Shown here one piece after another: positions 1 through 47,723 of a stretch of DNA of 47,723 nt; the stretch's first letter is position 1, and each line of letters opens with the position of its first letter. The stretch comes from a virus. The stretch covers positions 1 through 47,723 of the IMG/VR virus record IMGVR_UViG_3300025695_000021, one strand, 5' to 3'. The notes beneath the pieces are model-generated. The model was not told the DNA's origin. It made no database searches and saw only the letters and a program-made list of their open reading frames with translations. Both the position numbers and the translations under genes were made by a program.

Positions 1-1
1 C

Positions 2-376
2 TTATATGCTAAGTGTAGTGCTAAAGATGCCGGTTCTCGTAAAATGACAAATACATTAGAGGTAAGTAACGTTACTACTGATAATAAAATAACTAAAATA
101 GAATTTGCATTTGATGGAGAACCTAAGTGGTTTACAGTAAAAGCAGGAGCAAGTTCAATCGAACCTGAAACTTCTGAAACATATGAATGTAATTTCGATA
201 ATTCAGTAATTGGTACATCTAAGAAAACAGGTATTCAACCAAGAAGAAGAACAATTGGTTGGAAAGGTAAAGGACAAAATCATACTGGATTGGCACTAAA
301 AGTTAAAGTTACATTTGCAGATGCTACAACCGATGAAGTAAATTTAAAAACTGATTTAAGAAAAAATAGAGGTTAA
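2..376 (+). CDS. Conserved virion-region protein, probably 5'-partial
   Basis: Unknown function. The frame is open from the window edge, and the codons before the first ATG (position 44) look like coding sequence for this genome, so the gene probably starts upstream. Alternatively it starts at ATG 44: another frame ends with TGA at 45-47, which would make an ATGA overlap with an unseen upstream gene. The visible product is rich in Thr, Lys and short beta-strand-like segments (KITKIEF, LALKVKVTF) with a central basic patch (QPRRRTIGWKGKG). No signal peptide or membrane segment is seen. It sits 2 nt before a run of tail/baseplate-type genes and is probably co-transcribed with them, so a small virion protein is the best guess; this is inferred from context only. 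Confidence 0.6.
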   Translation, partial: LYAKCSAKDAGSRKMTNTLEVSNVTTDNKITKIEFAFDGEPKWFTVKAGASSIEPETSETYECNFDNSVIGTSKKTGIQPRRRTIGWKGKGQNHTGLALKVKVTFADATTDEVNLKTDLRKNRG

Positions 377-378
377 TA

Positions 379-1566
379 ATGGCAATTAAAACATTTAAAG
401 AAATAATAGATAACAAAGGGTATCGAATCTCTACTAAAGATAGAGAGATTTTCGAAGAAGGAACTCTGCAATCATTTTTCGGATTCTCTGATTCTGATAT
501 GATTGAATTTATTGTTTATGATGCTAATGAAAATCAACTACCTCAAGGTGATGATGGTAAGTTAGTTAGATATATACCACTTAGTTCAGAAAATATTAAA
601 GATTACTTTTTAATTGCAGATGGTACTAGACTTCAAGCTTTTCAATTTCCAAATGAGTATTTTATAGATGCTGAAAGATTAATAAAAGAAGCTGGATATA
701 ATAATGGTATATTCAAAACTGAAATAACCTTATTAAATAAAAGAGTTGGGTATGATAACATAAATGAAAAATTATGGATTCAAGAAATATCTCCATCTAG
801 AAACGAAATAAGAGTATTACCTATTATGAATGATGTATCTAAGAAAACTGATTTGTTAGCTAGATATAATATAATGGCTGAAGGTTCAAACTTTAGAGAT
901 GATATCATTCCTTATGTTGGTAATTTTGTAGATATGGTTAATCCAATGGAAGTAGCTGGATTTATCAGAAAAACTTATAGTGAAAAGTGGTACAATAACT
1001 TTATATCAGAATTTGGTATAAGTGGATTTGAAAGTATGGTTACTAAAATATACAATGATTTCAGAAAATCAGTCTATAATGAATTCTCAAATAGAGTATC
1101 ATCAATTGGTGATATAAATTATGGTAAGAAAAAACCAACTAAAGCATCTTTGAGATTTTCAAAAGAAGATGTATATAAAGTATCACAAAGAATACTTATA
1201 GAGATTGTTGATAAATATTTACCAAAAAGGGCATTACAAGCAGAAACATCGGTTGATAACGTATTTGATGCAAGTATGGATAAGATAAGTGAAGTTATCA
1301 ACTCAAGAGAATCTGATGTTGTAATTAAAGCTAATGTTCCTTCAATCGAAGTAACCGAAACTAAAGATACAGAGGATACTGATGATGTAAAAGAAGATGA
1401 AAAAAATAAATTAGATATTTTAATCGAAAAAGAAGTTCCAAAAGAACTTCCTATTCCTGATTTTAAAAAACCAAATCCAACAAAAAGTAAATCTAAAAAT
1501 GATTTCAAAAGAATGTTTGGATTGGATGAAAGAATGAGACCTAACTTTCCAAAAGAACTACTTTGA
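379..1566 (+). CDS. Putative virion structural protein (395 aa)
   Basis: I recognise no named family. The first ~155 residues look like a compact alpha/beta fold (motif LWIQEISPSRNEIRVLP), resembling structural proteins of other marine T4-like phages from memory. The middle is helical, and the last ~90 residues are a charged, low-complexity tail (TKDTEDTDDVKEDEKNKLD and a Pro/Lys-rich end). The ATG lies 2 nt after the previous stop, and the next gene begins 2 nt after this stop, so translation is probably coupled. Position before a large baseplate/fibre protein suggests a baseplate or tail-associated role, by inference. Confidence 0.75.
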   Translation: MAIKTFKEIIDNKGYRISTKDREIFEEGTLQSFFGFSDSDMIEFIVYDANENQLPQGDDGKLVRYIPLSSENIKDYFLIADGTRLQAFQFPNEYFIDAERLIKEAGYNNGIFKTEITLLNKRVGYDNINEKLWIQEISPSRNEIRVLPIMNDVSKKTDLLARYNIMAEGSNFRDDIIPYVGNFVDMVNPMEVAGFIRKTYSEKWYNNFISEFGISGFESMVTKIYNDFRKSVYNEFSNRVSSIGDINYGKKKPTKASLRFSKEDVYKVSQRILIEIVDKYLPKRALQAETSVDNVFDASMDKISEVINSRESDVVIKANVPSIEVTETKDTEDTDDVKEDEKNKLDILIEKEVPKELPIPDFKKPNPTKSKSKNDFKRMFGLDERMRPNFPKELL

Positions 1567-1568
1567 TA

Positions 1569-2882
1569 ATGGCAATTAGAGAAAGAAATAATAACAATGA
1601 ATCATTAAACTACGATGAAAACCTCGGTGGAGGTGGCTCTGGTGGTGGTGCTAATAATCTTATACGAATTGATGATTCTGATGGAGGTGGTTCTGGTGGT
1701 TCTGGTGGTGGATTAGATAACACACCTGTTAACACATATGTATTCACAATTACAGCCAACTTAGAAGGATTTACTACAACTGTAAATGGTGATGTTCAAC
1801 CAACACCACAAAGTGTAAGAATTACAAAGGATAGTTTAATAAACAAACCTAAAAAAATTGAAGTAAAGAAAAAGGGTCATACAACACAGGAGTGTTATAT
1901 AATTAGTATGATTGATGATGATACTCCAATTATAGATAATGGTTCAAACAAATTAGGTTTAAATCAGAAGGTAGTTCAATTACAAAAATACAATGGAGAT
2001 ATTATGGTTGGTCCTCCATTACCTTTATTGGGTGGAACTGGAAGATTAATATTCACATTAAATCAAGCAATTATATCTGATGAACCTGTATTACATACAA
2101 TACAATTTAATATTGGTGGAAAGGGTTCACCTGTTAGTATTCTAAAAAACGGAACTAAAAATGCAGAGTTTTTCCCAACAGTTGGAGAAACTAATTATAG
2201 AGATATAAGTGGTACTACATATAAGATAAGGTCATCAGATTCTAAGTTATTTAGAATAACTGATATGGTGATAACTAAAGAAGGAGCTTCTTTCAGAGAA
2301 TTAAAAGCAGAACCAAATGAAAGTTTGGAAGCACTTATAACTTTGAACGCAACTTATATTGTATCAATTACTACTAAAAGAGTAGAACCTGTACAACCTG
2401 CATTAAATCCAATAATTTCTTTAGTAAAAGATGAAGAAAGAAGATATAATATGAACACAAAAGCTGGAGTTCCATTACTTATACAAAGGAACTCTGATGT
2501 AAAGGCAATAACATTGATTATTGGAGATGATGTTATGGAGTTTGATGAGTTGGGTGATGATAATATCATTGGTATAACAATACCAGAAACTTCATTTAAG
2601 AAAATCGGAAAATACGAAGTAAAGTTATTTCCATTTTCATTCGAAGATTATGAAAATTCAATAAGAGAATCAGTTGAAGAAGTTAAGGAAGAAGAAATTA
2701 AAATTACACCAAAGAAGAAAAAGAAAAAGGTAATTAAACAAGAGAAGATAGTAATTCCAGAAGAAAAAATTGAAGATGTGGTTAATCCATATAATCGGGC
2801 TGACGGCAGAACCGAAAATAATGATGGTAGAAAGGGTGGTAGACCAGATAATCAAATTAGGGATAATAACATATATAGATAA
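1569..2882 (+). CDS. Gly-rich putative virion structural protein (437 aa)
   Basis: Unknown function. I place the start at ATG 1569 (MAIRERN), 2 nt after the previous stop, rather than at a TTG two codons upstream that overlaps that stop. Residues ~18-55 form two Gly/Ser runs (GGGGSGGG and GGGSGGSGGG) like flexible linkers. They are followed by beta-rich segments, which could be Ig-like or PEGA-like repeats (VFTITANLEGFTTTVNG). The C-terminus is a highly charged tail with a KKKKKK run and an Asn/Arg/Gly-rich end. The stop TAA shares one base with the next ATG. The architecture suits an elongated tail/baseplate component, by inference. Confidence 0.72.
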   Translation: MAIRERNNNNESLNYDENLGGGGSGGGANNLIRIDDSDGGGSGGSGGGLDNTPVNTYVFTITANLEGFTTTVNGDVQPTPQSVRITKDSLINKPKKIEVKKKGHTTQECYIISMIDDDTPIIDNGSNKLGLNQKVVQLQKYNGDIMVGPPLPLLGGTGRLIFTLNQAIISDEPVLHTIQFNIGGKGSPVSILKNGTKNAEFFPTVGETNYRDISGTTYKIRSSDSKLFRITDMVITKEGASFRELKAEPNESLEALITLNATYIVSITTKRVEPVQPALNPIISLVKDEERRYNMNTKAGVPLLIQRNSDVKAITLIIGDDVMEFDELGDDNIIGITIPETSFKKIGKYEVKLFPFSFEDYENSIRESVEEVKEEEIKITPKKKKKKVIKQEKIVIPEEKIEDVVNPYNRADGRTENNDGRKGGRPDNQIRDNNIYR

Positions 2883-5800
2883 TGGCTAAGAAATATAGAA
2901 GAAATATTTTTGGGAGTAGGAGAAAGGAATTAGATTCTAAGAAGTCTTCTGTGTCTAAAGGTAAGCCTATAACAAAGCCTGTTACTAAAGTAAACTTTCC
3001 AACCAAACCAAAAAATGAATTAGGATTAGAGGTAATCAAACCAAAGGGAGATGTAAGTAGAATTGAGGATAGGTTGGATATTGTAACTAAATTAGATGAA
3101 GGTATAACTGATAGCGAAACAACTAATATATTCGATAGAGTTATTGGTTTAACTATTAATGTAGTTGATGAGGTCTCTATAAAAGTTCCTGACATCAGAA
3201 GTATTACTTATCCTAAATTGGTTAGAGGTGCTGACTTTATCGGATATGATGTGGACTTTGAGATAAGTTTTCGTTCTCTTCATGCATCTTACATAAAATT
3301 ATTTATTGGTAACTCAACTGATTTTATCAAAGTACCTGCAAATGATAGTAGAGATACACCAGAAAGTCTTTACATAAAACCACCAAGAAATAAATCAGTA
3401 GTAACCTTAAACGTAAAAGATTTAATTGAAAGATATAGTGTTGAGACATTTGATGAGGGTGATAAAGTAAAAATTCCAATAAGATTAATTCCTGTAAATG
3501 AAGAGGGTAGAGAAGTTGTTGAGGGTAAGGTTGAACGAATTCCTATTATATTTGATAAAGGTGATTTCAATATACCAAGACAAGTTGCAATCAATAGATT
3601 AGCAGAAGGATTTATTTCTCAGTTTTCAAATTGTCAATTTGATGAATCCAATTACTTAACAAACCTATTACACTTAGGTGATGGTAACAATCAAGTAATT
3701 ACAACTTGGGTAGGTAGTGAGAATAGTTTAATATTAAAACTATACGAACCATTACCAGCCAATATTACAACCAATCAAAAAGTTTGGATTACTAAGATAC
3801 AATCTAAACCTATAATTGATACTATAAGTTTAGTAGGTGATGGAGACCTTTCATGTCCTCCATTACAAGGGCCTAACTTTTCGTTAGAAGCTGATACTGG
3901 ATTGGGATATCAAGTATTTGATGATTTATTAGCTAGTGGTTCGGTAACGAATACATCTTTAATTCAGAAATATATTACAAACACAGGTATTGATACTGAA
4001 AAGTTAAACATACAATATGCAACTGGTTCTAATTTTGATTTTGATAACTTTATACACTTTGGTTCTGCTGAAGAAAGAATTAAAAACTTTTGGTATAAAA
4101 TAGAATTATTAGAATCATATCAAGCAAAATATACTCAACTAACAACAACTGAAATTGAATTAGGGTTTATACTAGCAGAGGGTATTGGACAAGATGGTTA
4201 TGTTATAGTAACTGAATCTGATGATAACTTACAATTGGATGGTACTACAACAACTGCAGTTACTGCCGTTGAATCTACCAAACAATTAGATAATATAAAT
4301 AATTTAATTGGTTCGTTTGATGGATTTGAAAATTATCTATACACATCGACATCCGATATAGGATATCCTAAAAGTGGAAATAGTATTTTACCATCAACTG
4401 ATTCATTATCAATCGCTTGGTATAACTCAGCGGTAACAGATGCATCATTATTTGATAAAAACAATGTAGATTACCTTAACAACAATCTTCCAGAATTTAT
4501 TAGAGAAGATTTTCAGAATGAGGACTTTATGTTGTTTATGGATATGTTAGGACATCACTTTGATGTTATATGGGTTTACATAAACGGATTAAACAATCTG
4601 AGAAAACCAGAACATAAATCTGATTTAGGATTCTCAAATGATTTAGTTTATTCATTATTAGAATCATTAGGTTGGGAAGGTAAGAAAGCTTACGATTCTC
4701 AAAACCTATGGGAATATGCATTAGGACAATATAGAGATGGTACACAAAAATATGGTAGAAGTCTAAAAGATGCAAACGAAGAAATTTGGAGAAGGGTTAT
4801 AAATAACCTACCTTACTTATTAAAACATAAAGGAACGGCTCGTTCTTTAAAAGCAGTAATGGCTTGTTATGGTGTTCCACAATCACTCCTTACAATTATG
4901 GAGTTTGGTGGACCAACTGACCCAACTGATGGTGGTACACAGCCATTTACTTTTGAAGATAGAACATCTGCATTAGTATTTGCCGGTTCTCAAAATATTG
5001 AATTACCTTGGAATGGTAGTGTATTGGATGCTGATAATGGTGATATCACTATGGAAATGAATGTTAAGTTCAGTGAATCAGTAAACCATAATTTAATAAA
5101 ATCTACCGATGGTACTGATACTTACTTTGAATTAGAGGCAATACCAACAACAGGTTCATTTGGTAAAATAAAATTCTCTGTATCGTCTAGTTCGGATGTT
5201 CACTCATTAGAAATACCTGAGTCAAAAATATTTGATGGTAAGTATAAAACAATTGCAGTAACAAAATATGTAGATACTAATAGTTCATCGTCAATAAACC
5301 TTTATTTAAAGGAATCTTCGGATGATAGATTGATAATAAACAAAAATGTATCGTTATTCACAAGTGCATCATTAGATTGGGCTACTAGTAATATTTTATT
5401 ACTTGCATCTTCTGCTTCATTGGCAATGGATGAATTCAGACTATGGAAAGATTCATTGGATGATAATATAATAACAACTCATACAAAACAACCCGATTCA
5501 ATAGCTGGTAACCATTACACTGCATCATCGGAAGATATGTTAGTTCGATTTGATTTTGAGTATCCAAAGAATAGATTTCAAGATTCTTCTATATTAAACG
5601 TTGCATTAAGTACGGAATATGGAGTATCAACAGGTACATTAAACAATTTCTCAAATGAACCTACATATCCTTACAATCATGAAGTATATGAACGAAGTGT
5701 AACTGCACAAGTTCCATCATTAGGATTTAATCAAGCAGATAAAATTAGATTTGAATCTCAAACTTTAGTTAATGATTTATCATATAAAGTAAGAGCTACT

Positions 5801-7024
5801 AAAAAATCATTAGATAGGGCACCTGTTGATTCATCTAGATTAGGATTATTCTTCTCTCCAATAAAGGAGTTGAATATGGATATCATAAAATCATTTGGTA
5901 ACTTTAATATAGATAACTACATTGGTGCACCTGAGGATGAATATAAAGATGAATATACTGAGTTAAAGGATGTAAGAGATTATTATTTCCAAAGATTAAA
6001 TAGAGATATCTATGAGTATATTAGATTAATTAGATATATTGATAAATCGTTATTCGATGTATTAGAAGATTTAGTTCCTGCTAGAGCAAAAGTTTCTAAA
6101 GGTTTATTAATTGAACCACATTATTTAGAAAGAAGTAAAACTAAATGGAAAAAGGCAACATCTGAAGTACAGCATGCTAATGCAATTGGAGATTTTCAAT
6201 CTAATGTAATTGTAGCTTCAATAGAAGAAAAGAAAGATATATATTTAGAATCAACTTATACTAAGATTGAGGCAAATGTAGATGGTGATACTGATACAAA
6301 CTTATCATATCAATATGATAACTATGAAGCAAATATAGATGAGAAATCTGATATAAACTTAGTATCAACAAACCCTCAGTATGATTCAATTATAAATATT
6401 GAGGATGATACAAGCTTAACTGGTAACTATCCAACTTACAATAGTGAGATACTTGTTCCTGATGGTTCTAAAGTAGATGCATTCGTTATTGAAAATACAT
6501 TCCAACAAATTGGTATGGACCCTAATTCATTATCAAATGCTGGATTTGGATTATATGCACCAACCTCAGCAACATCATCAATTAATACAATTGATATAAA
6601 CGGAAATGTAACTTCATCTAGAAAGTTAGTATTTAAAACTAAAGAAGAATACATAGAAAAAATTAGTGTTCAAACAAAAGGATACCCTGCAACTTCAAAC
6701 AACGAACAAGTTGAATATGAATTGCAAGATGTAACAAAGTATAAAAGTAAAGTTACTATACTTCCTATTGGGTCAACACCACCATCAGTTGGGAATGAGA
6801 TAACTGAGGTTATTCCATTGAATGGATATTTCCCAACTCATTATAGATACAAAAATAATTTATCACAAGGATTAAAGAATTCGTTCTTTGAGGGTTCAAA
6901 ACAAACTTCAACAACAACCCCAGATGGACTAGGGCCAGTAGAAACATTTACTACTAATCCAAACATTTTAAGAGTTGCTGACACAGGCAGAGGAAGTGGG
7001 GAGCCAATTCTTGAGGTAGATTAA
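2882..7024 (+). CDS. Large baseplate/tail-fibre protein with LamG-like domain (1380 aa)
   Basis: Probable baseplate-to-fibre structural protein. Residues ~535-665 resemble the tail protein I / baseplate-wedge type region found in many myoviruses: LPEFIREDF, then LPYLLKHKGTARSLKAVM and CYGVP, the KGT..S/A pattern typical of tail protein I-like domains. Residues ~690-870 look like a concanavalin A/LamG-like beta sandwich (DITMEMNVKF, DGKYKTIAVTKY, MDEFRLWKDSLDD), which in phages often binds sugars. Residues ~1190-1260 contain three short degenerate repeats around NIDEKSDINL. The TAATG junction with the previous gene suggests coupling. It is followed by a late-type promoter motif and a new transcription unit. 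The fold assignments are pattern-based. Confidence 0.8.
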   Translation: MAKKYRRNIFGSRRKELDSKKSSVSKGKPITKPVTKVNFPTKPKNELGLEVIKPKGDVSRIEDRLDIVTKLDEGITDSETTNIFDRVIGLTINVVDEVSIKVPDIRSITYPKLVRGADFIGYDVDFEISFRSLHASYIKLFIGNSTDFIKVPANDSRDTPESLYIKPPRNKSVVTLNVKDLIERYSVETFDEGDKVKIPIRLIPVNEEGREVVEGKVERIPIIFDKGDFNIPRQVAINRLAEGFISQFSNCQFDESNYLTNLLHLGDGNNQVITTWVGSENSLILKLYEPLPANITTNQKVWITKIQSKPIIDTISLVGDGDLSCPPLQGPNFSLEADTGLGYQVFDDLLASGSVTNTSLIQKYITNTGIDTEKLNIQYATGSNFDFDNFIHFGSAEERIKNFWYKIELLESYQAKYTQLTTTEIELGFILAEGIGQDGYVIVTESDDNLQLDGTTTTAVTAVESTKQLDNINNLIGSFDGFENYLYTSTSDIGYPKSGNSILPSTDSLSIAWYNSAVTDASLFDKNNVDYLNNNLPEFIREDFQNEDFMLFMDMLGHHFDVIWVYINGLNNLRKPEHKSDLGFSNDLVYSLLESLGWEGKKAYDSQNLWEYALGQYRDGTQKYGRSLKDANEEIWRRVINNLPYLLKHKGTARSLKAVMACYGVPQSLLTIMEFGGPTDPTDGGTQPFTFEDRTSALVFAGSQNIELPWNGSVLDADNGDITMEMNVKFSESVNHNLIKSTDGTDTYFELEAIPTTGSFGKIKFSVSSSSDVHSLEIPESKIFDGKYKTIAVTKYVDTNSSSSINLYLKESSDDRLIINKNVSLFTSASLDWATSNILLLASSASLAMDEFRLWKDSLDDNIITTHTKQPDSIAGNHYTASSEDMLVRFDFEYPKNRFQDSSILNVALSTEYGVSTGTLNNFSNEPTYPYNHEVYERSVTAQVPSLGFNQADKIRFESQTLVNDLSYKVRATKKSLDRAPVDSSRLGLFFSPIKELNMDIIKSFGNFNIDNYIGAPEDEYKDEYTELKDVRDYYFQRLNRDIYEYIRLIRYIDKSLFDVLEDLVPARAKVSKGLLIEPHYLERSKTKWKKATSEVQHANAIGDFQSNVIVASIEEKKDIYLESTYTKIEANVDGDTDTNLSYQYDNYEANIDEKSDINLVSTNPQYDSIINIEDDTSLTGNYPTYNSEILVPDGSKVDAFVIENTFQQIGMDPNSLSNAGFGLYAPTSATSSINTIDINGNVTSSRKLVFKTKEEYIEKISVQTKGYPATSNNEQVEYELQDVTKYKSKVTILPIGSTPPSVGNEITEVIPLNGYFPTHYRYKNNLSQGLKNSFFEGSKQTSTTTPDGLGPVETFTTNPNILRVADTGRGSGEPILEVD

Positions 7025-7040
7025 TTAAATTTTAAAATAG

Positions 7041-7050
7041 TTATATTTAT
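7041..7050 (+). promoter_or_regulatory. Late-promoter-like motif upstream of 7088 gene
   Basis: TTATATTTAT, 38 nt before the ATG. It is one of nine similar TATATTTATA-type sites in intergenic gaps before structural genes. Proposed late promoter; inferred from recurrence and position. Confidence 0.5.
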
Positions 7051-7087
7051 TAGTACATAATAAACAAAAGGGCACATTAAATAAATT

Positions 7088-7711
7088 ATGGGATATTTAG
7101 ACAACACATCAATAACAGTCGATGCAATTCTTACCAAAAAAGGTAGACAGAAATTGGCATCGGGTCAATCTCTTAACATTTCCAAATTCGCATTGGGAGA
7201 TGATGAGATTGATTACACATTGTACGAACCGGCACACCCAAAGGGGTCTGCATATTACGATTCTGCAATCAAGGCGATTCCAATCATGGAAGCAAGTCCT
7301 GACGAAACACAAGTATTAAGATACAAGTTAGTTACATTACCAAAAGGTACTACTCAAATTCCAATCGTAGCATTGGGTATTTCTGCAGTAGGAGTTTTTC
7401 AAGATGAAGGGCAAGTTGCTCTCTCACCTACAACTTCACCGCAAGGAAACACAAATGCCGGATATACTGTTGTATTAGCAGACCAAAGAGCAGGAACATT
7501 ATCAGTAACACAAGGAGCATCGGCAGCTGGTTCAGTACCGGTATTCTTAGGAGAAGAAATCACAACTACTGCACAAGTTGTTAGTGGTTTAGGATTTACA
7601 TTCACTCCTAATCCATCGTTAACATCTAATGTCTCTTCTACAATAACTGTCTATGGTAACGAAACTGGAGGTTCACAAACCATCCCAGTAACTATAACAT
7701 ATAGAGCATAA
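7088..7711 (+). CDS. Conserved virion structural protein (207 aa)
   Basis: The N-terminus (YLDNTSITVDAILTKKGR, then FALGDDEIDYTLY) belongs to a family I recognise from many marine T4-like phages and metagenomic contigs, where it lies among tail genes as an unnamed structural protein. The C-terminal ~90 residues are Gly/Ser/Thr-rich and beta-like, consistent with an Ig-like exposed domain. It is preceded by a late-type promoter motif. Codons such as GCA, GGA and TCG are somewhat more frequent than in neighbouring genes, as is common for abundantly made virion proteins. The exact role (tail or fibre) is not deducible here. Confidence 0.75.
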   Translation: MGYLDNTSITVDAILTKKGRQKLASGQSLNISKFALGDDEIDYTLYEPAHPKGSAYYDSAIKAIPIMEASPDETQVLRYKLVTLPKGTTQIPIVALGISAVGVFQDEGQVALSPTTSPQGNTNAGYTVVLADQRAGTLSVTQGASAAGSVPVFLGEEITTTAQVVSGLGFTFTPNPSLTSNVSSTITVYGNETGGSQTIPVTITYRA

Positions 7712-7724
7712 AACGAAATAAGAT

Positions 7725-8930
7725 ATGGCATTAATAAACGACCCAAACATAACCTCCCAACTACAAGATTTAGCAAGTGGAGGACAAATCGACAGTAATG
7801 ATGTAATCGCCCTTTTAAATTCTGCATTACCATCAGGACAACAATTACAATCTGGTGCTGGTGTAACTACTGGAATTTATAAAAGATTCGGTGCGTTTGA
7901 TAAAGTAAACGCTAAAGTAGAAGTAATCACAACTGGTCTATGGACTGGTGATACTGGTTCTTTAACAGCAGCATATACTTCATCAACTCAAGTTGCAGCT
8001 GCTAGTGGAGATTACTACTACAATGTATATAACGCTGACCCTGCTACCGATAATACTGCTGAAGTACAATTCGGTGTAGCATATGGACACGTTAACGGAA
8101 GTGGTTCAGTATCATTATCAGTTTCAGATGATGCACTACTTGCTTCGAAAGCAAATTATGCACAATATAAATCAGTTATCTTAGACCCAACTGATTCTAA
8201 ATTCTCTTTTGAAAATGGAGCTGGAACGTTGGTAGATTCAAATGATATTTACGCTATCAATATTAATAGAGCTAGATATAGAGAAAAGATGGACCCAGGT
8301 AACTGGTCATTAACTCTTACTGGTACTGGAGGTACACATACCTTCATTGATGATAGTGGTAAGAAATTTGGAGATAAATTAGGAAAAGCTGGTAGAGTAT
8401 TTAAAGTAGTAAGTGGTTCACTTAACTTAGGTACTGAAAATGATGCAACTGTAAATTCAACAGTTTCATCTGGAGATGTAGGGTTTGGATTATTTTATCC
8501 TGATAGAGGTATCATCATTCTTTCACCTGCAGCATTAGAAGATACAGTTGGTAGTGTAAATGTAGATGGAGCATCAGTTTCAATAGCTGGTTCAGCATCA
8601 ACATCAGTAGAGCAGCAAAATCATAAAATCTTAGTCAATGCAATTAACGTAGGTGGTGATTTCCAAGCTAGAAGAACTGAAAATGTATCTACACAACATT
8701 TCTTTGTAAGAGCAACGAATAGAGAATTTAACTACTCAAACAACCCAACGTATGTTAATTCGCTTGGTAAGTTTGCAGAATCAACATTTGAAACTGACCC
8801 ACAAACATATATTACAACAATAGGGTTAATGAATGATGCAAATGAAATGATTGCAGTGGCTAAAACATCACAACCAATTCAAAAATCATTTGATAAAGAA
8901 GTTTTAATTAAAGTGAAACTTTCATTCTAA
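7725..8930 (+). CDS. Virion structural protein, paralogue of 9011 gene (401 aa)
   Basis: A putative tail/baseplate structural protein. Its C-terminal ~100 residues carry a module shared with the 9011-9949 product: FxxRxxNREFNYSNNPTYV here against SVNENEFNVSQNP there, followed by YITTIGLMNDANEMIAVAK against FITTIGLYDTDNNMIALAK and then xPIxK. This ITTIGLYD..NE.IAVAK pattern recurs in structural proteins of marine T4-like phages. The Ala/Ser/Gly-rich N-terminal half and even composition suggest a well-expressed virion protein. It lies 13 nt after the previous gene in the same transcription unit, which ends at the hairpin at 8954. Confidence 0.75.
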   Translation: MALINDPNITSQLQDLASGGQIDSNDVIALLNSALPSGQQLQSGAGVTTGIYKRFGAFDKVNAKVEVITTGLWTGDTGSLTAAYTSSTQVAAASGDYYYNVYNADPATDNTAEVQFGVAYGHVNGSGSVSLSVSDDALLASKANYAQYKSVILDPTDSKFSFENGAGTLVDSNDIYAININRARYREKMDPGNWSLTLTGTGGTHTFIDDSGKKFGDKLGKAGRVFKVVSGSLNLGTENDATVNSTVSSGDVGFGLFYPDRGIIILSPAALEDTVGSVNVDGASVSIAGSASTSVEQQNHKILVNAINVGGDFQARRTENVSTQHFFVRATNREFNYSNNPTYVNSLGKFAESTFETDPQTYITTIGLMNDANEMIAVAKTSQPIQKSFDKEVLIKVKLSF

Positions 8931-8940
8931 TCAAATAGAA

Positions 8941-8952
8941 TTATATTTATAA
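8941..8952 (+). promoter_or_regulatory. Late-promoter-like motif just before a terminator
   Basis: TTATATTTATAA lies 10 nt after a stop codon and directly before the hairpin at 8954. Transcripts starting here would meet the terminator at once, so it may be non-functional or regulatory. Confidence 0.3.
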
Positions 8953-8953
8953 G

Positions 8954-8978
8954 AACCCCACTAAATGTGGGGTTTTTT
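8954..8978 (+). terminator. Rho-independent terminator
   Basis: A perfect 8-bp stem (AACCCCAC / GTGGGGTT) with a 5-nt loop (TAAAT) runs into a T-tract (TTTTTT at 8973-8978). It sits 23 nt after the stop of the 7725-8930 gene. It closes the unit beginning at 7041 and is the clearest terminator in the window. Confidence 0.85.
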
Positions 8979-8986
8979 GTTTCTTC

Positions 8987-8998
8987 ATATTTATATAA
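8987..8998 (+). promoter_or_regulatory. Late-promoter-like motif upstream of 9011 gene
   Basis: ATATTTATATAA, 12 nt before the ATG and directly after the terminator. It matches the recurrent motif and would restart transcription for the paralogous structural gene. Confidence 0.5.
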
Positions 8999-9010
8999 AA
9001 GTATTTCTAT

Positions 9011-9949
9011 ATGCTAAAAGAAATTCCAAAATCGGATATTGTAATTAGACCCTTCAAAGTTTATAAAGAATGGACTTTGGATGAGGGTGATATTACACCA
9101 TTGTATGGTATGAATCAAACAAGTTCATACGATGAGGATACTGATGTTAAAAATTTAAATGGTGTATCTAAAAAGGGATTATATAGGTCAATAAAATCTC
9201 AATTCTATTTAAACTCAGCTACTGCATCTATTTTAACTGAAGTTGGTAGAAGAGAATCTTACACATCAACTAACGAAAGAGTTATTGGTGATACAATCGG
9301 AGTACTTCCTATTCCACAAAAATATTATGGTGAGGGAGTTAAAGTTGGTTCACTACAAGTTGAGTATGGTACAATAATAGCAACAGACGATAGTAATTCT
9401 AATCTAATAGATTCTGCATCAAATATAAAAGGTAATATTTTTTATGATAGAGGGTTAATAGTTTTGACTGATGGTATTGTAGACGATACATCTTTAACAA
9501 ATTTTGATATTTCATATAGGTCTACAATGACTATACATGAAAATGAAATATTCTTATCGGTAAACGAAAACGAATTTAATGTATCTCAGAATCCAACGGC
9601 AGTTCATGAAGTTGGTGGGTCAGTGGATGTTATTAAAATTACTAAACCAAATTCTGAATTAATAGAACAACGATATGTTTCTCAATCAATTTATAAATCT
9701 GGTGCAAAATATATAAAAGATAAATCACATCCTATTATATCATCAATTGATGGTACTAGTGGTGGGAGTTTTGATGATTATGAAGTAAGTGGTTCAACTG
9801 ACCAAACTGGTTCTTATTTAGCACCATTTATTACAACAATTGGTTTATATGATACTGATAATAATATGATTGCCTTGGCCAAGTTACCTAAACCAATTAA
9901 ATCATTACCAGACTATCCAGTGAACTTTATAGTTCGTTTTGATACTTAA
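9011..9949 (+). CDS. Virion structural protein, paralogue of 7725 gene (312 aa)
   Basis: Putative tail/baseplate structural protein. The C-terminal module (NENEFNVSQNP, then FITTIGLYDTDNNMIALAK and LPKPIKS) matches the end of the 7725-8930 product, while the N-terminal two thirds differ (IVIRPFKVYKEWTLDEGD; GVLPIPQKYYGEGVK), so the two share an attachment or oligomerisation domain by duplication and divergence. An internal strand-rich segment (KGNIFYDRGLIVLTDG) parallels DVGFGLFYPDRGIIIL of the paralogue. The gene has its own late-type motif after a terminator, so it can be expressed at a different level from its paralogue. Confidence 0.72.
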   Translation: MLKEIPKSDIVIRPFKVYKEWTLDEGDITPLYGMNQTSSYDEDTDVKNLNGVSKKGLYRSIKSQFYLNSATASILTEVGRRESYTSTNERVIGDTIGVLPIPQKYYGEGVKVGSLQVEYGTIIATDDSNSNLIDSASNIKGNIFYDRGLIVLTDGIVDDTSLTNFDISYRSTMTIHENEIFLSVNENEFNVSQNPTAVHEVGGSVDVIKITKPNSELIEQRYVSQSIYKSGAKYIKDKSHPIISSIDGTSGGSFDDYEVSGSTDQTGSYLAPFITTIGLYDTDNNMIALAKLPKPIKSLPDYPVNFIVRFDT

Positions 9950-9951
9950 TG

Positions 9952-9963
9952 TTATATTTATAA
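9952..9963 (+). promoter_or_regulatory. Late-promoter-like motif upstream of 9983 gene
   Basis: TTATATTTATAA, 19 nt before the ATG, overlapping the end of the gap after the 9011-9949 gene. Same recurrent motif as at 7041, 31505, 31978, 38139 and 40419. Confidence 0.5.
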
Positions 9964-9982
9964 TATATAAAGGAACACAATT

Positions 9983-10189
9983 ATGACTTTAGAAGAAAGA
10001 TTAAAAAAGAACGCACCTGCACAATCAAAGGCAAACCTTAAAGGTGGGGATAAAACTAAAATAGAAGCCGATGGTGGATTGGATTTATCAAAAGACCAGA
10101 AAGCTATCGAAAAGGCTGGTGGTAGAAAGTTAGGACAAGGTGGTGCTGGACATACACCAGTAAAACCTTATTCGGATATATTTAAATAG
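9983..10189 (+). CDS. Small Lys/Gly-rich protein (68 aa), unknown
   Basis: Unknown function. It is short, hydrophilic and basic, with no hydrophobic core: an N-terminal charged helix (TLEERLKKNAPAQ), a Lys/Asp middle (LDLSKDQKAIEKAGGRK) and a Gly-rich end finishing in KPYSDIFK. Small proteins with LSKDxKALEKA-type and KPYSD-type segments occur in marine T4-like phages, from memory. It has a late-type motif and an AAAGGAA sequence just upstream of the ATG, one of the better ribosome-binding matches in this window. Probably virion-associated or an assembly factor, inferred from late-motif control only. Confidence 0.6.
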   Translation: MTLEERLKKNAPAQSKANLKGGDKTKIEADGGLDLSKDQKAIEKAGGRKLGQGGAGHTPVKPYSDIFK

Positions 10190-10194
10190 ATTTA

Positions 10195-10659
10195 ATGTTA
10201 AATTGGTTATGGAATGGTAACGATGTTACCGAAGATGTTATACCTGAGAATGCCGTAGGATTTGTTTACAAAATAGAACATATTCCTTCTGGTAAATACT
10301 ACATTGGTAAAAAATCATTACAAAGTGTTCGTAATGTAAAAATCGGAGTTAGAGAATTACAACGTATCAAAGAAGAACGAAAGTTAAAAGGTGTACGAGG
10401 TTCACTACCCAAAAAGAAAAAAGTTAGAAAATCTTCTGACTGGCAAAAATACTTTTCATCAAACGATTGGATTAAAGAACAAATCACCGAAGGTAAGAGT
10501 GATGAGTTCAAACGTATAGTACTTAAATTTTGCTATTCAAAGAAATCACTATCTTACTATGAGGTACATTATCAATTCGAATATGATGTACTTTCAGATG
10601 ACAAATCCCTTAACGGAAATATTTTAGGAAAATTTTATCGAAAAGATTTGGATAATTAA
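10195..10659 (+). CDS. SegE-like GIY-YIG domain protein (154 aa)
   Basis: Resembles the SegE-type GIY-YIG nuclease-like proteins of T4-related phages. The core signature is visible: FVYKIEHIPSGKYYIGKKSL at residues ~23-42, in which VY and YIG are the two half-motifs. A basic region follows (residues ~60-82, PKKKKVRKSSDWQKYF), then SLSYYEVHYQFEYDVL near the end. Such proteins may be free-standing homing endonucleases or domesticated relatives. No intron or inserted target is seen nearby. The start follows the previous stop by 5 nt. The metal-binding Glu and activity cannot be confirmed here. Confidence 0.65.
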   Translation: MLNWLWNGNDVTEDVIPENAVGFVYKIEHIPSGKYYIGKKSLQSVRNVKIGVRELQRIKEERKLKGVRGSLPKKKKVRKSSDWQKYFSSNDWIKEQITEGKSDEFKRIVLKFCYSKKSLSYYEVHYQFEYDVLSDDKSLNGNILGKFYRKDLDN

Positions 10660-10678
10660 ATTATTATTCGTATATTAG
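10647..10678 (+). promoter_or_regulatory. Bacteroidetes-type promoter for 10710 gene
   Basis: -33 box TTTG at 10647-10650, exactly 20 nt, then -7 box TATATTAG at 10671-10678. It matches the TTTG / TAnnTTTG form at all but one base of the -7 box. Part overlaps the 3' end of the preceding gene. Transcription would start near 10685, which argues for the ATG at 10710 as the downstream start. Confidence 0.65.
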
Positions 10679-10709
10679 TACCTAATTGTATATACACAAA
10701 AATAATATT

Positions 10710-10913
10710 ATGAATTTAGACCAAATAGCAAACAAGTACGGAGTAAACAGAAACTCCCTTAACGCAAAAGATGATGGTATCAAAATAGCAATAAAATCAA
10801 TCCAAGACTTAGTAAGGGGTATGGAAAATGATAAAATTGATATAAAATATATAGATGGGGTAAAGAAGTTAGGTAACTTTCTTTATGATGTATCTGATTC
10901 AACTATCGGATAA
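10710..10913 (+). CDS. Small hypothetical protein (67 aa)
   Basis: Unknown function. I choose ATG 10710 (MNLDQIANKYGVNRN) over ATG 10686, because the latter lies at or within a few bases of the predicted transcription start. The first ~20 residues read like a helix-turn-helix (LDQIANKYGVNRNSLNAKD), and the rest is an amphipathic helical segment (IKSIQDLVRGMENDKI) ending in LGNFLYDVSD. It could be a small DNA-binding or adaptor protein, expressed early from a host-type promoter just before the replication operon. This is weakly supported; no family is recognised. Confidence 0.55.
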   Translation: MNLDQIANKYGVNRNSLNAKDDGIKIAIKSIQDLVRGMENDKIDIKYIDGVKKLGNFLYDVSDSTIG

Positions 10914-10945
10914 TTTGGTAAATCCAAATATTTTTCGTATATTTG
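10914..10945 (+). promoter_or_regulatory. Bacteroidetes-type promoter for primase operon
   Basis: TTTG at 10914-10917, 20 nt, then a perfect TATATTTG at 10938-10945, 15 nt before ATG 10961. It is the best consensus match in the window and should drive the primase, recombination nuclease and dehydrogenase genes with host RNA polymerase. Confidence 0.75.
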
Positions 10946-10960
10946 TTTAAAATATAATTT

Positions 10961-11899
10961 ATGCTCTCCGCAAGAAATAAGTTAGTTGTTATAAACGTAT
11001 TGGATTCTGCATTAGGTGTTGGTACATCAATGAAGGGAAATGAACAAGCACATCATTGTCCTTTTTGTCATCACCATAAGAAGAAACTCCAAATAAATTT
11101 AGATTCACAATATTGGCATTGTTGGGTATGTGATTCTAAAGGTAGAAGTATTCAATCGTTACTTTATAAACTAAACCTTGATAGAAATGAAATCTCAAAA
11201 ATTCATTCTATATATGGTGAGTATAAGCCCAAGCGAAATGAAAGAGAAGTTGAAACAATAACACTCAGACTTCCAAAGGAATTTAAAACACTCTATACCA
11301 AACCAAACTCAATCAATCCAAGCTATAATCAAGCTATTCACTATCTCAAGCAAAGAAGTATTTCTATGGATGAAGTACTTAAATATAATATAGGTTATTG
11401 TGAAGATGGATTATATGGTGGTAGAGTTATTATACCTTCTTATAATGAAGATGGTGAATTAAATTATTTTATAGCTCGTTCCTTTTACGAAGACTCTAAA
11501 ATGAAATATAAAAATCCACCAGTTAGTAGAGATGTAATTGTGTTTGATAATCAAATAGATTGGAACGAACCTATTACATTAGTAGAAGGTGTATTCGATT
11601 CATTCTCAGTAAAAAGAAATGTAATACCAATCTTAGGTAAGTTTCTTCCTAGAACATTAAAGGCTAAAATTAGTGAAAAGGGAGTGAAGGAAATTAACAT
11701 ATTATTAGATTCCGATGCAGTAGATGATTCTACTAAACATGCAAACTACTTTATTAAAAATGGTATAAAGGTAAAAAATATTATACCTGATGGGATGGAT
11801 GCCGGTGATATGGGATTTGATAAAGTAAATGAATTATTAAAAGAAACCAAAGAAACTGGTTGGGATGATTTAATCCTAAGTAAACTAAATAATATATGA
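10961..11899 (+). CDS. 61: DNA primase, T4 gp61-like (312 aa)
   Basis: Makes RNA primers at the phage replication fork. A zinc-binding domain is formed by C33-x2-C36 and C54-x2-C57 (HCPFCHHHKKK and WHCWVCDSKG). A Toprim catalytic domain follows, with the conserved Glu at E209 (TLVEGVFDSF) and an Asp pair D250/D252 (ILLDSDAVDD). The length of 312 aa is close to T4 gp61 (342 aa). The partner helicase (gp41) is not in this window. The stop overlaps the start of the next gene by ATGA, so it is translationally coupled to the gp47-gp46 fusion. It is expressed from the host-type promoter at 10914, consistent with early or middle timing. Confidence 0.85.
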   Translation: MLSARNKLVVINVLDSALGVGTSMKGNEQAHHCPFCHHHKKKLQINLDSQYWHCWVCDSKGRSIQSLLYKLNLDRNEISKIHSIYGEYKPKRNEREVETITLRLPKEFKTLYTKPNSINPSYNQAIHYLKQRSISMDEVLKYNIGYCEDGLYGGRVIIPSYNEDGELNYFIARSFYEDSKMKYKNPPVSRDVIVFDNQIDWNEPITLVEGVFDSFSVKRNVIPILGKFLPRTLKAKISEKGVKEINILLDSDAVDDSTKHANYFIKNGIKVKNIIPDGMDAGDMGFDKVNELLKETKETGWDDLILSKLNNI

Positions 11900-14800
11900 A
11901 GGTAGAAAAGATTTACCACTTAGCGGATTTACACATCCGTAATTTAAAAAGACACAAGGAATATAGAGAAGTATTCCAAAAATTCTTAAACAATGTAGAT
12001 AAAGATAATATCGAAAACGCTGTTATCTATTTAGCTGGTGATATTGCCCATGCTAAAACCGAAATGAGTCCCGAATTGGTTAGAGAAATCAGTTGGTTCT
12101 TAACTGAATGTGCAAATAGAAAACACACATTCTTAATTACAGGTAATCACGATTGTAACTTAAACAATAATTATAGATTGGATGTACTTACTCCAATTGT
12201 AGAAAATTTAGAAAATGAAAGAATTCACTATCTTAGAGATACTGGTGTGTATCCCTTCCATAATATTACTTTTGTGGTATATTCGATACTTGATAATCAA
12301 GAGAATTGGCCAAAGGGAGAACTGGTAGAGGGTGAGAATACTATTTGTTTATTCCACGGACCTGTAAATGATTCCACAACCGATATAGGATATACTGTAT
12401 CATCTAATTCATTCACAACTGAAATGTTTGATGGATTTGATATGGTTATGTTAGGTGATATTCACAAAAGACAAACATTAGGAAGGTCAACAATAGCATA
12501 TGCTGGTTCTATGATTCAACAAAACCACGGAGAATCATTAGAGAAGCATGGTTATCTATTATGGGATGTTGAGAGTAGAACCTTTGAAGAGTTTGAAATT
12601 CCTAACGATTATGGATTCTATACATTAGATGTAGACAATGGTATAGTTCCAATTGTTACTAATATGCCTAAGAAACCTAGATTACGAGTTAGAGTTTCAA
12701 ACACCGACCCATCTCAGATTAAAAAGGTATTAACAAAGATTAAAAAACAATATAAAGTACAAGAGTTTACTGTTACTCGAATGGATACTTTGTCTAAACA
12801 AAAGACTGGTAACTTTGATGATAGATTAGCAATTGGAAACGTTAAAGATATTGAATTCCAAAACGAATTGATAAAAGATTATTTGGAAAGACAATACCTT
12901 GCAAACGATGATACTATTGATAAGATAAAACAAATCAATAGAGAAATAAATACAAAGTTAGTTGATGATGATGTAACACCAAATATTCAATGGGTGCCAA
13001 AAGAGTTTGAATTTTCTAATATGTTTTCGTATGGAGAAAATAATAAAATAAGATTTGACAATGCAAAAGGAGTAGTTGGTATCTTTGCTCCAAATGCAAG
13101 TGGTAAGTCATCTTTATTTGATGCAATATCTTTTTGTATTTTTGATAAAACAAGTAGAACTAATGTAGCAAAAAATATTCTTAATAATAGAAAATCTAAC
13201 TTTTATTGTAAATTACATTTTCAAGTTGATGGATTAGATTACTATATTGAGAGAACTGCAAAATTAATCAACAAGGGGACACATTTAAAAGTAAATGTAT
13301 CATTTTGGAGAGAAGATGATGGTGGTATTACCTCGCTGAACGGAGAGCAGAGGAGGGATACCAACACCATCATTCAACAATACTTAGGTACATATGAAGA
13401 TTTTGTATTAACTACTTTGTCCTTACAAGGAAACAACACTATGTTTATTGATAAGTCTCAGAGTGAGAGAAAAGAAATACTTGCACAATTTATGGGTGTA
13501 GATGTATTTGATAAACTATATACACATGCACAAAATGAAAATAGAGATAACTCATCACTTATTAGAAAGTTTAAACAAGATGACTTTACTCAGAGACTAG
13601 CAGACATACAAGTTGAATTAAAGAAAGCAAATGCAGAATATAAATTAGAAGAAATAAATCTAAATACTGCAAAGGGTATAGTTGAAAACCACAATCAGAA
13701 ATTAATCTCCCTCAACGAAAAGATTGTAAAAGTTAAATCCGACAATTATTCTTTAGAAGAATTAGAAAATAAAAAATCGACTTCGGAAACTTCGTTAACC
13801 GAATTGTTATCTCAAAGAGATAAGACACAATCTAAGATTGAAGAGTTTGAGGAAAGTCAAATTCAGTTAGAAGAAAAAATAGATTCATTTGATGAGGAAG
13901 ATATTACCGAGGGGTATGATTTGTTTAATCAATATACATCCGAGTTAAGAGACTTAAACAATGAGTTGGATAAGTTAAAAATTAGAGAGGATTCTCTAAT
14001 AGAGAGAATGAATCATTTGGAATCACATCGTTATAATGAAGATTGTGATATTTGTATGGAAAACTCCGAATCAATTATTGATGCTAAAGATGGAGTTCAA
14101 TCTGATTTGGATTTGATAGCAGATGATAAAAAACAAATGTTAGAGCAAAAGAATACCTTACTTCTTGCAATTGATACTCGTAAACACTATTCTGATTTAT
14201 TACAAAAACTTAATAAGTTGAAAGGTGATGAGACAAAAGTAAGTAGAGATATTAACATACTTATCAACAAGTTATCAACATTTGAAAATAAAGAAATCAA
14301 GATAAATAGTGAACTTATTCAAGTTACACAAATTATAGATGATTATTTAGAGAATGAGAAGCAAATAAAAATTAATAAAGAACTTAGAGATGAGATTGTA
14401 GATGTAAGACATGACTTGGCCAAATCAAAACAAATCTTATTAAATAGTGAATCAGATATATTAGTTCTAAATGGCTCAGTATCTTCTTTAAAGAATCAAA
14501 AGAAAACAATCGAAGATAGAATTGAAGAGGTATCTCAGTTGGAAGAACAACATGGTTTGTATGAATACTATCTAAATGCCCTAGGTAAGGATGGTGTATC
14601 TTATGAATTGATTTCTAAAGCACTACCAATGATAGAAGGTGAAGTAAATAACATCTTAGGTCAAATCGTAGAGTTTGGATTACAATTGGAAATGGATGGA
14701 AAGAACATTAACGCTAATATCGTTTACGATGACCAGAAATGGAGTTTAGAGATGTGTAGTGGTATGGAGAAGTTTATTAGTGGACTTGCAATTAGAATCG

Positions 14801-15027
14801 CTCTAATCAACGTATGTAACTTACCAAGACCAAACTTCTTAGTAATTGATGAAGGATTTGGAACATTGGATAATGAGAACCTCACATCATTATATATGTT
14901 GTTTGCATATTTAAAAACTCAATTTGATTTTGTGATGATTATATCACATATAGATTCAATGAGAGATGTAGTTGATTCTTTAATGGAAATTAAAAAAGTA
15001 AATGGATTTAGTAATATAAAATTTTAA
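11896..15027 (+). CDS. 46-47: Fused Mre11-Rad50-type nuclease (gp47-gp46 fusion, 1043 aa)
   Basis: Recombination and end-processing nuclease combining both subunits that T4 encodes separately. Residues ~1-340 are the Mre11/SbcD-like phosphoesterase: HLADLHIRN (D-x-H), YLAGDIAHAK, ITGNHDCN, LFHGPVND and LGDIHKRQ. Residues ~375-1043 are the Rad50/SbcC-like ATPase: Walker A APNASGKSSL (~398-407), a long coiled coil, a zinc hook C717-x2-C720 (EDCDICMEN), the signature CSGMEKFISG beginning at C954, and Walker B FLVIDEGFGTLD with D985/E986. All key residues seem intact and no stop or frameshift separates the halves. It overlaps the primase gene by ATGA. Confidence 0.9.
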   Translation: MKVEKIYHLADLHIRNLKRHKEYREVFQKFLNNVDKDNIENAVIYLAGDIAHAKTEMSPELVREISWFLTECANRKHTFLITGNHDCNLNNNYRLDVLTPIVENLENERIHYLRDTGVYPFHNITFVVYSILDNQENWPKGELVEGENTICLFHGPVNDSTTDIGYTVSSNSFTTEMFDGFDMVMLGDIHKRQTLGRSTIAYAGSMIQQNHGESLEKHGYLLWDVESRTFEEFEIPNDYGFYTLDVDNGIVPIVTNMPKKPRLRVRVSNTDPSQIKKVLTKIKKQYKVQEFTVTRMDTLSKQKTGNFDDRLAIGNVKDIEFQNELIKDYLERQYLANDDTIDKIKQINREINTKLVDDDVTPNIQWVPKEFEFSNMFSYGENNKIRFDNAKGVVGIFAPNASGKSSLFDAISFCIFDKTSRTNVAKNILNNRKSNFYCKLHFQVDGLDYYIERTAKLINKGTHLKVNVSFWREDDGGITSLNGEQRRDTNTIIQQYLGTYEDFVLTTLSLQGNNTMFIDKSQSERKEILAQFMGVDVFDKLYTHAQNENRDNSSLIRKFKQDDFTQRLADIQVELKKANAEYKLEEINLNTAKGIVENHNQKLISLNEKIVKVKSDNYSLEELENKKSTSETSLTELLSQRDKTQSKIEEFEESQIQLEEKIDSFDEEDITEGYDLFNQYTSELRDLNNELDKLKIREDSLIERMNHLESHRYNEDCDICMENSESIIDAKDGVQSDLDLIADDKKQMLEQKNTLLLAIDTRKHYSDLLQKLNKLKGDETKVSRDINILINKLSTFENKEIKINSELIQVTQIIDDYLENEKQIKINKELRDEIVDVRHDLAKSKQILLNSESDILVLNGSVSSLKNQKKTIEDRIEEVSQLEEQHGLYEYYLNALGKDGVSYELISKALPMIEGEVNNILGQIVEFGLQLEMDGKNINANIVYDDQKWSLEMCSGMEKFISGLAIRIALINVCNLPRPNFLVIDEGFGTLDNENLTSLYMLFAYLKTQFDFVMIISHIDSMRDVVDSLMEIKKVNGFSNIKF

Positions 15028-15030
15028 TAA

Positions 15031-15852
15031 ATGAAAATAGGAATAATAGGACAAGGTTTTGTTGGTAATGCAATTTACCAAAAGTTTAAACAATATTTTA
15101 ACATAAAGACATACGATTTAGATGAGAGTAAAAGTAACTCTGATGAAAACTTGACAATGAGTCAAAACATAGTTTTTGTATGCTTGCCAACACCAATGGA
15201 TGAAGTTGGTAGATGTGATACATCTTTGGTTGAATCGACTATAAATAAAATTAGTTTAATTGGAAAGTGTAAAACTGTTGTGATTAAATCAACAGTATCA
15301 CCTGGTACATCTGATAGATTAAACAAAAAGTTTGATAATATCGATGTAGTTTTTAATCCAGAATTTCTTACTGAAAGAAATGCAGTAACTGATTATGAAA
15401 ATCAAAATCGTATTATATTAGGTGGTCCTAGACCATCTACAACAAAATTAAAAAGAGTATTCTCAAAAGTATTTCCAACGGCACACATAATCAAAACCGA
15501 TTCAACTCATGCCGAGATGGTAAAGTATTTAACTAATACATTCTTATCAGTAAAGGTTTCTTTTGCAAATGAGATATATCAATTATGTGAAGGCTTGAAT
15601 ATTGATTATGATAAAGTTGTGGAGTATGCAACTTATGATGAAAGATTGGGTAAATCACATTGGAACGTACCTGGTCACGATGGGGATTTTGGATTTGGTG
15701 GACATTGTTTTCCAAAAGACCTTTCTGCAATAATACACCTAACAAGACAATTGGATACTATTAATAATGTTCTTGTCTCGACTCAAAAAACTAACGATAA
15801 AGTTAGACAAAATAGAGATTGGGAAGGTATGAAGGGTAGGGCAGTTACTTAG
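15031..15852 (+). CDS. ugd: UDP-glucose/GDP-mannose dehydrogenase family protein, short form (273 aa)
   Basis: NAD-dependent nucleotide-sugar 6-dehydrogenase family, which typically oxidises UDP-glucose to UDP-glucuronate. The N-terminal Rossmann motif is clear (GIIGQGFVGNA, then YDLDES). VFVCLPTPMDEVG, IKSTVSPGTS and FNPEFLTERNAV are family hallmarks, and the catalytic Cys is C226 in GFGGHCFPKD. Known members are ~390-450 aa; this one ends soon after the central helical domain, so the C-terminal nucleotide-sugar-binding domain is missing. No downstream continuation is seen in any frame. It follows the gp47-gp46 gene by 3 nt and converges on the minus-strand RHH gene, overlapping it by 8 bases. 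Confidence 0.85.
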   Translation: MKIGIIGQGFVGNAIYQKFKQYFNIKTYDLDESKSNSDENLTMSQNIVFVCLPTPMDEVGRCDTSLVESTINKISLIGKCKTVVIKSTVSPGTSDRLNKKFDNIDVVFNPEFLTERNAVTDYENQNRIILGGPRPSTTKLKRVFSKVFPTAHIIKTDSTHAEMVKYLTNTFLSVKVSFANEIYQLCEGLNIDYDKVVEYATYDERLGKSHWNVPGHDGDFGFGGHCFPKDLSAIIHLTRQLDTINNVLVSTQKTNDKVRQNRDWEGMKGRAVT

Positions 15853-16009
15853 ACCTTAATACATTAATGGGGAGAGTTTGAGTGGGGGAAACCTTTTCTT
15901 TAATTAAACTCTCCACCAAACCATTCATTTTATATCCTTTATCTTTACAAAAGGATTTTAATAATTGATGTACATTTGCATCAATTTGTAGCATTGCATA
16001 TTTTTTCAT
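15845..16009 (-). CDS. Ribbon-helix-helix-like small regulator on the minus strand (54 aa)
   Basis: The only convincing minus-strand gene in the window. It reads from ATG at 16009-16007 to TAA at 15847-15845 without interruption. The layout fits a ribbon-helix-helix (Arc/MetJ/CopG-like) DNA-binding protein: a short strand (KYAMLQID), helix A (ANVHQLLKSFCKDKG) and helix B (KMNGLVESLIKEKV), followed by a Pro-rich tail. It overlaps the ugd stop by 8 nt and is divergent from the giant fibre gene. Three phased TCTTTAG repeats lie just upstream of its ATG and could be its operator. It could repress itself, the fibre gene, or both. Function is inferred from the fold pattern. Confidence 0.7.
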   Translation of the reverse strand: MKKYAMLQIDANVHQLLKSFCKDKGYKMNGLVESLIKEKVSPTQTLPINVLRSK

Positions 16010-16018
16010 ATTTCTTAA

Positions 16019-16045
16019 TCTTTAGAAATCTTTAGTTTTCTTTAG
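16019..16045. repeat. Three TCTTTAG repeats at exact 10-bp spacing (candidate operator)
   Basis: TCTTTAG occurs at 16019-16025, 16029-16035 and 16039-16045, one per helical turn, between the RHH gene start and the late-type motif before the giant fibre gene. RHH proteins commonly bind phased short repeats. A single copy also lies in the leader before the prohead core gene (45080-45086). Confidence 0.55.
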
Positions 16046-16073
16046 AATAAATATTGTAAATTAATTTTTTGAA

Positions 16074-16082
16074 ATATTTATA
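16074..16082 (+). promoter_or_regulatory. Late-promoter-like motif upstream of giant fibre gene
   Basis: ATATTTATA (flanked AA..A), 25 nt before ATG 16108. The minus strand reads TATAAATA, so a divergent promoter towards the RHH gene cannot be excluded. Confidence 0.45.
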
Positions 16083-16107
16083 ATGGAAATAAAGTAACTA
16101 TTCATTA

Positions 16108-19100
16108 ATGGCTAGAATTAAAAAATATTCACCCGAACAAAAACTATCATCATTTCAAACTCTTATATTAGATGAAAATCCAAATTCGGATTATTTTAGA
16201 ATAACTGAGTTTAAAGATACATTTACTGGTGGTAAGAATGGATTTCTTATAGAAGGTTCTCAGTATCTAAAGGAATCAACTGAAATTAAAATTGAACTTT
16301 TAGATGTAGAAGGTAATCCTATATACTTTGAGCCGGGTAATGGTATCCCAGAATACTATGAGGGTATTTCTAAATTAATAGCTGTTTACATATATAACGA
16401 TACTCCAATTGGATTAGGTAAGATTACTGTTTTAGGTGAACTTAAAAAATACGATGATAATGGTGTAATACGAGATGTACCAGAACAATGGAAAGGAACT
16501 TACAATTGTAAGTGGGAACGAACATTTCAAATAAACAAATCACTTGCTAACGAAGATAAGGTTAGGTTTTATCGTAGACCTCAAGTTACAATCGGTGAAA
16601 TAGTAAAACCTATTTTTAGTGGTAACCCACCATCGGTAACTCAAACTGGTTCGGTTGATGGTATTCCATTAGTTCCACTTGCAGGAAGTAATGTATCGGA
16701 TTTTATATTACCTACAAGTTACCGATTAAAAGTTAACTCTGGTAATAAATGGACTGGCTCGGTTGAAGGTGAAAAAATAACATTTGATAATATAACATAT
16801 TCTCCAATAATTGAAGAAGTTGTAAATGAAACTGAAATAATTGTATCACCTCCATATGCAGAAGATAATATTGTAACATCATTTACAAATGAAGATTACT
16901 CAGTAGAGTTTCCATATATAGAAGGTGTTGGTGATTTAGCAACAGCACTAACTGGTTCTTTTGCTAAGATTAGTATTACTGACATGAAAACTTTTGTAGG
17001 TGATGCTGCAAGAGTAAAGGTATTTAGACGGTCTCAAAATAACTTAACTGATTTTGAATTTGTACAAGAGATACAATTAGAATCAAATGAGTTACTTAGA
17101 GATATAACAACATTTGCTAAAAAAGAAGAACCATATGGATTCTTCTCTCAAGCAGTATTAGATGATTATTGGGTAACCTCATCAATTGATTTTGATGTTA
17201 CATTTAATCAAAACTTTTTATACAATTCAGCCAAGTTAAATTCCACTCCTACAAATTACTTCTTTACATCTGAGAGTTTTGCTATTCAGAGTGGAGTTGA
17301 ATATACATTAGATTTAAATGTAAGAAAAGAAACAACTGACCCTAATGCTTATTTAAAAGTATTTTTAAGTGGTTCATATAATGGTAAGGGTGTAGAACAA
17401 CAAATAGCAAATTTACCTTCAACAACTGGAATACTTCAGAAAACAAACTTTAGTGAAAATATAGTAGCAAATAATTTTGATAACGCCGAACTATATTTTG
17501 AAGTAAGTGGTAGTGATTGGTATGTAAATAATGTAAGTTTAAAAGCATCACAAGAAACATCGTTTTCTCCAGATGAGATTACATTTATACAACAAGTACC
17601 TAAACTATTAGTAGAAGAAACATTTGATTATCGTTTTGAATTTTACGATATCAATAACAATTATATTCCAATAACAGTAGAAGATACAAAAACATTTAGT
17701 GGTGGTAACACCAATCTATTTGAAAAAAGTATTGAGTTAACTCCTCAAAATTTATACTTCTCGTTTGATTCAGCATCTAATCCAGCTAATGCAGTACCAC
17801 CTCTAACAATAGCAATTGATGTTGATACCACATTGGTAACTGGTTCTATAACTTATACATCTGGTGCATATGATTTCTTTGGAAATCTATTATCCTCATC
17901 ACAATATGCTGGTGGTATTTATCCTGGTTATTTAACTAATTGGGATGTAGATGGTGGTAGAGAACCATTTTTAAGAGTACAAGATTTTACTGGTTCTAGA
18001 GATGATATATCAGTTCAGTTCATTAGATATACTGGTGCCATTGAAGGAGTTTCTGACACCTTCGTAATTAGTAGAGTTGAAGATGGTAAAGGTGGTGTTA
18101 GTTTTGAGATAGTACCATTTAGAGGAGTTCAGATAAAAAATAAAGAATCTAAGACTTTAGAAATACAGGCAGTAAGAGTTGATGGTATAAATAGAATAGA
18201 TTTAATATCTGGTTTAGATAGGGGATTCTCTGATGCTAAATTACATTTATTATCATCATCATTGGATGGTACTCAAACATATGTATCACTTTCACAGGCA
18301 ATTGAAAACCCTGACTTTATAGAAGGTATAAGTGTTGGTACAACTGGTAGTGGTGAGATTGATTATAATGCTACATTTACTAGAGACGCAATTGATAATG
18401 AGTTGACTGTTTATCTTATGGATGGGCCAACAACTGAATCTATTTTAACATCACAAATTCTAACTGATTTAAAAGATGGTTTGAATCCTGGTTTGATAAC
18501 ATCAACTGCAGACCAATTTAATATAAAATACAAACCAAGGGAAGCATTCTCGTTTGACCCATCTCAGATAATTGTAACATCATCATTCCAACAAAGAGGT
18601 AGTACTCTAAATCCATTAACTGCTAGTTTGGTTGTAAAACCATCGGCATCGATTCAACCTCTAACTGAACTACCTGAGTTATTTGTATTTTATGATACTG
18701 GTGCTTTTGATGATACAATAACAGTGGCTGTTACTAATGCAGTAGGTGATTCAATAGATAGTGGATTTCCTGGTGACAGTGTTCCGTATTATACTGCTAC
18801 TCAAACAAAACAATTAAACTTTGAATTTACATATACTGAACCAATTACTTCTGCGTCTGTAACTGCAAATAAATCTTTTTTTATTACACCTGATGGTTTA
18901 CCTGGCCAAGATTCTATTGTTATTGATATAGACCCAAATCCAATTTCATTAGGTTCAAATCATAAAGGTGATGTTTACAACTATGAATTAGCTGATACCG
19001 ATGTACAAATAACACAAGGTGATTTATTTTTAATAAATACTGGTAGTGGTAATCCTGGTACATTTACAACAACATCGGTTGTACCTACTAATATAGTTTT

Positions 19101-22100
19101 CGAAACCTTAGTTGGTGATTCAACAACAACAATGAGTTTGGCTGGATTTGAAACAATGTCAGCAATTAGTGCAAGTGTACAATTTAACTTTAATATATTT
19201 CCATACTTTACGGCATCCTTAATAACTGCAAGTAAAACACAAAAGTTTACAAAGATAGTAGATGGGGGTGGGCCAATTGAAGTAACATTAGACCCAATAG
19301 CCACTGCACTAAACGCCGATGAAATAGGATTTGTTTCTAATTATTCAAGTGCAACAACTGAAGTATTTATAAAACAAGACGATGAGTTCTTCTACTATGA
19401 TGAATTCGATGGAGGTAGACCAGGTACATTTGTAACGGAATCTATAACACAAAGAAATATACAATTTTCAGAAGTTTCATCTTCATTTAGAGATTTAATT
19501 GCATCTGGTAGTATATCTTCATCTGGTGGAGAGATATTACACTTTAAGGGATTTGGTGGATTGGCAAACAATCAACCATCTGCTAGTATCACATATAACT
19601 TTAAGGTTTATCCTTATTCATTAACTGGTGGTGTGGCTGGTGTTCCTAGAATAGTTTCAAAAACACAAACATTCTCAAAAGTAAATGATGGAACTGCTGC
19701 AAGAAAAGTAAGTTTAGTTGCAAGTAGTGATGTAGTTGTCTACAATGGAGATGGTATTAAAGTTGCACCGGCAGGTGATGTTAATTTAACGGCAACTGCA
19801 ATAAACGTAACTGGTTCTGCTTTCTTTACATTCTTAAATAATGATGGTTCTACGATACAAGCAACATCAACTGATAATACAACAACAGTTGGTGATTTAC
19901 CTGCAACTGGCTCAACAAAAACATTTACAGTTGAACTGAGAGATGGTTTAGCAACTGGACCAATTGTAGATACCGATAGTGTAACTATTTCTGGTGTTGG
20001 TGAAGGTGCAACTGCATATTCCGCACAACTTTCTAATCCTGCATCTTCTATAACTGTTGAAGTTGATGGTTCAACATTCTTTGAAAACGCAGGTACACTA
20101 ATAAGAGCATACAAAGGTGGAACTGAATTACAATATGTTGAAGAGTATGATGAGGCCGCAGTTGATCCGGTAACATTTTTACCAATTGGTACATTCGGAC
20201 AATTCTCTGCATCGGTAGACCAAATATCAACTTATCTAACACAAGGTACTTTAGGTAACGGCAAGGCAATAGCAGAAACATCAGGTCAATTATATGCATC
20301 TGCCTCACTTATAACTAATTGGAATTCACCTCAACAAAATACACAAGGGTTTGTAATATACAAAATAGATTTTGAAAATGGTAGAGCCACTCAATTTGTA
20401 CAACAATCATTCTCAGCTGTATTCGAAGGAGCAACTGGCCCTGGTATTGTAATGAGGGGTGAGTGGACAGGTAGTATTGCATACATATTTGACCAAGGTA
20501 ACCAACGAAGAGATGCTGTACTTAGAGATGTTAGTGGAACAACTCATTATTGGGCAACAACACAATTAGTACCATCTGGTTCGGAATACACCGATGGTGA
20601 TGATGTTTACACAATAGAACCTATACTACCATCACAAACAAATCCAGATGGTACTTATGTTGCAGGAACTATTGATACTAATGGTTGGGAATATTTAGGT
20701 GCACAAGAACTATTTGTTGCAGCTAAGATTGCAATATTTGATGAATCATTTGTAAAAAATACAATTAACGTTGGAAACGTTGATTATAATGTTAATCCTC
20801 AAATAGCTATTGTTGGTGGAACTAATGAACCTTATATATCGGTAGGACAAAGTATTCAAGGATTTGCACAACAAGGTGCATATCTAGGTTCAACTGAAGA
20901 TGGTGGACCAGGAACTACCGCCGGTGGTTTATTATCACTTTCAGGTGACCCAACTCAAGCATCATATAATGCATTATCATGGAATGGTGAAACACTTACA
21001 ATTAGAGGAGCTATAAAACAAACTCCAACTGGAGCAAGTGAACCTCAACTAAGAGGTATATGGGCAACTGGTATAGATTATGCAGCTGATGATTTAGTTA
21101 TCTATAACGGACAAAGTTGGACAGCTAATTCTGCACACACATCAAACATATCAGGAAACGCAACGGATGGTCCACCGGCAACAGGACCTTGGACTGCTGC
21201 ATCTGGAACTGGTAAGACTGTTTCATTAGCAGCTGATACTTTTGTAATTGAATATGACCAAGATGGTAACAACCCATCACCATCTTCAATTAACTTATTC
21301 GCATCATCATCTAACTTCATAGACCCATATTTTAAATTTACTGGTGGTGGTACAATTTGGACTGGTGATGATACTACATTTACTGATGGTTCTGATACTA
21401 ACAACGATATTGTAAGTAGTATTGATTTAAGTGGAACAACAATATCAGATTTACCACTTCAATTTAGAGTTGGTGTTTCGGATGGTGGGTTAAGTGGACA
21501 AGGACAAGTAGAACTAATTAGTGATGTAATTAACATATTTGGTGTAAAGCCAGGCTCGGATACTGTACCAAACTTTTTCATTACTCCAGTATCTGGTGGT
21601 ACTCAAATAAAAAATAGTAGTGGTACTATTGAACTAAAAGCTCAAAAGGCAGATATAAATGGTGTAACTGATGTAGTAGGTGGTAGTACTGATGCACGAA
21701 TTTATGATGGTAATACTTTACTTGCTGTACAAACTGGTGTTACTGCTGTTGTAAGTGCCGCAGCACCATATAATCCAACCATTGACAAAGACTTCATTAA
21801 TGGAACTAAAACACTTTTACTAAAAGATAATAGTGGTAATGTATTAGATTCAATAACATTATTAGATGTAACTGATGGTTTAGGTGGTGGTTCATTTATT
21901 GCATCATCCCTAAAAACAAATAGAGATACATCGGTTACTCCAAACACATTTTTTCCAAGTTTCTTATCCGCAACCGCATCTTTCTACGATACATCTGGAC
22001 AAGAATATCAAGGTAGAGTTCAAATAACACCATCTTTAGTGGGTAGTACAGACCATATGGCTGTTAGTACAAAAACCGGTAATGTACAAGTGGTGATTCA

Positions 22101-25100
22101 AGCCAATGATGGAGATGGTACATCAATTACATTAGGTGGTTCATCAGTAGCAACAAAAGATGTGGTATTAAAAGCACTATTCTCTGACCCAGCAACTGGA
22201 CAGGTTACCACAACAACTGAAACATTCTATATTGTATCTGATGGTGTGGATGGTATTGATGCAATAACTGTAATTAATACAAATCAAGCACATACAGTTC
22301 CAGCTAATTCAGATGGTACATTGGGTAGTGGTGCTCTTACTAATAGTGGTACAATAATTACGGTATATGAGGGTGTAACTCCATTAGATTTTACAACTGG
22401 TACTGCTGGTAATGGTCAATATACAATAAGTGTAGGTTATGTTGGTACTGCAACTTTAGGTAGTATAACTGCAGTTGGAACTTCACCAGTCACAGCAGAA
22501 GTTGCTGATGCAACTGGTATGACTTCTACACAATTAATTATAACCTATACGATTAGTGGTAAACGAACAGGTGGTGCAGTATTTACATCAACAACTACAC
22601 AAACTTTAACTAAAACAAATGCTGGTATCAATGGAGCTGCAGCAGGTATAGTATATGCTGGTGAGTGGAAGTTAACAAAAAACGATGGTAGTTCTCCTGC
22701 TTATGATAATAAAGTTGTATATCTTGGGGAGGATGATTTACAATATGTAGTTAAACATAATGGTAGTTACTATGTATGTTCCATAACTCATAGATATGCT
22801 GGTGTTTGGGATATTAATGAGGATTATTTAGACGGTGATGTTGTTTTGGATTCGGGTACTTATTATCGTGCAGGACAAGATATACCTACTGGTGATTATT
22901 ATCCTGGTGACCCAGAGTGGCCATCAGTTGGTTCATCTATTGAACCTGGTAGTACTCAAACCGGAGGTAACTTTTGGGAATCATTTGGAGCAGAGTTTAC
23001 TTCGGTAGCAACTGATATTCTTTTTGCTGAAGATGTATATGCTAATAGAACGATAAATGTTGGTACGGGTGAAAATAATAAACCTGTTATATCACTTAAT
23101 GCTGATACTGCAAATGGTAGTGCATCTCCATTTATTTCAATAGGACAATCAACTCAATCATTTGAAGAAGATGGTATATTCTTAGGATATCCAAGTGGAT
23201 TAGCATCACCGGTAATGTCACTGGTAAGTGGTAGTGATTACTTTGTATATAATGATGGAATAATTGCACTTTCAAATGCAGCAATGGTTGGAACTGGTTC
23301 TACTATAACAGGTCCTTCTCTTAAAATTGGATATGATAATAATTCATTATATCCAAACACCGATGCAAGGGGTTACAATTTCACTGTAAGTACTGATGGT
23401 ATTGTATCTGCATCTGAAGCAAACATAAAAGGAACAATAGAAGCTTCGGCTGGTAATATTGGACAATGGATAATTACACCGCCTGAGAATGATGCACAAG
23501 GTAATTCAATTGGTGGTATTCTACAAGATGATGATGGTGAAATACGATTTAATCCTAACAATGCAGAAATACAAATTTTTAGCGCATCATTTGAGGAGAC
23601 ATCAATAGAAGCTCCAATGTCAACTACAAGGACAATGGTAGTAACGGCTCAAAATGATATATTCTATATAAATGTCGATGGTACTAATTCAGAACAAGCT
23701 CCAATATTACATTTAGAAAGAAGTTCATACTCAGATGATATTCCCAACTACTCAACAAAAGTACAACCATATGGTTATCGATTTGATTTATCATCTAACA
23801 CTCTAAGTGGAAAGCAATTTAGTTTCTCAATGAGAGAAAATGGTCAAGGTACATATGGTGGTAGATATAATAAGTCAACCACATTAGATACAGATATCAA
23901 CGGCCAGAGGTTCTTAATCATAACAAGTAGTGCGGCAATTGGTACTGCTGGGGCATATATTGATATCACACCATCATCGAGTATGGTTTTAGGTGGAATA
24001 GGAAACGGATTAATTGGCGATCCTGATGGAATGGAATTTTGGTATTATTGTGAAAACCATGTTGGTGCGGGTAATCGAGTTTATATATATGATAATGGTA
24101 AGGCAGTTACCACTGAGGCTAATTATACTGAAAGAGTAACAGTAGGAGCTCAAAACTCATTTACGTCTCCAACTGGAGACGACTTCACTTTTTCATTTGG
24201 TACACCAAGCCCCTCAGGAGGCCAAACATTTAATGTGACCTTTAATGGAATTACTACTACAACTTACCCTGGTAGTGTGGATATAAAAACAGTAGAGCAA
24301 TTGACTATGGCATCAAACGCAGTTACCTTACCTGCAGGCCCAGTCACACTTGCTGATATTGATTATCCATCTATTACCGCAAAAAGTTCTGGAGTTGGAG
24401 AATCAGAGTTCGTATCCTTAGAACCGTCGTACACACCATCATATGAAAATCAAGTTCATGGTGGAAATAGTTTAAGGTTCTTTTTGACAGCAGGTTATAG
24501 AAATATTAGACAATATTTGGAAGTATATAATTCTACTACCAATGAAATAATAGGTACAAAATATTTAAATTCAGCAATTGCTTATGGGGCAAAAGAAAGT
24601 ACTCATCAATGGACAGGCCAAAGTACTGGGGGCCAATTCTCTGTTATTGGTACTACTGAAATTACTTTAGAAGATGGTACTACCAAGTTAGCAAAAGATA
24701 TTACTTTAAATGATAGAATTTTATCTTGGGATAGTGGTACTAATATGTGGGTATCTGCAGGATTATCTGATATTAAAAAACGAAATGTAAGTGAAGTTTA
24801 TAAACTAAGTGTTGATGGTAATGATATTGAAGTATCGGATTCGCATGGATTTTGGTTGTTTGGTAATGAAATAAATTCAGGTCAAATAACAGCAAACGAA
24901 TTATACAAAATTAAAAAAGCTGGTTCATCAACGACACAAGATAGTTTAAAATTGTGGATTAAGGATGGTGATTCAAAAAAGAAGGTTGCTATAACCAATA
25001 TTAGAAAAATTGAAAAAGAAGAAGAGGTAATAACCTTTAGTGTACCAAACTATGTAAACTATGTTTCAAATAATATTATTTCTCACAACGCTGCCGGTAA

Positions 25101-26070
25101 TTACACCTGGAATCAACAAACATTGTCATATTCATCAAATCAAACTATTATTTCAACCGCTGCAGGTGGTACTACTTCATTCGAGTTAGATATACCATCA
25201 GCCGGCGATTACAAAATACGATTCAGACTAGAGTTAAAATCTAAAGCAAGACAGAAGATAGAGATAACAAGAGACTCTTCAGCAACTTCTACAATTACAT
25301 TTACTGCAGTCAGTACCACATTTAACTCGTCTAGTTCTGGTGCTACCCTTTATGCTAATAATGCAAGTCAAGTAGCATCTCTATGGAGACCAGATGTTCA
25401 AATTCAAAAAAATAATAACTTTGTTGAAATCGTTCCTGCCGGAATACAAGTAGTATCTGGAACTGGTAGGTATAGTAGATTAAGTAGAAGAGACCAAGGT
25501 GCTACTGATATTGAACTATTAGAAGTAATTGATGGTAGTGTAAAAATTCAATCAAGAAAGTCTGTATCTGTCCCTGGCTCAACCACAGATAATGATAAAA
25601 TTGGAATTGAAGTAGATGGTGATATAGTACCAGAAACTAATACTACATGGGATATTGGTAAATCCAACAAATATTGGGAAAATGGATACTTTGTACATCT
25701 AAATGGGTCATATTACAACGCTAGTATGAGAACCCTACAAGCTGCAGCTAAATTTACTCAATTTAATAATAACGCAACTCCATCAATTTCAGTTGATATG
25801 AATATAGCTTCCATAACAAGAGTTAGTGAAGGAGTATATACAGTAACTTTCGATAATACTTCAACCTTCACTCTCAGTACATCCATAGTGTCGGTAACTG
25901 GTCATGGTGTAGCTGGAGATAATAATTCTCAAAATCTTGGAGATGATGAGTTTACCCGTAACTGGGGTGTACTGGTTGAGTCCAGTAATATAAAAATTAA
26001 CTCTAAAGATAATAATACAGATGGTAATTCAGATTTTGAAGTATGTTACCTTATGGTTTTTGGTAGATAA
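16108..26070 (+). CDS. Giant tail-fibre/tail-tip protein with intein-like Hint domain (3320 aa)
   Basis: The longest gene; probably the main host-recognition fibre or tip protein. The N-terminus (FKDTFTGGKNGFLIEGS, then KVRFYRRPQV) resembles the virion-attachment region of fibre proteins in marine T4-like phages. The middle is a chain of beta domains: a tandem pair at ~936-1051 and ~1056-1194 (ITQGDLFLINTGSG..PGTF against IKQDDEFFYYDEFDG..PGTF), and GEW modules near 1451 and 2186. A chitin-binding-type segment lies near 1650 (GIWATGIDYAADDLVIYNG) and another near 2230-2270. Residues 2845-2994 form a Hint domain. The C-terminus has a fibre-tip pattern (TWDIGKSNKYWENGYF). No frame break is present. 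Small genes at 26085 and 26375 follow, the second chaperone-like. Confidence 0.82.
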   Translation: MARIKKYSPEQKLSSFQTLILDENPNSDYFRITEFKDTFTGGKNGFLIEGSQYLKESTEIKIELLDVEGNPIYFEPGNGIPEYYEGISKLIAVYIYNDTPIGLGKITVLGELKKYDDNGVIRDVPEQWKGTYNCKWERTFQINKSLANEDKVRFYRRPQVTIGEIVKPIFSGNPPSVTQTGSVDGIPLVPLAGSNVSDFILPTSYRLKVNSGNKWTGSVEGEKITFDNITYSPIIEEVVNETEIIVSPPYAEDNIVTSFTNEDYSVEFPYIEGVGDLATALTGSFAKISITDMKTFVGDAARVKVFRRSQNNLTDFEFVQEIQLESNELLRDITTFAKKEEPYGFFSQAVLDDYWVTSSIDFDVTFNQNFLYNSAKLNSTPTNYFFTSESFAIQSGVEYTLDLNVRKETTDPNAYLKVFLSGSYNGKGVEQQIANLPSTTGILQKTNFSENIVANNFDNAELYFEVSGSDWYVNNVSLKASQETSFSPDEITFIQQVPKLLVEETFDYRFEFYDINNNYIPITVEDTKTFSGGNTNLFEKSIELTPQNLYFSFDSASNPANAVPPLTIAIDVDTTLVTGSITYTSGAYDFFGNLLSSSQYAGGIYPGYLTNWDVDGGREPFLRVQDFTGSRDDISVQFIRYTGAIEGVSDTFVISRVEDGKGGVSFEIVPFRGVQIKNKESKTLEIQAVRVDGINRIDLISGLDRGFSDAKLHLLSSSLDGTQTYVSLSQAIENPDFIEGISVGTTGSGEIDYNATFTRDAIDNELTVYLMDGPTTESILTSQILTDLKDGLNPGLITSTADQFNIKYKPREAFSFDPSQIIVTSSFQQRGSTLNPLTASLVVKPSASIQPLTELPELFVFYDTGAFDDTITVAVTNAVGDSIDSGFPGDSVPYYTATQTKQLNFEFTYTEPITSASVTANKSFFITPDGLPGQDSIVIDIDPNPISLGSNHKGDVYNYELADTDVQITQGDLFLINTGSGNPGTFTTTSVVPTNIVFETLVGDSTTTMSLAGFETMSAISASVQFNFNIFPYFTASLITASKTQKFTKIVDGGGPIEVTLDPIATALNADEIGFVSNYSSATTEVFIKQDDEFFYYDEFDGGRPGTFVTESITQRNIQFSEVSSSFRDLIASGSISSSGGEILHFKGFGGLANNQPSASITYNFKVYPYSLTGGVAGVPRIVSKTQTFSKVNDGTAARKVSLVASSDVVVYNGDGIKVAPAGDVNLTATAINVTGSAFFTFLNNDGSTIQATSTDNTTTVGDLPATGSTKTFTVELRDGLATGPIVDTDSVTISGVGEGATAYSAQLSNPASSITVEVDGSTFFENAGTLIRAYKGGTELQYVEEYDEAAVDPVTFLPIGTFGQFSASVDQISTYLTQGTLGNGKAIAETSGQLYASASLITNWNSPQQNTQGFVIYKIDFENGRATQFVQQSFSAVFEGATGPGIVMRGEWTGSIAYIFDQGNQRRDAVLRDVSGTTHYWATTQLVPSGSEYTDGDDVYTIEPILPSQTNPDGTYVAGTIDTNGWEYLGAQELFVAAKIAIFDESFVKNTINVGNVDYNVNPQIAIVGGTNEPYISVGQSIQGFAQQGAYLGSTEDGGPGTTAGGLLSLSGDPTQASYNALSWNGETLTIRGAIKQTPTGASEPQLRGIWATGIDYAADDLVIYNGQSWTANSAHTSNISGNATDGPPATGPWTAASGTGKTVSLAADTFVIEYDQDGNNPSPSSINLFASSSNFIDPYFKFTGGGTIWTGDDTTFTDGSDTNNDIVSSIDLSGTTISDLPLQFRVGVSDGGLSGQGQVELISDVINIFGVKPGSDTVPNFFITPVSGGTQIKNSSGTIELKAQKADINGVTDVVGGSTDARIYDGNTLLAVQTGVTAVVSAAAPYNPTIDKDFINGTKTLLLKDNSGNVLDSITLLDVTDGLGGGSFIASSLKTNRDTSVTPNTFFPSFLSATASFYDTSGQEYQGRVQITPSLVGSTDHMAVSTKTGNVQVVIQANDGDGTSITLGGSSVATKDVVLKALFSDPATGQVTTTTETFYIVSDGVDGIDAITVINTNQAHTVPANSDGTLGSGALTNSGTIITVYEGVTPLDFTTGTAGNGQYTISVGYVGTATLGSITAVGTSPVTAEVADATGMTSTQLIITYTISGKRTGGAVFTSTTTQTLTKTNAGINGAAAGIVYAGEWKLTKNDGSSPAYDNKVVYLGEDDLQYVVKHNGSYYVCSITHRYAGVWDINEDYLDGDVVLDSGTYYRAGQDIPTGDYYPGDPEWPSVGSSIEPGSTQTGGNFWESFGAEFTSVATDILFAEDVYANRTINVGTGENNKPVISLNADTANGSASPFISIGQSTQSFEEDGIFLGYPSGLASPVMSLVSGSDYFVYNDGIIALSNAAMVGTGSTITGPSLKIGYDNNSLYPNTDARGYNFTVSTDGIVSASEANIKGTIEASAGNIGQWIITPPENDAQGNSIGGILQDDDGEIRFNPNNAEIQIFSASFEETSIEAPMSTTRTMVVTAQNDIFYINVDGTNSEQAPILHLERSSYSDDIPNYSTKVQPYGYRFDLSSNTLSGKQFSFSMRENGQGTYGGRYNKSTTLDTDINGQRFLIITSSAAIGTAGAYIDITPSSSMVLGGIGNGLIGDPDGMEFWYYCENHVGAGNRVYIYDNGKAVTTEANYTERVTVGAQNSFTSPTGDDFTFSFGTPSPSGGQTFNVTFNGITTTTYPGSVDIKTVEQLTMASNAVTLPAGPVTLADIDYPSITAKSSGVGESEFVSLEPSYTPSYENQVHGGNSLRFFLTAGYRNIRQYLEVYNSTTNEIIGTKYLNSAIAYGAKESTHQWTGQSTGGQFSVIGTTEITLEDGTTKLAKDITLNDRILSWDSGTNMWVSAGLSDIKKRNVSEVYKLSVDGNDIEVSDSHGFWLFGNEINSGQITANELYKIKKAGSSTTQDSLKLWIKDGDSKKKVAITNIRKIEKEEEVITFSVPNYVNYVSNNIISHNAAGNYTWNQQTLSYSSNQTIISTAAGGTTSFELDIPSAGDYKIRFRLELKSKARQKIEITRDSSATSTITFTAVSTTFNSSSSGATLYANNASQVASLWRPDVQIQKNNNFVEIVPAGIQVVSGTGRYSRLSRRDQGATDIELLEVIDGSVKIQSRKSVSVPGSTTDNDKIGIEVDGDIVPETNTTWDIGKSNKYWENGYFVHLNGSYYNASMRTLQAAAKFTQFNNNATPSISVDMNIASITRVSEGVYTVTFDNTSTFTLSTSIVSVTGHGVAGDNNSQNLGDDEFTRNWGVLVESSNIKINSKDNNTDGNSDFEVCYLMVFGR
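24640..25089 (+). other. Intein-like (Hint/BIL-type) domain inside the giant fibre
   Basis: Residues 2845-2994 (150 aa) show the intein blocks in order. Block A starts at Ser2845 (SVIGTTEITLEDGTT), where DG falls at positions 12-13 as in canonical inteins. Block B is VDGNDIEVSDSHGFW with its His. Blocks F/G are FSVPNYVNYVSNN and IISHN. The last residues are His-Asn (2993-2994). The +1 residue is Ala2995 instead of Cys/Ser/Thr, and the first residue is Ser rather than Cys. There is no homing endonuclease insert. This fits an A-type bacterial-intein-like domain, which can splice or cleave; activity is not provable from sequence. Confidence 0.8.
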
Positions 26071-26084
26071 TAAATTAATAAATT

Positions 26085-26378
26085 ATGGAAAAATTACATT
26101 TTATATTTGAAACATCACAATCACTATCCAATACAGGAATAGGTACATTGGCAGGTGATTGGGAAAACGAATCTGATGATGTTCATATAGCTAGAGCAAA
26201 TTGGTGTTCAAAAAAGTCAGTACCTGATGGATGTAGATATCAATTAATATCTCAATCTCAATTTCCACCTGATTGGGATAATTATAGTTGGGATTACACT
26301 AATAATGATGGTATTGGTGCACAAAATTCATTTACTCAAAGTTGGGATGAGTATGTAACACAAAGTTTATCACTATGA
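26085..26378 (+). CDS. Small hypothetical protein after giant fibre (97 aa)
   Basis: Unknown function. It is acidic, rich in Trp, Asn, Asp and Ser, with several aromatic motifs (AGDWENESDD, FPPDWDNYSWDY, FTQSWDEY). There is no signal or membrane segment. It starts 14 nt after the giant fibre gene and overlaps the next gene by ATGA, so it is translated as part of the fibre unit. A fibre-associated protein or folding factor is possible from its position. No family is recognised. Confidence 0.6.
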   Translation: MEKLHFIFETSQSLSNTGIGTLAGDWENESDDVHIARANWCSKKSVPDGCRYQLISQSQFPPDWDNYSWDYTNNDGIGAQNSFTQSWDEYVTQSLSL

Positions 26379-26641
26379 GTTGGTCATTAAATAAAGATAA
26401 GGCAAAAGAACGATTTTTAAAAATCTATCGTAGGGAGAGAGATAAAAAATTATTAGAATTGGATGTTCAATATATGAAGGCATTGGAAACCCCTGATGCA
26501 TCCGAACAAGCATCCGTTGTTTCTCAAAAAAATACATTAAGAAATTATCCATCTACAATCACCAATGATTCATTTTCTACTATTGATGAATTAAGAGCAT
26601 TATGGCCAACATCCTTGTTAGACTTACCAAAACGATGGTAA
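26375..26641 (+). CDS. Putative tail fibre/tail assembly chaperone (88 aa)
   Basis: Resembles phage tail assembly chaperone family proteins: a basic helix with R-x-x-R-D-K-x-L-L (YRRERDKKLLELD, residues ~19-31), an Ala/Ser helix (ASEQASVVSQKN), then LRNYPSTI, and a short end with WP..LDLPKRW. The R(D)-LL-D...LR-x-P...WP..P order is the usual pattern. Such proteins often sit just downstream of fibre genes, as here, and help fibre folding or attachment. ATGA coupling to the preceding gene supports joint expression. Confidence 0.65.
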   Translation: MSWSLNKDKAKERFLKIYRRERDKKLLELDVQYMKALETPDASEQASVVSQKNTLRNYPSTITNDSFSTIDELRALWPTSLLDLPKRW

Positions 26642-26647
26642 TTAATT

Positions 26648-26681
26648 TTTCGTAAAACGAAACTTATATATACTTATATAT
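26648..26681 (+). promoter_or_regulatory. Inverted repeat plus tandem ACTTATATAT
   Basis: A 6-bp inverted repeat (TTTCGT, 3 nt, ACGAAA; 26648-26662) is followed by two exact tandem copies of ACTTATATAT (26662-26671, 26672-26681), 17 nt before ATG 26698. The same 10-mer forms an inverted repeat before 35204. Candidate promoter or operator of a second class. Confidence 0.4.
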
Positions 26682-26697
26682 ACAAACAAAAGATAAT

Positions 26698-26973
26698 ATG
26701 GCAAAGACAGAAAACTTAGAAAAGGAAATTTTAGATAGATTAAGATTCCTAAGAGATGAAACTGATAAGATTGTAATATTTTTAGGTCAACTTGCAGTGC
26801 AAGAAAGAACTATTAATAAAAAACTAAAAGAGATTTCTGATAATCAAGAAAAGTATGGTGCTATGAATGATAAGTACATATACGAATTGGAAGAAAAATT
26901 GGGAGAATTGGATAAAAAGTATAAGAATGGACAGATTGACCTAGATAAAGGTACAATAACTGTTGAAGAATAA
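26698..26973 (+). CDS. Coiled-coil protein, paralogue of 31547 gene (91 aa)
   Basis: A small, charged, almost wholly helical protein (ENLEKEILDRLRFLRDETDK; NKKLKEISDNQEKYGAM). Its C-terminus, NGQIDLDKGTITVEE, matches RGQLDLEKGTVTYNP in the 31547-31957 product, and both begin MAKxEN. The pair lies on either side of the sugar cassette. Function unknown. Proteins of this shape with a QxDLxKGTIT-type end occur in marine T4-like phages as unnamed genes, from memory. Its upstream AT-rich element differs from the usual late motif. Confidence 0.65.
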   Translation: MAKTENLEKEILDRLRFLRDETDKIVIFLGQLAVQERTINKKLKEISDNQEKYGAMNDKYIYELEEKLGELDKKYKNGQIDLDKGTITVEE

Positions 26974-27005
26974 TTTGGATAATTGAAATTATTTTCGTAT
27001 CTTTA
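26974..27005 (+). promoter_or_regulatory. Bacteroidetes-type promoter for heptose cassette
   Basis: TTTG at 26974-26977, exactly 20 nt, then TATCTTTA at 26998-27005, 35 nt before ATG 27040. It starts at the stop codon of the preceding gene. The four-gene sugar operon therefore seems to be read by host RNA polymerase, separately from the structural genes. Confidence 0.65.
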
Positions 27006-27039
27006 CATTGTAAAGTGCATCTAAGCATCTAAATAGGTT

Positions 27040-29229
27040 ATGGTAAAGAAAAAACTACTTTATGTAGCATCTCATCTTTCAACAGGTGGAATGCCACAAT
27101 ATCTTCTTAAACAAATACAAACTTTTAGTAATGAGTTTGATATTCAAGTTATAGAATACAATGACCATAGTGGTGGTGTATTCGTAGTTCAAAAAAATCA
27201 AATCGGTGATTTAGTAACTCTTCATACTTTATATGAAGATAAAGGAAATTCATTTATAAAAATTATAGATGATATAAAGCCTGATATAATTCATTTTACT
27301 GAAATACCAGAACATTTCATAGACCATTCAATATTGGATAAGATTTTTGGAAACAAAAATAGAAAGTTTGATATAGTTTGTTCAACACATGGTTCTTTCA
27401 CAAACCCAGATGAAATTAAATATCATCCAGATAGATACATCTTAGTATCGGAGTGGAGTAGACAAAGATTTGAACACTTGGGAATAGATACCAAAGTTTG
27501 GCAATATCCTATTGAAGATTTTAAATACGATAAAGATAAAGCGAAAGAAGAACTGGATTTTGAAAAAGATTGGAAACACGTTCTTATGGTTGGGTTATTT
27601 TCAGTCGGTAAAAACCAAAGTGAAATATTTGATGTAGCTAGATTATTAGAGAAGTATAAAATTAAATTTCATTTTGTAGGAAATCAAGCAATGAATTTTG
27701 AAGATTATTGGAAACCACTTATGGATTTCAAACCGAAGAATTGTATTGTATGGGGTGAACGAACTGATACTGATATGTTTTATAAGGCATCTGATTTATT
27801 TTATTTTAGTTCAACTTTAGAACTAAATCCACTTTCTATTAAAGAAGCACTTTCGTATGGACTACCATCTATATTCAGACGATTACACACATTTTTAGAT
27901 ACATACGATAATACCGAGTTGGTAACCTATATCGATGATGATATTCATAAAACAAAAAATTTGTTACAAGAAACTCTACAACCAGAGTTTAATGAAATTC
28001 CTGGTTGGTTTTCTTATCAAAAATTATATGATGAAGTAATTGATAAATTACCAAATAATTCTAGTGTAATAGAACTTGGTTCTTGGATGGGAAAATCTAC
28101 AAATTATTTTGCTACAAAATTAAAGGAAGCAAATAAAAATGTAAGATTCACTTCTATTGATACATTCAAAGGTTCGGTTGGATATGATAACTTATTACAT
28201 AGAACAATGTTAAAACCATTTGATGGTGATTTATATACCGAGTTTTCTAATAATTCAATCATATCAAATAACTTTGATAACATACAAGTAATAAAAGATA
28301 CATCTGATAATGCTAAAAATCTTTTCTTAAATAACTCACAGGATTTCATAATGGTTGATGCCGGACATGACTACGATGATGTTAAAAATGATATAAACAA
28401 TTGGTTTTATAAAGTTAAACCAGGTGGTATAATAGCTGGAGATGATTATGATTATGAAACTAATTTATTTGAGGGATTGACCAAGGCAGTTAACGAATAC
28501 TTTTATGGACAAGTAACATCTAAAGAAGGTTGGGTATGGTATAGAAAAAGACCCCGTATTCAAATAATTCACATGATGACAAACCCAAATGACATCAGAG
28601 AAAAGATTAGTGAGAAGTCACTAAAACAACTCCAACGTTGGGGATTCGATTATAAACCAATGGTAAACGATGTATATGATGGATTACCACCATCTGAGTT
28701 TTGTAGAAGACCAGAAGATATATCAGAAACTCCAACATATCATGGTGAATTTGGTACGGGTAAGATTACTGGTAGACATTATGGTTGTTATTTGGCACAC
28801 ATAAATGCATTAAAAGAAATAGATACTGATAATTATGATTACACTTTAATATTTGAAGCAGATGCATTTATTTATTCTAATTTAATAGATTTTGTAGATG
28901 TAGTTAATAAAGCATGTTTCATATCAGAGAGGGATGATGTACCATTTATATCATTTGCTAATAATATATCATGGAATCGTTCAAATGTAGATGACACGTT
29001 TGCAGAAACCGATTATAATCAAGATTGGGCTCATGCATATCTGATACCAAATAGAGACAAGCAATGGTATATGGATAGAATCAAAGATTGTGAATGGGAT
29101 GTTGCTGATTTGTGGTATAATCATGTATTTTTTAATCATAGACGAAAACGATACACAACAAATTATCCTTTTTCAAAGCAAGCAGAAGGATTATCATTGT
29201 TAGATAATACAAATAAAAGTTGGAAATGA
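27040..29229 (+). CDS. GT4 glycosyltransferase - SAM methyltransferase - GT25-like fusion (729 aa)
   Basis: Three enzyme domains in one chain. Residues ~1-318: GT-B fold glycosyltransferase, family 4-like (SHLSTGGMPQYLL, VCSTHGSF, and the E-x7-E motif E261..E269 in LELNPLSIKEALSYGLPSI). Residues ~325-505: class I SAM methyltransferase (SVIELGSWMGKS with E345/G347; MVDAGHDYDD near 440; PGGIIAGDDYDY). Residues ~506-729: family-25-like glycosyltransferase (GRHYGCYLAHINALKE from 578; LIFEADAF near 606, usually EDD). It overlaps the heptosyltransferase gene by ATGA. It probably builds or caps a glycan together with the downstream heptose genes. The acceptor is unknown and family assignments are by motif. 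Confidence 0.8.
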   Translation: MVKKKLLYVASHLSTGGMPQYLLKQIQTFSNEFDIQVIEYNDHSGGVFVVQKNQIGDLVTLHTLYEDKGNSFIKIIDDIKPDIIHFTEIPEHFIDHSILDKIFGNKNRKFDIVCSTHGSFTNPDEIKYHPDRYILVSEWSRQRFEHLGIDTKVWQYPIEDFKYDKDKAKEELDFEKDWKHVLMVGLFSVGKNQSEIFDVARLLEKYKIKFHFVGNQAMNFEDYWKPLMDFKPKNCIVWGERTDTDMFYKASDLFYFSSTLELNPLSIKEALSYGLPSIFRRLHTFLDTYDNTELVTYIDDDIHKTKNLLQETLQPEFNEIPGWFSYQKLYDEVIDKLPNNSSVIELGSWMGKSTNYFATKLKEANKNVRFTSIDTFKGSVGYDNLLHRTMLKPFDGDLYTEFSNNSIISNNFDNIQVIKDTSDNAKNLFLNNSQDFIMVDAGHDYDDVKNDINNWFYKVKPGGIIAGDDYDYETNLFEGLTKAVNEYFYGQVTSKEGWVWYRKRPRIQIIHMMTNPNDIREKISEKSLKQLQRWGFDYKPMVNDVYDGLPPSEFCRRPEDISETPTYHGEFGTGKITGRHYGCYLAHINALKEIDTDNYDYTLIFEADAFIYSNLIDFVDVVNKACFISERDDVPFISFANNISWNRSNVDDTFAETDYNQDWAHAYLIPNRDKQWYMDRIKDCEWDVADLWYNHVFFNHRRKRYTTNYPFSKQAEGLSLLDNTNKSWK

Positions 29230-30368
29230 TTTACGATAAAATAAAAAGAAATCAGAATAATATTATAGATATTAAAAACAGAGTTTTGATATCATATGTT
29301 AAAGGCCCAAAAGTTGAAATTGTAGGTTCAATTGATGCAACTTACAAAATAGAATTTATAGATACCAAAACAAATATAAAACATTTTGAAAGTGAGTTAA
29401 AAACCAATCATTGGGCTAAGTCAAATTTAGAATATTTTTGTAATTGGAAAATAGTTATAACCGAAAATGGAAAACCATTCTATCAAGATATCTTCAATGC
29501 AAAAGATAAAAGAGTTTATGTAGCAATGGATTCTAGAGCATTGGGTGACACGTTGGCATGGATTCCTTATGTAGAAGAGTTTGGAAATATACATGGTTCT
29601 AAAATGATAGTTTCAACGTTTCACAATAACCTACTCGAAAAACAATATCCAAATATAGAATTCAGAGAACCAGGTGAAGAAGTTCCTAATTTATACGCAA
29701 TGTATTCATTAGGTTTATTTTACAATGAGGATGGTAATATTAATCACTTTAAAAATCCAATAGACCCAAAGAAACTTACAATGCAAAAAATGGCAACTGA
29801 TATATTGGGATTGGAATACAAAGAAATAAAACCAAAGTTAGAAGATAGAAAAGTTAAAAAAGATGATAAACTAATCACAATAGCAATACATGGAACTGCA
29901 CAACCAAAATATTGGAATAATCCAACTGGTTGGCAAGATGTTGTAGATTGGTTAAATGATAAAGGATATAAAGTCAAACTATTATCAAAAGAGAATTCTG
30001 ACTATATGGGTAACAAACACCCAAATGGAATAATAAAACACCCAGAAGGCTCATTAGAATCAGTTATGGATGAAATGGCTAAATCAAAAGCATTCATTGG
30101 TATTGGTAGTGGATTAAGTTGGTTAAGTTGGGCGTTAGGAACAAAGACAGTTTTGATTAGTGGATTCTCAGAGGATTGGGCAGAAATGAAAGATTGTGTA
30201 AGAATAGGTTCACCCAAAGGAAAGTGTAGTGGGTGTTTTAACCGATTAAAGTTAGACGCTGCTGATTGGAACTGGTGTCCAGACCACAAAGGTACTAATA
30301 GACAATTTGAGTGTACTAAAGAGATTACATCGAATATGGTAATAAGTGAATTAAAAAAGTTTTTATAA
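29226..30368 (+). CDS. Autotransporter-type (TibC/Aah-like) O-heptosyltransferase (380 aa)
   Basis: Resembles bacterial autotransporter heptosyltransferases, which add heptose from ADP-heptose to Ser residues of beta-helical surface proteins. The N-terminal ~85 residues form the family's beta domain (RVLISYVKGPKVEIVGS). The GT core has RALGDTLAWIPYVEEFG, FREPGEEVPNLYAMY and IGIGSGLSWLSWALG. A metal-binding Cys finger like that of TibC is visible at C334-x2-C337, C351 and C363 (GKCSGCFN, NWCPDH, FECTKE). I start at ATG 29226, overlapping the previous TGA, not at a TTG two codons earlier. The next gene starts directly after its stop. The adjacent ADP-heptose genes support the donor assignment. 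Confidence 0.82.
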   Translation: MIYDKIKRNQNNIIDIKNRVLISYVKGPKVEIVGSIDATYKIEFIDTKTNIKHFESELKTNHWAKSNLEYFCNWKIVITENGKPFYQDIFNAKDKRVYVAMDSRALGDTLAWIPYVEEFGNIHGSKMIVSTFHNNLLEKQYPNIEFREPGEEVPNLYAMYSLGLFYNEDGNINHFKNPIDPKKLTMQKMATDILGLEYKEIKPKLEDRKVKKDDKLITIAIHGTAQPKYWNNPTGWQDVVDWLNDKGYKVKLLSKENSDYMGNKHPNGIIKHPEGSLESVMDEMAKSKAFIGIGSGLSWLSWALGTKTVLISGFSEDWAEMKDCVRIGSPKGKCSGCFNRLKLDAADWNWCPDHKGTNRQFECTKEITSNMVISELKKFL

Positions 30369-30752
30369 ATGAAAATTTGGATTAATGGTTGTTTCGATGT
30401 TCTTCATCACGGACACTTTCAATTAATTGCACATGCAAAATCATTGGGAGATGAACTAACAATAGGAATTGATTCTGATAGAAGAGTAAAAGAATCAAAA
30501 GGAGATGGTAGACCTTTTCATACTCAAAAACAAAGAATATATAATCTATTTCAGATTAGTGGAGTTAATGGTATTGTGGTATTTGATACCGATAAAGAAT
30601 TATCAGATGCTATAAAAGAATATCAACCAGATATTTTTGTAATTGGAGAAGAATATAAAGATAAAGGTATTATCGGTAGAAAACATGCTAAGAAAATAGA
30701 ATACTTCCCAAAGGTGGAGGGATTCTCAACAACAGGTTTATTAGATGAATAA
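30369..30752 (+). CDS. rfaE2: HldE C-domain-like heptose 1-phosphate adenylyltransferase (127 aa)
   Basis: Nucleotidyltransferase equivalent to the C-terminal half of HldE/RfaE, which joins heptose 1-phosphate and ATP to give ADP-heptose. The cytidylyltransferase-like signature is complete: INGCFDVLHHGHFQLI at residues 5-20, with the HxGH-type motif (HHGH 13-16). GRPFHTQKQRIYNL and FVIGEEYKDK also fit the family, as does the end (VEGFSTTGLL). It begins directly after the heptosyltransferase stop and overlaps the kinase gene by 8 nt. The two halves of HldE are separate here and in reversed order. A generic glycerol-3-phosphate-type cytidylyltransferase is the alternative, less likely beside the kinase. 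Confidence 0.82.
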   Translation: MKIWINGCFDVLHHGHFQLIAHAKSLGDELTIGIDSDRRVKESKGDGRPFHTQKQRIYNLFQISGVNGIVVFDTDKELSDAIKEYQPDIFVIGEEYKDKGIIGRKHAKKIEYFPKVEGFSTTGLLDE

Positions 30753-31500
30753 AGTATTAGTTATAGGAGAACAATGTGATGATATCTTCATTTATGGAGA
30801 TACACCTAGACTTTCACCTGAAGGCCCGGCACCTGTATTTATTCCAAAGAGAGAAGTTTACAATGGTGGGATGGGAATGAATGTTTGTAAAAATTTAGAA
30901 GAATTAAAAATAGATACTGATTTCAAACATCAAAAAAATCCTATAACAAAGACAAGACATATTCACGAATCATCAAATACTTTATTATTAAGAATTGATG
31001 AAGAAAAAAATATAGATAGGATTGATAATAAAAGATTAATCGATATCGATTATTGGAATTACTCGATAATAGTGATTTCAGATTACAATAAAGGTTTTCT
31101 AACTGAAGAAGATATTGCATACATCGGATTTAAACATCCAAATGTAATTTGTGATACCAAAAAGCAGTTAGGAAATTGGTGTAAGGATTTACGATTCATA
31201 AAACTAAATCGTTCAGAGTTTGAAAACAATGAAGAATTCATTCAAGAAAACGATTGGATTTTAGAAAAGTTAATAATTACATTAGATAAGGATGGATGTA
31301 TGTACAAAGGTATATCATATCCAACCGAAAAAGTAGAGATAATGGATATCTCAGGAGCTGGTGATACATTTGTAGCAGGATTTGTGAAAATGTTCTTAGA
31401 TACTGATGATATTTCAAAATCAATACAATTCGGAAATCGTTGTTCAGCACAAGTTGTACAAAAGCGAGGTGTTACAACAATAGATTACGAAAACTTATAA
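30745..31500 (+). CDS. rfaE1: HldE N-domain-like heptose 7-phosphate kinase (251 aa)
   Basis: PfkB/ribokinase-family sugar kinase resembling the N-terminal half of HldE, which phosphorylates heptose 7-phosphate at C1. Matching segments are LSPEGPAPVFIPK followed by GGMGMNVCKNL (HldE: ISPEAPVPVV..GGAANVA), IIVISDYNKGFL, KLNRSEFE, IITLDKDGCMY, and the catalytic GAGD at 204-207 (MDISGAGDTFVAGF). At 251 aa it is shorter than typical HldE kinase domains (~310 aa), mainly in the lid region, but the active-site motifs remain. Last gene of the cassette. Isomerase, phosphatase and epimerase steps (GmhA, GmhB, HldD) are not in this window. Confidence 0.8.
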   Translation: MNKVLVIGEQCDDIFIYGDTPRLSPEGPAPVFIPKREVYNGGMGMNVCKNLEELKIDTDFKHQKNPITKTRHIHESSNTLLLRIDEEKNIDRIDNKRLIDIDYWNYSIIVISDYNKGFLTEEDIAYIGFKHPNVICDTKKQLGNWCKDLRFIKLNRSEFENNEEFIQENDWILEKLIITLDKDGCMYKGISYPTEKVEIMDISGAGDTFVAGFVKMFLDTDDISKSIQFGNRCSAQVVQKRGVTTIDYENL

Positions 31501-31504
31501 TTTA

Positions 31505-31516
31505 TATATTTATATA
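31505..31516 (+). promoter_or_regulatory. Late-promoter-like motif upstream of 31547 gene
   Basis: TATATTTATATA, 30 nt before ATG 31547, right after the kinase gene stop. One of the four best copies of the recurrent motif. Confidence 0.55.
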
Positions 31517-31546
31517 CGAATTCAAAATTAATTAATTAATAGTCAA

Positions 31547-31957
31547 ATGGCAAAAAAAGAAAACAAAACATCAATTGATTTGGTAACGGTTGAACTATCG
31601 AAAGATAAAGTAGATGAAATCAAAGGATACAACGGGAAGTTACAACAAGTAATGACACAACTTGGACAAATACACATCAGAAAAAACGAACTACATAGTG
31701 AGTTAGAAAAAATTGATGAAGCAGTTGGACAAGCTGAAGATATGTTTAAGGAAACTAACTCAGAAATGAGAAAGGAATTAAATAAATTGGAAAGAGATTA
31801 TCCAAGAGGTCAATTAGATTTGGAGAAAGGTACGGTTACTTACAACCCAGCTATCAAAGAACAAATGGAACAACAACAACAACAAGGTGGAGCTCAGATG
31901 GGTGACAATGGTGTTGGAGGAGGTGATGTTGTAAATTCACCATTCGTTCAGGTATAA
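31547..31957 (+). CDS. Coiled-coil protein, paralogue of 26698 gene (136 aa)
   Basis: A helical, charged protein (LQQVMTQLGQIHIRKNELHS; MRKELNKLERDY) whose RGQLDLEKGTVTYNP motif matches the C-terminal NGQIDLDKGTITVEE of the 26698-26973 product. A Gln/Gly-rich, poorly ordered tail follows (QQQQQGGAQMGDNGVGGGD). Function unknown. It has a late-type motif, whereas its paralogue has a different upstream element, so the two may be expressed at different times. Confidence 0.65.
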   Translation: MAKKENKTSIDLVTVELSKDKVDEIKGYNGKLQQVMTQLGQIHIRKNELHSELEKIDEAVGQAEDMFKETNSEMRKELNKLERDYPRGQLDLEKGTVTYNPAIKEQMEQQQQQGGAQMGDNGVGGGDVVNSPFVQV

Positions 31958-31977
31958 TTGGTAAAAGTAATAAATCG

Positions 31978-31989
31978 TATATTTATATA
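31978..31989 (+). promoter_or_regulatory. Late-promoter-like motif upstream of 32015 gene
   Basis: TATATTTATATA followed by G, 25 nt before ATG 32015. Same core as 31505, 38139 and 40419. Confidence 0.55.
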
Positions 31990-32014
31990 GTACAAAGGAA
32001 ATAGTACTTTTATA

Positions 32015-35000
32015 ATGAACGAATTATCCCAATTTTTAGTAGAGAGTATATTATTAGGTGAAACGGACAGTGTAGACAACAAAGTTGTAGTTTACGCTGG
32101 CCGTTTTCAACCGTTTCATAAGGGGCATTACGCAACCTACTCTCATTTAGTAAAAAAGTTCGGTAAGAATAATGTGTACATTGGTACATCTAATAAAACC
32201 GATAATAATAAATCTCCATTTAACTTTAAGGAGAAAGTGATGATTATCACAAAAATGTTTGGAATTCCTTCCAGCAGAATCATTGAAGTAAAAAATCCAT
32301 ATGTACCAACTGAGGTACTTAAAAAATTCGATAAAGATACTACGGCATTTATCACAGTAGTTGGTAAGAAAGATGCTAGTAGATTAGGTGGTAAGTTCTT
32401 TACACCTTATAAAGATAACTTAGACTTCGAAGGATATGAGGATAAGGGGTATGTTTATATCGCTCCTAATCAATCTAATCCAATTAGTGGAACTGAAGTT
32501 CGTAATGGATTAAAATCAGGTTCAGATGATGATAAGAAAGATTTCTTTTCAAAAAGAGCATATCCAAAATTTGATAAAAAGATATTTGATTTTATAACAA
32601 ACACATTAAACGAAGATTTTACTATTTCAAAAGAAGTAGTAGAAGAGTGGTTAATTGAAAATGTTGATTTAATTAAAGAAGCATCATCTACTATGGGTAA
32701 AACCGCAGTTGATGATGGACCTAATTATATCTTTCCATCTTATGCAATATTCGATAGAGTTTCTAAGAGAAGAGCAGAGGCAATAGGATATACTGTTTTA
32801 TCACAAATAATGACTGATGAACTTACTGATATAGACCCACATCCAATTTATCCTGATGGGCCTGTAAAAGCAGTAACTCCATATCCTGCAGGTGTTGCTG
32901 GTAAAACAACCGCAACTAACCAAAAAGATTTTTATGGTACTGATGCTTACAACAAATGGTTCAAGCACGTAACTAGACTTGCTGGATTGGTAGGATATTC
33001 TTTACTTAATTTTGCTGACTTAAAGGATGATAAAAAACAATCAACTAAAGATTTATCAAACGAAAAGAAACCATCAACTAATACAATAGAAGAAGATATT
33101 AAATTACCAGTAAACATAGGAGATACAATTCTAACTGGTAGATTTAAAAACAAAAAAACAATCATCAAAACAATTGGTAAAGATGAACATGGGATGCCAA
33201 CTATAAATGGTAGAAAGGTAGTAAACTTTAGAATTGTTAAAGAGGGTACTATTAATGAAATTCCAATGGCTGATTTGGTGAAGATTGATAAGTATGCTGA
33301 TAAACAACTTAATCCAGTAGATATAGTTCTAACTGATAAACATTTCTTCGATAGGTTAACTGACCCACGAAACAAAAAAGAAATATCACAAGCTGAATTA
33401 ATTGGATTCTTTAAAAGATTAGGAAAAAAGAAAAAAGAATTTGTAAACTTCCTCAATCAGTACAATCAAGTTGTAGCAAAAGATAATAGAACAAATCTTA
33501 ATATTCCATTTATGAAACAAGCGAATAAAGTAATCGCTAAAACCATAATGAGAAAAGATGATTTTAAAACATCAGACCCAGAATATAAATTTGAATCATT
33601 ACCAACTAAAGTTACTGATAAGTTTAAAGCTGTAAAAAGTGGTAAACCTTCATCAGAAGCTGAAAAAGATTTTAATAAACATCATCAAACATCTGCAATT
33701 GCAAAAAGAGGTTCATTGGCTGAACCCGATACTATTGATTTTGATGATGATGGAAAAACACCAGGTCATCAAAACAAAGAAAAGGATACTAAGAAAAAAG
33801 GTTACGAACCTGTAACTGAAAAAGTAGTAGGTAATAAAATTGTATGTGATAAGTGTGGTTGGAATTGGAAAATATCAGAAGGTGGTAACGATTTATACAT
33901 TTGTCATAAATGTGGTAATGATAACACTCCTAAGTTAAGTGAAGGATTACTATTAGAAGGTGGAGCATATGGACATATGAATCACCCATTCGATACAGAA
34001 ATTAATTTAACGTTTGGACAACTTAAAGATATTGTAAATAAAGCATTAGAAGGAAACTTAGATTTAGCTAGAGAAAAGACAGATGGTCAAGCATTGGCAG
34101 TTAGTTGGAGAGATGGAAGATTAGTTGCGGCAAGAAACAAGGGACATTTGAAAAACAAAGGTGAAGGTGCATTAGATATTAATGGTGTAGCGATGAAGTT
34201 TGCTGGTAGAGGAGAATTGGAAAAGGCGTATAACTTCGCAATGAAAGATTTAACGAAGGCAATATCTAAGTTGAGTGAGAAACAAAAAGATAAGATTTTC
34301 AAAGGAGGAGCTTGTTTTATGAATTTAGAAGTTATCTATCCAACTTCTGTTAATGTAATACCTTATGGTCAAGCACTACTCGTATTTCATGGGACTATGG
34401 AATACAACGTTGATGGTATTGCCATTGGAGAAAATCAAGAAGCTGCAAGAACACTTGCGGGAATGATTAAACAAGTAAATGCTGATGTACAATCTGCATA
34501 TACTATTTCTGGTCCTCCAATTAATCAATTACCTAAATCAAACGATTTAAGAAAACTAAAAGGTTCTTATAATTCTAAGATATCAAAATTACAATCTAAA
34601 TTCAAATTAAAAGATAACGATGGAATCGCTGATTATCATCAAGCTTTTTGGATGGATTTTGTAAATAAGAAATCTCCAACTAAGTTAGATAACAAAACTC
34701 TAATGGGATTAGTTAAGAGATGGGCATTCTACGATAAATCATTTAGATTAGATAGGAAAAATCTAACTGATGTAAAAACAATGGAATGGGCAAGGGGAAT
34801 TGATAAGAATGACCACGCTAAAATGGCTAAAGATAATATTAGACCATTCGAAGATATCTTCTTAGGTATCGGAGCAGATATACTTTCATTTATGAGTTCA
34901 GTATTAGCAGCTAACCCTGATAAAGCAGTTAGGGATATGAAAAAGAGACTGGATAAAACAATTCAAGACGTTAAGAAATCAGGCGATGTTAAGAAAATTA

Positions 35001-35158
35001 ATAAACTTAAATTAGAACTACAAAGGTTGAACGCTATTGGTGGTACTAATAAGATAGTTCCTAATGAGGGTATCGTATTTGTATATGGTGGTAAGACTTT
35101 CAAACTTACTGGAACATTCGCTCCACTCAATCAGATACTCGGTTTATTTTACGAATAG
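32015..35158 (+). CDS. NMNAT-like / zinc-ribbon / ligase-like multidomain protein (1047 aa)
   Basis: Residues ~23-205 match an NMNAT/cytidylyltransferase-like domain (VVYAGRFQPFHKGHYATY with the HxGH-type motif; ISGTEVRNGLKSG), which in relatives transfers AMP to nicotinamide mononucleotide. A middle region of unknown fold follows (GPNYIFPSYAIFDRVSKRR). Next is a zinc ribbon, C611-x2-C614 and C630-x2-C633. From ~650 comes a ligase-like nucleotidyltransferase domain, with a candidate AMP-accepting Lys K688 in REKTDGQALAVSW and later motifs FMNLEVIYP and YNVDGIAIG. The N-terminus (MNELSQFLVESILLGE) looks like a short capsid-targeting helix. Candidate prohead-protease sites lie at domain borders (after E222, E643, E648). 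Domain calls are by motif; substrates are unknown. Confidence 0.7.
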   Translation: MNELSQFLVESILLGETDSVDNKVVVYAGRFQPFHKGHYATYSHLVKKFGKNNVYIGTSNKTDNNKSPFNFKEKVMIITKMFGIPSSRIIEVKNPYVPTEVLKKFDKDTTAFITVVGKKDASRLGGKFFTPYKDNLDFEGYEDKGYVYIAPNQSNPISGTEVRNGLKSGSDDDKKDFFSKRAYPKFDKKIFDFITNTLNEDFTISKEVVEEWLIENVDLIKEASSTMGKTAVDDGPNYIFPSYAIFDRVSKRRAEAIGYTVLSQIMTDELTDIDPHPIYPDGPVKAVTPYPAGVAGKTTATNQKDFYGTDAYNKWFKHVTRLAGLVGYSLLNFADLKDDKKQSTKDLSNEKKPSTNTIEEDIKLPVNIGDTILTGRFKNKKTIIKTIGKDEHGMPTINGRKVVNFRIVKEGTINEIPMADLVKIDKYADKQLNPVDIVLTDKHFFDRLTDPRNKKEISQAELIGFFKRLGKKKKEFVNFLNQYNQVVAKDNRTNLNIPFMKQANKVIAKTIMRKDDFKTSDPEYKFESLPTKVTDKFKAVKSGKPSSEAEKDFNKHHQTSAIAKRGSLAEPDTIDFDDDGKTPGHQNKEKDTKKKGYEPVTEKVVGNKIVCDKCGWNWKISEGGNDLYICHKCGNDNTPKLSEGLLLEGGAYGHMNHPFDTEINLTFGQLKDIVNKALEGNLDLAREKTDGQALAVSWRDGRLVAARNKGHLKNKGEGALDINGVAMKFAGRGELEKAYNFAMKDLTKAISKLSEKQKDKIFKGGACFMNLEVIYPTSVNVIPYGQALLVFHGTMEYNVDGIAIGENQEAARTLAGMIKQVNADVQSAYTISGPPINQLPKSNDLRKLKGSYNSKISKLQSKFKLKDNDGIADYHQAFWMDFVNKKSPTKLDNKTLMGLVKRWAFYDKSFRLDRKNLTDVKTMEWARGIDKNDHAKMAKDNIRPFEDIFLGIGADILSFMSSVLAANPDKAVRDMKKRLDKTIQDVKKSGDVKKINKLKLELQRLNAIGGTNKIVPNEGIVFVYGGKTFKLTGTFAPLNQILGLFYE

Positions 35159-35171
35159 TAAAAAATCCAAT

Positions 35172-35195
35172 ACTTATATATATGAATATATAAGT
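35172..35195. repeat. 10-bp perfect inverted repeat before 35204 gene
   Basis: ACTTATATAT, 4 nt (ATGA), ATATATAAGT; it ends 8 nt before ATG 35204. It could be an operator, a promoter of the type seen at 26662, or a hairpin limiting translation. The same 10-mer is in direct repeat at 26662-26681. Confidence 0.5.
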
Positions 35196-35203
35196 TACAA
35201 AAT

Positions 35204-35875
35204 ATGGCTGAGAAGAAATTCAATAAAAAATATATGCACCCAACTCGTAGGAAGTTGGTAAATATGATTCAAACTGGAGAATATCAAAAAGATACTCAAG
35301 TTTCACTATCTGGTATTAAAGAAACTACCAAACGAAATATTGGTGATATTTGGGAAGAAGATGGTATTGTTTACGAACAAAAATCATATGGTAAGGTAAA
35401 ACAATCTAAATTATCAAACGAACTTTCTAAAGTTAGAAAGTATTTAGAAGAACAATCTAAGTGTAAAGCAGATGATTGTGAAACCAATAACTATTCAAGA
35501 GCAGATAAAAAGTTAATAAGTAAAACTACATTTTGTGGAGTTTGTTTAGCTAAAAAAGAACAACAAATTAAATTAGATGGGTTATGGGAAGCATATGAAG
35601 AATATAAGATATATTCTAATATGGCTGCATATGGCACTGATACAATGGAAAAGTGGAATCAAGCATTACATGAAGTTTCCAATATTCACGAATACATCAA
35701 CGATGATGGTTCGGTTGAGAAGTGGGCATCTAATGAAGATGTACAAACACTAAGAACTCAGATTGAAACCGATATCGAAAATGGTAAAAAGGAACTTACT
35801 GAAGTTATAGAAAAAAGAAATACAGCCTACATGAAATTAAAACCTATGAACTATGAATTGGTTAAAGAAATTTGA
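35204..35875 (+). CDS. Hypothetical protein upstream of terminase (223 aa)
   Basis: Unknown function. It is a basic, helical N-terminus (KKYMHPTRRKLVNMIQTGEY) followed by a segment resembling a short DNA-interacting region (SLSGIKETTKRNIGDIWEED), two Cys pairs that could bind zinc (CKADDC near 87-92; FCGVC near 110-114), and a long helical C-terminal half. A small terminase subunit is one possibility from position just before gp17, but the fit is weak and no gp16-like motif is evident. It overlaps the next gene by 23 nt, so the two are translated together. Confidence 0.6.
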   Translation: MAEKKFNKKYMHPTRRKLVNMIQTGEYQKDTQVSLSGIKETTKRNIGDIWEEDGIVYEQKSYGKVKQSKLSNELSKVRKYLEEQSKCKADDCETNNYSRADKKLISKTTFCGVCLAKKEQQIKLDGLWEAYEEYKIYSNMAAYGTDTMEKWNQALHEVSNIHEYINDDGSVEKWASNEDVQTLRTQIETDIENGKKELTEVIEKRNTAYMKLKPMNYELVKEI

Positions 35876-36539
35876 TTTAAAGACTATAATGATAATGATA
35901 CTATGTGTGGTATTGTTATTTAGAAGTTGTGGTGGTGGTGAAGAAGAAGAAAAAGAAATAATAAACGTAGATGGTAAAGATTACGAACTGTTAGAACAAA
36001 AAACAGATACCATATATGTAGAAAAGGAAGTTAAAGTAACAAAGTATGTACCAAAGTACATTACAAAAGAAATAATTAAGGAAGTAGAGATACCAATAGA
36101 TGTAGATTCACTTGCAATTATTAAGGATTACTTTTCAAAGATAACAGTTAAAGATACATTAAATTTAACATACGATTTTCCAAATGTAGTTACCGATTCA
36201 TTAGGTAACAAACCAAGTGGAGATTTAGGATTTGGTATTCTAACTGATGTCATTTCACAAAACTCAATTGAATCTAGAGAAATAGATTGGTTCTTTAAAA
36301 TTCCAACTGTTTATAATACAACGATTGTGAAAGAATTACCAAAGAATGAATTCTATTGGGGTATTAATGGTGGATTTAATAAATCTGATATTATTAGTAA
36401 TGTTGGTGGAGGATTAATCCTAAAAAGTAAAAAGAATAATTTATATCAATTAGGTTTAGGTATTCAGAATAATTCTAACACCTCACAGCTAGCACCATTT
36501 GTTAGTGCTGGTATGTATTGGAAGATAGGAAAAAAATAA
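35853..36539 (+). CDS. Membrane-anchored or lipoprotein-like protein (228 aa)
   Basis: One N-terminal hydrophobic segment after basic residues (WLKKFDLKTIMIMILCVVLL), then RSC at residue ~26 followed by GGGEEEEKE. This resembles a signal peptide with a relaxed lipobox and the acidic export signal used by surface lipoproteins of Bacteroidetes. A beta-rich, Lys/Val-rich middle follows (VEKEVKVTKYVPKYI), and the end has alternating strands (WGINGGFN; VGGGLIL; VSAGMYW) like an outer-membrane hairpin domain. Possible roles are spanin-like lysis protein or infected-cell surface protein. It lies between the 35204 gene and terminase. Family not named with certainty. Confidence 0.65.
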   Translation: MNWLKKFDLKTIMIMILCVVLLFRSCGGGEEEEKEIINVDGKDYELLEQKTDTIYVEKEVKVTKYVPKYITKEIIKEVEIPIDVDSLAIIKDYFSKITVKDTLNLTYDFPNVVTDSLGNKPSGDLGFGILTDVISQNSIESREIDWFFKIPTVYNTTIVKELPKNEFYWGINGGFNKSDIISNVGGGLILKSKKNNLYQLGLGIQNNSNTSQLAPFVSAGMYWKIGKK

Positions 36540-36546
36540 ATTTAGT

Positions 36547-38127
36547 TTGGCTAAAAAAGCATCATTAAAAGAAATAATCGCGGTAGAGTACAAACGTTGT
36601 GCATCTGACCCTATTTACTTCATGCGAAAGTATTGTATGATTCAACACCCTGTTAGGGGTAAGATACCGTTCCAATTATATCCATTTCAAGAAGAAACAT
36701 TAGTTGACTTCAAAGACCATAGATATAATATTATTCTCAAATCAAGACAAACTGGTATATCAACATTAACTGCAGGATTTTCTTTGTGGAAAATGCTATT
36801 CAATGATGATTTTAATTGTTTGGTAATTGCAACAAAACAAGAAGTAGCAAAAAACTTAGTAACTAAGGTTAGGGTAATGAATCATTATCTTCCTTCTTGG
36901 TTAAAACTAACAACAGTTGAAGATAACAAACTATCTTTAAGATATTCAAATGGTTCTCAGATTAAAGCAACTTCAGCCGCTGGTGATGCTGGTCGTTCTG
37001 AAGCACTATCCCTTTTGGTATTTGATGAAGCTGCATTTATTGATAAGATTGAAGAAATATGGATATCTGCTCAATCTACATTATCTACGGGTGGAAATGC
37101 AATCATTTTGTCTACTCCAAATGGTGTAGGTAATTTCTTTCATAAAACTTGGGTAGGTTCTGAAGATGGTACAAATGGATTTAATAATATTAGATTACAT
37201 TGGAGTGTACATCCAGAAAGAGACCAAAGTTGGAGAGATGAACAAGGTGTTTTATTAGGACCAAAGGGTGCAGCGCAGGAATGTGATTGTGATTTTGTTT
37301 CTTCTGGTGATTCAGTTATTGACCCACAAATACTTCAATTCTATAAAGAGACCTATGTACAAGAACCACTTGAAAAGGGTGGCTTTGATGGAAACTTATG
37401 GAAATGGCAATTTCCTGATTATACAAAAACTTATATAGTTGTAGCAGATGTTGCTCGTGGTGATTCTTCGGATTACTCTGCTGCTCATGTTATAGATGTT
37501 GATGCATCTGAACAAGTAGCTGAATATAGAGGTAAGTTGGATACCAAGGATTTTGGTAATTTCTTAGTATCTCTATCAACTGAATATAACAATGCTTTGT
37601 TGGTTATTGAAAATGCAAATATCGGTTGGGCAACTATTCAACAAGTGATTGATAGAAATTATGGTAATCTTTATTATATGAGTAAGGATTTAAAGTATGT
37701 AGATATCGAACATCAGCACTCAAATAGATATAGGTCACAGGATAAAAGTATGGTGGCAGGATTCTCAACTACTTCTAGAACAAGACCTTTGATTATTTCT
37801 AAGTTAGAAGAATATGTTAGAGAAAAATCAATCACAATACGTTCAGTACGAACTATTGATGAATTATTTACATTTATATGGATGAATGGTAGAGCTGAAG
37901 CTATGAGGGGTTATAATGATGATTTGACTATGAGTCTTGCAATTGCACTTTGGGTAAGAGATACTGCTTTGAGATTAAGACAAGAAGGTATTGATTTAAC
38001 AAAAAAGTCAATAGATGGTATATCGTCACATACTTATAGTGGAATATATGGTGGTAGTGATGATAATGAGAATCCTTGGCAGATGAAAATCGGTGATGAA
38101 ATAGAGGATTTAAGTAAATGGTTATAA
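36547..38127 (+). CDS. terL: Terminase large subunit, T4 gp17-like (526 aa)
   Basis: DNA-packaging motor: ATPase and head-filling nuclease. The N-terminus matches the family (EYKRCASDPIYFMRKYCMIQ, HPVRGKIPFQLYPFQ). Walker A-like motif at ~64-73 (LKSRQTGIST), Walker B with D160/E161 (LLVFDEAAFID), and coupling region ILSTPNGVGNFFHK. The RNase-H-like nuclease has VVADVARGDSSDY with D301, LLVIENANIGW and the acidic pair in GYNDDLTMSLAIA. The start codon is TTG at 36547; the next ATG (residue 26) would cut conserved sequence, so TTG is preferred. It lies 7 nt after the preceding stop. Confidence 0.93.
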   Translation: MAKKASLKEIIAVEYKRCASDPIYFMRKYCMIQHPVRGKIPFQLYPFQEETLVDFKDHRYNIILKSRQTGISTLTAGFSLWKMLFNDDFNCLVIATKQEVAKNLVTKVRVMNHYLPSWLKLTTVEDNKLSLRYSNGSQIKATSAAGDAGRSEALSLLVFDEAAFIDKIEEIWISAQSTLSTGGNAIILSTPNGVGNFFHKTWVGSEDGTNGFNNIRLHWSVHPERDQSWRDEQGVLLGPKGAAQECDCDFVSSGDSVIDPQILQFYKETYVQEPLEKGGFDGNLWKWQFPDYTKTYIVVADVARGDSSDYSAAHVIDVDASEQVAEYRGKLDTKDFGNFLVSLSTEYNNALLVIENANIGWATIQQVIDRNYGNLYYMSKDLKYVDIEHQHSNRYRSQDKSMVAGFSTTSRTRPLIISKLEEYVREKSITIRSVRTIDELFTFIWMNGRAEAMRGYNDDLTMSLAIALWVRDTALRLRQEGIDLTKKSIDGISSHTYSGIYGGSDDNENPWQMKIGDEIEDLSKWL

Positions 38128-38138
38128 ATTAAAAGTTT

Positions 38139-38150
38139 TATATTTATATA
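38139..38150 (+). promoter_or_regulatory. Late-promoter-like motif upstream of 38177 gene
   Basis: TATATTTATATA followed by G, 26 nt before ATG 38177. It separates the terminase unit from the portal region. Confidence 0.55.
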
Positions 38151-38176
38151 GTATAGGTTAATTATAGGATTAATAA

Positions 38177-38584
38177 ATGGATAATTGCACAAAAGAACTT
38201 TATAGCGAATTTAAATTAGGATTGGATGAAAACATCGAAGAATATGATGTTGAAAACTATGATGACTTAAAGGAGTTTATTCACTTTCTAAAAAATATGA
38301 AAGAGGATATTAACGAAGCCGAATATCAAGGTAGAAAAGTTAAACTTGGAAAACCAACTAGAGGTGATGTTAAGAAATTTAAAGTGTATGTAAAGAATCC
38401 AAAGGGAAATGTTGTAAAGGTAAACTTCGGACATGGTGGGACATCTGCTAAGAAAGCAGGTGAAAAAACAATGCAGATTCAGAAAGATATCCCATCTAGG
38501 AGAAAGGCTTTTAGAGCTAGGCACAATTGTGATACACCAGGACCAAGACACAAGGCTAGGTATTGGAGTTGTAAAGCATGGTAA
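38177..38584 (+). CDS. Small conserved protein with basic C-terminal domain, candidate internal head protein (135 aa)
   Basis: The C-terminal ~88 residues match a family I recognise from many marine phages, function unknown: EAEYQGRKVKLGKP, KFKVYVKNPKGNVVKVNFG and FRARHNCDTPGPRHKARYW. It is strongly basic with two or three conserved Cys. The N-terminal 47 residues are acidic and helical and end in DINE before AEYQ, a good match to a T4-type prohead protease site (I-x-E then Ala). Removal would leave a compact basic protein, like T4 internal head proteins. This processing is inferred. It lies between terminase and portal with its own late-type motif. Confidence 0.72.
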   Translation: MDNCTKELYSEFKLGLDENIEEYDVENYDDLKEFIHFLKNMKEDINEAEYQGRKVKLGKPTRGDVKKFKVYVKNPKGNVVKVNFGHGGTSAKKAGEKTMQIQKDIPSRRKAFRARHNCDTPGPRHKARYWSCKAW

Positions 38585-38589
38585 TAAAA

Positions 38590-38621
38590 TTAGGATATAT
38601 CAAATTTTTTTTGTATCTTAG
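38590..38621 (+). promoter_or_regulatory. Imperfect Bacteroidetes-type promoter before portal gene
   Basis: TTAG at 38590-38593, exactly 20 nt, then TATCTTAG at 38614-38621, 27 nt before ATG 38649. Each box has one mismatch to TTTG/TAnnTTTG, but the spacing equals the other three sites. Confidence 0.45.
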
Positions 38622-38648
38622 TTAGATTATAACATAAAGAAAGTATAA

Positions 38649-40394
38649 ATGGCAGAACAACAAAATAGTTCATTTTTTGGTAGATTGACAAAACTCTTTT
38701 CTACTCAAGCAATCGTAACGGTTGATAAAGACGGAAAAAGAAAAGTAGTTGATACCGATGATAGACAGCAAGGTACAACTAATCTTATGAATTTAAGAGA
38801 TAGGTACACAAAACTACAAAGGTCTTTTGCATCAGATAATATGGCAGCTCAGTCAATGGCTTACCATCAAGTTCGTAGAGAACTATTCAGAGATTATGAT
38901 GCAATGGATAATGACCCAATTATCTCCTCTGCATTAGATATCTATGCAGATGAATCAACATTAAAAAATGAATTTGGAGATGTTGTACAAATCAAATCAA
39001 AAAACGAAAAAGTAAAAGAGATATTAGAGAACTTATTCTATGATGTTCTTAATATAGAATTTAACCTATGGTCTTGGACAAGAAATATGGTTAAGTATGG
39101 AGATTTCTTTCTACTACAAGAAATACAAGAGGGTGTTGGTATTATTAATGTAAGACCTCTTCCAGTTTATGATACTGAAAGATTAGAAAATACTAATCCA
39201 AACAACGCTAACTATGTTAAGTTTAATGTAAACAATGACCCAAATGGTAAAGGTGAATACGAGAACTACGAAATAGTACATTTCAGATTATTATCAGACA
39301 CAAACTTCCTTCCTTATGGTAAGGCAATGATTGAGAATGGTAGAAGAATTTGGAAACAAGTTTCTCTTATGGAAGATGCTATGTTAATCCATAGAATTAT
39401 GAGAGCACCAGATAAAAGAGTTTTCAAAATTGATATTGGTAATATTCCTCCTCAAGAGGTTGATAACTACATGCAGAAGATTATAGGTAGAATGAAGAAA
39501 ACTCCATTCGTAGATAAAAGAACTGGAGATTACAACTTAAAATATAATATCCAAAACCTAACTGAAGATTTCTTTTTACCTGTTAGGGGTGGTGATAGTG
39601 GAACTCAAATAGATTCATTAGGTGGTTTAGAATATACTGCAATTGATGATATTGATTACTTAAAGAATAAAATGTTTGCAGCTCTAAAGATTCCAAAAGC
39701 ATATTTGGGATACGATGAGAATGTAAATGGTAAAGCAACTCTTGCTGCAGAAGATGTGAGATTTGCAAGAACAATAGAAAGAATACAAAGAACTTTAGTA
39801 TCAGAATTAACTAAGTTGGCAGTAACACATTTAGCTGCACAAGGTTTAGAAGGAACTGAAATGGTTGATTTTGAATTAAACTTAGTTAATCCATCTACTA
39901 TATATGAACAAGAAAAGGTAAATCTTTGGTCTGAGAAAGTTAGATTAGTTTCTGATATATCTGCACTAAATATGGTATCTAAAGATTGGGCATACAAAAA
40001 TATATTTAACTTTAGTGATGATGAAGTTGATTTCCAAAAGGTTCAACTTATTAATGACCTTAAAGATAGGTTCAGATATCGTTCAATTGAGGATGAGGGT
40101 AATGACCCAGCAATGGAATCAGAACCAACTGATGTGGAAGATGAATTAGAAGAATTAAAAACTGAGTTAAAGAACAAAGGTGGTAGACCCAGAGAGGGAA
40201 ACACTTATGGAAAGGATAAACATCCACTTGGGAGAGACCCACTTGGTAAAAAAGAAAATCAAAAGGCACTGAAAAAAACAGAGTCTACAATTAAAAAAGT
40301 TGCTAAAGAATATGTTAATGGGGTTTCGGCAAAACGAAAGTTAATAGGTGAAAATGGAGACTTTTTAGATGACACTAATTTGATTGATGAATAA
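38649..40394 (+). CDS. 20: Portal vertex protein, T4 gp20-like (581 aa)
   Basis: Forms the dodecameric ring at the unique head vertex through which DNA passes; it also nucleates prohead assembly and binds terminase. Family features include YDAMDNDPIISSALDIYADE, LWSWTRNMVKYGDFFLLQE, EIVHFRLLSDTNFLPYGKA, and MFAALKIPKAYLGYDENVN with GKATLAAEDVRFARTIERIQ. The length of 581 aa compares with 524 in T4. The C-terminal ~90 residues are charged and low-complexity (GGRPREGNTYGKDKHPLGRD) and seem poorly conserved. The gene lies in the usual T4 order relative to terminase and protease, with a gene inserted between. Confidence 0.92.
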   Translation: MAEQQNSSFFGRLTKLFSTQAIVTVDKDGKRKVVDTDDRQQGTTNLMNLRDRYTKLQRSFASDNMAAQSMAYHQVRRELFRDYDAMDNDPIISSALDIYADESTLKNEFGDVVQIKSKNEKVKEILENLFYDVLNIEFNLWSWTRNMVKYGDFFLLQEIQEGVGIINVRPLPVYDTERLENTNPNNANYVKFNVNNDPNGKGEYENYEIVHFRLLSDTNFLPYGKAMIENGRRIWKQVSLMEDAMLIHRIMRAPDKRVFKIDIGNIPPQEVDNYMQKIIGRMKKTPFVDKRTGDYNLKYNIQNLTEDFFLPVRGGDSGTQIDSLGGLEYTAIDDIDYLKNKMFAALKIPKAYLGYDENVNGKATLAAEDVRFARTIERIQRTLVSELTKLAVTHLAAQGLEGTEMVDFELNLVNPSTIYEQEKVNLWSEKVRLVSDISALNMVSKDWAYKNIFNFSDDEVDFQKVQLINDLKDRFRYRSIEDEGNDPAMESEPTDVEDELEELKTELKNKGGRPREGNTYGKDKHPLGRDPLGKKENQKALKKTESTIKKVAKEYVNGVSAKRKLIGENGDFLDDTNLIDE

Positions 40395-40418
40395 AAATTT
40401 AGGAAATCAAAATAAAGT

Positions 40419-40430
40419 TATATTTATATA
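40419..40430 (+). promoter_or_regulatory. Late-promoter-like motif upstream of 40479 gene
   Basis: TATATTTATATA, 48 nt before ATG 40479; heads the small-gene and protease unit. Confidence 0.55.
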
Positions 40431-40478
40431 CGATGTATAGTATTGTGTATTGATATATTATTATAGGATAAAAACATA

Positions 40479-41342
40479 ATGAAGAGGGTAAAACATTCAA
40501 AATTTAAGAACACAGGTATTATTTTCGAACTTCTCGTAAGACAAATTACGTTAGAGGTTCTAAATGGAGATACTACTGAGAAGGCTAAAAAAATCGTTAG
40601 TGAGTTTTTTAGTCCAAAAACCGAGTTAAATAAAGAGCTAAGATTATACGAACTTCTTATGAAGGAAAAGTATAATTCTGAATCAAGAGCTGAGAAGTTC
40701 ATAGATACAGTTAACGAAGCTCATAATCGTATTGACCAAAAGCAATTACATAAGGAGAAATATACTTTAATTAAAAAGATTAACGAATCATTTAATATGG
40801 ATGATTTCTTATCTTCTCCTATTTCTAATTATCGCTTATTAGCATCTATCTATAAGATTTTTGAATCTAAAAAGATGGATAATTACGATATTAAGGATGT
40901 ATTCAATTCAAAGATTACACTTATTGAAAGTATTACATCTAAACCAGCTACCAAATCTATAAACAAAAAAGATAAGTTAGTTGAAAATTATAAAAAGCAA
41001 GATAAAGATTTAAGATTACTTACTTATAAGATATTAGTAGAAACATTTAATAAAAAATATTCTAACCTAAATAATGACCAAAAGTTATTGTTAAAAGAAT
41101 ATATTAATAATTTAAGTAATACAACTGGTTTTAAATCGTATGTGGAAAAATCAATCCCATCTATTATAAAAGAATTAAAATCAATTAAATCTAAAATAAA
41201 AGATAAAGTAACTCAAATTAAATTAGCAGAAACTATCTCAGTACTATCTAAAACTAAGATTGGTAAGAATGTTTCTGATAATCATGTTTCATCAATAATG
41301 ATGTCATATGAACTAATAAAAGAATTGAAGGTCAAAATATGA
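40479..41342 (+). CDS. Conserved head-module protein between portal and protease (287 aa)
   Basis: Function unknown. The N-terminus (HSKFKNTGIIFELLVRQIT, then ELRLYELLMK) is a pattern I recall from proteins lying between portal and prohead protease genes in marine T4-like phages. The protein is nearly all helical and Lys-rich, without membrane segment or catalytic motif. It could be a prohead core or assembly protein, filling the place of T4 gp67/gp68, but no sequence similarity to those is evident. It overlaps the following gene by ATGA. Confidence 0.72.
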   Translation: MKRVKHSKFKNTGIIFELLVRQITLEVLNGDTTEKAKKIVSEFFSPKTELNKELRLYELLMKEKYNSESRAEKFIDTVNEAHNRIDQKQLHKEKYTLIKKINESFNMDDFLSSPISNYRLLASIYKIFESKKMDNYDIKDVFNSKITLIESITSKPATKSINKKDKLVENYKKQDKDLRLLTYKILVETFNKKYSNLNNDQKLLLKEYINNLSNTTGFKSYVEKSIPSIIKELKSIKSKIKDKVTQIKLAETISVLSKTKIGKNVSDNHVSSIMMSYELIKELKVKI

Positions 41343-41782
41343 GTTTAAAAAAATTGGTAGAAGATTTAATTGCTGAAATTGAGCAAGATGAATTATCGGT
41401 AGACGAAATGAGTACTACTGGTAACGTTGCTGGGTATAATACTCCCAACGCGTTTAAAGATACCGATGGTACTGATGAAGATGATGAACCAGAAGATAAA
41501 GTTGTTGATAGAATCAACAAATCTACTGGTTACGAAAGGGTTAGTGAAAATAGGTGGTTAGAATTAAAAAAAGATGAATCTTCTCCAAAACAAAAAATTG
41601 GTAGAGGAATTTCTCAAGTTAATAAGCAACTTTCTGAAATCGAAACATTCCTTAGATGGTATGGTAAGATTAAAAAAGAAGGTGATTTAGATTCAAACCA
41701 ATATTGGAAAAGAACACAAAAGAATTTGTTTAGAATTAGAGAAAGACTAAACAACATTGTAACATCCATAAGTAAATTATAA
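41339..41782 (+). CDS. Conserved small head-module protein (147 aa)
   Basis: Function unknown. It has an N-terminal amphipathic acidic helix (LKKLVEDLIAEIEQDEL), then a motif seen repeatedly in marine phage structural-region proteins (TTGNVAGYNTPNAF), an acidic linker (TDGTDEDDEPEDK) and a helical C-terminus (QVNKQLSEIETFLRWYGKI; RIRERLNNIVTSI). The short N-terminal helix resembles those of other genes in this cluster and may target the protein to the prohead core. It overlaps the upstream gene by ATGA. Confidence 0.7.
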   Translation: MSLKKLVEDLIAEIEQDELSVDEMSTTGNVAGYNTPNAFKDTDGTDEDDEPEDKVVDRINKSTGYERVSENRWLELKKDESSPKQKIGRGISQVNKQLSEIETFLRWYGKIKKEGDLDSNQYWKRTQKNLFRIRERLNNIVTSISKL

Positions 41783-41796
41783 TCAGAAATTAAACT

Positions 41797-42345
41797 ATGA
41801 GTATTACTAAAGACACTATAAAAGAAACAATCAAAACAATAATGGCCGAAGAAGGTGATTATAAAGCATTCTTTAAAAAAGCATTAGAAAAAGCTGGAAA
41901 AGATATTCCATCAATGTCTGATGAAGAAAAGAAAGAGTTTTTTAATAAGATTGATGCTGCTTGGGATGGTAAGGGTGAAAAGAACGAAGGTAATGCCTTT
42001 GGTGCTGCTGTTACTAAAGCTAAGAAAGATGGTGATGATGAATTTGAAGTAGGTGGTAAAACTTATAAAGTAGAAGAATCTCATTCCGATTGTGGATGTG
42101 GATGTGGTGGAGTAACTGAAGGTGGTTGTTCAACTAATTTACCGATTGAACTTTCTGAAGAATTAACTTTTGAAATAAATACATTCTTAGAAAGACCTGT
42201 ATTATCAAAAAATAACAATAAGATTACAGTTGAAAATTCTGAATTAAGTAATCTAATTCCTACATTAGTTAACAACGAAATTCACAAAAGATTATCATCT
42301 GGTGTGAAAAAGGAATTTATTGAGTTATTAAAAAACTATAAATAA
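41797..42345 (+). CDS. Conserved head-module protein with Cys-rich turn (182 aa)
   Basis: Function unknown. It begins with an amphipathic helix (ITKDTIKETIKTIMAEEGDY), followed by FFKKALEKAGKDIPSMSD and a GAAVTKAKKDG segment, a Cys-rich turn (DCGCGCGGVTEGGC, residues ~104-117) that could bind a metal, and a helical C-terminus. It contains VTEGG, a weak match to the prohead-protease site. It lies 14 nt after the preceding gene and 10 nt before the protease gene, in the same unit. Confidence 0.68.
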   Translation: MSITKDTIKETIKTIMAEEGDYKAFFKKALEKAGKDIPSMSDEEKKEFFNKIDAAWDGKGEKNEGNAFGAAVTKAKKDGDDEFEVGGKTYKVEESHSDCGCGCGGVTEGGCSTNLPIELSEELTFEINTFLERPVLSKNNNKITVENSELSNLIPTLVNNEIHKRLSSGVKKEFIELLKNYK

Positions 42346-42355
42346 GGATACCATT

Positions 42356-42943
42356 ATGAAGAATCTATTAATAGAAACAAACTTATTTGAAGGAAGAGTG
42401 AATGAAGATTCATCTGGTAGAACTTTAGTTAAAGGAGTCCTTCAACGTTCAGGTGCAGAAAACCAAAATGGTAGAGTGTATCCAAGAGAAGTATTAGAAA
42501 GAGAAATTGATAAATACCAAACATTGGTTAAAGAAAGAAGAGCATTAGGTGAATTAGACCACCCTGATTCTTCGGTAATCAATTTAAAGAATGTATCTCA
42601 CAATATTAAAGAAGTACATTGGGAAGGTAATGATGTAATAGGTACAGTTGAAATCTTACCTACTCCATCTGGAAATATATTAAAAGAATTATTAAGAGCA
42701 GGAATCCTTTTAGGTATCTCATCAAGAGGTATGGGTTCTACTCAACCAATGAAAGATAACAAACTTTTAGTTGGTGAAGATTTTGAACTAATAGGTTGGG
42801 ACTTTGTTTCTAATCCATCTACACATGGTGCATTTATGACTCCAATGAACGAATCAGTAGTAAAGAATATTGGTACTGATGTTTGTGGTGATTTTTGTAA
42901 AGCACAAAACTTAATGAGAGAAATTATAACGGAACTAGCATAA
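42356..42943 (+). CDS. 21: Prohead core protease, T4 gp21-like (195 aa)
   Basis: Serine protease of the prohead that trims core and capsid proteins before DNA packaging. Family features: LVKGVLQRSGAENQNGRVYP, ALGELDHPDSSVINL with likely catalytic His H69, VIGTVEILPTPSGNIL, and GILLGISSRGMGS with likely catalytic Ser at S122 or S123. T4 gp21 is 212 aa. The short N-terminus includes NLFEGR, which fits self-cleavage after a LxE-type site. Its stop shares a base with the next ATG (TAATG). Confidence 0.9.
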   Translation: MKNLLIETNLFEGRVNEDSSGRTLVKGVLQRSGAENQNGRVYPREVLEREIDKYQTLVKERRALGELDHPDSSVINLKNVSHNIKEVHWEGNDVIGTVEILPTPSGNILKELLRAGILLGISSRGMGSTQPMKDNKLLVGEDFELIGWDFVSNPSTHGAFMTPMNESVVKNIGTDVCGDFCKAQNLMREIITELA

Positions 42944-43494
42944 TGAGTAAGAAAAACTTTGACATATACGATTACGTTCACAACAATAAATTTGAATTAA
43001 AGGTTGAGAGCAAAAAAGAAACTAATGTATTTAAAGGATATAATGATATTAGAAAAACTAACATTAACGAAGTAAAGATTGTTGATGGTAAGTTTTCATT
43101 ATCAGAATCTATTGAAGCTAATAAACCTCTAACGAATGAAGTTAAGAAACATTTCTTAGAAATTATCTCTACATACAAAACATTCCAAGAACAAATGAAT
43201 AGACAATCTGATATAGTTCAGACTGCCGAAACATTGGGAGGTATTGTAGATGCTGCAAAAACATTAACTCTAAATGAAGCTGATGATTGGTTTGATAAAG
43301 TAACTATCAAACGTAATATGAGTGAATTAGAGAAAATGGATAAATCATTCGAAAAGGTTGCAACTGAAGCTAAGGCTTTAGATGAAAGGTTACATGCACT
43401 ATATGAGGATATGGGAAATATCTTAGGAAGATATTACGAAATAGCTGAGTTAGATGAAGATACCATGAAACATCGTTTAGGTGATAAAAAATAA
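42943..43494 (+). CDS. Head-module helical protein, candidate core protein (183 aa)
   Basis: Function unknown; conserved in position, from memory, in marine T4-like phages next to the protease. Largely helical: residues ~60-90 (VKKHFLEIISTYKTFQEQM), then ETLGGIVDAAKTLTLNEADDW and a coiled-coil segment (LEKMDKSFEKVATEAKALDE), ending ILGRYYEIAELDED. TLNE before ADDW matches a prohead-protease site. No membrane segment. Coupled to the protease gene by TAATG. A prohead core role is plausible but inferred from context. Confidence 0.68.
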   Translation: MSKKNFDIYDYVHNNKFELKVESKKETNVFKGYNDIRKTNINEVKIVDGKFSLSESIEANKPLTNEVKKHFLEIISTYKTFQEQMNRQSDIVQTAETLGGIVDAAKTLTLNEADDWFDKVTIKRNMSELEKMDKSFEKVATEAKALDERLHALYEDMGNILGRYYEIAELDEDTMKHRLGDKK

Positions 43495-43497
43495 GAT

Positions 43498-44580
43498 ATG
43501 ATTAAACTAACTGACTTATTAAAAGAAGAATCATTTACTGCTACATCTAAAAAAAGTGGTGAAACTGCTGTATTCAAAACAAAAGATGCAAGAGATTTGG
43601 CTGTAAAATCGGGTACTCATTCTAAGATAGATGATAAAGACGATGATGGTGATAAAAAAGATACTCCTAAAGTAAATATCTTTGATGAGCCTAAAAAGGA
43701 TAAACCTAGCCAAGATTCAACTAAAGAAAGAGCTGGTAATCCTAAAATAAACAAAGCTGTTCGTGAGAAAGCAAAGGAGTTAGGAATCACCCCACAAAAA
43801 TTAGGTAAAGAAGAATACGAAAGTAGAATGAGTAAGGCAGCTGTTGAAGCTCTAACTGACGCAAACTTTCATTCTGAAGCAAGAAAACTAATTTCAATAT
43901 TGGAAGATAAACCTGAATGGGATTCTAATCCAATGAATGACCCAGACAAACCAAAAGATATATTTTCCGATGAATATGAGAAGTGGAGAAATAACACTGT
44001 ATTCTCTTCTGAACTTTATGATTCAGCAGAAGGTACTGATGAAATTGCACATTTAGCAACGAATCAATCTGGATGGGAAGGAGAAACATCAGTAGATGCT
44101 ATTGCATTTGATTTGAAAATGAATGGTAGTAAGAAATTGGCTGCTAAAATACAATCAATATTTGAAGGAAATTCAATTTCAAACGGAAGTCAATCAATTA
44201 GTATTTCTAAATTAATTAAAGAAGGAACTCGCTCTCAAGTTGGTATAATTGGTAGTAATGGTAAAATTGTTTCTGCATACGTTCACTATGATGGTTATCC
44301 ATCAAATATGAAACCAGGTTTAAAACATCACATGAAGAGTGATAAAGATGTTCTTAAACTAATTAAGATGGGTGGAGCAAGAGGAATCTTTAATGATAAG
44401 GATATTGAATATTACAAAAGTGGTACTCCATTAAAGGGTGATTCTAAGAATATTGAATCATATATTAAAGATGCCGATATGAAGAATGGTGCAGAATTTG
44501 TATATTTATACAATGTAAAAGATAAGAAGTGGTATTACGCTGATACTTATAAAGACACTGAATTAAAAAAATTATTCTAA
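43498..44580 (+). CDS. Head-module protein with GTRS/HYDGYP-type C-terminal domain (360 aa)
   Basis: The N-terminus (IKLTDLLKEESFTATSKKS) looks like a short targeting helix, followed by a charged linker (DDKDDDGDKKDTPK). The C-terminal ~150 residues contain GTRSQVGIIGSNGKIVSAYV followed by HYDGYPSNMKPGLKHHM and LKLIKMGGARGIF. This small domain recurs in unrelated phages and plasmids as an unnamed protein, from memory. It may be packaged in the head. Function unknown. It starts 3 nt after the previous stop and couples to the next gene by TAATG. Confidence 0.7.
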   Translation: MIKLTDLLKEESFTATSKKSGETAVFKTKDARDLAVKSGTHSKIDDKDDDGDKKDTPKVNIFDEPKKDKPSQDSTKERAGNPKINKAVREKAKELGITPQKLGKEEYESRMSKAAVEALTDANFHSEARKLISILEDKPEWDSNPMNDPDKPKDIFSDEYEKWRNNTVFSSELYDSAEGTDEIAHLATNQSGWEGETSVDAIAFDLKMNGSKKLAAKIQSIFEGNSISNGSQSISISKLIKEGTRSQVGIIGSNGKIVSAYVHYDGYPSNMKPGLKHHMKSDKDVLKLIKMGGARGIFNDKDIEYYKSGTPLKGDSKNIESYIKDADMKNGAEFVYLYNVKDKKWYYADTYKDTELKKLF

Positions 44581-45044
44581 TGAAAGAACAACTTAGAAAA
44601 ATCGTAAGAGAGATAATGAGAGATAAAGCTATCTCTGAAATGAATGAAGAATCCGTAAACGAAGCTGCTAGTAAAGAAGCAATGGGAATCGCTGGATTTA
44701 CTGGTACTCGTGGTATTGCCGTACAAAAATTCATTGATGATTATAATTTAGATTCAAAAAAACTTTTTAACTTTGTAAAAAAAGGTAAACTTAAAGATAG
44801 ACTGGCATTTGTAACTGCTATTGCTGGAAAGCCGGGTAATAAATATCAAGGTGATATAGTAGGTATGTTTGGTGAATCAGTAATAAACGAAGGATACTCT
44901 ACTGAAGAGAAACGAATCGTAATGATGGCAATTAGAAAACTTGCTAAATATCGTAGTGTACCAATCGACCAATCAGTAAATGATTTGTTAGGAGCAGGTG
45001 CAGAACTACAAAGAGATATTAAAAAGGGTAAGATTAAAAAATAA
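44580..45044 (+). CDS. Conserved small head-module protein (154 aa)
   Basis: Function unknown; a family I recall from marine phages. An N-terminal amphipathic helix (KEQLRKIVREIMRDKAISEM) leads to two candidate protease sites, SVNE before AASKEA (~residue 27) and VINE before GYSTEE (~residue 103). Between them is the conserved block GIAGFTGTRGIAVQKFI followed by GKLKDRLAFVTAIAGKPGN. The C-terminal part is another helical segment (RIVMMAIRKLAKYRSVP). It may be packaged and cut into two small basic peptides; inference only. Confidence 0.7.
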   Translation: MKEQLRKIVREIMRDKAISEMNEESVNEAASKEAMGIAGFTGTRGIAVQKFIDDYNLDSKKLFNFVKKGKLKDRLAFVTAIAGKPGNKYQGDIVGMFGESVINEGYSTEEKRIVMMAIRKLAKYRSVPIDQSVNDLLGAGAELQRDIKKGKIKK

Positions 45045-45111
45045 CCCTATACACAAAATATATAAAAAACTTATTATTTTCTTTAGTTTTTTATTGTTTT
45101 ATAAATTTTTA

Positions 45112-45121
45112 TATATTTATT
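45112..45121 (+). promoter_or_regulatory. Late-promoter-like motif before prohead core gene leader
   Basis: TATATTTATT, 143 nt before ATG 45265. It is the ninth copy of the motif and leaves an unusually long 5' leader before the core and capsid genes. Confidence 0.45.
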
Positions 45122-45129
45122 CTTACAAT

Positions 45130-45149
45130 AACCCACGTCTATGTGGGTT
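45130..45149 (+). promoter_or_regulatory. Hairpin in the 5' leader of core/capsid genes
   Basis: AACCCAC, 6-nt loop (GTCTAT), GTGGGTT; a perfect 7-bp stem a few bases after the late-type motif. No T-tract follows, so it is not a simple terminator. A 5' stabilising hairpin on the capsid mRNA is a reasonable reading. The rest of the 45045-45264 gap is AT-rich, without a credible gene. Confidence 0.5.
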
Positions 45150-45264
45150 GCATTGGTTAATGAATACTAACTTTTAATGTTTAGTTACCGAACAACCAAT
45201 TTTACACAAATTCTACATTGAGGTTTCTCGAATAACTTCAGAAAAACAAAAATTACAAAGTAAA

Positions 45265-46446
45265 ATGGCAAATTCAAAATTGTTAAAAGAAGCAATTGCG
45301 GATGCTAAAGCTGTAAGAGAAACTGCTATCGCTAACGCTAAAATCGCATTAGAAGAAGCTTTTACTCCAAGACTACAATCTATCCTATCAAAGAAGCTAC
45401 AGGCTGAAATGGAAGGTGAAGAGGAAGAAATGGAAGAAGAGTTAGATTCTAGTGATATTGGTAAAGGCGATGAAGAATCTCCAGTTGAACCATCTGATGT
45501 TGCATCTGACGCACACACTGAACTTGGACCTGAATCTGAAGAAGAAACTGCAGAGGTAGGTGATGAGTTGGAAGAGGACACTGTATCAGAAACCGAAGAA
45601 GAGGAAGTTGAAGAAACTATCTCAGAAGAGGAAGACGAAATAGAAGAATCTGAAGAAGAGGAAGTTGAAGAAGTTAAAGAATCCGAAGAAGAAGAAGTTG
45701 AGGAAGACTACCACGAAGAAGAAGAGGTAGAAGAATCAGAAGAAGATGAATTGGATTTAGAGGCTATCATCAAAGAATTGGAAATGGGTATGGATGATGA
45801 AGAAGAAGTTTCCGAAGAGGAAATGGATTCTGAAGAAGAAGTATCTGAAGAAGAGGGAGAAGAAGAAATCGAAGAAATCGAAGAATCTGAAGAAGAAGAA
45901 ATGGAAGAATCCGAAGAAGAGGAAGTTGAAGAAACTCACTCTGAAGAGGGCGAAGAAATGGAAGAAGATGAAGATGAAATCGACTTAGACGAAATCTTGA
46001 GAGAAATGGGATACGGAGAAGAAGAGGAAATTGAAGAATCAGAAGAAGAAGAAGAAGCTAACGAAGAGGTAGTTAAACTACAAACTGAGTTAGAAGAAGC
46101 TTACACTACTGTGAAATCTTTACAATCTACTATCAACGAAGTAAACCTTCTTAATGCAAAATTATTGTACGCTAACAGATTATTCAGAGGTTATAACCTA
46201 ACCAACGAACAAAAATCTAAAGTTGTAGAAAACTTAGACAGAACAACATCTGTTAGAGAGGTAAAATTAGTTTACGCTACGTTAGCAGAATCTATGAATT
46301 TTACAGGAACTGAGAAAAGAACTAAGAAAGTAGTATCGGAAGGTGCTTCTAAACCAGTTGCTTCAACTGCTCCAGTAAAAAACATTATTTCTGAGAACAC
46401 AAATACTTTAGCCGAAAGATTTAAACAATTGGCTAATATTAAATAA
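45265..46446 (+). CDS. 22: Prohead core scaffold-like protein, highly acidic (393 aa)
   Basis: The position directly before the major capsid gene, and the composition, suggest the main prohead core protein (T4 gp22 role): it shapes the head and is digested by the prohead protease. The N-terminus is helical (SKLLKEAIADAKAVRETAIA, FTPRLQSILSKKLQAEM). Residues ~50-270 are almost pure Glu-rich repeats (SEEEEVEE types). The C-terminal ~120 residues are a regular helical domain (VVKLQTELEEAYTTVKSLQ, YANRLFRGYNLTNEQKSKVV, AESMNFTG) like the conserved end of core proteins of T4-like marine phages, with VVSEGASK as a candidate cut site. Identity to gp22 is inferred from context and this C-terminus. 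Confidence 0.78.
   Translation: MANSKLLKEAIADAKAVRETAIANAKIALEEAFTPRLQSILSKKLQAEMEGEEEEMEEELDSSDIGKGDEESPVEPSDVASDAHTELGPESEEETAEVGDELEEDTVSETEEEEVEETISEEEDEIEESEEEEVEEVKESEEEEVEEDYHEEEEVEESEEDELDLEAIIKELEMGMDDEEEVSEEEMDSEEEVSEEEGEEEIEEIEESEEEEMEESEEEEVEETHSEEGEEMEEDEDEIDLDEILREMGYGEEEEIEESEEEEEANEEVVKLQTELEEAYTTVKSLQSTINEVNLLNAKLLYANRLFRGYNLTNEQKSKVVENLDRTTSVREVKLVYATLAESMNFTGTEKRTKKVVSEGASKPVASTAPVKNIISENTNTLAERFKQLANIK
45600..46060 (+). repeat. GAA/GAG-rich low-complexity tract
   Basis: Imperfect repeats of GAAGAAGAG-type codons encode the Glu-rich part of the prohead core protein. The mixed use of GAA and GAG and scattered TCT/GTT codons suggest protein-level repeats rather than a DNA-level satellite. 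Confidence 0.6.
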
Positions 46447-46475
46447 TTAACTTAACATTAAAAAAGAAAAATAAA

Positions 46476-47723
46476 ATGGCAAATTTTGATTTATCTAAAC
46501 TAATGGAAGGAAAGAACCCACAATCTGTAATGTTGAATGAAACAAGACAACTAAAAGGAAAATGGGAACAAACTGGACTTCTAGAAGGTTTAAACGAAAA
46601 AGAGCAAGGCGCAATGTCTGTTCTTTTAGAAAACCAAGCAAAACAATTGCTTGATGAGGCAAGTTCTACTGGAGCTGCTGCAAATAGTGAAGAGTGGAGT
46701 GGTGTAGCCCTTCCTCTTGTAAGAAGAATCTTTGGTGAGATTGCTTCTAAAGAATTCGTTAGTGTACAACCAATGAACTTACCTTCAGGACTTGTATTCT
46801 ATCTAGATTTCAAATATGGTACTGCTAACGCAGGAAGAAGTACTGGTGCTGCTGGTTCTTTATTCGGTGGTGCAGGTGGTGCTTCTATCGATGCTGGATT
46901 TGGTCAAACGAAATCAGCTGAGAATGGATTATATGGTGCTGGTGCATTCGGATACTCTGTAAACGAAGCTTCTGCTTCTGTTACTGCTGGTAATTCTGCT
47001 TTCGCTTCTGCTTCACATGCTGATGTAGGATTTGATGGTGCATTATCTGCTTCTATTGAAGCTGGTGATATCCAGAAAATTACAATTGCTAAATCTAATA
47101 TCTCTGATACACTTGATTTAGATGCATTATCATCAGTTATCGTAAGTGGTGCTTCTGTAACTGGTGCAAACCTTGGTCAATTCAACAAAGTTGATGGTGC
47201 TAATGTTGTATTATTCGTTAATACTACTGCTGCTAGAGGTTCTGGTGACATTATTGTAGGTCACACAAATGTACCTCTTGATTATAGTAGAGGTGACTTT
47301 GAAGATAAAACTGGTGCTGACTTAGGAATTCCTGAAGTAGACCTAGAGTTGAAGTCTGAAGCAATCGTTGCTAAGACTAGAAAACTAAAGGCTGTATGGA
47401 CTCCTGAATTGGCTCAAGATTTAAATGCTTACCATTCAATCGATGCTGAGGCTGAATTAACTTCTATGTTATCTGACTATATCTCTTTAGAGATTGACTT
47501 AGAAATCTTAGATATGTTAAAGTCTAACGCATTGACTACTGAATACTGGTCAGCTACAATCGGTGAGGAATTTAATGGTTCAACTTGGTCTGCTGGGAGT
47601 TCTTCAGTTGCTTACCAAAAGAACACTTGGTTCCAAACTTTAGGTACTAAATTAAACAAAGTATCTAATAAGATTCACCAATTGACTTTAAGAGGTGGAG
47701 CTAACTTCGTTGTTGCTTCTCCT
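46476..47723 (+). CDS. 23: Major capsid protein, T4 gp23-like, 3'-partial
   Basis: Main shell protein of the head; 416 codons are visible and the frame is open at the window end. The N-terminus (SKLMEGKNPQSVMLNETR, LKGKWEQTGLLEGLNE) and WSGVALPLVRRIFGEIASKE followed by FVSVQPMNLPSGLVFYLDF are typical of gp23-type proteins. A candidate protease site, LLDE before ASST, lies after E61; T4 gp23 is cut after Glu65. VDLELKSEAIVAKTRKLKAV and WTPELAQDL continue the family pattern. Codon use is smooth and biased, as expected of a highly expressed gene. It starts 29 nt after the core gene and lacks its own late motif, so it is probably co-transcribed. Confidence 0.93.
   Translation, partial: MANFDLSKLMEGKNPQSVMLNETRQLKGKWEQTGLLEGLNEKEQGAMSVLLENQAKQLLDEASSTGAAANSEEWSGVALPLVRRIFGEIASKEFVSVQPMNLPSGLVFYLDFKYGTANAGRSTGAAGSLFGGAGGASIDAGFGQTKSAENGLYGAGAFGYSVNEASASVTAGNSAFASASHADVGFDGALSASIEAGDIQKITIAKSNISDTLDLDALSSVIVSGASVTGANLGQFNKVDGANVVLFVNTTAARGSGDIIVGHTNVPLDYSRGDFEDKTGADLGIPEVDLELKSEAIVAKTRKLKAVWTPELAQDLNAYHSIDAEAELTSMLSDYISLEIDLEILDMLKSNALTTEYWSATIGEEFNGSTWSAGSSSVAYQKNTWFQTLGTKLNKVSNKIHQLTLRGGANFVVASP

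Follow-up and report, generated by a model that had tools for sequence, protein, structure and literature searches.

A phage cassette with a TibC-type heptosyltransferase and its probable role in the glycosylation of collagen-like fibres

Sequence evidence obtained on a four-gene phage cassette suggests that its products probably carry out O-heptosylation, and then extension, of the phage's own collagen-like fibres, which would make it a virion-glycosylation module. The cassette was studied in a stretch of 47.7 kb (the window, i.e. the whole stretch of DNA analyzed) from what is probably a virus of Bacteroidota bacteria. The phage enzyme has a statistically firm genomic partner: collagen-like fibres rich in Ser and Thr.

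The cassette and its promoter

The features of the cassette and its surroundings are the following.

16108..26070, + strand: fibre-like protein of 3320 aa with 20.7% Ser+Thr, upstream of the cassette; a possible local acceptor
26698..26973, + strand: CC1, 91 aa, coiled-coil-like, paralogue of CC2; bounds the cassette on the left in relatives
26974..27003, + strand: Bacteroidota-type promoter, TTTGG-(19 bases)-TATCTTTAC, based on a pattern match and on conservation upstream of the cassette in relatives
27040..29229, + strand: 729 aa fusion of GT4 (about aa 1-318), methyltransferase 24 (aa 344-470) and GT25-like (about aa 507-729) domains
29226..30368, + strand: TibC/Aah-type O-heptosyltransferase, 380 aa; TIGR04414, with conserved catalytic and iron-finger residues
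30369..30752, + strand: HldC-like (RfaE domain II) nucleotidyltransferase, 127 aa; HHGH motif (HxGH type); phrog_7878
30745..31500, + strand: short HldA-like (RfaE domain I) PfkB kinase, 251 aa; GAGD motif; phrog_8133
31547..31957, + strand: CC2, 136 aa, paralogous to CC1; bounds the cassette on the right in relatives

All four open reading frames of the cassette (27040-31500) are present at these positions with ATG starts: the first two overlap by ATGA at 29226, the second and third abut at 30368/30369, and the last two share 8 nt (30745-30752). The tight coupling put forward in the original prediction is thus confirmed in the sequence. Since the gene order is retained in dozens of related contigs, the cassette is not a product of chance. 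In the relatives compared, GT4 and the heptosyltransferase form the core and the kinase/nucleotidyltransferase pair is optional: many relatives carry the transferases without the pair. We rejected the possibility that the entire phage family has the cassette as part of its core, since it is missing from phages whose TerL falls in the same wider group; in L296 the NTR gene directly follows the fibre gene and no cassette is present. Rfam and tRNA searches of the window yielded no matches.

A host-type promoter of its own had also been proposed for the cassette, and this claim holds. The consensus consists of TTTGG, 19 bases and TATnTT. The pattern TTTGG-N15..21-GTATMTT occurs four times in the window against 0.31 expected, with one match at 26974-27003. 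Of the 56 distinct upstream regions compared from relatives, 50 keep the promoter, invariably with a spacer of 19 bases. It is also found at the primase region. Upstream of five conserved genes of the relatives (CC2, NTR, TerL, portal and the heptosyltransferase gene) no such promoter was found, and a scan of the window for TATA-like late promoters was not significant.

Transferases and sugar supply

The predicted TibC/Aah-like O-heptosyltransferase with its Cys finger is borne out: the product of the gene at 29226 falls inside the heptosyltransferase family, matching the TIGR04414 profile at 1.4e-78 and 264.4 bits (curated equivalog cut-off 200) over model positions 18-373 of 374. TibC was the only match in a PDB sequence search (1.5e-48). 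Near full-length homology to TibC/AAH (PDB 4RAP, 4RB4; PMC4358343) includes the GT9-like domain, the catalytic base Asp110 (Asp108 here), the sugar-phosphate contacts Thr226, Lys230 and Trp305 (Thr224, Lys228 and Trp299) and the four Cys of the iron finger (Cys334/337/351/363). These residues are invariant in 116 of 116 rows of the window's clade and in 80 of 80 further phage sequences. One scan alone returned more than 500 stretches encoding phage relatives of the enzyme, from aquatic phages up to jumbo size.

Differences from the bacterial enzymes are found at the adenine contact and in the gene context. The adenine-contacting Arg286 of TibC, whose Ala mutant is impaired and which is reported to be highly conserved in the family (PMC4358343), corresponds to Val280 here. 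At this position Val, Ile or Leu is found in all 116 clade rows and a hydrophobic or small residue in 79 of 80 other phage members, against Arg in 23 of 29 bacterial members. Likewise, Pro300 of TibC (Pro/Ser at this position) is replaced by Gly in the window's clade (Gly294 here). ADP-heptose is therefore the likely but not secure donor. Because the curated model accepts the protein despite the change at Arg286, we file it by sequence as a member of TIGR04414 and not as an autotransporter enzyme. Unlike TibC/AAH, the phage-borne enzymes are linked or fused to GT4, methyltransferase and GT25 domains, and they accompany collagen-like fibres, with no TIGR04415 acceptor.

For the 729 aa protein, the proposed GT4-methyltransferase-GT25 fusion agrees with Pfam (GT4 PF00534, 2.1e-9; Methyltransf_24, 3.2e-18), although the GT25 domain (PF01755) scores 21.2 bits, just under the gathering cut-off of 24. 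A PDB sequence search gave no match for this protein and the domains were placed by structure prediction; matches to the predicted fold include a BshA-type GT4, a methyltransferase and COLGALT1 (1e-7). In other phages GT4, at times GT4 plus methyltransferase, is fused to the heptosyltransferase itself, and Microcystis phage Mel-JY01 carries a fused form of the enzyme.

Both HldE activities had been predicted as separate genes. The two proteins, judged by sequence, are HldE-like halves of the right family and carry the expected motifs, but they fall short of the equivalog thresholds. The nucleotidyltransferase scores 96.2 bits with rfaE_dom_II (cut-off 181.5), which remains its best model (58 bits for glycerol-3-phosphate cytidylyltransferase). 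The kinase reaches 112.4 bits with rfaE_dom_I (cut-off 345) and is about 60 aa shorter than that model. Its GAGD motif is invariant among relatives, and its structure model (pLDDT 87) has HldA as all of its best seven PDB fold matches (E 1e-17 to 5e-16). Adjacent genes, the GAGD kinase fold and the HxGH nucleotidyltransferase are shared with HldE/HldA/HldC; the differences are the two separate short proteins and the missing GmhA/GmhB. Models of gmhA and gmhB matched nothing in the window and the larger related contigs (12 records of up to 252 kb, which may be incomplete). Since neither was found, no more than two steps towards ADP-heptose are phage-encoded. Of the original claim that the phage makes the activated sugar, the encoded pair stands and the whole route does not.

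Collagen-like fibres as candidate acceptors

A TibA/AIDA-type beta-helix is probably not the acceptor. The autotransporter acceptor repeat TIGR04415 has no match in the window and a single weak one among 12 records (15 bits, cut-off 30), and it is fibres with collagen-like Gly-X-Ser/Thr repeats that accompany the enzyme in phages. The suggestion that the phage might modify its own Ser/Thr-rich fibres appears to have been right.

Outside the window's clade, a fibre-like protein with Gly-Thr-Ser, Gly-Ser-Ser or Gly-Thr-Asn triplets is present in 58 of 80 distinct viral enzyme loci. The nearest triplet-repeat gene lies at a median distance of 1.1 kb from the enzyme and is directly adjacent in 20 loci; the 22 loci without an S/T-rich Gly-X-Y repeat include several short ones. 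When loci of at least 12 kb are compared, repeats occur in 54 of 65 against 1 of 56 controls, and after clustering at 70% identity in 41 of 48 against 1 of 12, the TerL controls representing few lineages (5 clusters at 60% identity, where p = 0.005) and the phage lineages not being independent. The reverse test points the same way: among contigs picked by the repeat pattern alone, disregarding the enzyme, TIGR04414 is above cut-off in 18 of 50 (0 of 37 controls). Bacterial cousins of the enzyme in Methylobacter, Polaromonas and another gammaproteobacterium adjoin small GTSG/GSSG proteins.

In the window's clade, S/T-rich Gly-X-Y repeats are found in 10 of 13 contigs. The repeat ORFs that were read are giant and fibre-like with runs of 41-129 triplets, and in the larger genomes these genes lie tens of kb from the enzyme rather than adjacent to it. 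In the window's own 3320 aa fibre, Gly-X-Y runs nowhere reach 4 triplets, and no collagen-like gene was found within the 47.7 kb, so the acceptor for this phage is inferred from relatives. Among the relatives' fibres at the position of the 3320 aa protein, half still contain runs of 5-11 Gly-X-Y triplets.

Phage tail proteins with Gly-X-Y repeats have been described for E. coli prophages, where the collagen-like fibres are rich in Pro and charge and the recombinant protein is not glycosylated (PMC3368898). The repeats beside the phage TibC-type genes differ from these in being proline-poor (GTS/GSS/GTN).

Alternative explanations and proposed mechanism

The known enzymes of the TibC/Aah type have host autotransporters as their targets (PMC4358343), and it might be argued that the transferases act here on a host surface protein (e.g. 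a Bacteroidota adhesin), blocking superinfection or hiding receptors as part of an early host takeover. The promoter that the cassette has in common with the primase region favours such a role. We consider it unlikely, given that collagen-like fibre genes accompany the enzyme in phages; the phage records also lack TIGR04415, though in this scenario the repeat would be host-encoded. Another option is a true fibre protein glycosyltransferase using a sugar other than ADP-heptose, the short kinase and nucleotidyltransferase providing an altered nucleotide or another sugar-1-phosphate. The replacement of Arg286 by Val, Leu or Ile in nearly all phage members, the Gly at position 300 in the clade, the sub-threshold scores of both synthesis enzymes and the pair's complete absence from many relatives are in line with this. 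Nonetheless, the kinase fold is nearest HldA over all other PfkB kinases, the nucleotidyltransferase prefers rfaE_dom_II, and RfaE domain II is present in 140 of 149 genomes of the class of the Bacteroidota MAG serving as host proxy; a different donor is thus quite unlikely.

Very unlikely, in our view, is a cassette that alters host LPS or capsule. Cyanophages P-SSM2, S-SM2 and S-CAM3 do carry sugar clusters with a homologous short kinase and nucleotidyltransferase, and the transferase shows weak similarity to LPS heptosyltransferase I. This similarity amounts to 30 bits, however, against 264 for the protein O-heptosyltransferase model, and the transferase has the iron finger of protein-modifying enzymes. 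Moreover, the clusters of P-SSM2 and S-CAM3 sit between tail-fibre genes. The cyanophage pairs differ in being accompanied by a carbamoyltransferase, an epimerase and a short isomerase, and no TibC-type gene was found in the three cyanophage records. A hint at DNA hypermodification, or at another non-protein target, is that PHROG labels the middle domain of the 729 aa protein 'DNA methyltransferase'; as Pfam and the predicted fold group this domain with other methyltransferases and no base-modification gene was seen in the cassette, we give this reading almost no credence.

If glycosylation of the phage's own fibres is the function, host RNA polymerase would transcribe the cassette from the Bacteroidota-type promoter, probably early. 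The short HldA- and HldC-like enzymes would add to the available NDP-heptose, which is most likely ADP-D,D-heptose, with heptose-7-phosphate and the phosphatase presumably coming from the host. The TibC-type enzyme would then place heptose on Ser/Thr of the fibres, chiefly where these have collagen-like Gly-Thr-Ser/Gly-Ser-Ser repeats. Lengthening and capping of the glycan may fall to the GT4/methyltransferase/GT25-like protein, as domain fusions and conserved order suggest. In the window's clade the targets would be giant collagen-like fibres encoded elsewhere in the genome, outside the 47.7 kb fragment. A stable, stiff fibre may be out of reach for proline-poor Gly-X-Y repeats unless they are O-glycosylated; alternatively, the glycan could shield the fibre from proteases or mask receptors.

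A few bacterial adhesins are known to carry O-linked heptose, and the use of heptose on phages' own tail fibres is undescribed in the literature searched. Searches combining phage with autotransporter or O-heptosyltransferase, and heptosyltransferase with collagen-like, returned no paper joining them; prior description is possible, the search having covered few subscription papers. With about even confidence, we propose that phages have turned the TibC/Aah family into a widespread glycosylation machine for proline-poor collagen-like fibres (GTS/GSS/GTN, up to hundreds of triplets), the glycan replacing hydroxyproline as stabilizer of the viral collagen-like triple helix. The window would, with the same balance of doubt, be an elaborate form of this machine, equipped with genes for sugar supply and with a glycan-extending enzyme of three domains. 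Should the reading hold, enzyme and collagen-like fibre would make a concrete enzyme-acceptor pair, open to co-expression and mass spectrometry. Phages would then glycosylate a large class of their fibres with enzymes that they encode themselves, with consequences for phage annotation and for views of host recognition and fibre stability.

The heptosyltransferase and its phage setting

The 380 aa product was predicted to be a heptosyltransferase, and the HMM search bears this out: it passes the cut-off of the NCBI curated Aah/TibC model TIGR04414 (264 against 200 bits), and TibC is its sole PDB match. Using the functional residues described for TibC (PMC4358343), we find the catalytic Asp, Thr226, Lys230, Trp305 and the four iron-finger Cys (TibC numbering) invariant in 116 of 116 rows of a first set, which comes nearly all from the window's clade and includes some near-copies. 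The same catalytic, contact and iron-finger residues are also invariant in 80 further distinct phage members. Two positions truly differ from TibC. The adenine contact Arg286 is replaced by Val in the window, and almost every phage member has a hydrophobic or small residue there; at Pro300, which governs stereoselectivity, Gly is found instead. Donor specificity may therefore differ as well. Fusions of the heptosyltransferase to GT4 or methyltransferase are seen among the sequences. Three loci (L371, L413, L462) carry a further heptosyltransferase-like gene, shorter and encoded on the opposite strand, which adjoins the fused gene and a giant ORF for a Gly-X-Y fibre.

The window phage is T4-like, and the window covers the complete IMG/VR record (G000). 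Its portal, terminase and primase match like-named PHROGs; the terminase shares 55-56% identity with its counterparts in Flavobacterium phage immuto and in Microcystis phage Mel-JY01. The four coupled cassette genes have a fibre-like gene (3320 aa) on one side and a nucleotidyltransferase gene on the other; re-reading the sequence confirmed their stated coordinates, the ATGA overlap and the 8-nt overlap. Two small paralogous genes flank the cassette in dozens of contigs and form its borders in most relatives. In the window these are:

26698-26973, coiled-coil-like gene
31547-31957, coiled-coil-like paralogue

They could mark the cassette's route of entry. A TTTGG-19 bases-TATnTT signal, which we take to be the Bacteroidota promoter consensus, lies ahead of the cassette in 50 of the 56 distinct upstream regions compared, with a spacer of invariably 19 bases, and was not found before five other conserved genes. 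Within the window it also occurs before the primase gene and before the ORF just upstream of primase. The signal suggests that the host belongs to the Bacteroidota and that its polymerase transcribes the cassette.

Several other genes of the window deserve mention. A single 1043 aa ORF (11896-15027) matches SbcD-like and SbcC-like PHROGs and is an apparent fusion of two recombination nuclease subunits. Immediately upstream of the fibre gene, 15031-15852 encodes a 273 aa UDP-glucose/GDP-mannose dehydrogenase-family protein, apparently lacking the usual C-terminal domain, which may be part of the sugar module. The fibre ORF itself (16108-26070) contains a CBM_5_12 carbohydrate-binding module barely over cut-off (21061-21192) and a weak intein/Hint-type domain below cut-off (24712-25089, aa 2869-2994; Intein_splicing 3.8e-5). 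The 1047 aa protein at 32015-35158 has an N-terminal cytidylyltransferase-like domain; visual inspection also suggests a zinc ribbon and a nucleotidyl-ligase-like KTDG motif.

Proposed sugar supply

The 127 aa and 251 aa proteins are closest to HldC- and HldA-type enzymes, both under the equivalog cut-offs, and the top seven structure matches of the predicted 251 aa kinase model (pLDDT 87) are all HldA. The 729 aa protein combines GT4, methyltransferase and GT25-like domains, and forms with the heptosyltransferase the constant core in relatives. Because the kinase/nucleotidyltransferase pair is variably present beside this core (missing from many relatives, with at least six state changes on the tree and kinase-less intermediates), we read it as a supply module. 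Similar pairs lie between tail-fibre genes in cyanophages P-SSM2 (L162) and S-CAM3 (L164), which calls their reading as host LPS genes into question.

The core of the original heptose interpretation is retained, but not the whole pathway, as a model search of 12 records of up to 252 kb found no match to GmhA or GmhB; the donor is to be taken with caution given the changes at Arg286 and Pro300. RfaE domain II occurs in 140 of 149 genomes (108 above cut-off) of the class of a Bacteroidota MAG that is a rough host proxy, reached via an apparent phage contig binned with it.

Collagen-like repeats as candidate acceptors

The acceptor probably belongs to another class than that of the autotransporter enzymes: a profile search found no match to the autotransporter acceptor repeat in the window, and collagen-like fibres emerge as candidates. 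Proteins of Gly-Ser-Ser/Gly-Thr-Ser triplets lie beside the enzyme gene in several unrelated contexts among distant phage members, where the Gly-X-Y association was first seen before being tested on loci fetched later. Among 80 distinct viral loci from outside the window's clade, 58 contain a Ser/Thr-rich Gly-X-Y run of 15 triplets or more (mostly GTS, GSS and GTN; longest 861), at a median of 1.1 kb from the enzyme gene and closer to it than ORFs drawn at random from the respective locus. For loci of at least 12 kb, runs are found in 54/65 against 1/56 terminase-centred controls (Fisher 4.5e-22). After clustering at 70% identity the figures are 41/48 against 1/12; at 60% the controls are reduced to 5 clusters (p = 0.005). 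In the reverse test TIGR04414 scored above cut-off in 18 contigs out of 50, a subset of those found by repeat pattern alone and picked mostly for length, against 0 of 37 controls. Repeats and enzyme are both present in a 735 kb uncultured phage record.

In chromosomes of Methylobacter, Polaromonas and a gammaproteobacterium (L122, L123, L124, L128) the enzyme gene adjoins small secreted-looking GTSG/GSSG-repeat proteins, possibly a bacterial version of the pair. In Bradyrhizobium (L135, L142-L145, L156) giant Ser/Thr-rich ORFs of 2,600-3,300 aa come directly after the enzyme gene, which is the arrangement that the autotransporter type would predict.

Within the window's clade, Gly-X-Y runs in the fibre gene that precedes the cassette are short and occur in 15 of 30 relatives, and the window's own fibre gene has no run of four or more triplets. 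Repeats do occur in 10 of the 13 clade contigs searched, nearly all of these larger than the window. The repeat ORFs read are mostly giant and fibre-like (about 2,800-3,900 aa; 897 and 1,082 aa in a single record), have runs of 41-129 triplets and lie well away from the cassette; in the L009 record they are found past the capsid gene, on the side toward which the window ends. Given these distant ORFs of its relatives, the acceptor of the window phage is likely to lie outside the window. Size, repeats and position suggest that the repeat proteins are fibres.

Proposed role in the phage

Enzyme families, active-site residues, promoter, linkage and the domain fusions are established at the level of sequence. 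In the literature searched, mostly outside subscription journals, neither TibC-type enzymes of phages nor their link to collagen-like fibres were found described. We propose that heptose would be transferred to Ser/Thr of the collagen-like fibres, and that the GT4/methyltransferase/GT25 protein would extend and cap the glycan. Thr glycosylation is named among the mechanisms of collagen stabilisation (PMC3368898), with which the proline-poor phage repeats are compatible; glycosylation may stabilise or protect the fibre.
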